From assembly GCF_010499255.1 (NCBI RefSeq), contig NZ_JAAGRN010000011.1, positions 1 to 64,000 of the forward strand: a DNA stretch of 64,000 bases, in the 5' to 3' direction. The position numbers were made by a program, and so were the translations under genes. A model generated the notes under the pieces. That model saw nothing but the letters and a program-made list of their open reading frames with translations, had not been told where the DNA came from and made no database searches. Origin of the DNA: Sheuella amnicola (GTDB lineage: Bacteria > Pseudomonadota > Gammaproteobacteria > Burkholderiales > Burkholderiaceae_B). Shown here piece after piece: positions 1-64,000 of the stretch. The first letter of the stretch is position 1; the number at the start of each line of letters is the position of its first letter.

Positions 1-38
1 ATGATCTTGATTTGCATGTATTCCTCGTATGAAACCAT
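1..38 (-). CDS. istA: IstA transposase, N-terminal fragment (runs off the window)
   Basis: Reading the minus strand from the ATG at 38-36 gives MVSYEEYMQIKI before the window edge. This matches, from memory, the usual start of IS21-family IstA transposases, where a VSYEEYMQIK-type opening precedes the N-terminal helix-turn-helix. A GAGCGG stretch just upstream could serve as ribosome-binding site. The position, about 90 bases inside a terminus beginning TGTCA with internal repeats, is where istA starts in IS21 elements. Only 12 codons are visible, so the call leans on the terminus and could be wrong if the frame closes soon after the edge. Confidence 0.6.
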   Translation of the reverse strand, partial: MVSYEEYMQIKI

Positions 39-75
39 CGCCGCTCAAAAAACGACGATTATCCCTTTGTCGAGG

Positions 76-123
76 TGTATCAATTTTCACCTGCCGACCT
101 GTATCAATTTACAGTTGCCGATG
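76..123. repeat. Two imperfect 24-bp tandem repeats in the IS terminus
   Basis: Positions 76-99 and 100-123 both begin TGTATCAATTT and both carry TGCCGA at the same offset. They differ mainly in the four bases between these blocks. Such multiple short repeats are expected at an IS21-family end as transposase-binding sites. Confidence 0.75.
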
Positions 124-1402
124 ACAAAATCCCGCCGTCGCTGGGACCATAGCTGTTTTTTGGTACTTCGAGCCTTGAGTATTGACGATGATCTTGTGTT
201 ATTCCGTATTTTTTAGCATCTTCCTCACTCATCGTAATTATCCCAACCATCTGCCGTAGGGCGTTTTCAAACGCTAATGATCCAACTGCAAATCCTTGCT
301 CTATGCTGGTAGCCTTAATGTTTGCCTTACTGATATGTGCGGCAAAGACAACTGCTGCCCCTGTTTTTTCAGCAATTTTGTTTGCTTCTCGACAGATTGC
401 TGTTGCAGTTTCTGATGAGTTCAAGTCGCCGCTGGCAAAGCCTTGCATATGATCCAGAATGATCACGCCGTCTTTAAGGTCAAATTCGCGAGCAATGCCG
501 ATCATCCTTTCGGCCATTCCGGAGCCTTGGTAACTACCACGCTCATTAGTAACTAGCCTTGCATCTTGTCCAAGCAGTGGGACTAAAAGTAAGTTTTCAG
601 AGACACGTTGTCGCTCTTCATCAGACCAGTTTTGAGTGATAGCACTGAATTTTCGTGTGAGCTCCTCCTTTGTTTCTTCCACTGAGAAGTAGATGACCTT
701 TCTTTGTACTATCGGTTGATTATTCCAAGGCTTACCAGCTGCGATATGGCAAGCATGTCCGATCAGTAAGGATGTTTTACCAACGGCACCTAACGCAACA
801 ACAGCTGTAAGAGCTCGTAATGGATATAGCTTCAAGCTTCCGTGAATTGTTGGTCCTGCAAAGGTGCGCGGCGGCATACCGCCAGCAAAATAGGTGGGTT
901 TGTATTGCTCTATGTCATATTCAATTTCAGGTCGATTCGGATTATTAAAAGTGTTATGAATTTTCACTTCTAATTTATCCGTTTGATTAAAAACTTTAGC
1001 GATTGTTTCATGCAACCAGTTTGAATGTTCCCGGGATTCTTCCCATTTAGGTCGATACCGGGGGGACGTTCGCATGACCTGATCTATTTCATCTGGATTC
1101 AACCCCCGCCGTGCTAAATATCCTGCCAGTGCAATATCAGCTCGTGAATCATCGTTGTCGTATGCTGAAATGTCTCCGTTGTATAAATCACGCCATTTTT
1201 CACCCATTAACATGGGAATGTCGGTGAACAACTCAGGCAGTTTATTTTTGATGTGTGCGGAAATGTCCTTTTTGTCGAGTGGGCCTGTTCGTGGTTGAAT
1301 ATTTAATAATATTGGGGTATTAACAGGTGCCTGATTCGTTGTCGGTAGGAAGTCCACGAATTGATTTATAAGCTCTTGCCCTTGGATGAGTTGACCATTC
1401 AT
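104..1402 (-). CDS. RepA-like AAA ATPase/helicase, 3' end cut by the IS
   Basis: Likely replicative helicase or DNA-loading ATPase of the integrative element. Residues about 80-140 resemble the helix bundle that follows phage/plasmid primases (ADIALAGYLARRG, then RTSPRYRPKW). The RepA/RecA-like domain follows, with Walker A GAVGKTS near 205-211 and Walker B VIILD near 313-317. The start overlaps the stop of the primase gene by one base (TAATG), so the two are translationally coupled and probably act as one split primase-helicase. About residue 426 onward is encoded by the IS21-family end, so the natural carboxy-terminus is missing. The Walker motifs survive, so residual activity is possible but unproven. 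Confidence 0.75.
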   Translation of the reverse strand: MNGQLIQGQELINQFVDFLPTTNQAPVNTPILLNIQPRTGPLDKKDISAHIKNKLPELFTDIPMLMGEKWRDLYNGDISAYDNDDSRADIALAGYLARRGLNPDEIDQVMRTSPRYRPKWEESREHSNWLHETIAKVFNQTDKLEVKIHNTFNNPNRPEIEYDIEQYKPTYFAGGMPPRTFAGPTIHGSLKLYPLRALTAVVALGAVGKTSLLIGHACHIAAGKPWNNQPIVQRKVIYFSVEETKEELTRKFSAITQNWSDEERQRVSENLLLVPLLGQDARLVTNERGSYQGSGMAERMIGIAREFDLKDGVIILDHMQGFASGDLNSSETATAICREANKIAEKTGAAVVFAAHISKANIKATSIEQGFAVGSLAFENALRQMVGIITMSEEDAKKYGITQDHRQYSRLEVPKNSYGPSDGGILSSATVN

Positions 1403-1902
1403 TAAGCCACCTCATCAGAAAGAACGACATGACCTGTGACTGTTAAAAAACGTCTGTTGTCATAGATCTCAAGACCTGCAGATTTTCTACCGTTCGCAGG
1501 TAATTTACCTATCATGAACAGCCTAAGACCTTTACCGCTTGGAGACTTTTCGCAATAAACACCTTGCTTTATTGCCTCTTGTACCCAAAGCTTTACTTCA
1601 GGCCTTAGAGTAAAAACATCCGCATAGTCGTCAATATCCACGCCAACAATGCCGGTTCCATTAAGTAATACACCGACACCAGTGTAAGAGCCCGATTCAT
1701 ATGCAGTTTTTGCTTCATCAAACGTTCCGAATTTTTCAGGTTGATTAGCTCCGATCTTTCTGCCTGTTGTCGGACATCTAGGCGCTTTGTTGAACTTGTC
1801 CGGTTTCCCTTCGCGAGGCTCCGCTTTCCATACGCCCCAATAATGCTTCTTTAGATCGGTGGGTATTGAATTGAAGTTAGGTGCAAGGAAGATTGAATTC
1901 AT
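1402..1902 (-). CDS. Prim-Pol (AEP-type) DNA primase/polymerase domain protein
   Basis: Probable primase of the element. The acidic catalytic motif GVDIDD lies near residues 87-92, followed by SPSGKGLRLF near 120-130 and LEIYDNRRFLTVTGH near 144-158. These are the motifs of bifunctional primase-polymerases found in phage and plasmid replication proteins such as the NrS-1 polymerase. In many relatives primase and helicase are one polypeptide; here they are two coupled genes. The start overlaps the HTH gene's stop (ATGA at 1899-1902), indicating one operon. Length, 166 residues, is that of the isolated Prim-Pol domain. Confidence 0.8.
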   Translation of the reverse strand: MNSIFLAPNFNSIPTDLKKHYWGVWKAEPREGKPDKFNKAPRCPTTGRKIGANQPEKFGTFDEAKTAYESGSYTGVGVLLNGTGIVGVDIDDYADVFTLRPEVKLWVQEAIKQGVYCEKSPSGKGLRLFMIGKLPANGRKSAGLEIYDNRRFLTVTGHVVLSDEVA

Positions 1903-2108
1903 CTCGACAGCTCTCCAGTATGCGTGTTTGCACGAATGAAGCTGAGGATGTCCTCTTCGCGATAGCGTATCGACCTACCAATGCGAACGAAAGGCAAGGG
2001 AATAGTGCCGTTAATTCTGGTTTTTCGTAGTGTGACTGGGTGAATATTTAGTAATCGAGCAGCGTCGATAGGGGAAAGTAGAGTGTTGCTTTTGATGTCC
2101 GGAGCCAT
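1899..2108 (-). CDS. AlpA/excisionase-type helix-turn-helix protein
   Basis: A 69-residue winged-HTH protein of the MerR/AlpA/excisionase superfamily. The central segment SPIDAARLLNIHPVTLRK forms the helix-turn-helix and RSIRYREEDILSFI the wing typical of HTH_17 domains. Such proteins act as recombination directionality factors or as activators of integrase and replication genes on prophages and islands. It is the first gene of the replication operon, and structured inverted repeats lie directly upstream. Whether it acts as Xis or as a transcription factor cannot be told from sequence. Confidence 0.8.
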   Translation of the reverse strand: MAPDIKSNTLLSPIDAARLLNIHPVTLRKTRINGTIPLPFVRIGRSIRYREEDILSFIRANTHTGELSR

Positions 2109-2124
2109 ATGATTTTTCCATAAA

Positions 2125-2202
2125 GTCCGGTACTAATAAATAAACCGACCGGACAAGTTACATGCCAGCCAATGCAGCTGGTGTTTCTTGTGTGGGTCGG
2201 TT
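2125..2202. promoter_or_regulatory. Overlapping inverted repeats between int and the HTH gene
   Basis: Two dyads share bases. The first pairs GTCCGGT (2125-2131) with ACCGGAC (2148-2154). The second is a long nested hairpin: AACCGACC (2143-2150) with GGTCGGTT (2195-2202), ACAAG (2153-2157) with CTTGT (2187-2191), and CCAGC (2165-2169) with GCTGG (2177-2181). They cannot form together. The region lies just upstream of the HTH gene at 2108 and probably holds its promoter and operator. Confidence 0.5.
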
Positions 2203-2312
2203 AGGGTCAGGGCTTATTGATGTAACTAGTTCGATTTACACCACGACTACCTGAATGACGTTAGCAACACTGGGTATTATTGTAGCAACTGGTAAATCAT
2301 AATTCAATGCTC

Positions 2313-3365
2313 TTAGCCTAATTTTTTCGCCAATGACTCTGCTGTTGGGTGATAGTACCGTTTCAACATACGTACATCTGAGTGACCACTAACTGATGCG
2401 AGTTCAACGATGTTGGGTAGTTTGTCCGCAAGCCGCGTGATAGCGATATGTCTGAGATCGTGAAATCTTAGATTCGTCAGTACTCGAACATCTGTTCCCC
2501 CGTTTTCGACATATTTGGCTCTCGCCCGTTTTATGGATCGAACAAATCCAAGCTTTAGGCAGTTCGCTGTGATCGGAAATACCGGACCATACAAACACCT
2601 AGGTATCGAATTTAAGATTTCGACAGCCTTTTTGCTTAAAGGTACATTCCTTGATAGCCCATTTTTTGTCATAGGTAGCAAAGCTACTTGATCAGCTAAG
2701 CGAATATTTTCCCAGCGCAAAGATAAAATCTCTCCTCGTCTCATGGCCGTTTCTAGTGCAAGTAACACAATCGGCTTTAGCCATGGATTGATTCGTCCTG
2801 ATCTTTCTCTACCAGTGCTTGATTTTGGCTTTTCAAGCGCAGCTAATAAGTAGCCTTCCTCCTGTGGAAAGAAAATACGTTCTCTACCGTTAGGTTCCCT
2901 TGGTAGTCGTATTGATTCAATGGGGTTTATTAGGCCTTCGTACCCCCATTCCTTTCTCGCGATATTGAATAGATGGCATACCGTTCCGAGCTCGCGTTTT
3001 ACTGTTCCTGCGGCGACTTGCTTTAGACGCTCATCTCGCCAGTTGGCAAAATCACTTCCGCGTAATGAAGCCAAACTTAATTTGGCGAGCTTTGATTTTT
3101 TCCAAGCATTTATCCTGTATACCTCTGTGGCGACACCGCGTTTTGTTGGTGTGATTTCCACTTCATAGCGTTTTAGCGCTTCTAAAAGTGTGGTGCGTTC
3201 AGCGTTTGATCGGTTGATGTAAAGACCGCGTATCATTTCCGCTTCGGTAATTTTTGCCCAAGACTCGGCATCTATTTTTGTGGAGAATGATTTTTCGGTC
3301 GTTGGGTATCCTTTGAGTCGAACTCTTGCTTGCCACTTCTCGCCGCGCTTGCGTATTTGCGCCAT
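2313..3365 (-). CDS. int: Tyrosine recombinase / integrase
   Basis: Site-specific integrase of the element. The N-terminal part (about 1-60) resembles an arm-binding domain, about 60-150 a core-binding SAM-like domain, and the rest the catalytic domain. Catalytic residues can be placed: Arg near 209 in ETAMRRGE, the HDLRH box near 302-306, SGHSD near 326-330, and the nucleophile Tyr near 337 in KRYYHP. Length, 350 residues, is complete for the family. It lies about 90 bases from the tRNA-Val remnant, as expected for an integrase next to its attachment site. It is transcribed in the same direction as the replication genes but separated from them by 204 bases. Confidence 0.95.
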   Translation of the reverse strand: MAQIRKRGEKWQARVRLKGYPTTEKSFSTKIDAESWAKITEAEMIRGLYINRSNAERTTLLEALKRYEVEITPTKRGVATEVYRINAWKKSKLAKLSLASLRGSDFANWRDERLKQVAAGTVKRELGTVCHLFNIARKEWGYEGLINPIESIRLPREPNGRERIFFPQEEGYLLAALEKPKSSTGRERSGRINPWLKPIVLLALETAMRRGEILSLRWENIRLADQVALLPMTKNGLSRNVPLSKKAVEILNSIPRCLYGPVFPITANCLKLGFVRSIKRARAKYVENGGTDVRVLTNLRFHDLRHIAITRLADKLPNIVELASVSGHSDVRMLKRYYHPTAESLAKKLG

Positions 3366-3455
3366 TTATAACTCCTGTGGGTCAGGAGTGGGTCGAGCGA
3401 TAGTTTTTTAGTGATTAGTTGTTTAAAATCATGCAGTTATTCAACAATAGACTGG

Positions 3456-3502
3456 CCTTCACACGGTGGAAGTCACAAGTTCGAACCTTGTACCGCCCAC
3501 CA
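3456..3502 (+). other. att site: 3' half of tRNA-Val(CAC)
   Basis: The segment reads as anticodon loop TTCACAC (3458-3464, anticodon CAC), 3' anticodon stem GGTGG (3465-3469), a 5-base variable region, a T arm ACAAG/CTTGT around TTCGAAC (3475-3491), acceptor strand ACCGCCC (3492-3498), discriminator A and CCA (3500-3502). Bases before about 3456 do not complete the anticodon stem, which would need CCACC, and no D arm precedes it. It is therefore a displaced tRNA 3' end left by integration, not a functional tRNA. Confidence 0.85.
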
Positions 3503-3509
3503 AATTCAT

Positions 3510-3896
3510 ATGCTTATTGAACATTACTTACAGATTAAAGCCACGCATATCTTTTTGGTTCAATTCAGCTTTTTTTTATTTGCGGTTCGCGGCTTAATGA
3601 TGATCACCGGGTCGTCAAACGGGATGAGGCCGGCTATCAAATACTTCACGTATTTGATAGATTCCCTTTTGCTGATAGCGGCGATATTGCTGTTGATCGC
3701 TTTGAAAATAAATCCGATCACCACTCCATGGGTCAGTGCAAAGCTGATTCTTTTGATTTGTTACATCGTCCTTGGCTCCATTGCATTAAAGCGAGGCCGA
3801 ACAAAATTGGTCAGATCGATTGCCTACTTTTGCGCGTTAGCAGTGTTTATTGCGATCTACACAATTGCACGGAAGCACGACGTCAATATTTTTTAA
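3510..3896 (+). CDS. SirB2-family membrane protein
   Basis: A 128-residue protein with four predicted membrane helices and the pattern of SirB2 proteins: HIFLVQFSFFLFAVRG in the first helix, then YLIDSLLLIAA, SAKLILLICYIVLG and a final helix before a short basic tail. SirB2 is named from Salmonella invasion regulation, but the family is widespread and its biochemical role is unknown. I chose the ATG at 3510 because the frame upstream of it is tRNA and element sequence. The start lies only 7 bases after the tRNA CCA, so element insertion has replaced whatever promoter served it before. Confidence 0.8.
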   Translation: MLIEHYLQIKATHIFLVQFSFFLFAVRGLMMITGSSNGMRPAIKYFTYLIDSLLLIAAILLLIALKINPITTPWVSAKLILLICYIVLGSIALKRGRTKLVRSIAYFCALAVFIAIYTIARKHDVNIF

Positions 3897-3956
3897 TTGG
3901 GCAAACCTATAATCGCCCCTATCTTCCTATCTGATTGAATGCTTTAGAGGTTTACC

Positions 3957-5234
3957 ATGATTCACACTGCGTCGGCAGATGAAGCCTACAAAAAGGTGAC
4001 ATTAAGACTTATTCCGTTTTTATTTATTTGCTATCTCGCAGCCTATCTGGATCGAGTCAACGTCGGTTTCGCCAAACTTCAAATGCTATCCGACTTGAAA
4101 TTTAGCGAAACAGTCTATGGCTTGGGTGCTGGAATATTTTTTATTGGATATTTCATTTTTGAAGTGCCTAGCAACATTCTGCTTGAAAAAATTGGACCAA
4201 GAGTCTGGATCGCCAGAATCATGGTGACCTGGGGTGTGCTTTCCTCATGCATGATGTTTGTCAGTAGCGAGGTGACCTATTACGTCCTGCGCTTCATGCT
4301 CGGTGTTGCCGAGGCGGGCTTTTTTCCTGGAATTATTTTGTATTTGACCTATTGGTATCCTCAGGATCGTCGCGGTCGAATCGTTGCATTATTCATGACC
4401 GCCGTTGCCTTTTCCGGTGTCATTGGCGGACCTTTATCCGGTTGGATCCTGGATACTTTTTCCGGCCAATATGGTATCGCCGGATGGCAGTGGCTATTTC
4501 TGCTGGAAGGATTGCCATCGGTTGTGCTGGGCGTCATCACTTTTTTCTACTTGGACGATTCGATTGCCAAGTCCAAGTGGTTAACAAGTGAAGAAAAAAC
4601 CTTCTTGCAGGCTCGTATCGATGCGGACGTCAAGGAGAAGGTTCATCTCCCGGTTGCAAAAATCTTCACCGACTTGCGTGTGTTGTTGTTCAGCGGTATT
4701 TACTTCTTTATGGTGATGGGGTTGTATGGTGTGGGTTTCTGGCTGCCCAACATCATTAAAAATGCGGGTGTGACGAATGTTTTGCATAATGGGTTCTTGT
4801 CGGCCATCCCTTATTTTGTCGCTGCGGTTGCAATGGTACTGGTCGGTAAAAGTTCGGATCGCACCGGAGAACGACATTGGCATCTAATCATTTCTTCAGT
4901 GATCGGTGGAACCGGATTTTGGCTTAGCGGAGTGTATGCGACTGACCTGACAATAGCATTGATCGGAATTACGATCGCAACGGCTGGTGTTCTTTCATCC
5001 ATTTCATTGTCATGGACACTTCCCACCGCTTATCTGACGGGAACGGCCGCGGCAGCAGGAATCGCAATGGTGAATTCGATTGGCAACCTTTCCGGTTTCG
5101 TTAGCCCATTTATAGTTGGCTGGATCAAGGATATGACCGGAAGTCTGTCGGGAGGCCTGGATTTTCTCGCTGCTAGCATTGTATTTAGCGCAATCCTTGT
5201 GTACTGTACGAAGGCGATCAAACCCGTACGATAA
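3957..5234 (+). CDS. MFS transporter, anion:cation symporter (ACS) family
   Basis: A 425-residue, 12-helix inner-membrane carrier. The N-terminus (AYLDRVNVGFAKLQML) and the following GAGIFFIGYFIFEVPSN match the ACS family, which includes tartrate, phthalate, glucarate and 4-hydroxyphenylacetate carriers that import organic anions with protons. The cytoplasmic loop motif DRRGRIVALF after helix 4 is also typical. A GAGG ribosome-binding site precedes the ATG. marC follows after 3 bases, so the two are probably cotranscribed. No catabolic enzyme sits next to it, so the substrate cannot be guessed beyond a carboxylate. Confidence 0.85.
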   Translation: MIHTASADEAYKKVTLRLIPFLFICYLAAYLDRVNVGFAKLQMLSDLKFSETVYGLGAGIFFIGYFIFEVPSNILLEKIGPRVWIARIMVTWGVLSSCMMFVSSEVTYYVLRFMLGVAEAGFFPGIILYLTYWYPQDRRGRIVALFMTAVAFSGVIGGPLSGWILDTFSGQYGIAGWQWLFLLEGLPSVVLGVITFFYLDDSIAKSKWLTSEEKTFLQARIDADVKEKVHLPVAKIFTDLRVLLFSGIYFFMVMGLYGVGFWLPNIIKNAGVTNVLHNGFLSAIPYFVAAVAMVLVGKSSDRTGERHWHLIISSVIGGTGFWLSGVYATDLTIALIGITIATAGVLSSISLSWTLPTAYLTGTAAAAGIAMVNSIGNLSGFVSPFIVGWIKDMTGSLSGGLDFLAASIVFSAILVYCTKAIKPVR

Positions 5235-5237
5235 TCA

Positions 5238-5882
5238 ATGAGCAATCCAATGGGCCTGACATTTCCGAGCGATCTGTTGTATGAATTTTCTACTTTAGTC
5301 GTCGTGTTGGATCCCATCGCGACTGTTCCTGTATTTATGGCGGTCACTCAAGGTTTGGAGAGAAAAGAAGCTTTGCGCGTCGGGTTCTATAGTCTTTGCA
5401 TTGCTTTTTTTATCTTGTTGTTCTTCATCGTCTTTGGCCAGATATTCCTCTCTACGCTCAAGATTCCGATGGCCTCGTTTCAGTTGGCTGGATCGATCAT
5501 TTTATTCACGCTTGGCATGGCCATGATCAAAGGAAAACTAGTTGAGCCAACCGACAACAGCGCGGATGGACGGTCTCTTGTTCAGCGTGCGGCCTATCCG
5601 CTAGCCATGCCGGTCATTGCCGGGTCCGGATCGATTCTGACTGTTGTGATGTTAACCAATAACGATACGAGAACTGTTGCCGAGCAAGCTCAAACAACGG
5701 TGCTGTTGATTCTTTGCCTGAGCCTGCATTTCATATCATTTTCACTTGCCGGATACATTAAAAAATATATCGGGCATACCGGAATCGAAACAATTGGTCG
5801 AGTGTTCGGACTGATTTTGACTAGCCTTGCGGTCACAGGAATTGTGATTGCAATCAAAATCAGTTTTGGATTGCCGCAATGA
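5238..5882 (+). CDS. MarC-family integral membrane protein
   Basis: A 214-residue protein with six hydrophobic segments and the MarC signature near the N-terminus (LVVVLDPIATVPVFMAVT) plus the repeat-like AGSIILFTLGMAMIKG. MarC proteins (YchE, YhgN, SNARE-like fold) are inner-membrane proteins of unclear transport role; the early link to multiple antibiotic resistance has not held. It begins 3 bases after the upstream MFS gene, suggesting translational coupling. It converges with the MetE-like gene. Confidence 0.85.
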   Translation: MSNPMGLTFPSDLLYEFSTLVVVLDPIATVPVFMAVTQGLERKEALRVGFYSLCIAFFILLFFIVFGQIFLSTLKIPMASFQLAGSIILFTLGMAMIKGKLVEPTDNSADGRSLVQRAAYPLAMPVIAGSGSILTVVMLTNNDTRTVAEQAQTTVLLILCLSLHFISFSLAGYIKKYIGHTGIETIGRVFGLILTSLAVTGIVIAIKISFGLPQ

Positions 5883-5927
5883 TCAATATCCGTTCTTGTG
5901 AAAGGCAGCTAAGCGAAGCCCGTAGAG

Positions 5928-6971
5928 TTAACCCAATTCGTTCCTGACAATCTGCGCGCCTTGAGCAAGTGCTTGAAGCTTGCCGAAGGCTACGTGCCTC
6001 GGAAGATATTTCATGCCGCAGTCGGGCGCCGGGATCAGGTTTTCGGCACGGACGTATTTCAAGCCTGAGCGAATTCGGTCGGCAACAAGACCCGGATCTT
6101 CAATGCTATGGGAACTAAGGTCAAGCACGCCCAACATGATTTTTTTTCCCGATAGATCACTCAGTACACCAAGATCAAGCTTTGGTTGCGCTGCTTCTAT
6201 CGAGATTTGCTGTGCGATCGAATCGCTCAAGCCGGATAAAAATGAGTATCCGGTTGGCTTTTGACCTTTCACCACAGCCGCGTAACCAAAGCATAAATGC
6301 ACTGCTGTAGGAATGGTTAATCCTTGCAATGCTCGGTTGATGGCTTTAACCGCATAGCGGTTGGCCGCCTCTGGATCCTGTCTAAGCCAAGGCTCATCGA
6401 ATTGAATGATATCTGCCCCTGCAGCTTGCAGGGCAAGTGCTTCTTCGTTGACCGCGGCGGCAAAGTCCATGACCATTTCCTCATCGTCACGGTAGTATTC
6501 GTCCTTGGCTTGTTTGCCAAGCGTAAACGGGCCCGGCAAGGTGATTTTGCAAGGCAAGTCAGTATTGGCCTTCAGAAATTGCAAGTCCCTGACTTCAACT
6601 GCATGTGTTCTGACAATCTTCCCGACCACGCGAGGAATGGGCGTTTCGATGCCTGCTTTCGAAATAACAATTGCAGGCTGTTTGTCATCAATACCTTCAA
6701 GCGAGTTTGCAAAAAGATTGGAATAACTTTCTCTGCGAATTTCACCATCGGTGATGATGTCGATGCCTGCACGTTCCATGTCGCGAATGGCAAGAATCGT
6801 TGCGTCGTCTTGGGCTTGTTGCAGGTATTCGTTCGAAACCCGCCAGAGCGAATGCAGGCGTGTCCTAGGCACGCCTTTGGATAACATTTCCCGATCTACA
6901 AGCCAGTCGGGTTGGGGGTAACTGCCAACCACCGTGGTTGGCAGGATACGGGTTCCGGATTTGATGGTCAT
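5928..6971 (-). CDS. MetE-core (cobalamin-independent methionine synthase II) family protein
   Basis: A 347-residue TIM-barrel protein equal to the C-terminal half of MetE. The start (TTVVGSYPQPDWL), GIDIITDGEIRRESYSN, IIQFDEPWL, AVHLCFGY and PAPDCGMKYLP follow the MetE core; the His and Cys of the last two are the likely zinc ligands. It lacks the MetE N-terminal domain that helps bind folate. Stand-alone cores work as corrinoid-independent methyltransferases on various thiol or methylated substrates. It follows a Bug receptor gene by 20 bases in the same direction, which suggests a catabolic or salvage role rather than general methionine synthesis. Substrate unknown. Confidence 0.8.
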   Translation of the reverse strand: MTIKSGTRILPTTVVGSYPQPDWLVDREMLSKGVPRTRLHSLWRVSNEYLQQAQDDATILAIRDMERAGIDIITDGEIRRESYSNLFANSLEGIDDKQPAIVISKAGIETPIPRVVGKIVRTHAVEVRDLQFLKANTDLPCKITLPGPFTLGKQAKDEYYRDDEEMVMDFAAAVNEEALALQAAGADIIQFDEPWLRQDPEAANRYAVKAINRALQGLTIPTAVHLCFGYAAVVKGQKPTGYSFLSGLSDSIAQQISIEAAQPKLDLGVLSDLSGKKIMLGVLDLSSHSIEDPGLVADRIRSGLKYVRAENLIPAPDCGMKYLPRHVAFGKLQALAQGAQIVRNELG

Positions 6972-6991
6972 GACACGTTTTTAGATCAACA

Positions 6992-7984
6992 TTAATTGGC
7001 TTTTGCACCGGAGTCGCGAACAATCTTGCCCCATTTCGCTAGTTCAGTCACTGTGAATTCATTGAATTCCTGAGTCGGCATGGGAGTAATGATCATGCCA
7101 AGTTCGGTGAATCTCTTTTGAACATCGGGATCAGTCATGATTTTTGTTGTCGCTTTGTAAAGTTTGTCGACAACATCTTTTGGCATGCCAGCAGGTCCGG
7201 ATAATCCCCACCAAGGTCTGAGTTCATAGCCTTTCACTGTATCGCCGATCGGCGGAACCTCAGGTGCAATCGGATTGCGTTCGGCTGTCGCCACACCCAT
7301 GGCTTTAAGCTGACCTGACTTAACGTGTGGATAAATAACGGGCACATGATAGAACGTCATGGTGACTTCGCCGGACAACAGATCGGTTAATCCTTGGGTA
7401 ATGTTTTTATATGGCACATGTTGAATGTCGATGTCCGCCATTGTTTTAAGAAGTTCGCCCGCCATGTGAGGCGATGTGCCAGAGCCGGCAGAAATATAGG
7501 TCAATTTACCGGGGTTGGCTTTGGCATAGGCGATGAGCTCGGCCATATTGTTGGCTGGCACTTTAGGATTGATGACCAGCATATTCGGTGCCGATACCAT
7601 CAGCGTGATGTGAGTAAAGTCTTTAATTGGATCAAATGGGACTTTGGAATAAAGCGCCGGATTGGTTGCATGCGTAGCACTAGTGGAAAATGTAAGTGTG
7701 TAACCATCCGGTGCCGCACGGGCGACTGTCTCGGCGGCAATATTGCCGCCCGCTCCGGCTTTATTGTCCACAACGACTGACTGCCCGAGTTCTTCGCTGA
7801 GCTTTTGTGCATAAATTCGGGCAATGACATCGGTAGTCGTGCCGGCAGAGTAGGGAACGACAAATCGAATAGGTCTGTTCGGATAATCTTGAGCTTGAGC
7901 GCCCAAAGATGTCATGGCGCTACAAAGGGCAAGAGCCCAAAGGCCCATTTTTTTGATTTGATTTACAAGGCTTGGCCGATTCAT
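6992..7984 (-). CDS. Bug-family (TctC-like) periplasmic substrate receptor
   Basis: A 330-residue periplasmic binding protein of tripartite tricarboxylate transporters. A signal peptide ends near ALGAQAQ, followed by the Bug opening YPNRPIRFVVPYSAGTTTDVIAR, then VVVDNKAGAGGNIAAE and PDGYTL, the loops that clamp a carboxylate. Bug receptors bind diverse acids, amides and nicotinate-like compounds. No TctA/TctB membrane genes are nearby, so it must share a permease or act as a sensor. It is followed by the MetE-core gene, suggesting a common substrate. Confidence 0.9.
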   Translation of the reverse strand: MNRPSLVNQIKKMGLWALALCSAMTSLGAQAQDYPNRPIRFVVPYSAGTTTDVIARIYAQKLSEELGQSVVVDNKAGAGGNIAAETVARAAPDGYTLTFSTSATHATNPALYSKVPFDPIKDFTHITLMVSAPNMLVINPKVPANNMAELIAYAKANPGKLTYISAGSGTSPHMAGELLKTMADIDIQHVPYKNITQGLTDLLSGEVTMTFYHVPVIYPHVKSGQLKAMGVATAERNPIAPEVPPIGDTVKGYELRPWWGLSGPAGMPKDVVDKLYKATTKIMTDPDVQKRFTELGMIITPMPTQEFNEFTVTELAKWGKIVRDSGAKAN

Positions 7985-8298
7985 GCGTTTGTCTCCAAAT
8001 AAATGGCAAATTAATGTGTTTATTTAGTTGTGACGCTGAGTTTAGCTTTTGGATTTGATCGAGATGTATATCAATAACCCTAGGTTTTTGAAGAAAATTT
8101 CATAAATTGCTGGGATCGAACGGTCTAAACAACGATCTGGGTTTGCATGGTCAATTTATAAAGCACTAAATCTGGTAACGTTTATTCACACTCATAAGAT
8201 GGGTAAAAAGTGTCTAAAAGTGTTTGTTTTGCGGTGATGAGAGTTCTTTTGATCATGCTGGTATCAGAATCAAGCAGCTATTTCTAACGAAGAGATTA
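7985..8298. other. Divergent intergenic region, AT-rich
   Basis: A 314-base region between the Bug receptor and the lytic transglycosylase, with both genes reading outward. I see no open gene. The only clear pattern is a direct repeat AAAAGTGT at 8206-8213 and 8216-8223, exactly 10 bases apart, on the transglycosylase side. No -35/-10 pair was convincing by eye. Confidence 0.4.
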
Positions 8299-9537
8299 AT
8301 GATGTATTGTTTTCAAATCCGATTTAAAAGTGTGGTTGCCTCTTTACTGATGTCAGGTATTTTTGCGTCGCAAGCCATGGCGCAATCCTTCGATTCGTGT
8401 GTCAATGGGTTGCGCCAAACTGCAATGAATCAAGGCATTTCCCAGAACACATTCGACAAAGCCTTCAAGGGGATCGAGCCGGATCCGGAAGTATTGAAAT
8501 CATTTGATTATCAACCCGAGTTCAGAATCCCGATCTGGGATTATGTGGCTGGCTTGGTCGATGATGAGCGCGTTGCTGATGGTCGGGCAATGATGAAGCA
8601 ATGGTCCAAGATTTTGGATCAGGCAGAACAACAATATGGTGTCGATAAGAATGTGATCGTTGCTGTCTGGGGCGTGGAGTCGAACTTTGGGCGCATTCAA
8701 GGCAAGCGTGAATTGATTCGATCGCTAGCTACGCTTGTTTGCGCAAATAAACGCCAGACATTCTTTCGTGGGGAGTTGATGGCCACTTTGAAGATTCTTC
8801 AATCGGGCGATATTGCGCAAGAGTTTTTAGTTGGGTCCTGGGCAGGCGCATTCGGACAAACCCAGTTCATGCCATCAACTTATCAACGGTTAGCGGTTGA
8901 TTTCGACGGGGACGGACGCAGGGATATTGTGCAGTCGGTGCCTGACGCACTTGGTTCGACTGCTAACTATCTGCACAGAGCCGGTTGGGCTGAGGGCGAG
9001 CCGTGGGGATACGAGGTTAAATTGCCGGAAAACTATAATGGTCCTTCCGGTCGCACGACCAAACAGAGTTTGGCGCAATGGAAGAGCCTTGGAATAAAGC
9101 GCATTGAGCCCGTGAATTCGGTCATGAAGAAGCAGATGCCCGATTCAGCACAAGCCGCCTTGATCTTGCCGTCCGGTGCTAAGGGACCAGCTTTTCTCGT
9201 ATTTCGCAATTTTAATGCGATCTACAGTTATAACGCGGCGGAATCTTATGCATTGTCCATTGCGCATTTGTCAGACCGAATTCAAGGTGGGTCGACTTTC
9301 ACTACGGCATGGCCAACTGATGATGCGGGAACGAGTCGTGCAGAGCGCCGAGAGATTCAACAACGTCTGGTCGATAGGGGATTCGATATCGGCGATGTTG
9401 ATGGATTGATAGGCGCCAAAACGCGAACCGCGATTAGTGAATTTCAGACATCCGTTGGACTGCCTGTCGATGGTCGCGCGGGTCAACGCGTGTTAAGAGC
9501 CTTGAGGACTGCCGGTTCCAAATCGACGGGACAGTAA
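8299..9537 (+). CDS. MltB-type lytic murein transglycosylase with PG-binding domain
   Basis: Cleaves the glycan strand of peptidoglycan to 1,6-anhydromuropeptides in the periplasm. A signal peptide (VVASLLMSGIFASQAMAQ) lacks a lipobox cysteine. The MltB catalytic domain includes the general acid Glu in WGVESNFGRIQG and the conserved GSWAGAFGQTQFMPSTYQ. The C-terminus carries a peptidoglycan-binding repeat domain (IQQRLVDRGFDIGDVDGLIG, then TRTAISEFQ). I chose the ATG at 8299 because GAAGAG precedes it and the signal peptide follows at once; an upstream in-frame ATG at 8224 would add a poor leader. Length of about 412 residues is usual. Confidence 0.9.
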   Translation: MMYCFQIRFKSVVASLLMSGIFASQAMAQSFDSCVNGLRQTAMNQGISQNTFDKAFKGIEPDPEVLKSFDYQPEFRIPIWDYVAGLVDDERVADGRAMMKQWSKILDQAEQQYGVDKNVIVAVWGVESNFGRIQGKRELIRSLATLVCANKRQTFFRGELMATLKILQSGDIAQEFLVGSWAGAFGQTQFMPSTYQRLAVDFDGDGRRDIVQSVPDALGSTANYLHRAGWAEGEPWGYEVKLPENYNGPSGRTTKQSLAQWKSLGIKRIEPVNSVMKKQMPDSAQAALILPSGAKGPAFLVFRNFNAIYSYNAAESYALSIAHLSDRIQGGSTFTTAWPTDDAGTSRAERREIQQRLVDRGFDIGDVDGLIGAKTRTAISEFQTSVGLPVDGRAGQRVLRALRTAGSKSTGQ

Positions 9538-9579
9538 TGATTGGATCAAAGCATACGGATAAGAACATACACATTTACG

Positions 9580-10197
9580 ATGAAGATTAAATTCGCAGAA
9601 CTCTATATGGACTTTCTAAAATCGTCCCGGATTTATAAGCTGAGTTATCAGCCGGTAAAAGGGAGGGACGAGAACAGCATGGGTGAAATGTGGTTGAAGC
9701 GTTATCTATTGAATGAAACCAGTGCGAAGGGTGAAACCTATTTGACGTTGCAGTCGCCTTTCGGGTTGACCTTAGACGATGAGCGACAGGAAGGCAACAA
9801 TTGCGAAAGACTGAATGACAAGCTTGAGACAATCGAGACGATCAATACATTGAATGAACGAGGCGCTGTTCGCGAAAGAATGGCATTTCCTGATCAGATA
9901 GAGATCGGTACGAAATTCTGTCTATTTAAAAAGGCTATTTTCGATCAGTCAGGACAATTGATCGGGGGAGGCACTAGAACGTTTGAATTGCTGAAGCCCG
10001 AACATGCCCAACATCCGGTGCTTTGTCTTAGCGACAGCGTTTACAGGGGCCAAGAGGCTGAGTATGCTGCCGGACAGCATATTTTGCTTGAGGTTCGGCC
10101 AAATGAAGGCTTAACCTTATCCTATGTCGTATTTGACGGCGCAAGCCCGGAATCTACGCTGACTTTCAAAACGTATGATTCGCAGGCGTTGCAGTAG
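9580..10197 (+). CDS. Hypothetical protein, unrecognised
   Basis: I do not recognise this roughly 205-residue protein. It has no signal peptide or membrane helix and is rich in charged residues. Beta-type segments such as ETYLTLQSPFGLTLDD and HILLEVRPNEGLTLSYVVF suggest a beta-sandwich or jelly-roll. It starts 42 bases after the transglycosylase stop in the same direction and could be cotranscribed. Start choice is uncertain: an in-frame TTG at 9541, this ATG, or ATG 9607 are all possible and none has a strong ribosome-binding site. Confidence 0.55.
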   Translation: MKIKFAELYMDFLKSSRIYKLSYQPVKGRDENSMGEMWLKRYLLNETSAKGETYLTLQSPFGLTLDDERQEGNNCERLNDKLETIETINTLNERGAVRERMAFPDQIEIGTKFCLFKKAIFDQSGQLIGGGTRTFELLKPEHAQHPVLCLSDSVYRGQEAEYAAGQHILLEVRPNEGLTLSYVVFDGASPESTLTFKTYDSQALQ

Positions 10198-10215
10198 TCG
10201 CTTGATTGAGCTGTA

Positions 10216-10563
10216 TTAATGAATGTCGTGAAGTTCAACTTCAAAAATCAACGTGGCATTGGGTGGAATGACGCCACCGGCGCCACGAGCGCCGTAACCC
10301 ATCTCGGGCGGTATAACGAGCGTTCTTACGCCACCGATTTTCATGCCGGCGACGCCTTCATCCCAACCACGTATTACGTGGCCTGCGCCAAGAGGAAAGT
10401 CGAATAACTGTCCGCGATCTTTGGAGCTGTCGAATTTGCTGCCTTTGTTGTCGGCTGCTGACGGGTCAAAAAGCCAACCTGTGTAATGGACAGAGACGTA
10501 TTTACCGGGAGTGGCTTCCTGGCCGTTACCGACGGTTGTATCGATTTTTTGCAATTCGCTCAC
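10216..10563 (-). CDS. FKBP-type peptidyl-prolyl cis-trans isomerase
   Basis: A 115-residue single-domain FKBP without signal peptide, so cytoplasmic. It shows the FKBP active-site pattern: [30 protein letters not shown] split across the flap, the Trp-containing [10 protein letters not shown], and the closing [22 protein letters not shown]. It catalyses proline isomerisation and may assist folding. Length and sequence match the short FkpB/FklB-like proteins of betaproteobacteria. It converges with the hypothetical gene at 9580. Confidence 0.95.
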
Positions 10564-10636
10564 TGTACTGATCCTGATATTGTTAATAGGAGATGGTTAT
10601 TAAGCTGCCAGTGTAGTTCAGATCGAATCTTAAAAA

Positions 10637-10903
10637 TTATTTAAACAGAGCCAGGCACTGGTTCTTCACGTCGCTTGAACGGATGCTGTAACAGGAACTC
10701 TTTTGTTGCCCCACTTTTGCCAGGCAAAAGTTTTTAGTGTCGGCCTCGTGAATCGAGTAGCAATATGATTTCTGATTTTTTGCATTCGCAAGGCAAAAGT
10801 TCTTGCGGTCGTTATTTTGTATCGAATAGCAGTTCGAGGCATTGGCCATTGCATTGCCGGATCCTGTCAGAATCAAGACTAGAAAGGTAATTCTTAAAAG
10901 CAT
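10637..10903 (-). CDS. Small secreted protein with three 23-residue Cys repeats
   Basis: An 88-residue protein with a signal peptide (ending near GNAMANA) and three repeats of exactly 23 residues. The pattern is CYSI-x3-D-x-KN-x-CLA, with cysteine pairs at 25/37, 48/60 and 71/83. Each repeat has two cysteines 12 residues apart, well suited to one disulfide per repeat in the periplasm. I recall similar short CYxI/CLA repeat proteins in other Burkholderiales but no assigned function. It is followed by FKBP 73 bases downstream and preceded by slyX, all on the minus strand. Confidence 0.75.
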   Translation of the reverse strand: MLLRITFLVLILTGSGNAMANASNCYSIQNNDRKNFCLANAKNQKSYCYSIHEADTKNFCLAKVGQQKSSCYSIRSSDVKNQCLALFK

Positions 10904-10924
10904 GGTTTCGACCTCCGGTTCAGG

Positions 10925-11143
10925 CTAATAATGTGGCGGTAGTTCATCTCGCAAGCTAGGTTGTTGTGTGCTCCGTTCCTCGGGTATAAATTGTCTTAAT
11001 GCGATGATTTCACGAGACAATGCTTCGATTTGTCGCTGCTGCCGAAATACTGCTTGGTTTAGCTGATCCAGTAAATCATCCGCTAGCCCGAGTTTGATTT
11101 CGAGCTCTGTTAGCCTTTTTTCCGTTTGCGAGTCTTGATTCAT
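10925..11143 (-). CDS. slyX: SlyX family protein
   Basis: A 72-residue cytoplasmic protein consisting almost entirely of a coiled coil (LTELEIKLGLADDLLDQLNQ onward) and ending in the family's characteristic DELPPHY. In enterobacteria slyX lies beside the FKBP gene slyD; here an FKBP gene also lies close by on the same strand. Molecular function is unknown. It is 17 bases from the alpha/beta hydrolase upstream, so cotranscription is likely. Confidence 0.9.
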   Translation of the reverse strand: MNQDSQTEKRLTELEIKLGLADDLLDQLNQAVFRQQRQIEALSREIIALRQFIPEERSTQQPSLRDELPPHY

Positions 11144-11160
11144 TGGATCAGCTTTTGATG

Positions 11161-12027
11161 TTAGTGTCCGGCCAATGATCTTGGGTCTCGATCAACCCAG
11201 CGACCGGCTTCAACGGTCGCAATAAAATCAGCCAGAAATAGATTGAAATAGTCCGGCTCCTCAAGATTGATCGTGTGGCCAGTCTTGGGTAGCATCAGTA
11301 GACCACAGGCAGGCAGTACTTTTTTCAGAAAGATGCCGGGAGCGATGCATTGATCGTCTTCATCCCCGTTGATCACGAGTGTAGGCACTTTCATCACTTT
11401 GAGTTGCTCTTCGAAATCATAAATCGAAGGACGGGATGCCTGAACGCCGCGCATGGTGTTGGCAGATCCCAACGAGTCGTGTTCTCCCAAGCGTGTTGCA
11501 AACTCTTGCCAGCCGCGGGGGTCTTTATTTTGAAGTTGAACCCGCGTGGAACCCAGCGCATAGGTTTTAGCAAGCTCTTTTGCGCCTATGCGATCAAACT
11601 GCTCTGCAGTTGCCCGTGACAAGGCGCGATAATGTTCCTGGGTATCTTTTGCGGCAGCGTAGCCGGCGCCGGCTACCGTTAGCGACAGCGCACGGTCGGG
11701 TGCAGTCATTCCAAAATGAATGGTGGCAAATCCTCCCATCGACAAGCCGACAATATGGGCCTTTTCGATTTTGGCTGCATCCATAACGGAAATGATATCT
11801 TGAACGGCCTGGGCTTGGGAGTAGGATGATGCTTCACGAGGAATGTCCGAAGGAGGATAGCCTCGCGCCGAATATGTTATGCAGCGATGCCGGCGGGAAA
11901 AGTGGCGCATCTGCGGTTCCCAGGCACGCCAATCCCCGGCAAACTCGTGTACAAATACTATGGGGGTGCCGGTACCGGCCTGCTCATAGTAAAGATTGTA
12001 ATTGTCGTTGGTTTTCGCTAATGGCAT
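11161..12027 (-). CDS. Alpha/beta-hydrolase fold protein
   Basis: A 288-residue cytoplasmic hydrolase. The oxyanion region (PIVFVHEFAGDWRAWEPQ), nucleophile elbow GLSMGG near residue 105, the acid in VINGDEDDQC and the histidine in LPKTGHTINLEEP give a complete triad. The family covers esterases, C-C hydrolases and lactonases such as 3-oxoadipate enol-lactonase; the short cap does not decide between them. It heads a leftward run with slyX and the Cys-repeat gene. Substrate unknown. Confidence 0.85.
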   Translation of the reverse strand: MPLAKTNDNYNLYYEQAGTGTPIVFVHEFAGDWRAWEPQMRHFSRRHRCITYSARGYPPSDIPREASSYSQAQAVQDIISVMDAAKIEKAHIVGLSMGGFATIHFGMTAPDRALSLTVAGAGYAAAKDTQEHYRALSRATAEQFDRIGAKELAKTYALGSTRVQLQNKDPRGWQEFATRLGEHDSLGSANTMRGVQASRPSIYDFEEQLKVMKVPTLVINGDEDDQCIAPGIFLKKVLPACGLLMLPKTGHTINLEEPDYFNLFLADFIATVEAGRWVDRDPRSLAGH

Positions 12028-12157
12028 AACTTTGGTCTCCCGAATTAATTTGTTGTCTTTTTTTACTGAGTTATCTCACAATTGTGCCTGAAATAGTGCC
12101 TTCTATATCGAGGCAAAGTCAACTTGCTTGTCGTATTGAATCATTCGGAGAACTTTA

Positions 12158-12955
12158 ATGTTTGATTTATTGTCATTGCTTCGTAGCCTGATGGTTGCGA
12201 TTGCTGTCATGATTGGCATGATTTGCAACGTGGGGGCGGAGCAAATTAATGTCATTACATCAGGCGCTTTTTCGGTGGCATTCAAGCAGCTCGTTCCGAT
12301 CTTTGAGCAAAAGACCGGTCATCAGGTAAATATGTTTTTTGGCGCATCAATGGGTTCCGCGCCTGACTCGATTCCCACAAGACTTGGCCGGGGTGAAGCT
12401 TTTGATGTGTTGATTCTGGCGGGGCCGGCACTTGCAATCTTTATCGATCAGGGGGTTGTTCTGGATGGTACGCGCGTCGATCTGGCTAACTCGACAATTG
12501 GTGCTGTTGTTCGCAAAGGGGCTCCCAAACCTGATATTAGTACTGTGGATGCGCTTAGAAACACCCTTCTGCAAGCAAAGTCGATTGCATATTCGGCAAG
12601 CGCGAGCGGAACCTATTTGTCTGCGGAAGTCTTTCCCAAGCTTGGCATCGCTGATCAGTTGAAAGATACGGCCCGAAAAATTTACAGTGAGCGGGTTGCT
12701 ACGGTCGTGGCGCGAGGAGATGCCGAACTTGGTTTTCAGCAGTTGAGTGAATTGTTTTCGATAGAGGGTGTGGATTTCATTGGCGAGTTGCCCCCGCAGG
12801 TGCAACAGACAATCCCATTTTCTGCAGGTATCGTCAAACAAACTCAAAAAAGACAAATTGCACAGGAGCTAATCGGATTTTTTGCTTCTGAAGAGGCTGC
12901 GCCAATCATTCGCAAAACAGGCATGCATCCATTGATGCAGAAAATGCCCTGGTGA
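12158..12955 (+). CDS. ModA-like periplasmic substrate-binding protein (orphan)
   Basis: A 265-residue type II periplasmic binding protein with an N-terminal signal sequence ending near NVGAEQ. The opening INVITSGAFSVAFKQLVPIF, then GEAFDVLIL and KRQIAQELIGFF, resemble ModA and related oxyanion receptors. No ModB/ModC genes are adjacent, and many Burkholderiales carry such orphan copies. Ligand could be molybdate, another oxyanion or an organic acid; I cannot tell. It converges with the MFS gene, the stop codons being only one base apart. Confidence 0.75.
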   Translation: MFDLLSLLRSLMVAIAVMIGMICNVGAEQINVITSGAFSVAFKQLVPIFEQKTGHQVNMFFGASMGSAPDSIPTRLGRGEAFDVLILAGPALAIFIDQGVVLDGTRVDLANSTIGAVVRKGAPKPDISTVDALRNTLLQAKSIAYSASASGTYLSAEVFPKLGIADQLKDTARKIYSERVATVVARGDAELGFQQLSELFSIEGVDFIGELPPQVQQTIPFSAGIVKQTQKRQIAQELIGFFASEEAAPIIRKTGMHPLMQKMPW

Positions 12956-12956
12956 T

Positions 12957-14189
12957 TCAGCTTGCCGACTTGGTCCGCCCCGAAATGATGATCACTGCCG
13001 CGATCAGATTAATCAAGATGGATAGCACCAAAGGTAAGGCATAGTTGTTGTCCAGGTCGTAGAGTATGCCGAAAAATCCCGGCCCCATCGCGGACATGAT
13101 CTGCATAAGGGTCGCACAAAGACCGAAGACGACACCGAAGGAGGCGGAACCGAATTCACGCCGTACGATCAACGGGGGCAAGGTCGTAATGTTGCCTGCA
13201 GTCATTCCGTACAAAAGCACGCCGGCGATCAGTCCCCATGCGTGATCTAAAAAAAAGTAGCTTACGGACAATGAAATTGCGGCTTGAATCAAAACCCCTA
13301 ATGCAATTAGGCGCACATCGAATCGATCTGAAAACTTGGCCAGTAATATCCGACCTCCGAATGCGAACATCGCTGACGCCGTAACACAAAGCGCAGTGGA
13401 TGATTCGCCTATTTTTGGCAACAGGAGTGAGACCTGATGGGTCAGAAATCCGATTTGAACCATCAATGCCAAACCGAAAGCCAGCATGACTGTTTGGAGC
13501 TTAATTGTTCCAAGCGCTTGCCTGCGAGTCCATGTATGCGCTTTGTGTGAAGCATCGTCAGATCGTGGGGTAAGTCCATCCGGTTCAAGCCCCATGTCCT
13601 GGGGACGATGTCTCATGACTAATAAGCCGATGCTCCAGACGATGGTGACCATTAATATGGCTACAACCATCATTGCATGTGCAAAGCCGAATGCATGAAT
13701 AAGGGCAAGAAGCACCGGAACCCCGACCATGCCGCCAATGCTTGCCCCAAGTAACGCTGTCGAGACGGCACGACCCTGATGACGTTCGAACCAGGGTGCG
13801 AGCGAAGAGGTGATTGCGGTTGTCGATACGCATGACCATCCCAGCCCCATCAAAGCGAAGGCGACATACACTTGCCAAATCTCGTTGACCCGCCCCATGC
13901 TGGCCAGTCCGGTTGCCATGATCGCTGAACCGGTCAGCATGACCGGAGTCGGTCCAATTCTCTGAATCGTGCTTCCGACAAAACTCAGCACGGTTGCATT
14001 GACCAGAAACGAAAGCGTCAAGGCAGAAGAGACTGTACCAACTGACCAACCATGGATTTTGCTCAGTGTAGGTACGTAGACACTTGGACCGTAAAGTGCG
14101 AACGACCAAGCTACGATAGCGACAAGCATGCAGCCCCAAACCATCCACCAACCGTGAAAAACCTTGCGTTGCCCAACTTTTTCAAACAC
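12957..14189 (-). CDS. MFS transporter, OFA/monocarboxylate-like
   Basis: A 410-residue, 12-helix carrier. The opening FHGWWMVWGCMLVAIVAWSF, then GRAVSTALLGASIGGMVGVP, match OFA-type MFS proteins (oxalate:formate antiporter family) and bacterial monocarboxylate carriers. Basic loop residues (RHRPQDMGLEPDG) lie between the two six-helix halves, as usual. The gene stands alone between convergent and divergent neighbours, so its substrate is open. A second OFA-type carrier sits at 22562. Confidence 0.85.
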   Translation of the reverse strand: MFEKVGQRKVFHGWWMVWGCMLVAIVAWSFALYGPSVYVPTLSKIHGWSVGTVSSALTLSFLVNATVLSFVGSTIQRIGPTPVMLTGSAIMATGLASMGRVNEIWQVYVAFALMGLGWSCVSTTAITSSLAPWFERHQGRAVSTALLGASIGGMVGVPVLLALIHAFGFAHAMMVVAILMVTIVWSIGLLVMRHRPQDMGLEPDGLTPRSDDASHKAHTWTRRQALGTIKLQTVMLAFGLALMVQIGFLTHQVSLLLPKIGESSTALCVTASAMFAFGGRILLAKFSDRFDVRLIALGVLIQAAISLSVSYFFLDHAWGLIAGVLLYGMTAGNITTLPPLIVRREFGSASFGVVFGLCATLMQIMSAMGPGFFGILYDLDNNYALPLVLSILINLIAAVIIISGRTKSAS

Positions 14190-14310
14190 TACTCATCCCC
14201 TATCCCAATGCTTTGATTCCAATGATGCCGTACAACCCCTCAAATTAATGTGGTTTTTAGGGGATTTCGATGCGTATACTGGAGTTTGATCAAAATTTCT
14301 GGAGCTTGAA

Positions 14311-14655
14311 GTGTCGACCCCGATAAATCCATTGAATAATAACTTTGCCGTTGCTCCCCAGCTTGGATCAGAGGATATGGCCGCTGTTGCGGCCGCCGGG
14401 TACAAAAGTGTCATTATCAATCGCCCTGATTTTGAAGGCGGGGCTGACCAACCGACCGCAGAGACCGTTGCTGCCGCTGCGCGCGCTGCAGGATTGCAGG
14501 TTGTTTACCAGCCGGTAGTCAGTGGCGGAATGACGCCTGCCGATGTCGAACGTTTTGCCGAGTTGCTCAAGACGTTACCCACCCCGATCTTGGCCTATTG
14601 CCGAACGGGAACCCGATGCACGGTTCTGTATCGTGCTGCGACGGGAACAAATTGA
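14311..14655 (+). CDS. BLH/DUF442 phosphatase-like protein (TIGR01244 family)
   Basis: A 114-residue protein of the beta-lactamase-hydrolase-like phosphatase group. The active-site loop YCRTGTRCT has the short Cys-x4-Arg form seen in this family rather than the Cys-x5-Arg of ordinary dual-specificity phosphatases. AVAPQLGSEDMAAVAAAGYKSVI at the start also fits. Related domains are fused to sulfide-oxidising persulfide dioxygenases, so a sulfur role is often suggested. The GTG start at 14311 is preceded by GGAG at a suitable distance. Confidence 0.85.
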   Translation: MSTPINPLNNNFAVAPQLGSEDMAAVAAAGYKSVIINRPDFEGGADQPTAETVAAAARAAGLQVVYQPVVSGGMTPADVERFAELLKTLPTPILAYCRTGTRCTVLYRAATGTN

Positions 14656-14665
14656 TTTGAATCAA
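14652..14665. promoter_or_regulatory. FNR/ANR box upstream of the universal stress protein gene
   Basis: TTGATTTGAATCAA is a perfect match to the FNR/ANR consensus TTGAT-N4-ATCAA. It begins within the last codons of the upstream gene and lies about 90 bases before the stress protein start. Universal stress genes are often activated by FNR-type regulators when oxygen is low. Confidence 0.75.
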
Positions 14666-14749
14666 TTGGGGCGCACAAGAGGTTCTGTGCGAACCATATT
14701 TGTACTAGGATGATCGCATTGCGGTACAGTGCTTTATAGGGGTTAAAAA

Positions 14750-15205
14750 ATGTTTAATAAAATTCTAATTCCAACCGATGGTTCTGCTCTGTCGGCTCAA
14801 TCGGCTAATGCCGGAATTTCGTTTGCAAGAACAACTGGTGCAGAAATTGTGGCCTTGTATGTTACTCAGCCGTTTGCGTCGACAATCGGTTTTGACGGTA
14901 TGGCTGCGGCCTATGCCATCAGCGATGAGGATTATGACAAAGCAACGGCTGAGCAAGCTCAGAAATACCTGCAAATGATCGTTGATCGCGCAACGACTGC
15001 AGGAGTCAAGGCAAGCTCACACGCTGTTTCCAACTTTAACGTGGCCGAGGGAATTGTTCAGGCGGCCAAGGACAAGCATTGCGACATGATTTTTATCGGT
15101 AGCCACGGTAGAAGTGGATTGTCGCGCGTGCTGCTGGGCAGTGTGACAACTAAAGTGTTGTCGCTGACACATACGCCCGTGCTGGTTTATCGAGTCAAGG
15201 ATTAG
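14750..15205 (+). CDS. Universal stress protein (UspA family)
   Basis: A 151-residue single-domain UspA protein. It opens with FNKILIPTDGSALS and carries the ATP-binding pattern GSHGRSGLSRVLLGSVTTKVL near residues 122-142, then HTPVLVYR. Members with this G2xG9xGS-type motif bind ATP and act in stress survival. An FNR/ANR box upstream suggests induction under low oxygen. Its last four bases overlap the stop of the convergent SulP gene. Confidence 0.95.
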   Translation: MFNKILIPTDGSALSAQSANAGISFARTTGAEIVALYVTQPFASTIGFDGMAAAYAISDEDYDKATAEQAQKYLQMIVDRATTAGVKASSHAVSNFNVAEGIVQAAKDKHCDMIFIGSHGRSGLSRVLLGSVTTKVLSLTHTPVLVYRVKD

Positions 15206-16968
15206 ATCTCTGCGCACTCTTTGAAGATGCGTACTTGACAGGTTTTGCATATCGCACGATCCAGTCGATCAAAAATGCCCTTGATCGCATCTTCCTTTGT
15301 TTGGAAGATGTGATCATGACCGAGTCGATCAAGAAATCCGGTGCGTTGCCACATTTCCATCACCTCGGGGCGAGGGCGATGAAAGTATAAATCGCCCCCC
15401 GCTGCGCGTCTTGCCTGTAATTCTTGCTCCCACAGTTCGGCTCCCGAAAGGTCGATAAAGTTCATACTCCGAGCCATGACCAGCAGGTGCGTGGGGGCGT
15501 TTCCCTGTTCACGCAGTTTCAACAATGTTTGGGATACATGCTGGGTCGCACCGAAATAAATGGATCCCTCCATTCTAAGCATGAGTATTTGAGGGCACTG
15601 CGGTATTTGTTTTTGCTGCGTGACTGTCAGTGGTTCAAGCGGCCGATCGGGTTGTCGTGTCAAAAAACCCATGATCCGCATTGCCGGTTTCGATGTGCGA
15701 TGCAGATATGAAAGTAGCGAAAGCAATGTTCCAAGCAGAATTGCCATTTCTAGCCGGAGCAGAATGGTCGCCAGCATGGTGATCGCGCTGATGCCGAACT
15801 CTCGTCGATGCGACTTGATGAGACGAATCCATCTTGGAACGTCAAGCAACGACCAGGCCACTAACAAAAGTAGGCCAGATATTCCCGCCATGGGTATTTG
15901 AGATAAAACCGGCGCACTGATGGCAACAAGAATCATGAGAAATATCGCGCTGAAGACCGCAGCTAGCGGCGTCTTTGCGCCCGATTCAAAATTCGGCAAT
16001 GAGCGGTTCAGCGAGCCGCATGACAGATAGCAAGAGAAAAAACCGCCGGTCAGGTTGGATAGGCCTTGACCCAAAAATTCACGATTCGGATCAATGTGTT
16101 GCCCGGATTTTGCCGCCACGGCTTTTGCTATCGAAATGGATTGACCCAGAGCAATGATGCTTAATGCAACCGCGATACCCAGTAGATCAGCCGCTTCAGA
16201 CCAGGGAATGGTTGGCAAGTGGAATTCGGGCCATGGGGCTGGTATCGCACCTACTTGTGGAACTTTAGGTATGCCAAGACTCGATGTGGAATTATTGATG
16301 AAATAGGCGCAAACCGTACCCGCAATGATTCCAATCAACATGAAAGGAAGCTTGCGGTTTAATTTTTTAAATAGCAGCGCGCAAACAAGTGTCACACTAG
16401 CGACCAGCAGCGGGCCGGATTGCGTATCAGAGAGATGTTGACTGATATACACCAGTGTCGGAATGCTGCCGTGAACATCAGGCATCACCAAACCGAGTGC
16501 GTCTTTTAGTGCGTAAAGGGCGATCAATAAAGCGGCTCCGCTGGTAAATCCCATGAGTGCTGAGGGGGAAATAAAATTTGCCAGGGTTCCAAGCCGTAAC
16601 AATGCAACAGTTAACTGAATCAGACCCACCAGAATGGTCACCGTTAAAGCCAATTCGATAAAGCGACCCGAACCGGCTGCCGCCATTGGAATCAGCATGG
16701 CATACAGTGCAAGGGAATTGGCGTTGGTTGGCCCTGACATGACATGCCTGCTTGAACCAAATAAGGCTGCAACTGCGCAGGGAATAATGGCCGTGTATAA
16801 ACCGTATTCGGCAGGCAAACCCGCCAGCGTTGCGAACGCGATGGCTTGAGGCAGAACCAGGACTGCTCCTAGAAGAGCAGCGATCGAATCAGCCCGAAGT
16901 GTTTCTCGGTTGATGATTCCGATCCATGAGCCGAAAATTCTGTTCAAAAAGGACTCAGTGCTTTGCAT
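15202..16968 (-). CDS. SulP-family anion transporter with STAS domain
   Basis: A 588-residue inner-membrane carrier. The N-terminal part has about 12-14 hydrophobic segments with the SulP pattern AVLVLPQAIAFATLAGLPAE, followed near residue 455 by a cytoplasmic STAS domain (LMLRMEGSIYFGATQHV, then MNFIDLSGAELWEQE). SulP proteins move sulfate, bicarbonate or other anions. The STAS serine in DLSGAE is present. A four-cysteine tail at the end (CKTCQVRIFKEC) is unusual. Ion specificity is not visible in sequence. Confidence 0.9.
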   Translation of the reverse strand: MQSTESFLNRIFGSWIGIINRETLRADSIAALLGAVLVLPQAIAFATLAGLPAEYGLYTAIIPCAVAALFGSSRHVMSGPTNANSLALYAMLIPMAAAGSGRFIELALTVTILVGLIQLTVALLRLGTLANFISPSALMGFTSGAALLIALYALKDALGLVMPDVHGSIPTLVYISQHLSDTQSGPLLVASVTLVCALLFKKLNRKLPFMLIGIIAGTVCAYFINNSTSSLGIPKVPQVGAIPAPWPEFHLPTIPWSEAADLLGIAVALSIIALGQSISIAKAVAAKSGQHIDPNREFLGQGLSNLTGGFFSCYLSCGSLNRSLPNFESGAKTPLAAVFSAIFLMILVAISAPVLSQIPMAGISGLLLLVAWSLLDVPRWIRLIKSHRREFGISAITMLATILLRLEMAILLGTLLSLLSYLHRTSKPAMRIMGFLTRQPDRPLEPLTVTQQKQIPQCPQILMLRMEGSIYFGATQHVSQTLLKLREQGNAPTHLLVMARSMNFIDLSGAELWEQELQARRAAGGDLYFHRPRPEVMEMWQRTGFLDRLGHDHIFQTKEDAIKGIFDRLDRAICKTCQVRIFKECAEI

Positions 16969-17079
16969 AAATATTGTTCAAAATGTAGATGCGAATGAAT
17001 CTTATCTCGCTTATGATAGTCGAGTGGAAGGATTCAAGTGCGGCAGCCATCGCTGCCCGTGATACTCCTGGAGAAAACC

Positions 17080-17583
17080 ATGACAATTAAAGTTGGCGAT
17101 CGTGTGCCTGATGGCACGCTTACAGAATTCATCGAGACAGAAACCGCCGGTTGCAGTTTAGGTCCGAATGCCTTTCAGGTTGCAGATTTGGTAAAGGGTA
17201 AAAAGATACTGATGTTTGCATTGCCTGGCGCGTTTACCCCGACTTGTTCGGCTAAGCATGTTCCCAGCTACGTGGAGCATTATGACGCACTTAAGGCAAA
17301 AGGCGTGGATGAAATATGGTGCGTTGCAGTCAATGACGCTTTTGTGATGGGTGCTTGGGGACGTGACCAAAAGGTTGGTAATAAAGTCCGCATGATGGCT
17401 GACGGTTCTGCCCACTGGACCAAGGCATTGGGTTTGCAACTAGACCTTGATGCCAGAGGCATGGGAATCAGGTCGCAGCGTTATGCTGCTTACATTGTCG
17501 ACGGCGTGGTCAAAGTTCTTCACGTCGAAGGTCCCGGCAAGTACGAGGTAAGCGACGCAGCATCGATGCTCAAGGCGATCTGA
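17080..17583 (+). CDS. Peroxiredoxin (Prx5-type)
   Basis: A 167-residue thiol peroxidase that reduces hydroperoxides. The peroxidatic Cys lies in ALPGAFTPTCSAKHVPSY near residue 49, and the VNDAFVMGAWG segment is characteristic of the Prx5 group (often glutaredoxin- or glutathione-dependent). No glutaredoxin domain is fused. I chose the ATG at 17080 because CTGGAG precedes it and MTIKVGDRVPD is the usual start. It appears monocistronic. Confidence 0.92.
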   Translation: MTIKVGDRVPDGTLTEFIETETAGCSLGPNAFQVADLVKGKKILMFALPGAFTPTCSAKHVPSYVEHYDALKAKGVDEIWCVAVNDAFVMGAWGRDQKVGNKVRMMADGSAHWTKALGLQLDLDARGMGIRSQRYAAYIVDGVVKVLHVEGPGKYEVSDAASMLKAI

Positions 17584-17673
17584 TTTAACACTTTCATCCT
17601 GTGCGGCGGATCAATGGATAGTAGGGGCGGGATGTGTTACTTCTAGACTCTGTTTGATTCGCCGCTCTTTAGC

Positions 17674-18822
17674 ATGATTTCAACGATCGCCAATTTTCCC
17701 GCCCTGTATTTATCGACCCTGTTGATCCTAGTGTCAACAGGGCTGTTCAATACGTATATGGCGCTTCGGCTTTCCGCCGATGGTGTGAGTGAAGTTTGGA
17801 TCGGCGCACTGATCGCTGCCTATTATCTTGGTTTGGTGTTGGGCGCGCGAGTCAGTCATAGGCTGATCATTCGAGTCGGCCACATTCGAGCGTTTGCAGC
17901 TGCAGCGGTATTGTCGATATGCATGGTTTTGGCGCAGATGTTGCTCGACTCCCACTGGGTCTGGTTGATCTTACGCGCAGTGGCTGGCCTCTCTCTCGTC
18001 ACGCAATATGTGGTGATCGAGAGTTGGCTGAATGAGCAGGCTGAAAACAACCGTCGAGGCCGTGTGATGTCTGTCTATCTGATCATGTCGGGAACAGGGA
18101 CCGCGTTGGGACAACTGGCAATTACTTTGTATCCATCACTCGACTTAAGGCCCCTTGTATTTGTCGCGATTTGTCAGGCGCTTAGCTTGTTTCCGATTGT
18201 GCTGACCAGACAGACGCACCCTGCGGCTCCCATGCCAGCTCCACTGGATTTTGAATATTTTTGGAAAATGGTGCCGCATGCCTTACTGACGGTATTTCTC
18301 GCCGGATGTATAAGTGGCTCTTTCTATGGTTTATCCGCTGTTTATGCTGTCAAGCAAAATCTGACGACTGCGCAGGTTGCCATTTTTACCGCGACATCCG
18401 TAATAGCGGGTTTGGTCTCGCAATGGCCGATGGGATGGCTTGCTGATCGATTCAACCGTAGAAACATTGTCAGGATCAACGCATCGGTTCTGATTCTCTT
18501 AACAACTTCAATGTGGGGGTGGATGACCTGGCCATTCTGGTTCTTGTTACTGTTGGCTGCAGGGCTTGGAGTGTTTCAGTTTACGTTGTATGCGTTGGCA
18601 TCCGGATTGGCAAATGATGGAATGGCATCAGAGCATCGCGTGAGTCTTGCCGCTGTATTCTTGATGGCCTATGGAATCGGCGCATGTCTGGGTCCTATCA
18701 TCGCTGGTGCTTTAATGCGGTTTGCAGGAGCAGAAATGCTTTATGTATTTAGCACCGTGTGCGCACTGATTTTGTTAATCGTGATGACTAGAAAGGGAAA
18801 AGTTCCCGAGCCGTCGACCTGA
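17674..18822 (+). CDS. MFS transporter, YcaD-like
   Basis: A 382-residue carrier with 12 hydrophobic segments. The start LSTLLILVSTGLFNTYMALRL and the segment VVIESWLNEQAENNRRGRVMSVYLI match the YcaD/UMF23-like MFS group of small-molecule carriers with no assigned substrate. The family helix-2/3 loop motif appears as SHRLIIRVGH. It is a single gene between peroxiredoxin and ompW. Confidence 0.85.
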   Translation: MISTIANFPALYLSTLLILVSTGLFNTYMALRLSADGVSEVWIGALIAAYYLGLVLGARVSHRLIIRVGHIRAFAAAAVLSICMVLAQMLLDSHWVWLILRAVAGLSLVTQYVVIESWLNEQAENNRRGRVMSVYLIMSGTGTALGQLAITLYPSLDLRPLVFVAICQALSLFPIVLTRQTHPAAPMPAPLDFEYFWKMVPHALLTVFLAGCISGSFYGLSAVYAVKQNLTTAQVAIFTATSVIAGLVSQWPMGWLADRFNRRNIVRINASVLILLTTSMWGWMTWPFWFLLLLAAGLGVFQFTLYALASGLANDGMASEHRVSLAAVFLMAYGIGACLGPIIAGALMRFAGAEMLYVFSTVCALILLIVMTRKGKVPEPST

Positions 18823-18844
18823 TTTGTATTTCATTTTCATTCAG

Positions 18845-18890
18845 TTGATTTACCTCAAGCTCTACCGCCTAAGGACTTGAGTTATATCAA
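18845..18890. promoter_or_regulatory. Two FNR/ANR-like boxes upstream of ompW
   Basis: TTGATTTACCTCAA (18845-18858) and TTGAGTTATATCAA (18877-18890) each match the TTGAT-N4-ATCAA consensus at 9 of 10 positions, with centres 32 bases apart. A TACGAT -10-like hexamer at 18913-18918 places the second box at about -41.5 from a likely start near 18925, the usual class II activator position. ompW is a known FNR target in other proteobacteria. Confidence 0.65.
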
Positions 18891-18948
18891 GTCGATTCAT
18901 CATTCTTAGACTTACGATTTTCTTACACACTAACAAAGAGGAATCAAT

Positions 18949-19575
18949 ATGTGTAAGAAAGTGCTCGCAGCCGCGTTAATGTCCGTCGGAATGTTGTCCG
19001 TCGCTAATGTTCAGGCACAAGCTGCCGATCCCGGACCGTTTATGGTACGCGCCCGCGCCGTGTATCTTGGATGGGAAAATGGACAAGGCGGTGGTTTGCC
19101 TTTAGGTGGTGACACCAAGGTGACGGCGCAGAATTTGTGGATTCCCGAGATTGATCTTACATACTTCTTTACCAAGAATATTGCGACCGAGTTGGTACTG
19201 ACTTACCCTCAGGATATCAATGTCAATGTTGGAGGCAGCAAGGCGGGCACCATTTCCGCATTGCCACCGTCGCTGATGCTTCAATACCACTTTACCGATT
19301 TGGGTGCTTTCAAGCCCTATGTGGGAGTCGGTGTCAACTACACCTTGTTTTACAAGCGCGACAATATTCTGGGTGGTGCCGCCAGTGTCAGCAATTCCAG
19401 CGTTGGCGTTGTGGGTCAGCTTGGTTTTGATTACATGATAGATAAGAACTGGGGAGTCAACGTTGATCTGAAATACATTCAGATGGCGACAAACGTCTAT
19501 GTTGGTGGAGACAAGGCAGGAACATTGAACTTGAATCCTCTATCTGTCGGACTTGGCGTCTCTTACAGGTTCTAA
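18949..19575 (+). CDS. ompW: OmpW-family outer membrane protein
   Basis: A 208-residue, eight-stranded outer-membrane barrel. The signal peptide ends near VQAQAADPG; FMVRARAVYLGWENG, the middle PSLMLQYHFTDLGAFKPYVGVGVNYTLF and the terminal GVSYRF follow OmpW. OmpW forms a narrow hydrophobic channel and is linked to oxygen and osmotic stress. Two FNR-like boxes upstream support oxygen control. A rho-independent terminator follows 7 bases after the stop. Confidence 0.95.
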   Translation: MCKKVLAAALMSVGMLSVANVQAQAADPGPFMVRARAVYLGWENGQGGGLPLGGDTKVTAQNLWIPEIDLTYFFTKNIATELVLTYPQDINVNVGGSKAGTISALPPSLMLQYHFTDLGAFKPYVGVGVNYTLFYKRDNILGGAASVSNSSVGVVGQLGFDYMIDKNWGVNVDLKYIQMATNVYVGGDKAGTLNLNPLSVGLGVSYRF

Positions 19576-19582
19576 TAGAACT

Positions 19583-19618
19583 GAAAAAGCCCGCCGAAAA
19601 TTTCGAACGGGCTTTTTC
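19583..19618. terminator. Bidirectional rho-independent terminator, ompW / amtB
   Basis: An 11-bp perfect stem pairs GAAAAAGCCCG (19583-19593) with CGGGCTTTTTC (19608-19618). A/T runs on both sides let it end transcription from ompW and from the convergent amtB operon. Confidence 0.9.
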
Positions 19619-19653
19619 ACGTCGGGCGTCAATATAAGACTTATTAGACAGTA

Positions 19654-21054
19654 TCAGACTTCATACGCAGATTCGCCGTGTGAAGTTATATCTAGACCCT
19701 CACGCTCTTGGTCTTCCGGCACACGCAGGCCAATCACCATATCGATAAGTTTGAAAAGAATGTAAGACACAATGCCTGACCAGACAACGGTGGTTAGCAC
19801 GCCCTGACACTGCAACCAGACTTGATCGAGAATAGAGTATTCAGTAGCGGCTGCATTCGCGACATAGTCGAAAATACCTGAACCTCCTAGCGCTGGTGAA
19901 GCAAATACGCCGGTCAGGATTGCACCAAGTATGCCAGCGACGCCGTGAATGCCAAACACATCGAGCGAGTCGTCTGAACCGAGCATGCGCTTGAGGCTTG
20001 TGACCCCCCACAGGCCGCAGATGCCGGCTAACAAACCGATCGCTATGCTACCCATCGGACCGACAAAGCCGGCAGCAGGTGTAATTGCAACAAGACCCGC
20101 CACGCATCCTGATGCCGCACCCAGTCCAGAGGGTTTGTTTTTGCTCATCCATTCGACGAACGTCCAGCTTAGGACACCGGCAGCGGCAGCGATGAATGTG
20201 TTGACGAATGCCAGTGCAGCGGTTCCGTTTGCTTCAAGTGCCGAACCTGCATTGAAACCGAACCAGCCAAACCAGAGCAATGCGGCACCAGTCATGACGT
20301 GTACCAGATTGTGGGGTTTTAAGGGTTCTTTTCCGTATCCCAGACGCTTTCCGATGACAAACGATCCTACGAGTCCGGCTACGGCGGCATTAATATGAAC
20401 GACTGTACCGCCTGCGAAGTCAAGCACACCTTTCTGGAATAGCCAGCCTGCCTTGGCGGTCATCGCAGCAAGTGAATCCGCATCTTTGACCTCATCCGGG
20501 CCAGGCCAAAACCAGACCATATGGGCAATTGGCAAGTAGCAGAAGGTGAACCAGAGCACCATGAAACATAATACGGCCGAGAACTTCGCGCGTTCTGCAA
20601 AGGCACCGACAATTAGACAGCATGTGATGGTTGCAAAGGCCGCCTGGAACATAACGAAAACATATTCCGGGATCACAACGCCCTTGCTGAATGTCGCCGC
20701 ATGTGTGTCGGGCGTCATGCCCAAGAGAAACAGTCGATCGAATTTTCCTATAAATGCGCTACCTTCGGTAAATGCGAGACTGTATCCATAGGTCACCCAT
20801 AAAATTGTGATGAGTGAAAAAATCACAATACATTGCATCATGACTGACAGAATGTTTTTACTGCGAGTGAGACCGCCATAAAAAAGAGACAGTCCCGGCA
20901 GCGTCATCAACAATACAAGCGCGGTTGATATCAACATCCAGGTAGTATCGCCTTTGTTGGGTTCGGGTGCTTGCGCAGCCATTGCGACGTTGCTGACGCA
21001 GATTGTCATCGCCATGAATAGCAAGGACAGGATTCGTTTAAGCAAAATAGACAT
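19654..21054 (-). CDS. amtB: Ammonium transporter AmtB
   Basis: A 466-residue ammonium channel of the inner membrane. The signal sequence ends near NVAMAAQ, followed by 11 hydrophobic segments. The twin pore histidines fall in GGTVVHINAAVAGLVG and FGIHGVAGILGAI, and FYGGLTRSKNILS is a family hallmark. It follows glnK by 13 bases, the standard glnK-amtB pair in which GlnK blocks the channel when nitrogen is plentiful. The operon has a sigma-54 promoter upstream of the porin gene. Confidence 0.97.
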   Translation of the reverse strand: MSILLKRILSLLFMAMTICVSNVAMAAQAPEPNKGDTTWMLISTALVLLMTLPGLSLFYGGLTRSKNILSVMMQCIVIFSLITILWVTYGYSLAFTEGSAFIGKFDRLFLLGMTPDTHAATFSKGVVIPEYVFVMFQAAFATITCCLIVGAFAERAKFSAVLCFMVLWFTFCYLPIAHMVWFWPGPDEVKDADSLAAMTAKAGWLFQKGVLDFAGGTVVHINAAVAGLVGSFVIGKRLGYGKEPLKPHNLVHVMTGAALLWFGWFGFNAGSALEANGTAALAFVNTFIAAAAGVLSWTFVEWMSKNKPSGLGAASGCVAGLVAITPAAGFVGPMGSIAIGLLAGICGLWGVTSLKRMLGSDDSLDVFGIHGVAGILGAILTGVFASPALGGSGIFDYVANAAATEYSILDQVWLQCQGVLTTVVWSGIVSYILFKLIDMVIGLRVPEDQEREGLDITSHGESAYEV

Positions 21055-21067
21055 GACTGATCCTTAA

Positions 21068-22271
<1,204 letters not shown>

Positions 22272-22308
22272 TTCTCATCCTTGATCGGTGGTTTCGCATG
22301 ATGACTTC

Positions 22309-22326
22309 AAGCAAAATCCGTGCCAG
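22309..22326 (-). promoter_or_regulatory. Sigma-54 promoter of the porin-glnK-amtB operon
   Basis: On the minus strand the sequence CTGGCACGGATTTTGCTT matches the -24/-12 consensus YTGGCACG-N4-TTGCW at essentially every position. It lies about 40 bases before the porin start, with an NtrC-type palindrome further upstream. Confidence 0.92.
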
Positions 22327-22386
22327 TTTTGGCTCAAGGGATTTGGGTCGCGTGGTTCTGTTGTTTTAAGCGCGATAATTTTTTAT

Positions 22387-22403
22387 TGCACATTTTTAGT
22401 GCA
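22387..22403. promoter_or_regulatory. NtrC enhancer site
   Basis: TGCACATTTTTAGTGCA is a perfect 17-base palindrome in its outer arms and fits the NtrC consensus TGCAC-N7-GTGCA. Its centre is about 80 bases upstream of the sigma-54 -12 element. A weaker second match starts 22 bases on, at 22409 (TGCAC-N7-GGGCG), on the same helix face. Confidence 0.85.
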
Positions 22404-22561
22404 TGCGCTGCACCTTCAGGGGGCGAATGAGATGTCGGAAAGATGGGATCAATTATGCAAAATCTGCGTCTTAAAGTAGCGCGTAGTAATCTATGGTTAT
22501 ATAAATAGATAAACAATGACACCCGCAGGGGTGTTTTTGCAGACCAAAGTGGGGATATTGA

Positions 22562-23809
22562 ATGGTTCGGCGGCAGACTGGTAATTGGTATTTTGGTTGG
22601 AATATTGTGGCGGCAGCTTCGCTTTTGACGCTGATGACCGTTGGGATGCGCTTGGGGATCGGCCCCTTCTTTTTACCGATGCTGGAGGATTTGGGGTTTA
22701 GTAGAAGCCTTCTTTCGGGAATTATCGCGATCGGGATGCTTTGTTATGGCATCGGAATGCCGCTTGCGGGTTATCTGGTCGCAAAGTTCGGAACCAGATT
22801 CGTTTTGTTGCTTGGAACATTCATCGTTGCGGTTTCGGTGATATGGACAGTGAATGCAAGAACGCCGTTGAGCTTTTTCCTTGCTTTTGGCGTACTGATG
22901 TCGACTGGACTGGCATTTACGAGTCCTGTGGCAGTGACTCCGGTGATTAGTCGATGGTTCACGAGGCAGCGCGGGATGGCGCTTTTTTTTCTGTCTACTG
23001 GATCAATGGCGGGTATCGCTGTAGTGACACCGATTTTGACTTGGGCAATACAAGCCATCGGCTGGCAGGCCACAATGCTGTGGTTTGCCGCTTTGTTTGT
23101 GTTGATGACAGTGCCGGTTGCCATCTTTGTGATCAGGGAGAATGCGCCAGAGGGAACCGATTTATTACCTGATCAAAAGTCAGTTGCGGTATCCAAACCT
23201 TCAATTCCTTTGTCCACACTCTCATTTGCGGATGCGATCAGGACTGTTCCTTTCTGGAAAATTTGTCTGGGATTGTTTGCTTGTGGTTTCAGCATGAATT
23301 TACTGGGAACGCACGGTATGCCGATGCTAATGGATCATGGTTTCGATGCGACGACCAGCTCCGTCGGTATCGGACTGATCGGCGTGGTTGCCATTTTTGG
23401 GACGTTAGTATTGGGGCGAATTGCCGACAAGATTGAGCGTCGCAAAATTTTGGCTTTTATTTACTTTGTCCGTGGACTTGGTTTTTTCGCCTTGCTGATT
23501 GTCGGTACCCATTTTGAGCTCTATGGCGCGGCGGCGATCGGTGGACTGGTCTGGGCCGGGAGCATCGCGATGTCTTCCGCGATACTTGCTGACATTTACG
23601 GCATTAGACTGGTTGGTTTTCTTTATGGATGGGCTTATCTGGGACATCAGATCGGGGCGATGATCAGTTCATGGCTAGGCGGTTGGGGCTATGAGACTTT
23701 TGGTACCCATTGGATCGCATTCGGGCTTTCGGGTGGATTGCTGTTTATGGCGGCGGCAATTTCACTTACTTTGCCGCGCAAGGGAGTAACTTATTGCACC
23801 GCCATTTAA
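22562..23809 (+). CDS. MFS transporter, OFA/monocarboxylate-like
   Basis: A 415-residue, 12-helix carrier with an OFA-type start (NWYFGWNIVAAASLLTLMTVG), the loop GYLVAKFGTRFVLLLGT and RWFTRQRGMALFFLSTGSMAG. It may import or export a small carboxylate. It converges with the RpiB-like gene of the C4 sugar cluster and could belong to that function, but nothing in the sequence ties them. A GC-rich hairpin overlaps its stop. Confidence 0.85.
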   Translation: MVRRQTGNWYFGWNIVAAASLLTLMTVGMRLGIGPFFLPMLEDLGFSRSLLSGIIAIGMLCYGIGMPLAGYLVAKFGTRFVLLLGTFIVAVSVIWTVNARTPLSFFLAFGVLMSTGLAFTSPVAVTPVISRWFTRQRGMALFFLSTGSMAGIAVVTPILTWAIQAIGWQATMLWFAALFVLMTVPVAIFVIRENAPEGTDLLPDQKSVAVSKPSIPLSTLSFADAIRTVPFWKICLGLFACGFSMNLLGTHGMPMLMDHGFDATTSSVGIGLIGVVAIFGTLVLGRIADKIERRKILAFIYFVRGLGFFALLIVGTHFELYGAAAIGGLVWAGSIAMSSAILADIYGIRLVGFLYGWAYLGHQIGAMISSWLGGWGYETFGTHWIAFGLSGGLLFMAAAISLTLPRKGVTYCTAI

Positions 23810-23822
23810 TTCGGGGCGGTGC
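23796..23822. terminator. GC-rich hairpin between convergent genes
   Basis: GCACCGCC (23796-23803) pairs with GGCGGTGC (23815-23822) around an 11-base loop, overlapping the MFS stop codon. Neither side has a run of T, so it may be a weak or factor-assisted terminator, or an mRNA end-protecting structure. Confidence 0.45.
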
Positions 23823-23838
23823 GTCATCTGCGGATATT

Positions 23839-24288
23839 TCAGCAGCAAGCTTTAGGTTGGTAAGCGTTGATCAGGTCGACTTTGGGTTGTGAGCGTCCTC
23901 CGTCGAACGTACTTTTCAACCAGCTGTCCACAATCGCTTTTGCCAACTCAGGACCGACTACGCGTGCGCCAATCGTAATGATCTGGGCATCGTTGCTTCG
24001 ACTGGCTCGCTCGGCTGAATAAGTGTCGTGACACTGGGCCGCACGGATGCCCGGGACCTTGTTGGCCGAAATGGCCATGCCGATTCCGGTTCCGCACAAA
24101 AGTAATCCGCGTTCGAATTTTCCGGCTGCTACTTGTTCGGCCAAACCGAAAGCAACATTTGGATAGAGAACTGGCTTGGCATCATGAGTGCCGAAGTCGG
24201 TTACTTCGTGTCCGGCATCCTGAATGTGCTTTTTGAGTGTTTCTTTTAGATCATATGCTGCTTCGTCGCAGCCGATTGCGAGTTTCAT
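23839..24288 (-). CDS. RpiB/LacAB-family sugar-phosphate isomerase, EryI/DerI-like
   Basis: Probably interconverts D-erythrulose 4-phosphate and D-erythrose 4-phosphate rather than ribose 5-phosphate. The catalytic Cys lies in LLCGTGIGMAISANKVPG. Two histidines of E. coli RpiB are absent: GCDH reads GCDE here, and the ring-opening His-Asn pair near residue 99 reads SND. The stretch HDTYSAERASRSNDAQIIT resembles, from memory, the erythritol-pathway isomerase EryI. Open-chain tetrulose phosphates would not need the ring-opening His. It is the last gene of a four-gene leftward operon and follows the DhaK-DhaL kinase by 20 bases. Confidence 0.8.
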   Translation of the reverse strand: MKLAIGCDEAAYDLKETLKKHIQDAGHEVTDFGTHDAKPVLYPNVAFGLAEQVAAGKFERGLLLCGTGIGMAISANKVPGIRAAQCHDTYSAERASRSNDAQIITIGARVVGPELAKAIVDSWLKSTFDGGRSQPKVDLINAYQPKACC

Positions 24289-24308
24289 GTTTTTGTTTCC
24301 TTGACAAA

Positions 24309-26084
24309 TTAGTTCTTCATCGATGAGGTTGTCGAGAGGTGCTCAAGCAAACCTTGGGCCATGGCGTTCAGGATGAGAAAGCAGGACGTGGCGCCGGCGT
24401 CGAGAACGCCGATCGAACGTTCGCCCAGTCGAGCGGACCGGCCGATGCGTGCTTGCATGCTGAAAGTCGAATCTTTACCTTTTTCGGCTGCTCGGGACAT
24501 GGCTTGCAGGGCATCTTCGAAAGTTGCATTCGCTTTAATCTGTTCGTTGTAGGCACTGAGTGCCGGCGCCAGAGTATCGATCAAGGTCTTATCGCCTACT
24601 GTGGCATGACCCATTTGTTGCACCCGCTTGACGGCTTGCGACAAGGCCTCTCCGAAGAGTGCGGCATCCATCTGTCTGTAGGGTGAAAGGACTTCGACGA
24701 ATCCATTGAAAAAATTCCCGTACAGAGGTCCCATTGAGCCTCCGATGTCATCCATCAATGCTTCGGATAACTGTGTCAACGCAGATGGCAAGCGTAGCGC
24801 TTCGTTGCCCATCGCATCCAATCGTATTGCACAGCCGTTGAATCCTTTCGCCATGTTGATGCCATGATCCCCATCTCCAATCAGTCCGTCGATTTCACTC
24901 AGATACTGACGGTTGGCGACGATGGTCTTGATCATTTCCCGTACGATATTTCCGCAAGTGTTTAAATCAATCGTTGGGCCACTTAATTCGCGAAGGGTCT
25001 GTTTGTTTATTTTCTCGTCAGCGGTTGTTGTTGTTATTCTGGACTGCACCGTCTTGAATTCGACCTGAGGCAATTTAGCCCCGCCGATGGTGACGCCAAC
25101 GCTTTGGCACGGATGATTCAGGCAGGCGAGAAGTTCATCGTCGAGCTTCATGAGCGACAAAGTCACGCCCATCATTTCCAAGGACGTAAAGAGATTGCCG
25201 ACTAATTTGAAAGCGATATTGAAACCTTTGCTTTGCAAGCGCTGCGCGACTTCACCATAAAGGATGTATTGTTCCATCAAAGGCGTAGCGCCAAGTCCCG
25301 AAATCAGAACGGCGACACGATCTCCGCTGATGAAAGGCAGGTCCGGCAGCAGAGCGTCCAGCATTTGTTGCGCCATTTCGGAGGCGCTGACGGTTTTTTG
25401 CACATTGATGCCTGGCTCGCCGTGATGTCCGATACCGACTTCCATTGTGCCAATTTCGATCGAAAAATTCGCTTTGCCAACCGCCGGAATCACACAGGCG
25501 GACAGGCCGATACCGATGCTGCGCGTGGCATTGATTGCCTTCTGCGCAATGGCGATCACTTCATCCAAAGTGCCTCCGGCATCGGCTTTTGCTGCGCCGA
25601 CTTTCCACATCAGGATTTCTCCCGCTACACCACGACGCTTGGCTTCATCACCCCTAGGGGCGGAGGGTACATCATCGTTGGCAACGACGGTTTTGACCGT
25701 TATGTTTTCACGGGCAGCCATTTCGATGGCCATTTTGACGTTCATATTGTCGCCGGCATAGTTGCCGTAAAGACAGGCTACTCCCGCACCTCCATCCGCT
25801 GCCCGCATGGCATCGAGAAAACTTTTTGCGGTTGGGGAGGAAAAAATTTCTCCGATTGCGACAGCATCCACCATGCCATCGCCGACATATCCTAAAAATG
25901 CGGGTTCATGACCGGATCCCCCTCCGGTGATTATTCCAACCTTGCCTTGCTGCGGGGAGGATTTGCGCTTAATGACTCGAGGATTGTCTGTGGGGCTTAA
26001 CGAGTCCTGATGGGCTAACAACCACCCTTTCAACATATCTTCGACCACGAGGTCGGGATGATTGATGACGCGATTCATGGACAT
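24309..26084 (-). CDS. DhaK-DhaL fused ketose kinase (dihydroxyacetone kinase family)
   Basis: A 591-residue ATP-dependent kinase. The DhaK part holds GGGSGHEPAFLGYVGDGM near the start and GHHGEPGI, whose His binds the ketone covalently. The DhaL part (about 375 on) carries the Mg-ATP motif IGDGDHGINMAKG. Fused enzymes of this form include dihydroxyacetone kinases and the L-/D-erythrulose kinases LerK and DerK. The EryI-like isomerase next to it favours a tetrulose as substrate. Genes before and after lie within about 25 bases. Confidence 0.85.
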   Translation of the reverse strand: MSMNRVINHPDLVVEDMLKGWLLAHQDSLSPTDNPRVIKRKSSPQQGKVGIITGGGSGHEPAFLGYVGDGMVDAVAIGEIFSSPTAKSFLDAMRAADGGAGVACLYGNYAGDNMNVKMAIEMAARENITVKTVVANDDVPSAPRGDEAKRRGVAGEILMWKVGAAKADAGGTLDEVIAIAQKAINATRSIGIGLSACVIPAVGKANFSIEIGTMEVGIGHHGEPGINVQKTVSASEMAQQMLDALLPDLPFISGDRVAVLISGLGATPLMEQYILYGEVAQRLQSKGFNIAFKLVGNLFTSLEMMGVTLSLMKLDDELLACLNHPCQSVGVTIGGAKLPQVEFKTVQSRITTTTADEKINKQTLRELSGPTIDLNTCGNIVREMIKTIVANRQYLSEIDGLIGDGDHGINMAKGFNGCAIRLDAMGNEALRLPSALTQLSEALMDDIGGSMGPLYGNFFNGFVEVLSPYRQMDAALFGEALSQAVKRVQQMGHATVGDKTLIDTLAPALSAYNEQIKANATFEDALQAMSRAAEKGKDSTFSMQARIGRSARLGERSIGVLDAGATSCFLILNAMAQGLLEHLSTTSSMKN

Positions 26085-26107
26085 GGCTTCTCCGTGCCGG
26101 GATGGAA

Positions 26108-26983
26108 TTATTGGCCAAGTTGCTGAGAAACAAATTGCATGGCGTATTTCAGGGCCGACTCGATCGTTTCAAGCGGAACACGCTCGGCAGACCGATTCGG
26201 TTTGGAATCGGATTTGCGGTGCAATCGCAACGGCATTTCAATCGAAAGCGACAAATTCGTGGGTTTAACTGCTTGCACAATCGCTGCGCAATCGGCAACA
26301 CCAGCGTTTAAGGGTGAAAAGAAATAACCTTCGGGTCGGACTTGAACGTTTTTAATATGCGTGTGCAAGCAGTGCTGCATTGCGTCTAGTGCGTCTTGGG
26401 TCGGATCGACTGATGGACGATGTGAAATCGTGTTGCCTGCATCGTAGTTCAGGCCGACGCGCGGATGATTAATTTGAGCAAGAAGTTGCTCGGCATCTGC
26501 CGCTGTGTTGAGAAGATTGTCCGATCCATCGCCCGGATTTTCCAACCCGATCAGCATGTCCAGTTCGTCTGCATGAGCCGCCAGAACTGCGATGTTTTCA
26601 TAAAATCGATTTTCAGTCGCACGTGCGGAAGCGTTGGTATTGATTACGCGAGCGCCGATGCGCCGAGCGAAATCCATTCTGCCCTTAAACACTTCAATTG
26701 CATCTTCCCGGCCGAGATCGATGTGCGAAGAGAAAGCAAAGCAGCTGATGCCGTGATCTTTCAACCATGTGGCGTATTGAGTGGCATTTTTTTCAGTGAA
26801 AGTGCTTTCATCGAACGGTTCCGTGTAGCCGACGATGAAAGCGGGTTCTACGTGAGTTGCACCGATTTTTTTCAGGCTTTCCAGCATGGCCGGAAAACTG
26901 TAACCGTCATAAGGTGCGCCGGAAATCGAAACAATACGCTCTCCAGCGTTATCTCTGATGGCGGACGAAAGAATGGGGTGCAT
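26108..26983 (-). CDS. Xylose-isomerase-like TIM-barrel sugar isomerase/epimerase
   Basis: A 291-residue member of the AP-endonuclease-2 family. Metal-site residues are suggested by IGLENPGDG (Glu), GLNYDAGN (Asp), HTHIKNVQ (His) and LSIEMP (Glu) on successive barrel strands. The family includes hydroxypyruvate isomerases, ketose 3-epimerases and EryC of erythritol catabolism. In this operon a 3-epimerase or isomerase acting on tetrulose or tetrulose phosphate is the simplest role. An apiose isomerase is the main alternative. Confidence 0.75.
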   Translation of the reverse strand: MHPILSSAIRDNAGERIVSISGAPYDGYSFPAMLESLKKIGATHVEPAFIVGYTEPFDESTFTEKNATQYATWLKDHGISCFAFSSHIDLGREDAIEVFKGRMDFARRIGARVINTNASARATENRFYENIAVLAAHADELDMLIGLENPGDGSDNLLNTAADAEQLLAQINHPRVGLNYDAGNTISHRPSVDPTQDALDAMQHCLHTHIKNVQVRPEGYFFSPLNAGVADCAAIVQAVKPTNLSLSIEMPLRLHRKSDSKPNRSAERVPLETIESALKYAMQFVSQQLGQ

Positions 26984-27012
26984 AAAATGCCTTTAAAAAT
27001 GCAGATCGAGAT

Positions 27013-27762
27013 TTAGTGGATGAGCATTCCACCATTGCAGTCCAGCGTGATGCCGGTGCAGTATTTCGACAGATCGCTAGCCAGGAAAGTCACGCAGCCT
27101 GCGACATCGTCAGGCTCTCCAATGCGACCCAATGGAATACCATCGAGGATGGCTTGATGGCGGTCTGCAGGGATTTTTCCCTTGTTAATGTCGGTTGCAA
27201 TCAGACCGGGGGTGACGCAATTCACGCGAACACCGTTGCCGCCATAATCACGCGCGATGGCGCGAGCCAAGCCTAGGATGCCACCTTTGGCTGCAGAGTA
27301 GTGTGGGCCGCCCAGAATGCCGCCACCACGTTGCGCGGAAACCGAAGAAATGCAGATAATTGATCCGCTACCCTGTTTGATCATGCCGGGCAATACAGCT
27401 TGCGATACAAGCAGCGTACCGCGCAGGTTGACATCAAGCACAGCGTCGTAATCTTCTTCGGTAATGTCTAGCGTTCTGCGAGGTTGGGTAATGCCGGCAT
27501 TATTCAGCAGTACATCAATGCGTCCCGTTTTAGCGAGCGCTTCGGCTACGGCCTTTTCGACTGAGGCTTTTTTGGTGACATCGCCGACAACGCCTATGTG
27601 CTCTGGACCGAGGCGTGCGGCGGCCGCGGCAGGATCAGCCGCTTCCAGGTCCATGATGATGACTCGTGCGCCGTTCGCAGCCATCATGCGCGCACTGGCA
27701 AAACCAAGACCATTTAAACCAGCACCGCCGGTCACCAGGGCAACCTTGTTCTTTAACAGCAT
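27013..27762 (-). CDS. SDR-family polyol/sugar dehydrogenase
   Basis: A 249-residue classical short-chain dehydrogenase. The NAD(P) site appears as TGGAGLNGLGFASA, with Asp in IIMDLEA favouring NAD; NNAG is near residue 86 and the catalytic YSAAK near 155. It is first of four tightly spaced genes followed by isomerase, kinase and RpiB-like isomerase. A likely reaction is oxidation of a tetritol (erythritol, threitol) or related alcohol to the ketose. A start MLLKNKVALVTGG is normal for the family. Confidence 0.85.
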   Translation of the reverse strand: MLLKNKVALVTGGAGLNGLGFASARMMAANGARVIIMDLEAADPAAAAARLGPEHIGVVGDVTKKASVEKAVAEALAKTGRIDVLLNNAGITQPRRTLDITEEDYDAVLDVNLRGTLLVSQAVLPGMIKQGSGSIICISSVSAQRGGGILGGPHYSAAKGGILGLARAIARDYGGNGVRVNCVTPGLIATDINKGKIPADRHQAILDGIPLGRIGEPDDVAGCVTFLASDLSKYCTGITLDCNGGMLIH

Positions 27763-27891
27763 TTTGTCTGCTCCACTCTGTGATGAATAAGGGGCAGATT
27801 GTTGATTTTTTTAAAACGGCGTGCAATGCAGAAAAGCTCAACTCCCGTTGAATAATTTTCAATGACGGGGAAAATAAAACGGAACTAAGTG

Positions 27892-28776
27892 TTAACCCTG
27901 CCTGGCTTCGTTTTTCAGCCACTCAGTGAAGCGCACGACTCTAGGCCATTGGCTGTGTTGTTTGGGATAAACGATGTGATGCGCATGAACTGTAATAGGC
28001 TTGCGATCCGGAAAAACAGGAACAAGTTCCCCGCGCTTGATCGCCCCCTCGGCCATCTTACTGCTATCAAGGGCGATTCCCAGGCCTTGGACAGCGGCTT
28101 CAATCACCATGTAGGCCCGATCGAAACTCAATGCATAGCGACTTGGCGTGTTTGGAACCCCGTGGGCTGCGAACCATCGTGGCCATTGAACAATATTCAC
28201 ATCCGAAAATATCAGATCCTCTTTGAGCAGGTCTTCCGGAGTTTCTATTGAGAGATTGCTTTTCAGTGCGGGGCTGATCAGAGGGATGATTTCCTCCGGA
28301 AACAGGCTTTCGACATGAAGGCTTGGCCAATGGGCCAGACCATAACGGATATCGACATCGATTTCAGCTCGGGTGAAGTCCGATTCAAGGTGCGAGGATG
28401 AAAGTTGTACGCGAATGTCCGGGTGCAAAGCCCGAAAAGCCGATAATCGGGGCATCAGCCAGACCGAGGCAAAAGAGGGACTGGAGTGCAATCGAAGCAC
28501 TTCGACAGTTTCAGCTGATCGCGCTTGTTGGGCTGCGTTGGCAATGACATCCAGCGCTCCGGAAATTTCGCGTTGGAAACGGGCTCCCGCGGGCGTCAGT
28601 CGTAGCCCCGAGTGTGATCTTTCGAACAATGTACAACCGACAAAGGTCTCAAGATTCGTAATCTGATGGCTGACTGCAGATACCGTCAGATTCAATTCTT
28701 CGGCCGCTTTGCTAATGCTGCCTAGTCTGGCAACGACCTCCAGGGCAAGGATACTTTTAAAAGGTGGCAGACGCAT
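27892..28776 (-). CDS. LysR-family transcriptional regulator (GcvA-like)
   Basis: About 294 residues. The HTH spans FKSILALEVVARLGSISKAAEEL and the recognition helix region LTVSAVSHQITNLE; the co-inducer domain follows. I chose the ATG at 28776 because family members begin with R-L-P-P just before the first helix; an in-frame upstream start would add 21 atypical residues. It lies between two divergent arms of a sugar gene cluster and is probably its regulator, controlling both the SDR-kinase arm downstream and the transketolase arm across the intergenic region. Confidence 0.88.
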   Translation of the reverse strand: MRLPPFKSILALEVVARLGSISKAAEELNLTVSAVSHQITNLETFVGCTLFERSHSGLRLTPAGARFQREISGALDVIANAAQQARSAETVEVLRLHSSPSFASVWLMPRLSAFRALHPDIRVQLSSSHLESDFTRAEIDVDIRYGLAHWPSLHVESLFPEEIIPLISPALKSNLSIETPEDLLKEDLIFSDVNIVQWPRWFAAHGVPNTPSRYALSFDRAYMVIEAAVQGLGIALDSSKMAEGAIKRGELVPVFPDRKPITVHAHHIVYPKQHSQWPRVVRFTEWLKNEARQG

Positions 28777-28871
28777 GGGTAAACCCGAATAATAATTTTT
28801 TTCAAATAAAGTTGAACCATACCGCCTTGTCGACTTCACTGCATCTCACAATAATGCTGGAAATTCAAAAA

Positions 28872-28918
28872 ATCAATTGGAGACGGGCAGAGGGTTTTTC
28901 CTGTGTCTAAGAATTGAT
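28872..28918. promoter_or_regulatory. Candidate LysR operator: two-part inverted repeat
   Basis: ATCAATT (28872-28878) and AGAC (28881-28884) are mirrored by GTCT (28905-28908) and AATTGAT (28912-28918). The arms span 47 bases in the divergent region between the LysR gene and the transketolase gene, centred about 70 bases before the latter. LysR regulators bind such long interrupted dyads, but the centre is wider than a simple T-N11-A site. Confidence 0.5.
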
Positions 28919-28965
28919 CGTCTTCCTGATTTATCTCACTCTAAAACAGATATTTATTCCAACCT

Positions 28966-29808
28966 ATGACTGAATTGATTGAATCGCTCAAGGCGCGCGC
29001 TTATCGCATCCGTCGCTTTGCCTTAAGGATGGGTGAAGTGCAAGGGCAGGGCTATATCGGTCAAGCGCTTGGCATGGCTGATATTCTGGCCGTTGCATAT
29101 GGCCACGCCATGCGATTCGAGCCCAAGGATCCGCATTGGGAAGGGCGTGACCGCTTTCTTTTGTCGCATGGTCACTATGCCATCGCCCATTATGCCGCCT
29201 TAATCGAGGCCGGCATTATCGACGAAGAGGAGTTGGAGACTTATGGCTGCGATGATAGCCGTCTCCCGATGTCAGGCATGGCGACCTATACCCCCGGGAT
29301 GGAGATTTCCGGCGGATCGCTTGGACAAGGGTTGAGTATCGGAGTGGGGATGGCGTTGGGTTTGCGTCAGAAGCGTAATCCGGCGTTCATTTACAACTCC
29401 ATGTCCGACGGCGAGCTTGATGAAGGTTCGACTTGGGAGGCAGCCATGTCTGCTGCCCATCATAATTTGTCGAACCTGATCGTGCTGGTTGATATCAATA
29501 ATCAGCAAGCGGATGGAAATTCGAACCAGATACTGCGTTTCGAACCGATTGCAGACAAATGGCTGGCTTTTGGTTGGCATGTTCAGCGCGTGGATGGCAA
29601 CGATATCAAGGCGGTACTGAATGCTTTTGACGAGGCTAGGCAAACCAAGGTGAATCAGCCTCGCGTGATTTTGTTCGATACCTTGATGGGTAAGGGCGTT
29701 CCTTTTCTGGAGCAGCGGGAAAAGAATCACTTTATTAGAGTGGATGCAGGCGAATGGCAAAGTGCCATTTCGATTCTGGATGCCGCAAATCAGGGAGTTT
29801 CGAAATGA
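28966..29808 (+). CDS. Transketolase-like subunit A (N-terminal, TPP-binding)
   Basis: A 280-residue protein equal to the first third to half of transketolase. The TPP/Mg motif appears as MSDGELDEGSTWEAAMSAAH then VLVDINNQQ. Upstream are RDRFLLSHGHYAIAHYA and GGSLGQGLSIGVGMALG, both typical. Its stop overlaps the ATG of subunit B (ATGA). Split transketolases occur in apulose-4-phosphate (AptAB) and sulfosugar (SqwGH) pathways and as general enzymes. With an erythrulose-type operon across the promoter, a substrate such as erythrose 4-phosphate or apulose 4-phosphate is plausible. Confidence 0.88.
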   Translation: MTELIESLKARAYRIRRFALRMGEVQGQGYIGQALGMADILAVAYGHAMRFEPKDPHWEGRDRFLLSHGHYAIAHYAALIEAGIIDEEELETYGCDDSRLPMSGMATYTPGMEISGGSLGQGLSIGVGMALGLRQKRNPAFIYNSMSDGELDEGSTWEAAMSAAHHNLSNLIVLVDINNQQADGNSNQILRFEPIADKWLAFGWHVQRVDGNDIKAVLNAFDEARQTKVNQPRVILFDTLMGKGVPFLEQREKNHFIRVDAGEWQSAISILDAANQGVSK

Positions 29809-30806
29809 GCGCAGATCAAAAAACTGTCAAACCACGTTTGACCACTTCTGCGATGATTGCGTCCATTGCCAGTGAAGGTCAGCGCGTGCGCGCAGCGCCT
29901 TTTGGCAAAGCGCTTGTGGAGTATGCCGCAGATCGCCCTGAAGTCGTCGGAATGACCGCTGATCTTGCGAAATACACCGACTTGCATCTGTTCGCCCAAG
30001 CGTATCCCGATCGGTTCTTCCAGATGGGAATGGCAGAGCAATTGTTGATGGGGGCTGCAGGGGGAATGGCCAAGGAAGGGTTCATTCCGTTTGCCACGAC
30101 GTATGCGGTGTTCGCATCTCGACGCGCATATGATTTTGTTCATCAAGTGATCGCGGAAGAGAATTTGAACGTCAAGTTGGCTTGCGCGTTGCCCGGACTG
30201 ACTTCCGGTTATGGACCGAGTCACCAGGCGACAGAAGATATCGCGATGATGCGCGGCATCCCCAATTTGACGATCATCGATCCATGCGATGCATTGGATG
30301 TCGAGCAAATGGTACCCGCGGCGATCGAACACAAAGGCCCGGTCTATATGCGTTTGCTCAGAGGCCAAGTGCCTCTGGTTCTGGATGAATACGACTATAA
30401 GTTCGAGATTGGTCGCGCCAAGATGCTGCGTGACGGAAAGGATGTGTTGATTATTTCCAGCGGCATCATGACGATGCGAGCGCTGGAAGTCGCCAATGAA
30501 ATGGCCGGAGGCGCCGCCGAAGTGGCTGTCTTGCATGTCCCGACAATCAAGCCACTGGATACGGACACAATTTTGCGCGAGGCGTCTCGCTCCGGACGGA
30601 TGGTCATTGTTGCCGAAAATCATTCGGTAATCGGTGGGCTTGGCGAGGCAGTCGCCGGGGCGCTCATGCGTGCGCGCATCAGCCCTGAGTTTCATCAAAT
30701 CGGATTGCCTGATCGCTTTTTGGATGCGGGCGCATTACCAACCTTGCATGATCGTTACGGAATTTCGACTGCATCGATCGTCACTTTCATCAAGAGCAAG
30801 CTTTGA
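29805..30806 (+). CDS. Transketolase-like subunit B (C-terminal)
   Basis: A 333-residue protein with the pyrimidine-binding and C-terminal domains of transketolase. The Glu that activates TPP lies in RFFQMGMAEQLLMGAAGGMA. FATTYAVFASRRAYDFVHQ and LTSGYGPSHQATEDIAMMR follow the family, and GLGEAVAGAL sits in the C-terminal domain. I chose the ATG at 29805 because it overlaps the A-subunit stop; an upstream in-frame ATG would lie inside subunit A. The two subunits must assemble to make a full active site. Confidence 0.88.
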   Translation: MSADQKTVKPRLTTSAMIASIASEGQRVRAAPFGKALVEYAADRPEVVGMTADLAKYTDLHLFAQAYPDRFFQMGMAEQLLMGAAGGMAKEGFIPFATTYAVFASRRAYDFVHQVIAEENLNVKLACALPGLTSGYGPSHQATEDIAMMRGIPNLTIIDPCDALDVEQMVPAAIEHKGPVYMRLLRGQVPLVLDEYDYKFEIGRAKMLRDGKDVLIISSGIMTMRALEVANEMAGGAAEVAVLHVPTIKPLDTDTILREASRSGRMVIVAENHSVIGGLGEAVAGALMRARISPEFHQIGLPDRFLDAGALPTLHDRYGISTASIVTFIKSKL

Positions 30807-30883
30807 TGCGCGTGTTTTATGTGCATCGTAGGTTCTAGTTTTCAAACAAACTGGATTATTTATTTCAACCGAGGAGACAAAGA

Positions 30884-31870
30884 ATGAAATCCTTCAGCAA
30901 ATCCGTTGCCCTGACGTCATTGGTTCTAGCAGCATGGGGTGCGCAAGCGCAAACCAAACTGACGTTGGGCCACAATGCCGCCGTCGGCAATCCTAAACAC
31001 GAAGCCTCGGTGAAGTTTGCCGAACTGGTCAATCAGAAAAGCAACGGCAAATATGTCGTTCAGGTCGCGCCGGCCGCTCAGCTTGGCGACGATGTGCCGA
31101 TCCTGACTTCGTTGCGTAACGGTAGCGTGGATTTTGCCGCGAACTCGCAAGGCTCTATATCGACCGTTGTTCCCGAATATGCCGCTTTTGGCATGCCGTT
31201 CCTGTTCCCGAATTTGCCCACCGCATGGAAGGTTCTCGATGGCCCGGTTGGAGCCGAACTGGCGAAAGCCACCGAAGGCAAAGGCATGGTTGTTCTGGGA
31301 TATTGGGATAATGGCATCCGTCATATCTCTAACAATACCCGGCCGATCAATGCTCCTGCCGACTTGAAAGGATTGAAAATCCGCACACCGCCCGATGCCG
31401 TGACGATCGACATCATCAAGGCGCTTGGTGGCGAGCCTGAGCAGATCAAGTTTTCTGAACTGTATGTCGCTTTGCAGCAGGGTGTCGTAAATGGACAGGA
31501 AAATCCGTTGATGAACATTTGGTCGTCAAAGTTGTACGAAGTCCAGAAAAACATTTCGATGACTGCGCACAAATACGAGATGACTCCTTTTGTCATGTCG
31601 AAGCGGACTTACGACAAAATGTCGGAAGCTGATCGCAAGATGATTCGCGAAGCGGCAGCGGAGGCGACCAAGTACAACCGTCAACTGTCATTGGAGTCGG
31701 ATAACAAGCTGGAGGGTGAATTGAAAGCCAAGGGTGTGGCGATCAATCGTCCGGACCTCGCTCCGTTCAATGCCGCGACCGCTTCGGTCACCGACAAGTG
31801 GATCGCAGGCCCTCAAGGCAAGTTTGTCAAGCAAGTGGTTGACGCTGCCAAGCAGGCGCGCGGTAATTAA
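30884..31870 (+). CDS. dctP: TRAP transporter substrate-binding protein (DctP family)
   Basis: A 328-residue periplasmic receptor with signal peptide ending at GAQAQT. It follows DctP folds: LGHNAAVGNPKHEASVKFAE at the start, NGSVDFAANSQGS, and the conserved Arg in LKGLKIRTPP that forms a salt bridge with a carboxylate in most ligands. GVVNGQENPLMNIWSSKLYEV is also typical. The kept Arg suggests the imported substrate is an acid, for example a sugar acid. dctQ follows after 20 bases. A GAGGAGA ribosome-binding site precedes the ATG. Confidence 0.93.
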   Translation: MKSFSKSVALTSLVLAAWGAQAQTKLTLGHNAAVGNPKHEASVKFAELVNQKSNGKYVVQVAPAAQLGDDVPILTSLRNGSVDFAANSQGSISTVVPEYAAFGMPFLFPNLPTAWKVLDGPVGAELAKATEGKGMVVLGYWDNGIRHISNNTRPINAPADLKGLKIRTPPDAVTIDIIKALGGEPEQIKFSELYVALQQGVVNGQENPLMNIWSSKLYEVQKNISMTAHKYEMTPFVMSKRTYDKMSEADRKMIREAAAEATKYNRQLSLESDNKLEGELKAKGVAINRPDLAPFNAATASVTDKWIAGPQGKFVKQVVDAAKQARGN

Positions 31871-31890
31871 TTCAGCCAGGATTTCACCCT

Positions 31891-32415
31891 ATGAACGTAT
31901 TGCTTAAAACTTGCGATGTCATCGATACAGTCATCCAAAAAATCTGTCGGATCGTTTTGTATGCGACGACTGTTGTGCTTTTTCTGGTGCTGACGATCAA
32001 CGTGTTTTTGCGTTACTTGCTTGGAAATAGCTTGAGTTCGGCGGGTGAAATCCCTGAATTGATATTCCCCTGGCTGGTGATGGCGGGAGTGGTGCTGGCT
32101 GCTCAGCATGGCTCGCACATCGCCATTTCATGGTTCGTCGACAAATTAACCGATTCGATGCGCAAAGTAGTTGCCGTTTTGAATTGCGCAATTTTGGTCG
32201 CAGCGTATAGCGCGTTGGCGTGGGGCACATATACGCTTATGCCAATTGTCAGCGACGAAAGAACACAGGTTTTGAAAGTGCCTTCTTCCGTCACTTATTC
32301 ATGCATGCTGATTGCATTTGTCTTTCTTGTTGTCACATCGCTTACCCAGATGGCGAGGTTGTTCGTTTCAAAAGCACCTGCGCCTCCTGCGATGAATATT
32401 TCTGAAGCGGTTTGA
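31891..32415 (+). CDS. dctQ: TRAP transporter small permease (DctQ family)
   Basis: A 174-residue inner-membrane protein with four hydrophobic segments. NVFLRYLLGNSLSSAGEIPELIF is split over the first two helices, and the AAQHGSHIAISWFVDKL loop matches DctQ. It forms the membrane complex with DctM. Spacing on both sides (20 and 16 bases) marks one operon. Confidence 0.93.
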   Translation: MNVLLKTCDVIDTVIQKICRIVLYATTVVLFLVLTINVFLRYLLGNSLSSAGEIPELIFPWLVMAGVVLAAQHGSHIAISWFVDKLTDSMRKVVAVLNCAILVAAYSALAWGTYTLMPIVSDERTQVLKVPSSVTYSCMLIAFVFLVVTSLTQMARLFVSKAPAPPAMNISEAV

Positions 32416-32431
32416 GACTAAAGGATAAATC

Positions 32432-33697
32432 GTGCTATCAACTATTACTTTTGTCGCATTCCTCGCGCTTGCCTTGCTGGGCCTACCGATTGCGCACGCA
32501 CTGATCGTCGGCGCCGAGCTTGGTTTGCTTCCTTCGGATCGTCTTGGAGTTGAATTCATCGTCACGCAGCTGGTGACGCAGACCCAGAGCTTTCCTCTGA
32601 TCGCGATTCCATTTTTCATGTTGACTGGCTCACTGATGGTCGGCGGAAAGCTTGGGCAGCACTTGATCGATTTGTTGACCACGCTGATGGGAAGGTTTCA
32701 TGGCGGTCCTGCTCAGGTTGGCGTACTTTCGTCGACGATTTTCGGTGGCGTTTCCGGCTCCGCAGTTGCGGATGCTTCGGCAATTGGTTCTTTGTTGATT
32801 CCATGGTTAAAAAAGCTAGGGTATCCCTCGGCATTTTCCGCCGGTACATTAGCAGCAGCCGCGACGATCGATATTTTGATTCCGCCCTCGATTCCGATGA
32901 TTATCTATTCTCTGGTTTCGAACGCATCGATCGGCGCCTTGTTCGTTGCCGGTATTTTGCCGGGTATCATCATGTGCGTAGGCTTCATGCTGGTTTGCTA
33001 TATCCAAGGCCGACGTCGCAATTTTCCAAGAGATAACACCCCTTTCAATTGGAAAAGTTTCAATGCACAACTCTTTTATTCCATGCCAGCGTTGGCATTG
33101 CCGATTCTGATCATCATCTTTTTGCGATTTGGCATTGCGACGCCGACTGAAGTCAGCGTGATGTCCACCTTGTACGCCCTGATCGTTTCGTTGACGATCT
33201 ACCGCGATTTGACGCTTGCCCGCCTTAAGCATTCCATTATCGATGCCGGCTTGGCCACATCGGTTGTGATGCTGATTATTATGGCTTCAAGTGTTATTGG
33301 CTGGATTCTTACATTCGAGCAATTACCCGCGACTTTTGTCGAATTTGCCCAGAACTCGCTCGGTCATCCCTGGATGATTATTCTTGCAATGAACGTGATT
33401 ATGCTTGCGGTTGGCATGTTCATTGATTTGCCCGCCGCCGTGCTGTTGTTGACGCCGATGTTTGTTCCGTTGGCAGATGCGATTGGCATGGACACGGTTC
33501 AACTCGGGATTATGATGATCATCAACCTTTCGATTGGCCTGTATCATCCTCCTGTGGGGACCACACTATTCATCACCAGCTCTATTGCCAAGGTGAAGAT
33601 GGGCAAGGTTGTCATCGAACTGATTCCTTTTTATTTCGTCGCCATTGGTATTCTGATGCTGTTTAGCTTCGTACCGGCGATGACTTTGCGAATGTAG
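32432..33697 (+). CDS. dctM: TRAP transporter large permease (DctM family)
   Basis: A 421-residue permease with about 12 hydrophobic segments. FPLIAIPFFMLTGSLM, FGGVSGSAVADASAIGSLLIP and AATIDILIPPSIPMIIYS are DctM hallmarks; the last contains the sodium/substrate region. A GTG start at 32432 is supported by AAAGGA at the right distance. It completes a DctPQM importer that uses the sodium gradient. The next gene begins 9 bases after its stop. Confidence 0.95.
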   Translation: MLSTITFVAFLALALLGLPIAHALIVGAELGLLPSDRLGVEFIVTQLVTQTQSFPLIAIPFFMLTGSLMVGGKLGQHLIDLLTTLMGRFHGGPAQVGVLSSTIFGGVSGSAVADASAIGSLLIPWLKKLGYPSAFSAGTLAAAATIDILIPPSIPMIIYSLVSNASIGALFVAGILPGIIMCVGFMLVCYIQGRRRNFPRDNTPFNWKSFNAQLFYSMPALALPILIIIFLRFGIATPTEVSVMSTLYALIVSLTIYRDLTLARLKHSIIDAGLATSVVMLIIMASSVIGWILTFEQLPATFVEFAQNSLGHPWMIILAMNVIMLAVGMFIDLPAAVLLLTPMFVPLADAIGMDTVQLGIMMIINLSIGLYHPPVGTTLFITSSIAKVKMGKVVIELIPFYFVAIGILMLFSFVPAMTLRM

Positions 33698-33706
33698 AGA
33701 GCTGAA

Positions 33707-34600
33707 ATGCAAAATGTATCGGGCACTGCCAAGACTTCTGTCGGATTGATCGGCTTAGGCGCCATGGGGCGCGGAATTGCACAAAACCTATTAGCCAAAG
33801 GATTTGCGGTTGTCGGTCGTGACGTCAACCCCGATGCTTTGAAATGGCTCGAATCCGTCGGTGGGAGTTCAGGTCAGCAAGCGCGTGAGATGGCTGATAT
33901 GTGCCAAGTCATCGTCAGCTTCGTTGTCAACGATAAGCAGACGGAGGAAGTTCTCTTTGGCGAAAATGGTTTGGCTGCGGTCATGCGGCCTGATTCGGTT
34001 TTCATTGCCTGTAGCACATTGCCCCCCCAGTATGTGAAAGAGCTTGGCGCACGCTTGGCTGAGAAGAAGATTCATTTGATCGACTCCCCGGTGACTGGCG
34101 GAAAAGTTGGTGCCGAAAAAGGCACGCTTACAGTGATGGTTGCAGGTGAAGAGGCGATTTTCGAACGCGTCAAACCCGTGTTGTCCACATTCGGTGCGAG
34201 ATTGTTCTTTCTTGGCACCGAGCATGGAAAAGGCAGCCAGATGAAGGTAATCAATCAGTTGCTGTGTGGTGTACACATTGCTGCTGCGGCTGAAGCGCTT
34301 GCGATGGCACGGGAAAATGGTCTTCCCATGGAAACTACCTTGGAAATCCTCAAAAGCGGCGCTGCATCTTCCTGGATGCTAGGTGATCGCGGCCCGCGCA
34401 TGGTGACCGAGAAATATGATGATGTTTTATCCGCTGTCGATATTTTCGTTAAGGATCTGGGATTGGTTCTGGACGCAGCGCGTCAAAGCACTTTTGCGGC
34501 CCCGATGGCTCATGCCGCTTTCCTGCAGTTTATAGAGGCAAGCGGACATGGAATGGGGCGATTGGATGATGCCGCAGTCATCAACAATTACAAAAAATAA
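33707..34600 (+). CDS. L-threonate dehydrogenase-like oxidoreductase (beta-hydroxyacid DH family)
   Basis: A 297-residue NAD-dependent dehydrogenase. The Rossmann motif is GLIGLGAMGRGIAQNL, followed by FVVNDKQTEEVLFGENG, DSPVTGGKVGAEKGTLT, the catalytic Lys in GSQMKVINQLLCGVHIA, and SAVDIFVKDLGLV. The last two stretches closely resemble LtnD (L-threonate dehydrogenase) as I remember it. The probable reaction is oxidation of a C4 sugar acid at C2. Tartronate semialdehyde or sulfolactaldehyde reductases are relatives and remain possible. It follows the TRAP genes directly. Confidence 0.82.
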   Translation: MQNVSGTAKTSVGLIGLGAMGRGIAQNLLAKGFAVVGRDVNPDALKWLESVGGSSGQQAREMADMCQVIVSFVVNDKQTEEVLFGENGLAAVMRPDSVFIACSTLPPQYVKELGARLAEKKIHLIDSPVTGGKVGAEKGTLTVMVAGEEAIFERVKPVLSTFGARLFFLGTEHGKGSQMKVINQLLCGVHIAAAAEALAMARENGLPMETTLEILKSGAASSWMLGDRGPRMVTEKYDDVLSAVDIFVKDLGLVLDAARQSTFAAPMAHAAFLQFIEASGHGMGRLDDAAVINNYKK

Positions 34601-34652
34601 CTATTTCGAATAAATAAAAAGCGTCCGAATACCTTGGACGAACTTGGGAATC

Positions 34653-35825
34653 ATGCAGCCTAGCCGTGTATTCAACAACATCAACAGACTTGTTCAAGGA
34701 CGAGGCTGCATCGCAACGCTATCAGATGAGGTCGCCCGACTAAGAGGTCGTCGGGTGATGATCGTCACCGATACAGGTTTGGTCAAGACAGGCATCCCCG
34801 ATGCCGTGGCCGCTTCGATTGTAGGTTGCGAGGTGTTTGTCTATTCGGATGTCGAATCGGATCCAAGCGTCGAAAGTGTAGATGCTTGTGCTCGTGTCGT
34901 TGTCGAGAAAAAAATTGATCTCTTGATTGGCTTGGGAGGTGGAAGTCCGATCGATACTGCCAAATGCGCATCGATCATCGCAACCAATGGCGGCAAAACG
35001 GAAGATTATCTTGGAATTGAAAAAGTCCCGTTGCCTGGATTGCCCAAGATATTTATCCCGACCACTGCGGGAACCGGAAGCGAGGTGACGAATGTCGCCG
35101 TGCTGAGCCTGAAGTCCCTGAAAACCAAAAAGGGGATCGTCAGTCGTTTTTTAATGGCTGATACGGCGATGCTTGACCCTGAATTGACGGTCGGGTTGCC
35201 CGGATTCATCACTGCTGCCACCGGAATGGATGCGTTGACTCACGCGATCGAGGCGTATGTTTCAAAATTTGCCCAGCCCTTGACTGATTATTTTGCTATT
35301 GAGGCAATCAAGCTGATCTCGCGTCACTTGCGTACGGCAGTTCATCAAGGGTCGGATATTGATGCGCGCGAGCATGTACTGACCGGAAGTCTCTATGCGG
35401 GACTTGCTTTTGGTAGCGCAGCTACAGGCATGGTGCATGGATTAGCGATGCCGATGGGTGGGTTATATGGCATTGCGCATGGCATCGCAAATGCCGTGTT
35501 ATTACCGCATGTCATGCGATTCAATATGATCGCTTCGTTAGAGCGATTTGCGCAGATTGCTCGAGCCATGGGTGAGCCGGTCGACGGATTGAGTTTGCGT
35601 GATGCCGCTGAGGCAGCGGTTCGCGCTGTCGAGTCGTTATCTGCAGACATCGGGATTCCACGTTATGTGGATGAGCTTGGCGTGCCACGTGAGGGAATCG
35701 AGTTAATGGCGCGTGATGGCATGACTAACACCAGACAGGTATTGCCGAACCCAAGGGAGGTGACGATTGAAGGCTTGCTTGGAATATTGGAGCAAGCATT
35801 TTCACCTGTAAATGAGCCAAAATAA
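34653..35825 (+). CDS. Iron-containing (group III) alcohol dehydrogenase
   Basis: About 390 residues. It has the NAD-binding GLGGGSPIDTAKCASI, then PTTAGTGSEVTNVAV, and metal ligands in DALTHAIEAYVS, GMVHGLAMPMG and YGIAHGIANAVLLP. These enzymes oxidise or reduce short alcohols, aldehydes and hydroxy acids such as lactaldehyde or 4-hydroxybutyrate. I chose ATG 34653 over the in-frame TTG at 34644 because GGGAA sits just before it. It is the last gene of the rightward arm and is followed by a terminator. Confidence 0.9.
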   Translation: MQPSRVFNNINRLVQGRGCIATLSDEVARLRGRRVMIVTDTGLVKTGIPDAVAASIVGCEVFVYSDVESDPSVESVDACARVVVEKKIDLLIGLGGGSPIDTAKCASIIATNGGKTEDYLGIEKVPLPGLPKIFIPTTAGTGSEVTNVAVLSLKSLKTKKGIVSRFLMADTAMLDPELTVGLPGFITAATGMDALTHAIEAYVSKFAQPLTDYFAIEAIKLISRHLRTAVHQGSDIDAREHVLTGSLYAGLAFGSAATGMVHGLAMPMGGLYGIAHGIANAVLLPHVMRFNMIASLERFAQIARAMGEPVDGLSLRDAAEAAVRAVESLSADIGIPRYVDELGVPREGIELMARDGMTNTRQVLPNPREVTIEGLLGILEQAFSPVNEPK

Positions 35826-35861
35826 AAAACATCAGATGTTGTGCTCTGTCTTTTGAAGCGG

Positions 35862-35887
35862 AAAACCACCTTTCAAAGGTGGTTTTT
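35862..35887 (+). terminator. Rho-independent terminator after the iron alcohol dehydrogenase
   Basis: AAAACCACCTT (35862-35872) pairs with AAGGTGGTTTT (35876-35886) around a 3-base loop, and a run of T follows. It closes the rightward arm of the C4 cluster. Confidence 0.9.
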
Positions 35888-36030
35888 CATATTGTGGGAT
35901 CCAAAAATAAAGTCGACCTTAAAAGATCCTGAAATTTTCGTGTAATCTGATGGTCATACAAATCTTTCAAAAAAGATCCGTTTTCAAGCGGACATGTGTT
36001 TTCATTATTTTCCCGGTCTAGGAGACAACT

Positions 36031-37017
36031 ATGATGCGACGCATCAACCCCGTCCATGCCATTGGCGCACTGATACTGGCTTTCACTAACTCTCTTGCGT
36101 TTGCACAGTCGACAAATTATCCAGATAAGCCGGTGACCCTTGTTGTGGGATATGCCCCCGGTGGTGCAACGGATCGAGTGGCAAGATTGATGGCCAAGGT
36201 TTTGACCGAGCAGACCAAGCAGACATTCATCGTCGAAAATAAACCCGGTGCTAACAGCAACATCGCGGCAGAACAGGTGGCACGATCAAAACCGGACGGT
36301 TATACGCTGATGGTCGGCTCTATTGCCAATACGATCAACCGATCGCTTTATACCAAGCTGAACTACGACCTGCTTAAAGATTTCACCATGGTCGGTATGC
36401 TGGCTTCTGTGCCCAATGTTTTGGTGGTTAACCCGAATGTCCCGGCCAAAACGGTGTCCGAATATATCGCTTTTGCAAAAGCGAATCCGGGCAAACTTAG
36501 TTGTGCATCCTCGGGAAGCGGATCTTCCGTTCATTTGTCATGCGAGCTGTTCAAAATGGAAACCGGAACGGATATTTTGCATGTTCCCTACAAAGGAAGC
36601 GGACCTGCGGTCACTGATCTGGTGGGAGGACAGGTTGATTCGATGTTTGATAATTTCCCTGCATCGGTCAATCAAATTCGCAGCGGTAAGTTGCGCGCGC
36701 TTGGTGTGACCAATGCAGTACGGCTGCCTTTTGCGCCCGAGTTGCCAACACTTGCCGAGTTAGGCTTGACTGGTTTTTCTGTGAACTCCTGGTTTGCGAT
36801 CATGGCCCCGTCCGGTACGCCCGCAGATGTTGTCGCAAAGATCAACGCGTTAGTTAATCAGGCTTTGGCCACCAAGGAAATCAAGGAGGCTTACTTCGAT
36901 GCGGGTTATATCGAACCGGAAAAGCCCAATACACCGGCTTCTTTTAATGCATTCGTGTTGAGTGAAGTCGAACGTTGGGCCAAAGTCGTTAAAAAGGCCA
37001 ATATCAAGGTGGATTAA
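36031..37017 (+). CDS. Bug-family (TctC-like) periplasmic substrate receptor
   Basis: A 328-residue receptor with signal peptide ending at SLAFAQS, then NYPDKPVTLVVGYAPGGATD, FIVENKPGANSNIAAE and KPDGYTLMVG, the Bug carboxylate-binding loops. It heads an operon with an acyl-CoA synthetase and two SDRs, so its ligand is probably a carboxylic acid that is then activated with CoA. No membrane components are nearby. GGAGA precedes the ATG. Confidence 0.9.
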   Translation: MMRRINPVHAIGALILAFTNSLAFAQSTNYPDKPVTLVVGYAPGGATDRVARLMAKVLTEQTKQTFIVENKPGANSNIAAEQVARSKPDGYTLMVGSIANTINRSLYTKLNYDLLKDFTMVGMLASVPNVLVVNPNVPAKTVSEYIAFAKANPGKLSCASSGSGSSVHLSCELFKMETGTDILHVPYKGSGPAVTDLVGGQVDSMFDNFPASVNQIRSGKLRALGVTNAVRLPFAPELPTLAELGLTGFSVNSWFAIMAPSGTPADVVAKINALVNQALATKEIKEAYFDAGYIEPEKPNTPASFNAFVLSEVERWAKVVKKANIKVD

Positions 37018-37062
37018 TCCACTGTCGCAATAGCATTTCGAACAATTCAAGAAGGTTTTCAG

Positions 37063-38568
37063 GTGTATCCAATCGATTTCTTTTTTCGGGCTGCAAAGCT
37101 GTATCCGGACAATATCGCCTTGCAAAGCTCCGGGTTGACTTTGACATATCGGCAACTTTCAAGCCATGTCAATGCATTCGCCGCGGCGATGCAAGCTGTC
37201 GATCCGGAGCCACAATCTCGCGTGGCAATCTGCGCAGCGAATTCGGTACAGCATGCCGCTGCCATATTGGCGGTGCTGGCTGCAGGTAAGGTGTGGGTGC
37301 CATTGAATGCTCGCAGCACGCAGTCCGAGATTGCCAGGATTCTGGATACGATTGAACCGACAATCGTCATCACGGATGCGAAAGGTTCGGAATTGGTTGG
37401 TTCTTGCTCCGCAACTTGGCTTCGTTTGGATCAGGCAGGGGATGATAGGGATTTGCATGTCGACCAGTTGTTAACCAGATACGCAGGCCAATTACCTGCC
37501 GCTAATGAAGCTGGGGAAGAGGGCGTTCAGGCAATCAAATTTACCGGCGGTACCACTGGTTTACCCAAGGGTGTGATGCAACCCTACCGTGCATGGACGG
37601 CGGGAATTATCAATCAGGTCAGTGGTTGGCAAATTACTTCGGATGATTGTTTCGTGGTCACTGCGCCTGTGACGCACGGGACTTCCACTTATATTTTGCC
37701 CTTATTGGCCGAAGGGGCCAAGTTGCTGTTTCTCGATAAAACGGATCCGGCTTCAGTCATAAGAGCATTTCGCGAGGAAGGAGGCACAATGAGTTTTATG
37801 CCTCCAACCCTGATTTACATGGTGATGGCAGAACCGGGCGTTTCGCCTGCAGATTTTCCGAAATTACGAAATCTGATTTATGGTGGCGCGCCCATGCCAA
37901 CCGAAAAGGTCGATCAACTGCGGGCTTTTTTCGGCGATGTGGTTGGTACAACATATGGTCAAACAGAAGCTCCGCAAATTGTCACAATGATGCGCCCGAG
38001 TGGATTCAAAGACCCTCGCAACAGCGGGTCGGTCGGTCGCTGTACCTGGCTTTCGGATGTCGGAATTATGTCCCCGGATGGTCGGCTGCTACCGGATGGA
38101 AGTCTTGGCGAGGTGGTGGTGCGCGGCCATTTGGTCATGAAAGGCTATTGGCGTCTGCCTGAAAAGACCGCAGAGACTATTGTCGATGGTTGGCTGCATA
38201 CGGGGGATGTCGGACTGATCGATGACCGAGGGTATCTATTTTTGAAAGATCGGATTCGTGATGTGATCATTACGGGCGGATTCAATATTTATCCGACGGA
38301 TGTTGAAAACGTATTGTCCCAACACCCAGCTGTTTATGAGTGCGCCGTCTTTGGTGTGCCCGATGAAAAATGGGGCGAGGCCGTTCATGCCGCTGTGCAA
38401 TTGCAGGTTGGCGTGGTATGTGACGAAGACTCTCTCAAGGCTCACATCAAGCAACTATTGGGCTCTGTGCACACGCCAAAGAAAATTCATTTTCTGGATC
38501 AACTTCCGCGGTCCTCGGTCGGCAAGGTGCTTAAGACCGCGATTAGAGAAGCGATTAGTAAATCATGA
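37063..38568 (+). CDS. AMP-forming acyl-CoA synthetase/ligase
   Basis: A 501-residue member of the ANL superfamily. It carries the P-loop IKFTGGTTGLPKGVM near 159-173, YGQTEAPQI, GWLHTGDVGLIDDRGYLF, and the C-terminal catalytic Lys region SSVGKVLK. It activates a carboxylic acid to its CoA thioester through an acyl-AMP. The GTG at 37063 has GAAGG at the right distance. Acid specificity (fatty, aromatic or branched) is not clear; the neighbouring Bug receptor and SDRs suggest an imported hydroxy or cyclic acid. Confidence 0.92.
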   Translation: MYPIDFFFRAAKLYPDNIALQSSGLTLTYRQLSSHVNAFAAAMQAVDPEPQSRVAICAANSVQHAAAILAVLAAGKVWVPLNARSTQSEIARILDTIEPTIVITDAKGSELVGSCSATWLRLDQAGDDRDLHVDQLLTRYAGQLPAANEAGEEGVQAIKFTGGTTGLPKGVMQPYRAWTAGIINQVSGWQITSDDCFVVTAPVTHGTSTYILPLLAEGAKLLFLDKTDPASVIRAFREEGGTMSFMPPTLIYMVMAEPGVSPADFPKLRNLIYGGAPMPTEKVDQLRAFFGDVVGTTYGQTEAPQIVTMMRPSGFKDPRNSGSVGRCTWLSDVGIMSPDGRLLPDGSLGEVVVRGHLVMKGYWRLPEKTAETIVDGWLHTGDVGLIDDRGYLFLKDRIRDVIITGGFNIYPTDVENVLSQHPAVYECAVFGVPDEKWGEAVHAAVQLQVGVVCDEDSLKAHIKQLLGSVHTPKKIHFLDQLPRSSVGKVLKTAIREAISKS

Positions 38569-39308
38569 GCGATAAAGTAATGAACCACCCCTATGTTTTG
38601 GTAACCGGAGGCAGCCGTGGAATCGGAAGGGCCATCGTTAAGCGCTGTCTGGACGACGGTTACCGGGTAATCAATCTGGATAAAATCGCTCCGGCAGCGT
38701 TGTTGGAGGGTGAAGCGCTTTATCAGGTCGATCTGATGGATGCAGAGGCTACCCGGGCGATACTGAGAAAAATCACTGGCGAAGTGAACGTGACCCGCGC
38801 CGTGAATAACGCCGGATTTATTCGGCAAGCGGCGCTTGAGGATGCAACCGTTGCCGATTTCGAAGCAGTGTGTGCTTTGAATTTGCGTGCGCCCTTGCTC
38901 GTGATGCAGGCATTATTGCCCTTGATGAAGCAAGCCGGCTTCGGTCGAATCGTGAATATTTCCAGCCGTGCCGCTCTTGGCAAGGAAGACCGAACGGTTT
39001 ATTCGGCCACCAAAGCCGGATTGCTTGGCATGACCAGAACTTGGGCTTTAGAGACTGCCAGCCATGGCGTGACAGTCAATGCTGTTGGTCCTGGTCCGAT
39101 TGCGACCGAATTGTTTACTTCGGGTAATCCGCCAGACGCACCAAAGACGAAAAGAATTGTCGAAGCGATTCCCGTCAAACGCATGGGGCAACCCGAAGAT
39201 ATTGCCCATGCCGTAGCCTCTTTACTGGATGATCGGGCCGGGTTCATCACCGGACAGGTTTTGTATGTATGCGGCGGCATGACTGTCGGCCTTGGAAACG
39301 TAGCATGA
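38565..39308 (+). CDS. SDR-family oxidoreductase (FabG-like)
   Basis: A 247-residue short-chain dehydrogenase. The cofactor motif VTGGSRGIGRAI is complete, NNAG is near residue 83, and the catalytic YSATK near 145. It overlaps the CoA ligase stop by four bases (ATGA) and overlaps the next SDR in the same way. It probably works on a CoA-bound hydroxy or keto intermediate, as FabG-type enzymes do, but substrate is unknown. Confidence 0.88.
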   Translation: MSDKVMNHPYVLVTGGSRGIGRAIVKRCLDDGYRVINLDKIAPAALLEGEALYQVDLMDAEATRAILRKITGEVNVTRAVNNAGFIRQAALEDATVADFEAVCALNLRAPLLVMQALLPLMKQAGFGRIVNISSRAALGKEDRTVYSATKAGLLGMTRTWALETASHGVTVNAVGPGPIATELFTSGNPPDAPKTKRIVEAIPVKRMGQPEDIAHAVASLLDDRAGFITGQVLYVCGGMTVGLGNVA

Positions 39309-40135
39309 GCGATTTTGATTTTTCAGTGCCTGTCAAAAAAGATGAAAGGCTCGCAGGGCAAGTCGCTTTGATTCTGGGAGCCGGTTCTAGCGCACCGGGG
39401 ATGAGTATCGGAAAGGCAAGTTGTATCGCCATGGCCCAGTCCGGTGCTAAGGTTGCCGCTCTGGACTTGCATATGTCAGCCGCGCAGGAAAGTGTCGACG
39501 AAGTCAGAAAGCTTGGTGGTCAGGCCATAGCTTATGAGGCGGATATCTCGAACTTTGAGGCCATGCAAAAAGCCGTGAATGCAGTTGTTGCCGATTTTGG
39601 CCGAATTGATATTCTGCAAATCAATGCCGGTGTAGGTAAGGTGGGCGGACCTGAAGAGACTTCACTTGAGGATTGGGAGCGTGTTCAAAAGATCAACGTT
39701 GAAAGTATTCTGATCGCCTCAAAATTGATTCTGCCTTTAATGGTCAAACAAGGCGGTGGAAGCGTAATCGGCGTGTCGTCTGTTGCCGGGATGCGCTATC
39801 TTGGTTTTCCACATCTGGCCTATAACGTCACCAAAGCAGCTGTGATTCAATTCATTCGGATGCTGGCGCAACAATACGCTTGTCAAGGCATTCGCGCCAA
39901 CACCATCGTGCCCGGCCTGATCGATACGCCCCGCGTGCGGCGCTTGGCCAGTTCAACGGCAAGCGAAGATGTTGAAAAGTTGCGGCAAGCGCGAGACAAA
40001 CAAGTGCCGATGGGCAGAATGGGTACACCTTGGGAAATCGCGACTGTGGCGACTTTTCTGGCTTCTTCCGATGCTTCTTACATCAATGGAACCGAAATTG
40101 TTGTGGATGGCGGCTTGATCGGAAAGTATTCATGA
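39305..40135 (+). CDS. SDR-family oxidoreductase
   Basis: A 276-residue short-chain dehydrogenase. Its cofactor loop, LGAGSSAPGMSIGKASCIAM, has an insertion compared with the standard TGxxxGIG, and NNAG reads INAG. The catalytic YNVTK and PGLIDTPRV are present. The ATG at 39305 overlaps the upstream stop; an in-frame start upstream would lie inside the previous gene. This is the last gene of the Bug-ligase-SDR operon. The altered cofactor loop suggests a specialised substrate or cofactor. Confidence 0.85.
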   Translation: MSDFDFSVPVKKDERLAGQVALILGAGSSAPGMSIGKASCIAMAQSGAKVAALDLHMSAAQESVDEVRKLGGQAIAYEADISNFEAMQKAVNAVVADFGRIDILQINAGVGKVGGPEETSLEDWERVQKINVESILIASKLILPLMVKQGGGSVIGVSSVAGMRYLGFPHLAYNVTKAAVIQFIRMLAQQYACQGIRANTIVPGLIDTPRVRRLASSTASEDVEKLRQARDKQVPMGRMGTPWEIATVATFLASSDASYINGTEIVVDGGLIGKYS

Positions 40136-40153
40136 CCAAGCCACACTTCCCGA

Positions 40154-40813
40154 TCAATACCAGCGCGTAAAAGAATCCACGTCCACTCTGGTACTTTTAT
40201 ATTTGTTCAGATCTGCATCGTGGTCAGGGTATCCAAGCGACATCCCGACGACAAGTTGCAAATTATCCGGAATATTCAGGGCAGATCTAACAGCGTCCGG
40301 ATAATTGGCGAGCGATGCTTGCAAGCAGGTACCAAGCCCAAGTCCGTGCGCGGCCAGTGTTAGGCCGTGAATAAAAATTCCCATGTCCATCGTTGACCAT
40401 GGACCGAGGGATTTGTCCATAAAAATAAACATCGCACAGGGTGCATCGAAAAATTTAAAGTTCTGCAAGCGTAATTCGTTGCGTCGCGCTGTGTCATCGC
40501 GCCCAACTCCAAGTGCTTCGAATCTTTTTGCACCATGCACCTTGGTGCGACTATCTATTGCCTCGGGCCATGATTTCGGTGCCGGCACATCTGCATTGCT
40601 TTTTGCGCCGCTGGCGGCCAGGTCGTAAAGAATTTTAGAAAGCTCATCGCGCTTAGCCCCGGTGACGACCGCGACCTCCCATGGCTGGGAGTTCGTATAT
40701 GAAGGGCTTCGGCTAGCCGCATGCAAAATTTTCTTTATTGTTTCTTTTGATACCGGCGTGGGCTTGAATCCGCGAATACTTGTGCGTGTTTCCAGACCTT
40801 CGATTAATTTCAT
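40154..40813 (-). CDS. Nitroreductase-family flavoprotein
   Basis: A 219-residue FMN enzyme. RTSIRGFKPTPVSKETIKKIL then AASRSPSYTNSQPWEVAVV is the standard nitroreductase N-terminus, and GLGTCLQASLANYPDAVR and VVGMSLGYPD are the usual later motifs. It may reduce nitro compounds, quinones or enones with NAD(P)H. It converges with the SDR operon and is alone on its strand, so no pathway is indicated. Confidence 0.9.
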   Translation of the reverse strand: MKLIEGLETRTSIRGFKPTPVSKETIKKILHAASRSPSYTNSQPWEVAVVTGAKRDELSKILYDLAASGAKSNADVPAPKSWPEAIDSRTKVHGAKRFEALGVGRDDTARRNELRLQNFKFFDAPCAMFIFMDKSLGPWSTMDMGIFIHGLTLAAHGLGLGTCLQASLANYPDAVRSALNIPDNLQLVVGMSLGYPDHDADLNKYKSTRVDVDSFTRWY

Positions 40814-40868
40814 GGTGCCTCCAGCTTGATGTTATCGGATCAATACTTAACGATTAAAAAGATTTGAA

Positions 40869-42548
40869 TCAATTTCCTGCGGTCAGGATCCAGCCGTCCG
40901 GATTTTGGATCGTCCGTCCTTCGTGCTTTAGTTTGAGCAAGTGGGCAAGCAACGATCGCATCGCCATAGCATGACGCTGCGGGGGGGTGTCCTGGTAGAC
41001 CATTGCGACAAGTTGCTCGATGCTTTGCGGCTGGTTTGAGCCCTTTAGTGCCGAAATAACTTTGTTTTCGCGATCCAGTCGATGAATTAACAACCTTTCT
41101 ATCGCTTCAACCGGCTTGCCGATCAAAAAACCATGACCAGGAGCCAAGTACTCCATCGATTCATTCGCGATCATTTTCAGCGACTCGAGATATACCTGCA
41201 TATCGCCGTCTGGGGGGTTGATCACTACCGTCGAGCCTTGCATGATGTGGTCGCCGGTAAACATGATTTTTTCGATTTCGTGCAAGTAGCAGAAATGATT
41301 CGATGCGTGACCCGGAGTATGTATTGCGCGTAGATGGGTCCCTGCGATTTGAAGTACCTCGCGATGTCTGGGTGTAAGGTCCGGCACAAATTCCTGATCT
41401 TGGCCTGCATGCATCGGCGCGGACATACCGATCAATTGCGCACCGGTCATTGACTTCAGGATTTTGGCGGCAGGAGAATGGTCTCGATGGGTATGTGTGC
41501 AGAGTATCCATTTGATCGGACCTTCGGCCAGTTGAAGAATCGCCTCTATATGCTCGTCCAGAGCCGGACCGGGGTCGATCACTGCAATGCCTGACTTTGA
41601 GTTCCCGATCAAATATGTATTTGTCCCCGGTCCAGTCATCATGCCCGGATTCGGAGCAGTCAGTCGCCATATGTCAGTGGCCAGTTTGACGGGATGCCCA
41701 GGCTCAATATCAGATTTGGCGGTACCCTTGTCATCCGGGTCGAGTTTGGCAACTTCGGCAAAAGCATAGTCGCTTGGAATCAATAATCGAATCGATCCGT
41801 CCTTTGCTACTGACGATCTTGGTGCCATCAGAGGTATTTGCGGTTTGGATCTGGCATAAGCCAATAGATCCTGCACGCGGTGAAAGTGCGTCATGCTTTC
41901 AAGTGTTTTGATGGTTGGGAACATCAGGTCCAGTTCGCCCCTCTTATGAAGATCCAGTGCTTCAGAGGGTCTTACCCATAAGTGGGCAACTGTTTCAGAG
42001 TTGTCGTGCATGGCAATCTGCCCAGAAGGCGCTTGCGCGACAAAAAAACGCGTATCGTAGCGACGTGGTCGTCCGGGTTGGGTTACCCAATGACTGTAAT
42101 AAATCAATTGATCAGCCGCGACCTTTAGGTTTTCAACCTGCAACATCTGCACAAAGCTTAATTCGTTTTCGGCTAACGCGGCCCTATGCATTGCGAGTCG
42201 GTCGGTTTTGGACTCTGTATGCTCGAAAGAGTGAAGGCCGGAAGCATAGCCCAGAAAAAGGCCGGCTTCTTCGAAGCATTCCCTTACCGCCGCCACCCAA
42301 TAAGATAGGCCACCTTTTTCAATGCCGAGTTGCCTGCTTGCCAGAGTGTCATCAAGCCCATGGCATAGCGCATGCATCTCTTCGCTGTGATCCGACTCAT
42401 CCACGCTTCCGCCCGGAAACACGTGCATGCCTTTGGCGAAAGCGACATTGGTCGTGCGCTTCATCATAAAGACTTCAAGTCCATTTTCGGTATCACGCGC
42501 GAGAATGACGGTTGCCGCCGGTTTAGGAGTTTGATGCGAGTTTTGCAA
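40869..42548 (-). CDS. NUDIX hydrolase fused to metallo-beta-lactamase domain
   Basis: A 559-residue two-domain protein. Residues about 10-235 form a NUDIX domain with the core RECFEEAG near 88-95 and an enlarged loop before it, as in NUDT19-like CoA diphosphatases. Residues about 285-500 are a metallo-beta-lactamase fold with HTHRDH, HTPGHASNHFCYL and LAPGHGFL, followed by a winged-helix-like tail as in LACTB2. Both sets of metal ligands look intact. Combining nucleotide- or CoA-diphosphate cleavage with thioester or RNA hydrolysis suggests a housekeeping or salvage role. I recall this fusion in other betaproteobacteria. Confidence 0.85.
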   Translation of the reverse strand: MQNSHQTPKPAATVILARDTENGLEVFMMKRTTNVAFAKGMHVFPGGSVDESDHSEEMHALCHGLDDTLASRQLGIEKGGLSYWVAAVRECFEEAGLFLGYASGLHSFEHTESKTDRLAMHRAALAENELSFVQMLQVENLKVAADQLIYYSHWVTQPGRPRRYDTRFFVAQAPSGQIAMHDNSETVAHLWVRPSEALDLHKRGELDLMFPTIKTLESMTHFHRVQDLLAYARSKPQIPLMAPRSSVAKDGSIRLLIPSDYAFAEVAKLDPDDKGTAKSDIEPGHPVKLATDIWRLTAPNPGMMTGPGTNTYLIGNSKSGIAVIDPGPALDEHIEAILQLAEGPIKWILCTHTHRDHSPAAKILKSMTGAQLIGMSAPMHAGQDQEFVPDLTPRHREVLQIAGTHLRAIHTPGHASNHFCYLHEIEKIMFTGDHIMQGSTVVINPPDGDMQVYLESLKMIANESMEYLAPGHGFLIGKPVEAIERLLIHRLDRENKVISALKGSNQPQSIEQLVAMVYQDTPPQRHAMAMRSLLAHLLKLKHEGRTIQNPDGWILTAGN

Positions 42549-42590
42549 GGCGATCTCTATATGCTGAAAAATGGTCTCGAATGAATGGAT

Positions 42591-42628
42591 TAAAAAAAAA
42601 GCTGCGCAATATTTGATTGCGCAGCTTT
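42591..42628 (-). terminator. Rho-independent terminator after the 458-residue protein gene
   Basis: A 13-bp perfect stem pairs 42598-42610 with 42616-42628 around a 5-base loop; the core is GCTGCGCAAT. On the minus strand it is followed by a run of nine or more T, so it ends leftward transcription. Confidence 0.95.
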
Positions 42629-42647
42629 ATTATCGGGCATACAAGGA

Positions 42648-44024
42648 TCAGGCAGAACCCCAGGGCTTGATCGCCTCTTTCAGAAGCTTGTAGCCATCGA
42701 TATAGCGAGGACGCTTGTCACCGTAGATCTTGTCGAAGATCGCCAGTTGCGCATCCAGCCAGTCGTGCAATTTCTTGTTGTCCGGGTTGGCCGCCTTGTA
42801 AGCTTCGTTGATCAGAACGAAGTGAATGCGTGGATCATATGGTTGCTTTTCGCCGCCAACGGTTTCATCGCCATCCAGCAGACGCAGCAACATCGCATCG
42901 GCCGAACCGAGAGTTTGTTCGTAAATAGGAGCGCCATGTACACGGTACATGACACTGGTCATGTCTTTGCCGTTGGTCATGGTGAAGCCCATTTCGGTCC
43001 AGAGCTTTTTCATGTCGACCTTGGCGCCAACCTTGTCCAGAACGATCTGGCCCCAGTCGCGCAAGACATCGGGGGCATCAGCCATCAAGTCTGTCAGGCG
43101 GTCGCCATCCAGGTCGGTTGCGTAAACGATGCACTTGCGCTGGCGGATCATGTCGTGCAACAACAGACCGAAGTTTGTGTCCGAAATGTGTTCGTAGATA
43201 TCACCACCCCAGTTTTCCATGCCGGCTTTGAAGTCCTTAGGCAAGAGGGCAACGATGGCGTCTACGCTGGCACGATGCTCTTCGTATGCATCGACAGTGT
43301 ATTTGCGCTTGAGAGTGAATTTTGTGCCCTGAAGCAACCAGCGCATGATGCCGGCATTAATCGCATCTTCCTGAGCCTGGGTTGGTTTGGTGGCGACACG
43401 TCCGATCTGGCCGGTTTCGTGAACCATTTTCAGGAACAGGCGTGCGGCATAAGCCATGCGTACGCCCGGTGTGTTCATTTCGGAATGGATGATACCGGTT
43501 TCGGCATCAACCTTGAATTTCTTCTTGTCCTGCGAGTATGGCAAACCGGGCATGAAACGAATGCTGGTGATGCCGCCATAGGGACGGACGTTACAGTAAA
43601 CACCAGCAGCAGTGCGCAGCGGTGCGTTGGCGGACTTGCCGTTTACGACTACTTTTTTGCCACCTTCGTTGACCATGAAGTCACCGGCTGTCGACCACTT
43701 CAGTGCCGTGTAGTCAAGCTTGCCGAACCATTCCAGCGAGGCCAACTTGGTGTCATGGCGAAACTGAGCCATCATCGGGACGCCCAGGAAAGGCAGACCC
43801 AGCACGTCAAGTGCCATCAATGTGCCGTTCAGTGCGAACATATCGGTGAACGCGTGAGCAACCGGCTTTACATCACCAGTGGCGTTGCCGCCTTCCCAGA
43901 TGATTGCGTCGGGGCTACCTGCAGGTTTAACTGCTGAGCGTTTGTAAATACTGTCGAGCAGCTTGAAGAGATCGCCGTTTTGTTCTTCTTGGGCGATTTT
44001 CAGCAAATCAAGTTGTTGTGCCAT
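42648..44024 (-). CDS. Uncharacterised 458-residue protein
   Basis: I do not recognise this protein. It is cytoplasmic by sequence, with no signal peptide or membrane helix, and begins MAQQLDLLKIAQEEQNGDLF. Conserved-looking segments include AIIWEGGNATGDVKPVAHAF, GVYCNVRPYGGITSIRFMPG, YATDLDGDRLTDLMADAPD and DPRIHFVLINEAYKAANP. The frequent use of common codons and a strong terminator suggest good expression. A long open frame on the opposite strand looks like an antisense shadow. It is flanked by the NUDIX/MBL gene and an NADP oxidoreductase on the same strand, about 100 bases from each, probably as its own unit. Confidence 0.8.
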   Translation of the reverse strand: MAQQLDLLKIAQEEQNGDLFKLLDSIYKRSAVKPAGSPDAIIWEGGNATGDVKPVAHAFTDMFALNGTLMALDVLGLPFLGVPMMAQFRHDTKLASLEWFGKLDYTALKWSTAGDFMVNEGGKKVVVNGKSANAPLRTAAGVYCNVRPYGGITSIRFMPGLPYSQDKKKFKVDAETGIIHSEMNTPGVRMAYAARLFLKMVHETGQIGRVATKPTQAQEDAINAGIMRWLLQGTKFTLKRKYTVDAYEEHRASVDAIVALLPKDFKAGMENWGGDIYEHISDTNFGLLLHDMIRQRKCIVYATDLDGDRLTDLMADAPDVLRDWGQIVLDKVGAKVDMKKLWTEMGFTMTNGKDMTSVMYRVHGAPIYEQTLGSADAMLLRLLDGDETVGGEKQPYDPRIHFVLINEAYKAANPDNKKLHDWLDAQLAIFDKIYGDKRPRYIDGYKLLKEAIKPWGSA

Positions 44025-44123
44025 GAACGAAAAGCCTCGGTTGGTTTGATGTAAAACGATTTCAAACTTTGATTATCGCACTACTACGATGTAAATATTG
44101 CTTAGCTTAAAATATATTTGATA

Positions 44124-45131
44124 TTAATCGTCTGTGAGTTTGACGAGCTGCTTGCCGAAGTTTTCCCCCTTGAGCAGACCGACGAGCGCGGCTGGAGCGT
44201 TTTCCAGTCCGTGCACAATAGATTCGCGAAATTTTAATTTGCCGCTGAGCACTAGTTCGGACAGTTTGGTTCGAATATCAGCCCAATGATCCATGCGATC
44301 GGAAACAATAAATCCTTGCAGCTTGATACGATTGACCAGAATTGAGCGCAATGTTTTGTGGGCATGCGGTGGTTTGTTGAATTCGGACACCATTCCGCAC
44401 AAAGCGATACGGGAAAACGGATTCATCAGGGTGAGCAGTTGCTCGAAAATCGGGCCCCCAACGTTTTCGAACAGGCAATCGATTCCACGGGGAAGCTCAG
44501 CGTTGAGATCCTGGACAAAAGTAGGCGAGCGGTGATCGACGCAGGCATCAAATCCCAGTTCGTTGACAACGTAGGCGCATTTTGCCGATCCGCCTGCAAT
44601 GCCTACAACCCGACAGCCCAACGCTTTTGCCAGTTGCCCCACAACCGACCCAACGGCTCCGGAGGCTGCGTCGACCACAACGGTTTCTCCGGGTTTGGGT
44701 TCGCAGATTTCCATCAAGCCTCGCCAAGCAGTGATACCCGGCATGCCCAATACGCCAAGATAGGCAGTGGAACTGATTTTGCTTGTGTCGATTTTGGTTA
44801 TCGCTGATGGGTTGGTCGCAGTGTAAAGTTGCCATCCGTTAGCCGCCAAAACAATGTCTCCAACTTTGAATTGGCTTGAGTTCGAGAGTATGACTTCACC
44901 GACTGTTCCGCCGACCATGAGTTGTCCGGGATTGACGCCCTGGGCATAGGATTTTGCGTCGGAAATGCGGCTGCGCATATACGGATCAAGTGAAAGCCAG
45001 AGATTTTTGATCAAGACTTGATCCGGGCCGGGCGTTGGAATGGGGGACTCGATCAATTTGAAATTGTCCGGGGATACCCAGCCGGACGGGCGACTTGCAA
45101 GAATGATTTGGCGATTGGATGTCGAGGTCAT
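44124..45131 (-). CDS. NADP-dependent MDR oxidoreductase (CurA/leukotriene B4 dehydrogenase-like)
   Basis: About 335 residues of the zinc-free medium-chain reductases that reduce alpha,beta-unsaturated ketones. NRQIILASRPSGWVSPDNF, LWLSLDPYMRSRI, GMPGITAWRGLMEI and the NADP loop VDAASGAVGSVVGQLAK match. The start at 45131 is chosen because relatives begin with a short NRQI-type leader; an in-frame TTG at 45173 would add 14 unlikely residues. It diverges from the flavin reductase gene across 52 bases. Confidence 0.88.
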   Translation of the reverse strand: MTSTSNRQIILASRPSGWVSPDNFKLIESPIPTPGPDQVLIKNLWLSLDPYMRSRISDAKSYAQGVNPGQLMVGGTVGEVILSNSSQFKVGDIVLAANGWQLYTATNPSAITKIDTSKISSTAYLGVLGMPGITAWRGLMEICEPKPGETVVVDAASGAVGSVVGQLAKALGCRVVGIAGGSAKCAYVVNELGFDACVDHRSPTFVQDLNAELPRGIDCLFENVGGPIFEQLLTLMNPFSRIALCGMVSEFNKPPHAHKTLRSILVNRIKLQGFIVSDRMDHWADIRTKLSELVLSGKLKFRESIVHGLENAPAALVGLLKGENFGKQLVKLTDD

Positions 45132-45183
45132 AATATTGGTTACATTCAATGAATCATGAAGACAATACAACAAAGGAGCAGCT

Positions 45184-45810
45184 ATGAGCGATTATTTCTA
45201 CGAACCATCCAAAGGGCATGGTTTGCCGCACAATCCTTTCAAGGCAATTGTTTCGCCTCGACCGATCGGTTGGATTTCCAGCATGGATGAGCAAGGGCGG
45301 GTTAATCTCGCCCCCTACAGTTTCTTCAACGCATTTGTCGAAAATCCTCCCGTAATTGGTTTTTGCACCAGTGGTGAACGAAAAGACAGCGTGAATAATA
45401 TCGATGCGACGGGGGAGTTTGTCGCTAATTTTTGTAGTGCCGATCTTGCTCAAGAGATGAATTTGACTTCCGCATCAGTCGCGCCGGGTGTCGATGAAAT
45501 GAAGTTGGCCGGTCTGGAGTCGGCTGCCTCGACGATTGTTAAAGTGCCTAGGGTCGCCAGAGCCATCGCCGCGCTGGAATGTAAGCTGATCTATACCTTG
45601 CAGCTCAGCAATGCCAAAGGCGAAAAGATCAACAGCTGGTTGACGCTTGGAGAAGTGGTTGGTGTGCATATCGATGATCAATACCTGAAAAATGGAATAT
45701 TCGATACTGCGGCTGCACGCCCTCTCGGAAGATGTGGCTACCGTGGTGATTATGTGGAAGTGAATCAACTGTTCGAAATGATTCGCCCCAAAGAGTATGT
45801 TCAAAAATAA
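45184..45810 (+). CDS. Flavin reductase-like domain protein
   Basis: A 208-residue FMN-binding split-barrel protein (DIM6/NTAB group). AIVSPRPIGWISSMDEQGRVNLAPYS is split over the FMN site, followed by FFNAFVENPPVIGF and the family's GEFVANF. Such proteins reduce free flavin or act as oxidoreductases; some are partners of monooxygenases, none of which is adjacent. A CAAAGGAGCAGCT leader gives a good ribosome-binding site. The next gene starts about 40 bases downstream. Confidence 0.88.
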   Translation: MSDYFYEPSKGHGLPHNPFKAIVSPRPIGWISSMDEQGRVNLAPYSFFNAFVENPPVIGFCTSGERKDSVNNIDATGEFVANFCSADLAQEMNLTSASVAPGVDEMKLAGLESAASTIVKVPRVARAIAALECKLIYTLQLSNAKGEKINSWLTLGEVVGVHIDDQYLKNGIFDTAAARPLGRCGYRGDYVEVNQLFEMIRPKEYVQK

Positions 45811-45851
45811 GTAGGCCCACTCAAGAACCGAAACCCTAAAGGCAGGCAAAA

Positions 45852-46472
45852 ATGAATCCAGCAGCCAAAGACATGAACCGGCAGGAAACAAATTCCAGGC
45901 AAGTTTCGCGATTTGCTATTCCCGATTTGGCTGATGTGCCCGAGGATATACGCGAAAAAATACTTCTGGTTCAGGAAAAGTCCGGCTTTGTGCCCAACGT
46001 ATTTCTGACGTTGTCCAGACGGCCGGAAGAGTTTCGTGCGTTTTTTGCCTACCATGACGCATTGATGGTCAAGGAGACCGGTAGTCTCACCAAAGCCGAC
46101 CGCGAAATGATCGTAACCGCGACAAGTGCGAAAAACAATTGCCTATATTGCGTCATGGCGCACGGTGCGATCTTGCGCATTTACGCAAAAAATCCCCATA
46201 TAGCCGATCAAGTCGCGATCAACCACCACAAGGCGGATATCACTCCCAGACAGAAAGCGATGCTGGATTTTGCGATCAAGGTTTGTCTGGACTCGCAGTC
46301 GATCGGAGAAGTCGATTACGAGACACTTCGCGGTCACGGTTTTGACGATGAAGATATCTGGGACATCACATCGATCACCGCATTCTTCGGTATGTCGAAT
46401 CGAATCGCCAATACAATTTCTATGCGACCCAACGATGAGTTTTATCTGTTAGGTCGACTGCCTAAAAAGTAA
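45852..46472 (+). CDS. AhpD-like peroxidase-related protein (carboxymuconolactone decarboxylase family)
   Basis: A 206-residue alkylhydroperoxidase-like protein. The CxxC redox pair with the following His lies in NNCLYCVMAHGAILR near residues 96-110. FVPNVFLTLSRRPEEFRAFF and TADREMI-type DREMIVTATSA also fit the 'peroxidase-related' subgroup. It probably reduces peroxides or acts as a disulfide oxidoreductase. Its last 11 bases overlap the end of the convergent RND pump gene. Confidence 0.9.
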   Translation: MNPAAKDMNRQETNSRQVSRFAIPDLADVPEDIREKILLVQEKSGFVPNVFLTLSRRPEEFRAFFAYHDALMVKETGSLTKADREMIVTATSAKNNCLYCVMAHGAILRIYAKNPHIADQVAINHHKADITPRQKAMLDFAIKVCLDSQSIGEVDYETLRGHGFDDEDIWDITSITAFFGMSNRIANTISMRPNDEFYLLGRLPKK

Positions 46473-49400
46473 AGCGCTTAGTTAGTTTTTTGATGGCGTG
46501 TTCTGCGTCATCTGTATAGGTGTAAAAGGCGGGTATCACTAATAAGCTCAGAAGTGTGGAAGTAATGAGCCCGCCAATCACCGCGATTGACATGGGGGAT
46601 CTGAAGCTTGGGTCTGAACCAAGTCCAATGGCAATCGGAAGCATGCCTGCGGTCATTGCGATTGTTGTCATGATGATCGGACGCGCACGTTTATGACATG
46701 CATCGATAATCGCTTCGAGTCTGTCCATGCCGTTTCGCCGTGCCACAATCGCATATTCGACGAGCAGAATCGAGTTTTTTGTCACGATGCCCATCAGCAT
46801 CAACAAGCCGATCAGTGATGGCATCGAAAAGCTTTTACCGGTCAGGAGCAACGCCACAAAGGCTCCACCGATCGATAGCGGTAAAGCGCCAAGAATCGTG
46901 ATCGGTTGAACAAAGTCATGAAACAACAATACAAGCACCATGTAAATGCAAAGCAGGCCGATCGACATCGCAATCCCGAAGCTGGCGAATAATGCCTGCA
47001 TCTCCTGAGCATCGCCTAACTCTGTACGTTTGACTCCAGCAGGTAGATTTTTGAGACTGGGTAGTTTAAGCGCCTCTGCGAAGACCTCTCCCAGTTGACG
47101 TTCCCCGAGTTCAACATCGATCGTGATGTTTCTGCTTCTATTCAATCGGTTGATTTGAGCAGGGCCACTATCTATTTTGATCGTTGCGACATTGCCAAGC
47201 ATGACAGGTCCGTTTCGCCCGGGAACCGTCAGACGTTCGAGAGAGTCAAGATCGACTCGACTGCTGTCTGGAAGCTTGACTCGAATCGGGACTTGTCTTT
47301 CCGATAAATTCAATTTAGGCAACCCGATGTCGTAATCACCTGCTGTTGCGATACGCAATGTTTCAGCGATCGATTGCGCAGTGACCCCAAGATCCGCGGC
47401 GCGTGCAAAATCGGGTTTGACGATGATTTCCGGGCGAATCAAGCTTGCGCCCGATAAAACATTACCGATTCCGGATAGGGATCTCAAATCCCGTTCTACC
47501 GCGCGGGCAGCAAGTGTCAGCGCATTGGGATCTTCGCTTTGAAGAACGATTTGCATTTTGACCCCGGTAGCCTGGGGACCGACAGTGATGCGCACACCGG
47601 GTTCATCAGCCAGCAATTCGCGAATCTTTGTTTCGACTTCCTGTTGTGTTTGCTTGCGGTTTGAGCGATGCGTCAGCATGACCGTAATCGTGGCCTTTCT
47701 GACCTCGGCGGCAGCTCCCCCGGAAAAGACGTCACCTGAAACACCGGCTCCCACCGAACTGAATGTTCTTTCGACTTCAGGCATCGTTTCGAGTTTGGCG
47801 CGCACGCGTTCGGTGGCTAGCAAAGTATCGGCAAGCGTAGAACCGGGAGTTTTTTCAATGTTCACTAGTGTTTGACCGCGATCTGCGGGAGGGACGAACC
47901 CTTTCGGTAATAGTGGAACCAACGCGATGGAGCCAATAAAAAATAGCGTGGCAAGAATCAGCGTTGTAAGCCTGTGCGACAAGCACCAACGGACCGCGAG
48001 TAAATAATTGCGCATGATCCACCCGTCTTGCTTGACGTGCGAAGCATTCGATTTGGATGGTTTAAGCAAATAGGCCGACATCATCGGAGTCAAGAGTCGG
48101 GCGACGACGAGGGATGCAAGAATGGCAATGACAGCAGTCCAGCCGAATTGCTTGAAAAATTTTCCGGGTACGCCGGACATGAACGCAGTGGGAAGAAAGA
48201 CTGACACCAGTGCAAAGGTAGTCGCTATGACGGCCATGCCGATTTCGTCCGCGGCATCCATGGCAGCCTGAAAGGGCGTTTTACCCATGTTTAGATGCCG
48301 CTCTATATTTTCGACCTCGACGATCGCATCATCGACAAGAATGCCCACAACAAGGGCAAGTGACAGCAGGGTCACCATGTTCAGTGTGTAGCCGAACAAA
48401 TAAATACCTAAAAATGTCGGAATCACAGACAGAGGTAGCGCCGCGGCTGACACAACCGTCGCGCGCCAGTCGCGCAGGAAGATCCATACGACGATCACGG
48501 CAAGAATGGCGCCCTCATAAAGCAATTTCATTGAGCCGTCGAAGTTTTCCTCGGTCGCGGCAACGTTATTGACCTCCTGGGTCATTTGTATCTCAGGTCG
48601 TTCCTTTTGGAGAGTATCCAGCGCAGCTCGAACTTTATTTGCGACTGTCACCTCGTCTGCGCCTTTGCTGCGCATGACTTCAAAAGCAACAACAGGTTTT
48701 CCGTTGGCGTGCGCCATAGATCGACGCTCGGCAGTGGTGTCGCGGATAGTCGCGATTTGCTCTAGTCGAATCCTTCTTCCATCAGACAGCGAAATATCAA
48801 GCTTGCCGATTTCAGCCGCAGTTTGAACTGTAGCGATCGTGCGAACAGATTGTTCGGCGCCACCCACATCGCCACGGCCACCTGGAGCTTCTTGCTGTAT
48901 TTGACGTAGCCTTTTCGAAACTTCAGCTGCTGACACGTTCAATGCAGCCATGCGTAATGGGTCCAGTTCGACGCTAACCTCGCGGCTCAGTCCACCCATC
49001 CGTTTGATTTTTCCGACACCATTGATCGCAAGCAGACGTTTACTCACGGTGTTGTCTATAAACCAGGATAGTGCCTCCTCGTCCAATCTGTCCGATGCGA
49101 CGGCAAAAGTCATGAGAGGCCTGCCCGCGGTGGTCGCTCGAAGCACGCTCGGATCCCGGAGGTCGGCGGGCATGTCGGCACGAACGCGCGTCACGGCATC
49201 CCTGACATCGTTGACTGCTTCCATCGTATCTTTTTCGAGAACGAACTCGACAGTGATAATGACGCTGCCTTCCAAAATTCGGGTGTGGAGATTCTTGATT
49301 CCCTGAAGCGTCGCGATCGAGTTTTCGATTTTTCGAGCGACCTCGGTTTCGAGCGTAGATGGCGCGGCCCCCGGAAGGTTGGCCTCAACTGTAACGGTCG

Positions 49401-49527
49401 GCAGTTCAATGTCCGGAAAATCTTGAATGCTCAGAGCACGAAAAGACAAGAGCCCCGCAATAGTCAACAGTATGAATAGCAGGATTGCAGGAATCGGGTG
49501 CTTGATCGAAAAGGATGAGAAATTCAA
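46462..49527 (-). CDS. RND efflux pump, inner-membrane transporter (HAE1 family)
   Basis: A 1021-residue AcrB-like proton-driven pump. The N-terminus FSIKHPIPAILLFILLTIAG, two periplasmic porter regions and 12 membrane helices are present. Proton-relay residues are visible: the Asp pair in VVGILVDDAIVEVENIERH and the Lys in MGIVTKNSILLVEYA. It exports hydrophobic drugs or toxic compounds. Start and stop overlap the adaptor gene by four bases, so the three pump genes are coupled. No regulator gene is adjacent. Confidence 0.95.
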   Translation of the reverse strand: MNFSSFSIKHPIPAILLFILLTIAGLLSFRALSIQDFPDIELPTVTVEANLPGAAPSTLETEVARKIENSIATLQGIKNLHTRILEGSVIITVEFVLEKDTMEAVNDVRDAVTRVRADMPADLRDPSVLRATTAGRPLMTFAVASDRLDEEALSWFIDNTVSKRLLAINGVGKIKRMGGLSREVSVELDPLRMAALNVSAAEVSKRLRQIQQEAPGGRGDVGGAEQSVRTIATVQTAAEIGKLDISLSDGRRIRLEQIATIRDTTAERRSMAHANGKPVVAFEVMRSKGADEVTVANKVRAALDTLQKERPEIQMTQEVNNVAATEENFDGSMKLLYEGAILAVIVVWIFLRDWRATVVSAAALPLSVIPTFLGIYLFGYTLNMVTLLSLALVVGILVDDAIVEVENIERHLNMGKTPFQAAMDAADEIGMAVIATTFALVSVFLPTAFMSGVPGKFFKQFGWTAVIAILASLVVARLLTPMMSAYLLKPSKSNASHVKQDGWIMRNYLLAVRWCLSHRLTTLILATLFFIGSIALVPLLPKGFVPPADRGQTLVNIEKTPGSTLADTLLATERVRAKLETMPEVERTFSSVGAGVSGDVFSGGAAAEVRKATITVMLTHRSNRKQTQQEVETKIRELLADEPGVRITVGPQATGVKMQIVLQSEDPNALTLAARAVERDLRSLSGIGNVLSGASLIRPEIIVKPDFARAADLGVTAQSIAETLRIATAGDYDIGLPKLNLSERQVPIRVKLPDSSRVDLDSLERLTVPGRNGPVMLGNVATIKIDSGPAQINRLNRSRNITIDVELGERQLGEVFAEALKLPSLKNLPAGVKRTELGDAQEMQALFASFGIAMSIGLLCIYMVLVLLFHDFVQPITILGALPLSIGGAFVALLLTGKSFSMPSLIGLLMLMGIVTKNSILLVEYAIVARRNGMDRLEAIIDACHKRARPIIMTTIAMTAGMLPIAIGLGSDPSFRSPMSIAVIGGLITSTLLSLLVIPAFYTYTDDAEHAIKKLTKRFTF

Positions 49528-50675
49528 TTTCTTGTTCCTTTTTGTCGCTGATCCGCCGGAGTCGGTTCGACCACGGTCACTACGTCGCCATCTGCTAAAA
49601 ATCCTGCGCCCGACTCTGCGATAGTGTCATTGCTTGTCACGCCATTCAAAATCTCGACGCGATTGCCGATTCGTTGGCCGATTTCAACTTTGATTTGATC
49701 AACTTTTCTGTTTGTATCCACTTTGAACACATACGTGAATCCATCTCTTGTGACGATCGATTCCTGCGGCAAGGTCAAGCCGGTTGTATCGCCCGTAAGA
49801 AATTCGCCCCTGGCGAACATGCCGGCGCGAATTACCGGCCCGTTGGTTGTTTGTTTCGGTAGATCAACATAGACAATTGCGGTTCTAGTTTGCTGGTCAA
49901 GAGTGGGTCCGATGATGCGTACAGTACCGACCAGAGGCTCTTGTCCGGGAGTAAGGCTCGCTGGTACAACCCGGGCTTTCATCCCGGGTTTAATCTTGCC
50001 TAGCTCTTCTGAGGTTACTTCGGCACGCCATTCGAGCCTGCTTTGGCGCAAGATTCTGAATAATTCGGTTCCGATCGGAATAACCGCGCCCAGCGTGGCT
50101 TGTCTGGATATGATTTCACCATCATCCGGCGCAAGGACTTGGGTTTTTTTCAACCGGAGCTCCAAGACTTTGATTTGCGCCTGTACTGCTTCCAATTTTG
50201 CTTTTGCCGTCAATTCGGCGGTAAGGTATTGCCCGATTTGCTGGCTGGACAAGGCGCCAGAGTTTTTTAGGCTGTTTGCACGTGCCGCATTTGTTTTGGC
50301 CTCGGCAAGAGCGGCGCGGGCCTCGGATTCGCTGGCGCGAATCACCGCCAAATCCGCTTCGACAGTATCGGTGGCAAAACGAGCGAGCAATTCGCCTCCC
50401 TTAACGGTGTCGCCAACATTGACTAGCAACTCGTCGAGGCGCAATCCTCCCACTTCAGAGGCTACCGATGCATCCTGCCATGCTGAAATATTGCCGTTAG
50501 CCTTGATTCCGATTTGGATGGAGGTTGTTTGCGGCTGTGTGACTGTGATGGCAAGCCCCGCTCGGGGGGGGGCGGTTTTATCGGTTGCAATGGCAGGGCG
50601 TATACATATAGCCCAAATGACGCAAAGGACAATTGAACGTGCGCAAGCGGATAGGGTTTGTTTAGTCATTTTCAT
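49524..50675 (-). CDS. RND efflux periplasmic adaptor (membrane fusion protein)
   Basis: About 383 residues. A signal sequence (MTKQTLSACARSIVLCVIWA onward) is followed by the lipoyl-like half SVASEVGGLRLDELLVNVGDTVKGGE, a coiled-coil hairpin rich in Ala and Glu, the second half VLAPDDGEIISRQATLGAV, and a beta-barrel. I chose ATG 50675 because it overlaps the upstream stop as ATGA; the ATG at 50699 would overlap 28 bases. It links the RND pump to the outer-membrane channel. Confidence 0.93.
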   Translation of the reverse strand: MKMTKQTLSACARSIVLCVIWAICIRPAIATDKTAPPRAGLAITVTQPQTTSIQIGIKANGNISAWQDASVASEVGGLRLDELLVNVGDTVKGGELLARFATDTVEADLAVIRASESEARAALAEAKTNAARANSLKNSGALSSQQIGQYLTAELTAKAKLEAVQAQIKVLELRLKKTQVLAPDDGEIISRQATLGAVIPIGTELFRILRQSRLEWRAEVTSEELGKIKPGMKARVVPASLTPGQEPLVGTVRIIGPTLDQQTRTAIVYVDLPKQTTNGPVIRAGMFARGEFLTGDTTGLTLPQESIVTRDGFTYVFKVDTNRKVDQIKVEIGQRIGNRVEILNGVTSNDTIAESGAGFLADGDVVTVVEPTPADQRQKGTRN

Positions 50676-52093
50676 TGGACCTGAATCATTGATTGCCAAC
50701 CACCGCCAACCGCACGGTAAAGGGCAATCCAGGCATTGACATGTTCTCGTCTTATGGATGCGAGAGTCAGGTCGGCGTTAAAGGAGAGTCGACGAGTTTC
50801 TTCGAGCTCGAGCTGGCTGGCCAGACCGTTTTTCCAGCGCTCTTGCGCAGCCTCGAGTGATTCATGAAATCCTTCGGAGGCTACTGTGGCCTGTTGTTCC
50901 CGTTGTGCCATGCTGTCGAGTCTGACAAGCGCTTCTTCGACTTCTCTAATGGCTGCACGAACGCGTTGACGGTAATTTGTTTGCGCAGTTTGATATGCGA
51001 CTCTAGCCGTCTCTACATTCGCTGCGAGTTTTCCCGAGTCGAAAATCGGCAGACTAATTGTCGGACCGAATGACCAGGATGATGCGTTGATCGTCAAATC
51101 ACTTGAATTGAAGTTCATGGGACCAACATTGCCGAGTAATGTGATTTTTGGAAATCGCTCGGCAATGCGCACACCAATCTCGGCGCTAGCTGATGCCAGT
51201 TCACGCTCGGCGGCGGCGATATCCGGTCTTTGAGCCAGAACTTGAGCAGGGATTTGCTCAACGCTGATTAGTTTGGGTTTGGGTAGTTTTGCCTGGTTTT
51301 CAACGAGCTTTTGTTTCAACTCGATTTCTTTCATACCAGTTAAAGCCACCATGCTTTTAATCGCAATATCGCACTCGGCCCGTTGAGTCACCAGTCTGGC
51401 GGAGCCCTCTGCCGCGCTTGCTCGGGCCAGTGCAACGTTTGCGCTGGATTGGAATCCCGCAGCACCTAATTTTTCACTTAGTGTGGCGGTTTGCAGCCGA
51501 GACTGAACATCCGCTTGAAAAAGCGCAATTTGTTGTTCGCAGCCTCTGAAATTTGTGTAGAGATTGCCCATCTCGGCGGCAATCGAAATTCTGGCAGCAT
51601 GCCAGTTGGCGATCTCCGCATCCAGCCGTGCAAGCGAGGATTCTCGTCTGCGCTGAACCCCTCCGAACAGATCAATCTCCCAACTGGCTTGGGCCTGTGC
51701 CTGAATCGTTGTGCCGACGATGATCGGACCGCCCAGGATCGTCGTACCACGACTTTCGTTTGCCGCAGCTGAGATAGTGGGCAGTGATGCTGAAATGGCG
51801 GCGGTGTTCAGTGCTCTTGCCTGGGCGATTTTTAATGTCGCCGCAGCAAGTGACCCGCTTTCGAGTTGGGCGGTATGGATCAGTTCGATGAGAAGCGGAT
51901 CATCGAACTGCGCCCACCAGTTCTCGAGCGTTCGTGCATCTCCGGCATGGGGTAGAGACTCTTGCCAGTTGTCAGGCTGGTTCGGGACTTTTGTGGCGTT
52001 CACTCGGTCATAATCCGGTCCGACTGCAATGCAGCCTGAGACAAGGATGACGGGAAGGGCCAACAAAATTCTATTAAGCATACGTCTTTTCAT
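50672..52093 (-). CDS. NodT-family outer-membrane efflux lipoprotein
   Basis: A 473-residue TolC-like channel. The N-terminus has a lipobox (VILVSGC), so it is lipid-anchored. NWWAQFDDPLLIELIHTA and PTISAAANESRG are the usual first-repeat motifs, and two outer membrane efflux domains follow, with LAQRPDIAAAERELASASAEIG opening the second. It is the first gene of the operon, giving the order channel, adaptor, pump. The divergent iorA gene begins 183 bases away. Confidence 0.93.
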   Translation of the reverse strand: MKRRMLNRILLALPVILVSGCIAVGPDYDRVNATKVPNQPDNWQESLPHAGDARTLENWWAQFDDPLLIELIHTAQLESGSLAAATLKIAQARALNTAAISASLPTISAAANESRGTTILGGPIIVGTTIQAQAQASWEIDLFGGVQRRRESSLARLDAEIANWHAARISIAAEMGNLYTNFRGCEQQIALFQADVQSRLQTATLSEKLGAAGFQSSANVALARASAAEGSARLVTQRAECDIAIKSMVALTGMKEIELKQKLVENQAKLPKPKLISVEQIPAQVLAQRPDIAAAERELASASAEIGVRIAERFPKITLLGNVGPMNFNSSDLTINASSWSFGPTISLPIFDSGKLAANVETARVAYQTAQTNYRQRVRAAIREVEEALVRLDSMAQREQQATVASEGFHESLEAAQERWKNGLASQLELEETRRLSFNADLTLASIRREHVNAWIALYRAVGGGWQSMIQVQ

Positions 52094-52185
52094 CGTCCTC
52101 TAATTTACCCCATTTTGATATATGTTTCAGAAGCATTGTTGCGCCGCAAAAAACATTTCCATATGTAGGGGAATTCTCAAATTAG

Positions 52186-52204
52186 GCTTATTTGAAAAAT
52201 AAGC
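52186..52204. promoter_or_regulatory. AT-rich palindrome between the RND operon and iorA
   Basis: GCTTATTT (52186-52193) and AAATAAGC (52197-52204) form a perfect 8-bp inverted repeat around GAA. It lies in the 183-base divergent region and could be an operator for either operon. No regulator gene is adjacent. Confidence 0.5.
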
Positions 52205-52276
52205 TTGCAAGGTTGTGGTGACGTAGGCAGTTCGCTCAGCTAGAATCGGTAAAAAATCCAACCTCAGGAGACTTTC

Positions 52277-52729
52277 ATGCCTCAAGAACTTAACGTCAAC
52301 GGCAAGATGCATACTGTCGATGTCGATCCTAATACGCCTTTGCTTTGGGTGATCCGAGAACAAGTCGGATTGACGGGAACCAAGTATGGTTGTGGCGTGG
52401 CCCAATGCGGCTCTTGCACGGTGATGGTTGACGGCAAAGCAGTTCGATCATGTGCCTACCCCGTAAGCGCGGTTGGCAAGCAAAAAATCCAGACGATCGA
52501 AGGGTTGGCAACCGACGGAAAGCTGACCAAGTTGCAACAAGCCTGGATAGATCATCAAGTGCCTCAGTGTGGATATTGCCAATCAGGCATGTTGATGGCC
52601 GTGACGGATTTGCTTAAAAATAATCCGAAGCCCACTGATGCCGATATTGATGCGGCGATCACCAACATTTGTCGTTGCGGCTCGTTCCAGCAGGTTCGTG
52701 CGGCTGTTCACTCTGTTGCTAAAGGTTAA
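52277..52729 (+). CDS. iorA: [2Fe-2S] subunit of an isoquinoline-1-oxidoreductase-type molybdoenzyme
   Basis: A 150-residue protein with two iron-sulfur clusters. The N-terminal plant-type site is GCGVAQCGSCTVMVDG followed by a later Cys in VRSC; the C-terminal helical site has CGYCQSGM and ICRCG. It passes electrons from the molybdenum cofactor of the large subunit. There is no signal peptide; it is probably carried across by the Tat-dependent large subunit. iorB follows 10 bases on. GGAG precedes the ATG. Confidence 0.92.
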   Translation: MPQELNVNGKMHTVDVDPNTPLLWVIREQVGLTGTKYGCGVAQCGSCTVMVDGKAVRSCAYPVSAVGKQKIQTIEGLATDGKLTKLQQAWIDHQVPQCGYCQSGMLMAVTDLLKNNPKPTDADIDAAITNICRCGSFQQVRAAVHSVAKG

Positions 52730-52739
52730 GGAGCCACTC

Positions 52740-54938
52740 ATGAATGCACGCGTCCCCAATCTCTCACGCCGTCATTTCATCGTCGGCACTACGGCAGTCG
52801 GCGCCGGTTTGTCTCTTGGACTGACTTTCCCTTTTGCAATCGGTAATGCCGAAGCAGCACTTTCTACGCCTGAAATTGGTGCCTGGGTAGTGATCAAGCC
52901 GGATGATACGGTGGTTGTTCGCGTTGTCCGTTCCGAAATGGGACAGGGCACGATTACAGGGCTTGCCCAAATGGTTGCCGAAGAGCTCGAGTGCGACTGG
53001 AATAAAGTGACTGTCGAATATCCGACCCCCGGAGAAAGCCTCAAGCGCAAGCGCGTATGGGGTGATTTTTCCACCGGAGGGAGTCGCGGCATACGGACAT
53101 CCGAGGATTATGTCCGTAAAGGCGGTGCTGCTGCCCGCATGATGTTGATTGAGGCGGCCGCCAGCGAATGGAAAGTCCCCGCGGCTGAGTGCGTTGCATC
53201 CAACAGCACGATTACACACAAACCAAGCGGTCGTAAAACTACCTTTGGTGCCGTATCCGTTGCCGCCTCCAAATTACCAGTCCCCGCACCGGCCGATATT
53301 AAACTGAAGGATCCGAAAGAGTGGAAAGTGATCGGTCAATCCAAGGACCGCATCGACACTTTCGCCGATAAAGTAACCGGCAAGCAGGTATATGGAATCG
53401 ATCTGCAATTGCCCGGAATGTTGGTTGCCAATATTAAGGAGTGTCCGGTTTTCGGCGGAAAAGTAAAAAGCTTTGACGCAAGCAAAGCGACGGCAATGAA
53501 GGGCGTCAAAAAGGTGCTTCAAATCGGCGACTCGGCTGTGGCGGTCGTTGCCGATACGTTTTGGACTGCAAAAACAGCCTTGGATCAAGTGGCTATCGAA
53601 TGGGATTTTGGACCGAACGCTAAAGTATCCAGCGACACAATCAAAGCTGCTTTTGTCGAGGGATTGACAGCCGAGCAGGCTTTTGTCGGCAACCAGTTTG
53701 GCGATATCAAGGCTGCCAAGGCATCGGCGGCAAAAACGATCGAATCGACCTATTCATATCCGTTCCTGAATCATGCTCCGATGGAGCCCATGAACGCCAC
53801 TGCCAAGTGGACTCCCGAACGTTGTGAGGCATGGGTACCTACTCAGGACGGTGAGGCGTCACTGGCTGCCGTGATCGCAGCTTCGGGCTTGAAGGCCGAG
53901 AATTGCGAAGTTTATAAAATCAATCTGGGCGGAGGCTTTGGCAGAAGAGGTGCTTTCCAGGATTACACGACCCAAGCTGTCAGGATCGCCAAGGCAATGC
54001 CAGGGGTCCCGGTCAAGTTGATTTGGACGCGTGAAGAGGATATGACACAAGGTCGCTATCATCCTGCGATGATGTGCAAATTGACCGGCACTTTCGATGC
54101 AAACAAGAATTTGACCGGATTGCATATGCGTTTGTCTGGCCAATCGATTTTGGCCGCAGTGCGTCCCGCTGTGGTCGAGCAACAAAAAGGCCGTGATCCG
54201 CTTGTCTTTCAAGGCGTATTCGATGGCGGTGAACATGGAATCGGCTATAAGTTTCCGAACCTGCTGATTGATCATGCAATGCGTAACACACATATCCCGC
54301 CGGGATTCTGGCGAGGCGTGAACGTCAATCAGAATGCGATCTTTATCGAATGTTTCATGGACGAGTTGGCGGATCAAGCTGGTGTCGATCCGGTCGAGTT
54401 CCGTCGTAAGTTCATGGGCGACTATCCCCGAAACCTAGCTGCTTTGAATGCGGTTGCCGATCGTATCGGTTGGACCAAGCCCGCTGCGCCTGGAGTATTC
54501 AGGGGTGTGTCGCAGATGAAGGCATTTGGCAGTTTCGTAGCGGCTGCAGTCGAACTTTCGGTCAAGGACGGCAACAAGGTCAAGATTCACCGTATCGTCG
54601 CGGCGACCGATTGTGGCTATGCAGTCAATCCTGCTCAGATCGAGCGTCAGGTTGCAGGTTCTTTCGTGTATGGATTGTCGGCCTTGTTCCTGGAGGAATG
54701 CACAGTCAAGGATGGTCGGATTCAGCAAACCAACTTTACCGATTTCGATTCCATGCGAATCGCACAAATGCCTAAAGTGGAAACCATCATTTTGCAAGGC
54801 GGGGGTAAAGAGTGGGGCGGTATCGGAGAGCCTACGATTTGCGTAGCAGCCCCCGCGGTTCTGAATGCGATTTTCCGGGCAACCGGCAAGCGCTTGCGTG
54901 ATGTTCCGTTGAAAAATAGCGGATTCACGCTGATCTGA
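52740..54938 (+). CDS. iorB: Molybdopterin-binding large subunit, IorB-like (xanthine oxidase family)
   Basis: A 732-residue enzyme. A Tat signal (SRRHFIVGTTAVGAG) directs it to the periplasm. Molybdenum-site motifs include RSEMGQGTITGLAQMVAEE, LGGGFGRRG, PPGFWRGVN and the C-terminal active-site Glu in GGIGEPTICVAAPA. It hydroxylates N-heterocycles or oxidises aldehydes; the family is broad. I chose ATG 52740 because AAGGAG precedes it and the twin-Arg signal follows. Only 20 bases separate it from soxX, so cytochromes from the sox genes could serve as electron acceptors; this is inference. Confidence 0.92.
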   Translation: MNARVPNLSRRHFIVGTTAVGAGLSLGLTFPFAIGNAEAALSTPEIGAWVVIKPDDTVVVRVVRSEMGQGTITGLAQMVAEELECDWNKVTVEYPTPGESLKRKRVWGDFSTGGSRGIRTSEDYVRKGGAAARMMLIEAAASEWKVPAAECVASNSTITHKPSGRKTTFGAVSVAASKLPVPAPADIKLKDPKEWKVIGQSKDRIDTFADKVTGKQVYGIDLQLPGMLVANIKECPVFGGKVKSFDASKATAMKGVKKVLQIGDSAVAVVADTFWTAKTALDQVAIEWDFGPNAKVSSDTIKAAFVEGLTAEQAFVGNQFGDIKAAKASAAKTIESTYSYPFLNHAPMEPMNATAKWTPERCEAWVPTQDGEASLAAVIAASGLKAENCEVYKINLGGGFGRRGAFQDYTTQAVRIAKAMPGVPVKLIWTREEDMTQGRYHPAMMCKLTGTFDANKNLTGLHMRLSGQSILAAVRPAVVEQQKGRDPLVFQGVFDGGEHGIGYKFPNLLIDHAMRNTHIPPGFWRGVNVNQNAIFIECFMDELADQAGVDPVEFRRKFMGDYPRNLAALNAVADRIGWTKPAAPGVFRGVSQMKAFGSFVAAAVELSVKDGNKVKIHRIVAATDCGYAVNPAQIERQVAGSFVYGLSALFLEECTVKDGRIQQTNFTDFDSMRIAQMPKVETIILQGGGKEWGGIGEPTICVAAPAVLNAIFRATGKRLRDVPLKNSGFTLI

Positions 54939-54958
54939 TCGACCCGAGGTTAGGATGT

Positions 54959-55402
54959 ATGCATGCCTTGATTGTCCTTTACATCGTATGCATACTTCTT
55001 AACTTTGGTGTGGGAAGTGGTTCGGCATTCGCACAACCGATTTTCAATAATGATTCAATTGATGCGCCCTTAAATGATCTTACTGGAGACGCCGCGCGAG
55101 GTCGAAAAATAGTTCTGAGTCGTCAAGCCGGACTTTGTATTTTGTGTCATAGCGGCCCATTTCCCGAGGAACGATTTCAAGGCAATCTAGCCCCGGATTT
55201 GGCGTTAAGTGCTTCAAAGCTTTCTTCCGGGCAGATTCGGGCACGCATCGTCGATGCTAGAAGATTTAATCCGGATAGCATCATGCCATCCTATTTCAGC
55301 ACGGAGCATCTAGCACGTATTGCCCCACAGTACGAAGGTAAAACGATCTTAAATGCACAGGAAATCGAGGATGTAGTTGCGTTTTTAGTGAGTTTGAAAT
55401 GA
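54959..55402 (+). CDS. soxX: SoxX, mono-haem cytochrome c of thiosulfate oxidation
   Basis: A 147-residue periplasmic cytochrome. The signal peptide ends near GSAFAQ, haem is bound at CILCH (60-64), and the axial Met is likely in DSIMPSYF near 109. With SoxA it attaches thiosulfate or related sulfane sulfur to SoxY. It starts 20 bases after iorB and overlaps the soxY start (ATGA), so the sox genes appear cotranscribed with iorAB. Confidence 0.9.
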   Translation: MHALIVLYIVCILLNFGVGSGSAFAQPIFNNDSIDAPLNDLTGDAARGRKIVLSRQAGLCILCHSGPFPEERFQGNLAPDLALSASKLSSGQIRARIVDARRFNPDSIMPSYFSTEHLARIAPQYEGKTILNAQEIEDVVAFLVSLK

Positions 55403-55845
55403 ATAAAATCAATCGACGAAAAATGCTGGCATTTGCGGGAATCATAGGGCTGTCGCCTTGGATGAAGCTAAGCGCTACCGAAGCAGAGGCCGCGCAGGCG
55501 ATCAAGAAAATAGTTGGCGCGTCCAAAATCCGCTCGGGCCGTGTGACGCTGGATATTCCCCCTCTGGTCGAGAATGGCAATCTAGTTGAAATGAGGGTTT
55601 CGATCGCCAGTCCGATGACCCCAAGCGATCATGTGCGTGCCATCCATATCATCGCCGAGGGCAATCCATTGCCGAATATCGTGAGTTTTTATCTCAACTC
55701 CAGATCCGGACGTGCGGTAGTGACTACGCGCATTCGTCTGGCTGACTCGCAGAGAGTTTGGGCAATCGCGCAAATGAGTGATGGCGAGTTTTGGCAGGGC
55801 TATGCGGAAACTCTTGTGACACTTGCTGCGTGTACAGAGGTGTAA
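55399..55845 (+). CDS. soxY: SoxY, sulfur-carrier protein with atypical C-terminus
   Basis: A 148-residue protein with a Tat-type leader (NRRKMLAFAGII). The Ig-like domain shows LVENGNLVEMRVSIASPMT and HIIAEGNPLPNIVSFYL as in SoxY. The carrier Cys normally sits in a GGCGG tail; here the end is VTLAACTEV, keeping one Cys three residues from the end but none of the glycines. The flexible arm may still work, or the protein may have a changed role. It is followed by soxZ after 2 bases. Confidence 0.88.
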   Translation: MNKINRRKMLAFAGIIGLSPWMKLSATEAEAAQAIKKIVGASKIRSGRVTLDIPPLVENGNLVEMRVSIASPMTPSDHVRAIHIIAEGNPLPNIVSFYLNSRSGRAVVTTRIRLADSQRVWAIAQMSDGEFWQGYAETLVTLAACTEV

Positions 55846-55847
55846 AG

Positions 55848-56177
55848 ATGAGTAGAACCTCCAGAACATTGGTCACGATACCTCAAACGGCAAAGAAAGA
55901 CGAAATTATCGATATTCGCGTGCTGGTGCAACATGATATGGAAAGCGGCTTTCGACACGATCAACAAGGACGTCGGATTGATCGCGACATTATCAGGGAG
56001 TTTGTCTGCACGTATAACGGAACGGAAGTATTCAGGGCTGATTTACATCCAGGCGTTGGCGCAAATCCCATGTTTGTCTTTTCAACCATCGCAGTCGAAA
56101 GCGGTACACTGGAGTTCAAATGGACTGGCGATAACGATTATGCGGCATTTGCGACAAGCAAAATTACTGTCTTGTGA
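55848..56177 (+). CDS. soxZ: SoxZ, partner of SoxY
   Basis: A 109-residue immunoglobulin-fold protein. KKDEIIDIRVLVQHDMESGFR and the later NPMFVFSTIAVESGTLEFKW, ending in a conserved DN-aromatic stretch, match SoxZ. It forms the SoxYZ heterodimer that carries sulfur intermediates. The ATG at 55848 is chosen because AGAGG precedes it and MSRTSRTLVTIP lines up with family starts. Confidence 0.9.
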   Translation: MSRTSRTLVTIPQTAKKDEIIDIRVLVQHDMESGFRHDQQGRRIDRDIIREFVCTYNGTEVFRADLHPGVGANPMFVFSTIAVESGTLEFKWTGDNDYAAFATSKITVL

Positions 56178-56199
56178 AGCCGCCGATCAGAAGCTTTGA

Positions 56200-56982
56200 A
56201 TGAGAAGACAGTTTTTGCGTCTAATGATGAGTTGCTCGCTTGCAGTCTGTTTCTACACAGGCATTGCGCAAGCAGACTATGTTGGCAATGATCGCCAGTC
56301 CTCATTTGGATTGATGTCCAGAGAAACCCAAGCAATGCAACAGGATCCGACTCAGAACCCTGCGACATTCTGGGTGCTGGACGGTGAAGCTCTGTGGAAC
56401 AGACCGGCTGGTCAAAATAGTGTCTCATGCGCATCATGTCATGGTCAGGCCGAGAAATCCATGAAAGGAGTAGCGGCTAGTTTTCCCAAGTTGGTTCAGA
56501 ATAAACTGTTGAACCTCGAAGGACAAATCAACCTGTGCACGACCCAGAGGCAGCAAAGCAAGCCTTTCGCTCACGAGAGTAAAGAGTTATTGTCCTTATT
56601 GGCTTTTGTCGGAACTCAATCTAAGGGGATGCCCATTACCGTAGATCAATCCCCCGCGATCGAAAAGCATCTTCAATCGGGGAAAAATCTGTTTGAACAA
56701 AAGATGGGTCAACTGAATCTTTCTTGCGCGCAGTGTCATGCAGAGCGGGCAGGCAAGAAATTGGCGGGCAATCCGATTCCGCAAGGGCATCCCACCGGTT
56801 ATCCGATTTATCGTCTTGAATGGCAATCGGTGGGGTCGCTTGAAAGGCGATTGCGAAACTGTTTGACCGGAGTTCGGGCGCAACCTTTCGCAGATGACTC
56901 AAAAGAGATCCTAGAGCTTGAGTTGTATTTGATGTGGCGGGCGCGTGGAATGGATATTGAAACGCCCGCTGTAAGGCCTTAG
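56200..56982 (+). CDS. soxA: SoxA, di-haem-type cytochrome c (thiosulfotransferase subunit)
   Basis: A 260-residue periplasmic protein with signal peptide ending near GIAQAD. Two haem sites are present, CASCH (77-81) and CAQCH (176-180), as in di-haem SoxA. The active-site Cys, a persulfide ligand, lies in LRNCLTGVRAQPF near 221. SoxAX joins thiosulfate to SoxY. soxB, which would release sulfate, does not follow; the next gene converges. Confidence 0.92.
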   Translation: MRRQFLRLMMSCSLAVCFYTGIAQADYVGNDRQSSFGLMSRETQAMQQDPTQNPATFWVLDGEALWNRPAGQNSVSCASCHGQAEKSMKGVAASFPKLVQNKLLNLEGQINLCTTQRQQSKPFAHESKELLSLLAFVGTQSKGMPITVDQSPAIEKHLQSGKNLFEQKMGQLNLSCAQCHAERAGKKLAGNPIPQGHPTGYPIYRLEWQSVGSLERRLRNCLTGVRAQPFADDSKEILELELYLMWRARGMDIETPAVRP

Positions 56983-56989
56983 TTCCTGT

Positions 56990-57604
56990 TCATCCACCGG
57001 AAAGACTTTTCGAATCCTCTGAGTACTCAGTGCCTTCCAGATGTCGGCTGCAATTGATCAATTGAACCGCATGCGGTTGATCCATGCCGAATACGGTGAT
57101 GGATGTATTTGCGATGCGTGCAGGCATAGGCTGACCATTTCTTTCAATGCAGCTTTGCAACATAACTTGAATAACCAACCCATGACTGACTACGACAAGA
57201 GGCCCATCCAAGGATTTTCGTAGGCTGATGATCTTTTTGAAGGCTTGCGCCACGCGTTGGTTGAACGTTTCAGAGGACTCTCCACCGGGCGGATTGCCAA
57301 TGTATGTGCTGGGATCGATTCCGACAGCTTCGTGCTTTTGACCGCGCCAGTCGCCGAAATTACGCTCATGCAACAAAGTGGTTGTTGTCAGGGGTAAACC
57401 GGTTTCTTGTTCGATGGATTTTGCGGTCGTGTAGGCCCTAGGCATATCGCTACTGATAATCGCAACAGGCGCAAACTCTGCAATACGCTTAGCGACCAGT
57501 TTAGCTTGCCCCAGGCCGCGGGGGCTGAGGTCGGTTTCAGGAGGCTGGAATACTCGGGCAGCATTCAGAAGCGTTTCACCGTGACGCACAAGAATGATAG
57601 ACAT
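56990..57604 (-). CDS. Histidine phosphatase family protein (phosphoglycerate mutase-like)
   Basis: About 204 residues. The catalytic RHGE appears in IILVRHGETLLNAARV, with the second His in VVVSHGLVIQVML and the general acid in LHERNFGDWRG. Such proteins are cofactor-dependent mutases or small-molecule phosphatases. I chose ATG 57604 because AGGAAGAG precedes it and the catalytic strand follows at once. Substrate unknown. Confidence 0.9.
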   Translation of the reverse strand: MSIILVRHGETLLNAARVFQPPETDLSPRGLGQAKLVAKRIAEFAPVAIISSDMPRAYTTAKSIEQETGLPLTTTTLLHERNFGDWRGQKHEAVGIDPSTYIGNPPGGESSETFNQRVAQAFKKIISLRKSLDGPLVVVSHGLVIQVMLQSCIERNGQPMPARIANTSITVFGMDQPHAVQLINCSRHLEGTEYSEDSKSLSGG

Positions 57605-57676
57605 GTCTCTTCCTGGGGTTTGAATTGTTATATGCACGAACTAATCGGATTGAATGGATTATCCGGCAGGTGTGAT

Positions 57677-58684
57677 TTATGAATGATACGAATGCGAAGA
57701 ACCCACCTTGCCCTTGAACACCCTATATGAATAGGCGGTGTAGCTCAGAATAATAGGGATCAGTATTACCGCACCAATCAGAAGAAATTTAAGACTGTTT
57801 TCTGGCGCTGCAGCATCCCAAAGGGTGACCGAGGATGGAACGATATAAGGAAAAAAGCTTATGACCAGTCCGATATAAGAAAGAACAAAGAGGCATTGCG
57901 CGGCCAGAAACGGGCTTAGACTATTGCGAAGACTGATTCCGCGAAACAGAATGAATGTCGAGATCAGGACGAGCAGGGGAACAGGAGCCACGAATAACAT
58001 TGCCGGCCAAACAAACCATTTGGATAGAAAGTGCGGATTCAGGAAAGGAGTCCAAAGGCTGACTGCGATAATCATCAATATCAAGCCCAAGGCCGCGATG
58101 CGTGCCAGGCGATATGCCATGTTTTGAAGATGGCCTTCTGTTTTTAGAATCAGCCAAGTGGACCCTAACAGCGCATAACCGATTAATAATGCGCAACCGG
58201 TAAGCAAACTGAAAGGTGATAGCCAATCGAGCTCATTGCCCGAAAATGCTCTTCCTGAGACTTGAATGCCTTGTACGAGTGTTCCAAGAGCGACACCTTG
58301 GGCAAATGCCGCGACAGAGGATCCTGCGGCAAATGCCCAGTCCCATAAGTATTGACGTTCACGACTTTTCCAGCGGAACTCAAATGCAACGCCCCTGAAA
58401 ACCAGCGCGAGCAACATGACGAAAAAAGGAGTGTAAAGCGCCGGCATGATGATTGAATAGGCGAGCGGAAAAACCGCGAACAACCCTCCACCTCCAAGCA
58501 CTAGCCAGGTCTCGTTGCCATCCCAAACAGGGGCTACGGAGTTCATCATTTGATCACGGTCTTGTGTTGTCTTTGCAAATGGAAACAAAATGCCAACACC
58601 CAGATCGAATCCGTCCAGACAAACGTACGCCAGCACTGCAAATGCGATTAGTCCAGCCCAAATTAATGCGTAATCGACAGTCAT
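57677..58684 (-). CDS. cioB: Cytochrome bd-type quinol oxidase subunit II (CioB/CydB)
   Basis: A 335-residue membrane subunit with eight or nine helices. YVCLDGFDLGVGILFPF and VAPVWDGNETWLVLGGGGLFAVFP are hallmark CydB segments. It supports the haem-bearing subunit I in reducing oxygen with quinol. It overlaps the subunit I stop by four bases. No CydX-type small gene is visible after it. Confidence 0.95.
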   Translation of the reverse strand: MTVDYALIWAGLIAFAVLAYVCLDGFDLGVGILFPFAKTTQDRDQMMNSVAPVWDGNETWLVLGGGGLFAVFPLAYSIIMPALYTPFFVMLLALVFRGVAFEFRWKSRERQYLWDWAFAAGSSVAAFAQGVALGTLVQGIQVSGRAFSGNELDWLSPFSLLTGCALLIGYALLGSTWLILKTEGHLQNMAYRLARIAALGLILMIIAVSLWTPFLNPHFLSKWFVWPAMLFVAPVPLLVLISTFILFRGISLRNSLSPFLAAQCLFVLSYIGLVISFFPYIVPSSVTLWDAAAPENSLKFLLIGAVILIPIILSYTAYSYRVFKGKVGSSHSYHS

Positions 58685-60117
58685 GGTTTTATCCCTTTGT
58701 CAGAGTCGCGAATGACTGAAGGTGCGAATCCTGCTGCGCGAACCGGTTCGTTATGGTTAAGTTCGTCGGAATTTGCACTGGGAGGGCGAGACATTGTGCG
58801 CAAAATGTAATAAACGCCAGTGCCAAAGAGTGAAAAATAAACAAAAATGAAACCAAGCAAAGACGTGCTGATCGCTGCGGCACTGACCGGTGACGCAGAG
58901 TCTACTGTCGTCAGCAGGTTGTAGACTGTATAGGGTTGGCGTCCGACCTCTGTGACAACCCAGCCACACAATACTGCGATAAATCCAGATGGACCCATGC
59001 ACAAGGCAAAGCGATGCATGAGAGTTGAATCGTATAGGGTTTTCTTATGTCTGAGCCATAGGCTCCACAAACCCAGAGTGAGCATAAGCATGCCGATACC
59101 AACCATGCCTCGAAATGCGAAGAAAACAATTCCGACCGGGGGCCGATCAGCGGATGGCCACTCCTTTAGTCCCTTGATTGTTCCGTCCATAGTATGGGTG
59201 AGAATCAGGCTGCCCAATACCGGGATTTCAACTACATAATTCATCTTTTCGGATTTTGAATCGGGAATGCCGAAAAGAATAAGAGGAGCGCGTGAAACCG
59301 TGTCGTAATGACCTTCGATCGCGGCAATCTTGCGAGGCTGATGTTTGAAGGTGTTTAGCCCATGCTGATCTCCGGCCAGCATTTGAATGGGCGCGACAAT
59401 TGCGGCCATCCATAACGCCATCGAAAACATTTTTTTGACCGCCTCTTTAGATAGCGGGCTGTAATCATCGGATGTGCTTTTCTTTGATTTCAGCAAATGA
59501 TATGCACCGGTTGCGCCAACGACGAAGGCCGTTGTCAGGTAGGCTGCGAGCACCATGTGAACCAGCCGGTAAGGAAATGATGGATTGAAGATAACTTCAA
59601 TCCAATCCTTGACGATGAATTGTCCTTGGTCGTTGTAGGCAAAACCGGCAGGTGTCTGCATCCAACTGTTGACAGACAGGATCCAGAATGCGGACATGAA
59701 TGTTCCGGCGGCGACCATAAGTGTGGCAAAACAGTGGAGCTTGGGGCCGACTCGATTACGTCCGAAAAGCATTACCCCCAGGAATCCCGCCTCTAGAAAA
59801 AAAGCGGACATGACTTCATAACCCATCAGAGGGCCTATGACAGGGCCCACCTTGTCGGCAAACACGCTCCAGTTCGTTCCGAATTCATAACTCATCACAA
59901 TTCCGGAAACCACTCCCATGCCAAACGCGATGGCAAAGATTTTTTTCCAATAATTGAATAAGGTGAGATAGACCGGTTTGCCGGTAGATAGGTGTAAAAC
60001 ATTCAGGACGGCCAGGTAGCTGGCCAGCCCAATGGAGAATGACGGAAAAATGATATGAAAGCTCACCGTGAAGGCGAATTGCATTCGAGCTAACGTATGC
60101 GCGTCAAACCATTCCAT
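58681..60117 (-). CDS. cioA: Cytochrome bd-type quinol oxidase subunit I (CioA/CydA)
   Basis: A 478-residue haem subunit. The b595/d ligand His is in FTVSFHIIFPSFSIGLASY, the b558 ligands are His in YRLVHMVLAAY and Met in FRGMVGIGM. The Q-loop is short, which places it in the cyanide-insensitive (CIO) subgroup. This oxidase works at low oxygen or when sulfide or cyanide blocks haem-copper oxidases, which fits nearby sulfur genes. It begins 29 bases after a Bug gene on the same strand. Confidence 0.93.
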   Translation of the reverse strand: MEWFDAHTLARMQFAFTVSFHIIFPSFSIGLASYLAVLNVLHLSTGKPVYLTLFNYWKKIFAIAFGMGVVSGIVMSYEFGTNWSVFADKVGPVIGPLMGYEVMSAFFLEAGFLGVMLFGRNRVGPKLHCFATLMVAAGTFMSAFWILSVNSWMQTPAGFAYNDQGQFIVKDWIEVIFNPSFPYRLVHMVLAAYLTTAFVVGATGAYHLLKSKKSTSDDYSPLSKEAVKKMFSMALWMAAIVAPIQMLAGDQHGLNTFKHQPRKIAAIEGHYDTVSRAPLILFGIPDSKSEKMNYVVEIPVLGSLILTHTMDGTIKGLKEWPSADRPPVGIVFFAFRGMVGIGMLMLTLGLWSLWLRHKKTLYDSTLMHRFALCMGPSGFIAVLCGWVVTEVGRQPYTVYNLLTTVDSASPVSAAAISTSLLGFIFVYFSLFGTGVYYILRTMSRPPSANSDELNHNEPVRAAGFAPSVIRDSDKGIKP

Positions 60118-60146
60118 GGGCCTGAGTCCTTTATTGCATTGATTAA

Positions 60147-61118
60147 TTAGTCGAGCTGGACCCCAAGGCTTTTGACTAACTCGCCAAGACGAACCGATTC
60201 GGATTGGATAAGCTTGGTGAAGTCCTCGGAACTACCTCCAATCACTTCGCTACCAATTGCTTCCCAGCGCTTTCTGAACTCGGGGTCTGCGAAGATTTCA
60301 TTCAATGCCTTGTTGTATTTGGCAATGATGGCGGGCGGTGTTCCGGCAGCAGCGACAATGCCGTGCCATGCATAGTAATCAAAGCCGGGCAAACCAGATT
60401 CATTCATTGTGGGCACGTCTGGCAAAGCTGGAGCGCGATTTTTTGTCGTGACGGCAATAGGCTGCAACTGCCCGCCTTGGATGTATTTGATGGATCCGGC
60501 CATGATGTCGCACATACTGAAAATCTGGCTGCCCATCACATCGTTTACGGCCAGGCTGGCGCCTTTGTAGGGTACGTGTTGCATCGATACGCCGGTCATT
60601 TTTTTGATCAGTTCAGGGCATAGGTGCTGAGGTGAACCGTTGCCGGCGGAGCCGAAACTAACCGCAGTCGGATTTGCTTTTGCGTAGTCGATGAATTGCT
60701 GAAGGGTTTTGATGTCGGAACCCGTTTTGACTTCAAGCACAAGCGGGAACTTGGATATTTGAATAATTGGAGCGAAATCCTTGATCGGATCGTAATTCAA
60801 ATTTTTGAAGAGAGTCTGATTAACGGACATGTTGCCGCTAGTGGCAAGCAGGATCGTGTAGCCGTCAGGTTTAGACCGGGCCACCTGGGCGCTACCGATG
60901 TTTCCGCTCGCGCCGGCCTTGTTTTCAACAATAACGGTTGTGCCGAGTTTTTGACCTAGCGGAACGGAAAGCAAGCGGGCCATGATGTCCGTGGGGCCGC
61001 CGGGAGCATAGGGCACAATGAAGTTGATTGGTTTAGAGGGCCAGTTGTCCTGAGCGCCGGAGGCGAAAGTCGCGGTTGCGATGGCCATGCCAAGCATGAT
61101 CTTGTTAAATATCTTCAT
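60147..61118 (-). CDS. Bug-family (TctC-like) periplasmic substrate receptor
   Basis: A 323-residue receptor with signal peptide ending at FASGAQ, then WPSKPINFIVPYAPGGPTD, VIVENKAGASGNIGSAQ and KPDGYTILLA. Closely spaced to cioA downstream (29 bases), so read-through is likely, though no functional link is evident. No TctAB genes are in view. Ligand unknown. Confidence 0.9.
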   Translation of the reverse strand: MKIFNKIMLGMAIATATFASGAQDNWPSKPINFIVPYAPGGPTDIMARLLSVPLGQKLGTTVIVENKAGASGNIGSAQVARSKPDGYTILLATSGNMSVNQTLFKNLNYDPIKDFAPIIQISKFPLVLEVKTGSDIKTLQQFIDYAKANPTAVSFGSAGNGSPQHLCPELIKKMTGVSMQHVPYKGASLAVNDVMGSQIFSMCDIMAGSIKYIQGGQLQPIAVTTKNRAPALPDVPTMNESGLPGFDYYAWHGIVAAAGTPPAIIAKYNKALNEIFADPEFRKRWEAIGSEVIGGSSEDFTKLIQSESVRLGELVKSLGVQLD

Positions 61119-61212
61119 GAGATCCCCGTAATCGGTAAAGTATGGTTTATGGTTAAAAATGACGTGACTGAATCGGGCAAAGCATCCAAATTCGGGCGTG
61201 CCATCCTGAATT

Positions 61213-61252
61213 GGGGGATTTTACCCCCTCGATCCTGCAATAATGAAGGATC
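61213..61252. promoter_or_regulatory. Two adjacent inverted repeats between the Bug and ABC genes
   Basis: GGGGG (61213-61217) pairs with CCCCC (61224-61228), and GATCCT (61231-61236) with AGGATC (61247-61252). They lie in the divergent 185-base region and may mark operators or structured leaders. Neither is followed by a T run. Confidence 0.35.
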
Positions 61253-61303
61253 AGTTCCTGATTTTCACAAAATAGTTTTTCATGACTGCATCAATCGAAT
61301 TCA

Positions 61304-63142
61304 ATGAGACATCATTCAAATCGCCCGACTGATCACGATAGTGGCATTCGCGGTCCGGTTAAGCGCACGCACTCCGACTGGCATATTATTCGCGACCTGT
61401 TGCCTTATTTGCTGGCATACAAGGCTCGGGTGATTTTCGCGATACTTTGCCTGGTTGCAGCCAAGTTCGCCAATCTTGGTATTCCGATCGTATTAAAACA
61501 GTTGATCGATGCGCTGGATTTAAAAGACAATTTGCCGTCTGTTTTGCTTGCCGTGCCCCTGGGATTGATTGTCGGTTATGGTCTGCTCAGGTTTTCGGCA
61601 TCGTTGTTTTCCGAGTTGCGCGAGGTGTTGTTTGCGCGGGTGACCCAGCATGCTGTTAGGCAAATTGCTCTCGAGGTTTTCCAGCATTTGCATGCTTTGT
61701 CGTTGCGATTTCATCTTAATAGGCAAACAGGCGGCGTCAGTCGGGATATTGAGCGCGGCACGCGTGCGATTCAGTCGTTGGTTTCGTTTTCTCTCTACAG
61801 CATCTTACCCACCATCATAGAGTTCATCTTGGTGCTTGGCTATTTTGCATTTTTTTACGACATATGGTTTGCAGCAATCACGCTAGCAGCTCTTGTCGTC
61901 TACATCATATTCACGATCGTTGTGACTGAATGGCGCACGCATTTGCGAAGAACCATGAACGACATGGATTCTCGAGCAAATCAAAAAGCGATCGACTCCT
62001 TATTGAACTTCGAGACAGTCAAGTATTTCGGCAATGAAGAATTCGAGGCTCGTCGTTATGATGAAAGCCTGATTCGATATCAGTCTGCAGCAATCAAGTC
62101 GCAGCAGTCCCTGGCATTTCTGAACCTGGGTCAGCAGGCCATTATCGCGGTCGGTCTCGTACTGATTTTATGGCGTGCAACCATTGGGGTTGCAAACGGA
62201 ACAATGACATTGGGCGATCTTGTTCTTGTGAATACTTTGATGATTCAACTCTATATTCCGCTGAACTTTCTGGGCGTGATTTATCGCGAAATCAAACAGT
62301 CCATGACGGATTTGGATCGGATGTTCACGTTACTTGAAGCCGATAAGGAAGTTTCGGATGCTCCAGATGCACCGAACCTGAAAATCAACAATGAATCAAT
62401 CGGTCCCGAAGTTCGTTTCGAGAATGTCGGTTTTCATTACGATCCGAAACGCGAGATTCTTGTGGACGTAAGTTTTGTGATTCCTGCTGGAACGACTACA
62501 GCTGTGGTTGGACGAAGCGGAGCCGGGAAAAGCACGCTTGCGCGATTGTTGTATCGTTTTTATGACATTCAGCAGGGAAAAATCTTGCTTGATGGCCAGG
62601 ATTTACGTTTGGTCCGACAAGCATCGTTGCGCCAGTCGATCGGAATCGTGCCCCAGGATACGGTGTTATTCAACGATACGATTGCGTACAACATTGCATA
62701 TGGCAGACCGGGTGCGTCATTCGATCAGATTCAGTCCGCAGCTAAGGCGGCCCAGATGGATCAGTTTATCGAACATCTGCCTGACCGTTACGAAACACGA
62801 GTTGGTGAAAGAGGGTTGAAGCTGTCCGGAGGTGAGAAGCAGAGAGTAGCGATCGCGCGAACCTTGTTGAAAAAGCCGTCGATGCTTATTTTCGATGAAG
62901 CAACCTCGGCTTTGGATTCCAAAACCGAGCGTGCGTTGCAAAACGAGTTATCCGGGTTGGCTCGAAATCGAACAACTCTTATCATCGCTCATAGGTTATC
63001 GACGATTGTTCATGCCGATCAGATTCTCGTCATGGATCACGGGCGCATTATCGAGCGAGGCACGCACGCCGACTTGATCGAGGCTAAAGGCGTGTATGCG
63101 CAAATGTGGCAAATGCAGCGACAACAGGCTGACGAGATTTGA
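61304..63142 (+). CDS. ABC exporter of the Atm1/HMT type (ATP-binding and permease)
   Basis: A 612-residue half-transporter. Six membrane helices in the first 330 residues are followed by an ATPase domain with Walker A GRSGAGKST near 402-410, signature LSGGEKQR near 506, Walker B LIFDEATSALD and the switch AHRLST. The membrane motif NFETVKYFGNEEFEARRYDE is diagnostic of the Atm1/ABCB7/HMT1 group, which exports glutathione-bound sulfur compounds or metal conjugates. Length is complete. A Bug gene follows on the same strand after 36 bases. Confidence 0.92.
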   Translation: MRHHSNRPTDHDSGIRGPVKRTHSDWHIIRDLLPYLLAYKARVIFAILCLVAAKFANLGIPIVLKQLIDALDLKDNLPSVLLAVPLGLIVGYGLLRFSASLFSELREVLFARVTQHAVRQIALEVFQHLHALSLRFHLNRQTGGVSRDIERGTRAIQSLVSFSLYSILPTIIEFILVLGYFAFFYDIWFAAITLAALVVYIIFTIVVTEWRTHLRRTMNDMDSRANQKAIDSLLNFETVKYFGNEEFEARRYDESLIRYQSAAIKSQQSLAFLNLGQQAIIAVGLVLILWRATIGVANGTMTLGDLVLVNTLMIQLYIPLNFLGVIYREIKQSMTDLDRMFTLLEADKEVSDAPDAPNLKINNESIGPEVRFENVGFHYDPKREILVDVSFVIPAGTTTAVVGRSGAGKSTLARLLYRFYDIQQGKILLDGQDLRLVRQASLRQSIGIVPQDTVLFNDTIAYNIAYGRPGASFDQIQSAAKAAQMDQFIEHLPDRYETRVGERGLKLSGGEKQRVAIARTLLKKPSMLIFDEATSALDSKTERALQNELSGLARNRTTLIIAHRLSTIVHADQILVMDHGRIIERGTHADLIEAKGVYAQMWQMQRQQADEI

Positions 63143-63178
63143 GTTTATATTGTCGTAAATAAGTAAATTAAATTCTGG

Positions 63179-64000
63179 ATGCTCATGAAAAATATCAAAG
63201 TCTGGTCGTTTGCCGCTTTACTGGTTTTATCCACTTCCTCAGTGATGGCACAAGATTGGCCGACAAAACCGATTCGATTCATCGTACCTTTTTCGGCGGG
63301 CGGTGCGAACGATTTGATGGCGCGCGCTGCGGCTGAAGGTGCATCCAAGGAGCTTGGGCAACCCATTATTGTCGAAAATAAACCAGGTGCGGGCGGAAAT
63401 GTCGGTTCCGCTTATGTGGCAAAGAGCAGTCCGGATGGCTATACATTTTTGATTAGCGCGGCCGGCGTGATCACCAATAGCATGATCAAGAAGAACAATC
63501 CCTATAAAGATTCCGATTTGATTCCGGTTGTGATGATCGGTTTATCCCCTTCGGTGGTCGTGGTTGCGGCTGATTCACCCTACAACAATTTACGTGAATT
63601 TGTAGATGCCTCCAAGAAGAGTAGTGGGTTCAATTTTGCTACAGCCGGTACGGGAAGTACACCACACTTCGTCGCGGAGATGCTTAACACTCAATATGGC
63701 GCAAAATTAATTCCTGTTCCATATAAAAGCGGATCTGAAAGTGCCTCTGCAGTCATGGGGCGCCACGTGGAAGGCACGTCCGAAGCGAGTATTGTTGCGC
63801 TTCCGCACATCCGTGGCGGTGATAAATTCAAACCACTCGCTACGACCTGGACCAAGCGCCTGGACGTTTATCCGCAGTTGCCTACCGCCGTCGAGCAAGG
63901 ATTTACCGATTTGCAAATTGCTCATTGGGCTGGTGTTCATGCCCCTGCCGGCGTGTCTCCCGCAATCATGGATAAACTCGCCGATGCTGTCGACAAGGCG
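63179..64000 (+). CDS. Bug-family receptor, 5' part (runs off the window)
   Basis: The frame from ATG 63179 (alternative ATG 63185) stays open to the window end, 274 codons. A signal peptide ends near SSVMAQ, followed by WPTKPIRFIVPFSAGGANDLMA, IIVENKPGAGGNVGSAYVAK, PDGYTF and an ATAGTGSTPHFVAEML-type loop, all Bug features. It is probably missing about 50 residues at the right edge. It lies 36 bases after the ABC exporter on the same strand. Confidence 0.88.
   Translation, partial: MLMKNIKVWSFAALLVLSTSSVMAQDWPTKPIRFIVPFSAGGANDLMARAAAEGASKELGQPIIVENKPGAGGNVGSAYVAKSSPDGYTFLISAAGVITNSMIKKNNPYKDSDLIPVVMIGLSPSVVVVAADSPYNNLREFVDASKKSSGFNFATAGTGSTPHFVAEMLNTQYGAKLIPVPYKSGSESASAVMGRHVEGTSEASIVALPHIRGGDKFKPLATTWTKRLDVYPQLPTAVEQGFTDLQIAHWAGVHAPAGVSPAIMDKLADAVDKA

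Follow-up and report, generated by a model that had tools for sequence, protein, structure and literature searches.

A possible sugar-acid catabolic regulon pairing a ketose-kinase arm with a remodelled split transketolase in Sheuella amnicola and other Proteobacteria

Bacterial use of tetritols, as presented in the accessible part of PMC10733421, employs a dehydrogenase, an erythrulose kinase and the isomerase DerI (EltD, LerK, LerI, DerI). Two-subunit transketolases belong to both the D-apiose (AptAB-type) and the sulfosugar (SqwGH-type) routes (excerpts of PMC13001218 and PMC11659671, respectively), and a split transketolase of the 6yak type is described in the same portion of PMC11659671 as binding phosphate with an RSFHR motif. 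E. coli TktA engineered at positions 358, 461 and 520 gained 5-ketogluconate activity, according to the available text of PMC12016104. Here we describe a locus in which a kinase arm and a split transketolase (TktN/TktC, jointly TktNC) lie on either side of one LysR gene, and put forward the plausible but tentative prediction that it represents a conserved, apparently undescribed regulon for sugar-acid catabolism whose two outlets, a kinase route and the remodelled TktNC, are linked.

The gene set and its distribution

The locus lies in the window, the whole 64,000-nucleotide stretch of Sheuella amnicola DNA that was analysed. A sequence-only reading had proposed a four-carbon sugar or polyol regulon here, and its gene inventory held in full, every gene being found in place by open frames and family profiles:

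23839-24288, minus strand: RpiB-family sugar-phosphate isomerase (PF02502, 184.3 bits)
24309-26084, minus strand: DhaK-DhaL fusion (DhaKL), predicted ketose kinase (Dak1 371.6 and Dak2 170.9 bits)
26108-26983, minus strand: TIM barrel protein (AP_endonuc_2, 78.3 bits)
27013-27762, minus strand: SDR dehydrogenase (adh_short_C2, 211.5 bits)
27892-28839, minus strand: LysR (GcvA-like) regulator (GcvA model 268.4, under its cut-off of 288)
28966-29808, plus strand: TktN, ThDP-binding half of the split transketolase (Transketolase_N, 145.3 bits)
29805-30806, plus strand: TktC, pyrimidine and C-terminal half (Transket_pyr 118.6, Transketolase_C 85 bits)
30884-31870, plus strand: DctP, TRAP binding protein (TIGR00787 302.3, over cut-off)
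31891-32415, plus strand: DctQ, small TRAP permease (YiaM model 51.8, under its cut-off of 260)
32432-33697, plus strand: DctM, large TRAP permease (TIGR00786 422.4, over cut-off)
33707-34600, plus strand: HIBADH-family beta-hydroxyacid dehydrogenase, L-threonate-dehydrogenase-like (NF043037 330.6, under its cut-off of 350)
34644-35825, plus strand: iron alcohol dehydrogenase (Fe-ADH), SarD/ErcA/FucO-like (best models 335.7 and 332.7, far under cut-offs)

No characterised close homologue was matched for any enzyme of the set. The leftward operon has intergenic gaps of 20, 23 and 29 nt, and the LysR gene is co-directional with it, 129 nt upstream of the SDR gene, and divergent from TktN at a spacing of 126 nt. 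TktC starts at the ATG at 29805, overlapping the TktN stop, the listed 350-aa frame beginning earlier. SDR-TIM-DhaKL-RpiB is referred to below as the kinase arm and TktN/TktC-DctPQM-HIBADH-FeADH as the transketolase arm.

A neighbourhood search for co-occurrence, the check proposed in the earlier reading, was run on 51 loci fetched by TIM proteins alone (flanks of up to 10 kb, transketolase called at 60% identity or more for TktN and/or TktC) and found both arms in 14 of them, other genomes included, contrary to the lack of co-occurrence that was to refute that reading. The split-transketolase clade was present in 22 loci and the kinase in 31; DhaKL stood without transketolase in 17, and transketolase without DhaKL in eight. 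Six loci combined TIM, SDR and transketolase with neither DhaKL nor RpiB (one, L044, ends just past TIM), and nine had neither arm nor the SDR by the cut-offs used, L073 among these holding uncounted DhaKL and RpiB pieces. All such counts are of non-independent loci, exemplified by 11 alike Rhizobium loci without transketolase and by L054 and L055, which share a contig. An SDR gene (at least 55% identity), a frequent transketolase partner, occurred in 26 of the 51, a LysR match in 29, and an HIBADH homologue (43-47% identity) in 21, with 13 at the cut-off of at least 43.0%. A 63% homologue of the Fe-ADH was found near TRAP-HIBADH genes in Aureimonas glaciei (L051) alone, and this enzyme is loosely attached to the gene set.

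The 22 transketolase-bearing loci include Polaromonas, Sphaerotilus, Ideonella, Agrobacterium, Shinella, Aureimonas, Aurantimonas, Lichenibacterium, Zobellella and Kushneria. In four loci (L032, L034, L035 and L040, two of them from Polaromonas), LysR is accompanied by SDR-DctPQM-TIM-DhaKL-RpiB-TktN-TktC as a single gene run, and plasmid loci L008 and L009 also carry both arms. Rhizobium-type loci hold HIBADH, TIM and DhaKL without transketolase, and the stretches read include TktNC-SDR-transporter clusters without TIM or DhaKL; SDR and LysR genes are found in both kinds of cluster, and clusters with the SDR only and with HIBADH only were both seen beside TktNC. Among 399 sampled genomes of the order, only that of the window had the TIM protein (E<=1e-20), whereas seven had the TktN clade (E<=1e-80), with no TIM or kinase arm near TktN in the six others (8.7-18 kb read). 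Four other genomes of the window's genus carry TIM-DhaKL-RpiB, the SDR being visible in two of these four short loci, and the transketolase arm was absent around the kinase arm in the two genomes read for 12 and 20 kb. Since the TIM protein and TktN are rare in the order sample, yet transketolase accompanies 22 of the 51 TIM proteins, the arms are not chance neighbours; they are optional partners, each also occurring apart.

Distances among TIM proteins are correlated with those among TktNC (r 0.5, n=25, none of 2000 permutations as high), in a test that kinship among rows inflates. On the TktNC tree the window joins five loci that carry the kinase arm (support 92/83, branch not starred, again inflated by related rows). 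The kinase-arm label requires 10 changes on this tree, against a shuffled mean of 13.2, a value as low being reached by 18 of 500 shuffles; for the TIM-only label there is no clustering (500 of 500 as low).

Enzymes and importer

DhaKL is the sole Dak1 protein in the genome. It keeps G53, H56, S80, D109 and H218 (E. coli numbering), with the H218, H56 and D109 equivalents conforming to the ketone-binding histidine signature of DhaK-type enzymes; K104 is replaced by G, and an additional histidine adjoins the ketone-binding one. The window RpiB is likewise the only one of the genome, and with RpiA encoded elsewhere it would be dispensable for housekeeping. It passes the TIGR01120 rpiB model (148.8, cut-off 138.65), falls under the cut-off of 240 for DerI (D-erythrulose-4-phosphate isomerase), and scores slightly higher as plain RpiB than as DerI (191.1 vs 182.9 bits). 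The DerI model gives 243.8, above cut-off, for Agrobacterium L047, where both arms are present, 226.3 for Propionivibrio L041 and 179.1 for the beta-proteobacterial L035. RpiB comes after DhaKL even in loci without transketolase (L026, L027, L028, L031). In Kushneria, TRAP-TIM-SDR is flanked by DhaKL, RpiB and Tpi-type genes and a sugar ABC transporter; profile annotation of the window cluster proteins gave no Tpi-type (LerI) match. E148, D181, H209 and E249 of the TIM protein, presumably metal ligands, are invariant in 29 aligned rows, and the nearest fold types are UlaE and D-tagatose 3-epimerase. The protein is placed in a subfamily without a name, as a predicted isomerase/epimerase or decarboxylase that is probably metal-dependent. 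The EryC-type epimerase suggested earlier finds no support: BLAST gave no significant match between this protein and the TIM gene at the erythritol-type locus of Rhizobium pRL12, a gene assigned as EryC by position.

The nearest solved structure to TktN is the 6yak split transketolase (E 1.5e-61). From the canonical pocket (H26, H100, R358, S385, H461, D469, R520) TktNC retains R520 alone, while the genome's other, canonical transketolase, located elsewhere, retains all seven residues, bearing out the idea of a dedicated split enzyme. H26 is changed to Y, H100 to S and S385 to T in the window and in 29 of 29 relatives; H461 and D469 are lost in the same proteins, the residues at 461/469 being alignment-dependent (two alignments disagree). 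Judged from its residues, the pocket appears to miss several phosphate contacts. A role as spare housekeeping transketolase was rejected, two histidines being replaced in the window and all 29 relatives and phosphate contacts gone, and the earlier picture of an enzyme simply taking erythrose 4-phosphate does not suit so remodelled a pocket. Compared with the engineered TktA, the window enzyme differs at 358 and 461 and keeps R520.

DctP shows R146, R167 and N207, a carboxylate triad invariant in 28 of 28 DctPs, and in an alignment with SiaP and 4p47 these are equated, through an offset of 6, with the residues Arg152, Arg173 and Asn213 given for 4P47 in the available part of PMC11668362. This matches the two arginines and asparagine expected of a carboxylate importer (arginine rule for TRAP binding proteins; PMC4646407, in excerpt). 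The isethionate protein IseP has the same carboxylate-site residues (same portion of PMC11668362), so a sulfonate ligand is still conceivable for DctP. Where MFS transporters replace the TRAP system, the top family is D-galactonate (L021, L022, L104) or shikimate-type metabolite/H+ symporters (L018, L019, L101), with scores under cut-offs. A polyol substrate fits poorly because of the carboxylate residues in all 28 DctPs and the acid families of the six MFS proteins examined; the four-carbon theme of the sequence-only reading survives in part, as a C4 leaning (the L047 RpiB, the Kushneria context). Sugar-type ABC ATPases (xylose/ribose family) near TIM in L058, L064, L067, L068, L069 and L072 favour neutral sugars at those six loci. 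Erythronate is among the ligands, often co-purified, of homologues in the 4P47 neighbourhood (PMC11668362, part seen), and together with L-threonate dehydrogenase as the best HIBADH model this indicates a C4 acid equally.

A candidate pathway and its alternatives

The carboxylate-type importer points to DctPQM importing a small sugar acid, which the SDR, or the HIBADH enzyme in some relatives, would oxidise. With the TIM enzyme, acting as epimerase or decarboxylase, this may yield an unphosphorylated hydroxymethyl ketone, by carbon count most likely D-erythrulose after CO2 loss from a C5 beta-keto acid. From their families, and from the DerI-class RpiB in Agrobacterium, DhaKL would phosphorylate this ketone and RpiB would isomerise the product to D-erythrose 4-phosphate. 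The RpiB genes that follow DhaKL in transketolase-less loci, the Kushneria context and the RpiA encoded elsewhere speak for this outlet, the slightly better score of the window's RpiB as plain RpiB against it. TktNC, with its lost phosphate contacts and its changes at two of the positions engineered in TktA, would take a C2 unit from the free ketone and add it to glyceraldehyde 3-phosphate; the products would be xylulose 5-phosphate and a short aldehyde, e.g., glycolaldehyde, which the Fe-ADH may process. By known chemistry, the housekeeping transketolase would turn xylulose 5-phosphate and erythrose 4-phosphate into fructose 6-phosphate, returning glyceraldehyde 3-phosphate; the net, if right, is 2 erythrulose + ATP to fructose 6-phosphate + glycolaldehyde + ADP. 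The role of the kinase arm would be to refill the TktNC acceptor, which would explain the pairing of the arms. It is possible, if doubtful, that TktNC represents a family of transketolases naturally adapted to a ketone without phosphate, derived from a sugar acid, and paired with a tetrulose kinase arm, one substrate molecule being converted to erythrose 4-phosphate to restore the acceptor for the other, in a previously undescribed two-outlet cycle across Alpha-, Beta- and Gammaproteobacteria.

A C4 tetronate version, which we consider unlikely, has the SDR and the LtnD-like enzyme making 3-oxo-tetronate, directly or via an OtnI-like TIM protein, after which TktNC would take C2 and leave glyoxylate, or CO2 loss would give dihydroxyacetone for DhaKL to convert to DHAP, with RpiB merely aiding pentose-phosphate recycling. 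The HIBADH score, closest to L-threonate dehydrogenase albeit under the curated cut-off, the erythronate ligand (PMC11668362, as above) and the Rhizobium-type pairing of HIBADH, TIM and DhaKL without transketolase speak for it, and SDR-only and HIBADH-only clusters suggest that either enzyme could feed TktNC, as expected for a C4 acid whose beta-carbon adjoins CH2OH. However, a separate D-erythronate pair already exists on contig C3 (DenD 348.8, cut-off 325; OtnK 627.7, cut-off 350), and RpiB accompanies DhaKL in transketolase-less loci although RpiA is present. We find it quite improbable that the substrate is a neutral C4 polyol or ketose which the SDR oxidises, DhaKL phosphorylates and RpiB isomerises to erythrose 4-phosphate, with TktNC serving as an additional, ordinary transketolase for that product: the enzymology of tetritol use (PMC10733421, accessible part), the Agrobacterium RpiB and the Kushneria context agree with such a route, but the acid-type transporters, the missing pocket contacts, the SDR-TktNC clusters without kinase arm and the lack of Tpi-type and EryC matches in the cluster do not.

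Little credence is given to two separate adjacent pathways, in which SDR-TRAP-TktNC-HIBADH would serve a C5 or C6 sugar acid, cleaving it to tartronate semialdehyde or a tetruronate, and TIM-DhaKL-RpiB something else. The loci with single arms, the TktNC-SDR-transporter clusters, the genus genomes with the kinase arm alone and the repeated gain or loss of the kinase label across the TktNC tree would all be accommodated; the four single-run loci, the sharing of SDR and LysR between cluster kinds and the six TIM-SDR-transketolase loci (L044 with its early end) argue for a joint function. A D-apiose or sulfosugar route, offered earlier as an alternative, seems most improbable despite their two-subunit transketolases, as AptAB of E. 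coli SE15 retains H26 and H100 and adjoins an FGGY kinase and an ABC importer, the SqwGH motif RAFDR (PMC11659671, excerpt; a comparison by motif alone) is unmatched in the window under the mapping used, and general profile annotation of the window proteins brought no sulfosugar gene to notice.

If the predicted two-outlet regulon is right, it would add a sugar-acid pathway for various soil, freshwater and plant-associated Proteobacteria, and a natural transketolase clade, its changes present in 29 of 29 relatives, with the pocket type engineers sought for keto-sugar-acid donors. Tetrose transporters and kinases are termed unreported in the part of PMC12780249 at hand, and the gene set may provide candidate genes for tetrose handling.

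Comparison with described systems

The Carboxydothermus-type split transketolase (6yak) is the nearest solved relative of TktN, and its RSFHR motif is missing from TktNC by the mapping used. The D-apiose pathway (AptAB, AplK) shares a two-subunit transketolase, but AptAB is 35%/30% identical and keeps both pocket histidines, and its neighbouring genes for an FGGY kinase and an ABC importer have no counterparts in the window cluster by profile annotation. The L-threonate/D-erythronate pathway (LtnD or DenD, OtnI, OtnK, OtnC) shares an LtnD-like dehydrogenase and sugar-acid import; it differs in its DUF1537 kinase, none being found in the cluster or on its contig (C11), as the genome's one SBD_N protein sits on C3, the contig of DenD and OtnK. 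The sulfo-transketolase pathway (SqvD, SqwGH, SqwI) would have in common a two-subunit transketolase acting on an unphosphorylated anionic ketose and a C4-product isomerase (PMC11659671, in part), whereas the window has a kinase, different pocket residues by mapping, and no sulfosugar genes that were noticed. SqwI is RpiB-like.

For the tetritol/tetrulose pathways (LerK/DerK, LerI, DerI, EltD; EryABC-HI), we take LerK and DerK to be DhaK-type and DerI to be RpiB-type; model NF051858 agrees with the assignment of DerI. These pathways use a dehydrogenase together with an erythrulose kinase and the DerI isomerase on the way to erythrose 4-phosphate (PMC10733421, accessible part), a plan that the window would share. 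The window departs from these pathways in its lack of a LerI/Tpi match in the cluster, its TIM protein unmatched to EryC and its RpiB under the DerI cut-off, and is further set apart by a carboxylate-type TRAP importer and a dedicated, remodelled split transketolase.

Gene content and conservation of the two arms

Every gene named in the sequence-only reading was located at 23839–35825 by open frames and family searches. The leftward operon of the kinase arm (an SDR dehydrogenase, an AP_endonuc_2-type TIM-barrel protein, hereafter TIM, the kinase DhaKL and an RpiB-like isomerase) is nearly contiguous, with intergenic gaps of 20, 23 and 29 nt. The LysR gene has the same direction as this operon and diverges from tktN, which with tktC encodes the split transketolase TktNC; the transketolase (Tkt) arm further holds the TRAP importer DctPQM, an L-threonate-dehydrogenase-like β-hydroxyacid dehydrogenase (HIBADH) and an iron alcohol dehydrogenase (FeADH). 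The tktC start is an ATG overlapping the tktN stop. A search for inverted repeats around LysR gave none that was convincing, and Rfam and tRNA searches gave no hit. Genes for a Bug-type binding protein and an AMP-forming acyl-CoA ligase lie downstream of the operon together with two SDR genes (36031–40135); as a set they were not seen beside the operon in the mapped relatives. Near the left end of the window (104–3365), an integrase-like frame (2313–3365) and a helicase/primase-like frame (104–1402), judged by eye, suggest a mobile element.

The genome (3.18 Mb in 36 contigs, 98.65% complete, the window lying on contig C11) also encodes a full-length transketolase with a canonical pocket on contig C4 and RpiA on C8, so that the window transketolase and RpiB are extra to the housekeeping enzymes, and the earlier proposal of a dedicated transketolase holds. 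The window DhaKL and RpiB are the sole members of their families in this genome. Its one DUF1537 protein, on C3, scores over the cut-off for 3-oxo-tetronate kinase, and a D-erythronate dehydrogenase lies near this kinase (C3:51000–63000; L097 3611–6625), both over curated cut-offs; an ordinary route for D-erythronate is thus probably in place.

Co-occurrence of the arms in other genomes, earlier proposed as a check, was assessed by scanning 84,980 species, one genome each, with an alignment of six TIM proteins, which yielded 51 loci, 14 of them with DhaKL and Tkt together. By cut-off, DhaKL is present in 31 of these loci, RpiB in 18, TktN or TktC in 22 (leaving out L030, which ends inside tktN at 84%), SDR in 26, DctP in 23 and HIBADH in 13, or 21 if a rounded 43% is admitted. 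Among the 40 loci of at least 15 kb, 17 have Tkt, 27 DhaKL and 11 both. DhaKL, RpiB, Tkt and SDR are all missing in nine of the 51, including L073, which has uncounted DhaKL/RpiB pieces, and L075, a contig end. The clearest loci (L032, L034, L035, L040) read LysR beside SDR-DctP-DctQ-DctM-(HIBADH)-TIM-DhaKL-RpiB-TktN-TktC, with HIBADH within the run in L034 and L040. A plasmid tblastn with the TIM protein returned 21 records, and the neighbourhoods of nine were mapped, two unannotated ones by tblastn. Both arms are present in Sphaerotilus sulfidivorans and Shinella, and a Photobacterium record carries TIM, SDR, TktNC, TRAP and HIBADH without DhaKL. In Paracoccus marcusii, fetched by TktN, the TktNC, SDR and TRAP genes adjoin DhaKL (40%); a TIM barrel protein is annotated there as well, unmatched by tblastn. 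In a Shinella locus (L009 16691–18793), a fusion of a DhaK subunit with a sugar-binding transcriptional regulator is annotated, adjoining the main kinase genes.

Import and the transketolase pocket

DctP residues R146, R167 and N207 are invariant in 28/28 proteins and align with those of 4p47 and SiaP. In one survey (PMC11668362), the carboxylate contacts in 4P47 are Arg152, Arg173 and Asn213, the ligands of the related structures surveyed, most of them co-purified, include pantoate, erythronate, galacturonate and glucuronate, and a sulfonate can also occupy the carboxylate site; according to PMC4646407, the arginine confines TRAP binding to carboxylates. As predicted (mean pLDDT 90.9), the DctP fold is near many TRAP proteins, sialic-acid binders among them, and therefore does not tell the substrate. 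Among the DctP structure matches listed, 7bbr and 7bco are the sole entries titled ‘sugar acid binding protein’; the ligand of 4p9k, 4pdh and 4pdd, reportedly D-erythronate, was given no weight. In loci without TRAP, the best family for the replacement MFS protein is D-galactonate in L021, L022 and L104 and the shikimate-type metabolite/H+ symporters in L018, L019 and L101, in each case below cut-offs. The DctP residues and MFS families speak for a putative acid substrate, although six loci, three from Kushneria, have sugar-type ABC ATPases close to TIM, which counts against it. The polyol substrate put forward earlier finds no support in these carboxylate-binding residues and acid-type replacements.

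In the window TktNC and 29/29 relatives, the E. coli TktA positions His26, His100, Ser385 and Phe434 are occupied by Tyr, Ser, Thr and Tyr, respectively. The H26Y change in E. coli TktA reportedly shifts stereochoice towards D-erythrulose, to which no weight was given. Arg358 has no match in the TktNC clade, and His461 and Asp469 are lost, the alignments disagreeing on their replacements (C/A/F/S and G versus L and Y), while Arg520, His66, His261 and His473 are kept. E. coli TktA altered at 358, 461 and 520 is 55.3% more active on 5-ketogluconate, according to PMC12016104. We infer that the TktNC clade may be specialised for unphosphorylated donors. Membership in AptAB, which would have gone with the D-apiose route offered as an alternative, was rejected because of identity and pocket residues. 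Glycerate/hydroxypyruvate as donor is chemically possible, but the bypass of glycerate kinase would be unmotivated.

The kinase arm and a proposed joint scheme

DhaK active-site residues are kept save Lys104, which is Gly in the window and 41/41 relatives. The window kinase and 34/41 relatives, all at least 57% identical, carry an extra His ahead of the ketone-binding one; the remaining seven (at most 44%) have Ile there, like E. coli, and include kinases adjoining Tpi-type genes in Klebsiella and Kushneria. RpiB also follows DhaKL in loci without Tkt (L026, L027, L028, L031). The kinase product is hence its most likely substrate and would then have to carry no charge other than that of the phosphate, the simplest candidate being a tetrulose phosphate. 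The earlier leaning towards four-carbon sugars stands as a leaning, since the Agrobacterium RpiB (L047) scores over the D-erythrulose-4-phosphate isomerase cut-off; that of Propionivibrio falls slightly under it, and those of the window and L035 are closer to plain RpiB. A hexonate model, with TktNC leaving a tetruronate, was set aside because DhaKL and RpiB would be without a neutral substrate.

The predicted TIM fold (mean pLDDT 94.1) most resembles UlaE and D-tagatose 3-epimerase-type enzymes (TM about 0.7, 12–18% identity), and E148, D181, H209 and E249 are invariant. A PDB sequence search gave one weak match only, so the protein is a candidate epimerase, isomerase or decarboxylase; the EryC-type epimerase proposed earlier is unsupported, BLAST against the TIM gene of a Rhizobium erythritol-type locus, taken as EryC, giving no significant match. 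Nor was a match obtained with the TIM protein encoded at the TktNC locus of S. meliloti, tried as a homologue.

The preferred reading is that an imported sugar acid would yield an unphosphorylated ketone, perhaps D-erythrulose, feeding both arms. TktNC would consume glyceraldehyde 3-phosphate to give xylulose 5-phosphate, DhaKL and RpiB would give erythrose 4-phosphate, and the housekeeping transketolase would convert these two products to fructose 6-phosphate and glyceraldehyde 3-phosphate. This joint model is preferred over two separate pathways because the scheme closes without extra input, a matter of arithmetic and not evidence. The leftover aldehyde of TktNC might be handled by the window FeADH or by the aldehyde dehydrogenase that adjoins both Zobellella clusters. 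A 63% FeADH homologue occurs near TRAP-HIBADH genes in Aureimonas glaciei, where the closest match to the window FeADH context (L051 489–7371) reads DctPQM-HIBADH-CoA-transferase (CaiB type, in a 662-aa frame)-FeADH. Three genomes of the order, taken to be Burkholderiales, have next to their SDR-TRAP-TktNC core (L100, L103, L105) a further transketolase, apparently full-length, that keeps His26, His100, His461 and Arg520 and not Asp469 (a mostly canonical pocket); its presence would fit a need of extra closing flux.

The arms as modules

Variovorax, a Comamonadaceae plasmid, Klebsiella pneumoniae, Chimaeribacter and genomes of the order have TktNC with SDR and a transporter, and no TIM or kinase in the stretch covered; in Pantoea, Klebsiella aerogenes and L101, TktNC is accompanied by HIBADH and an MFS protein. 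Conversely, DhaKL occurs without Tkt in 17/51 TIM loci, 11 of them similar loci in Rhizobium that also hold HIBADH and an alpha/beta hydrolase. The kinase arm is present in 5/61 genomes searched of the window's genus (its own and four others), and in two of these four (L098 and L099, on the same contigs as L026 and L027) the 12 and 20 kb covered hold no Tkt. Each arm thus also stands alone, and the two are modules that have been repeatedly joined. A TktNC tree (45 rows, 39 of them distinct) requires 10 changes for the kinase-arm label, where shuffled labels average 13.2 (18/500 shuffles as low), and a TIM-only label shows no clustering; the window TktNC falls together with five loci of the kinase arm (support 92/83, branch not starred). 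Where both proteins are present, TIM and TktNC distances are correlated (Mantel r 0.5, n = 25, 0/2000 permutations as high).

A conserved variant without the transketolase arm occupies 15 Rhizobium/Sinorhizobium loci (L010, L011, L012, L014, L048–L050, L053–L056, L059–L061, L074), comprising LysR-TIM-DhaK(-DhaL), TRAP, HIBADH and a 282-aa alpha/beta hydrolase; four are on plasmids of Phaseolus isolates. In a same-genus genome (L090), DhaKL has one in-frame TGA, possibly a pseudogene or a sequencing error.

Among the literature matches listed, largely without subscription papers, there was no description of the gene set as a whole. The set itself is real and conserved, and every part of it comes from a known family.
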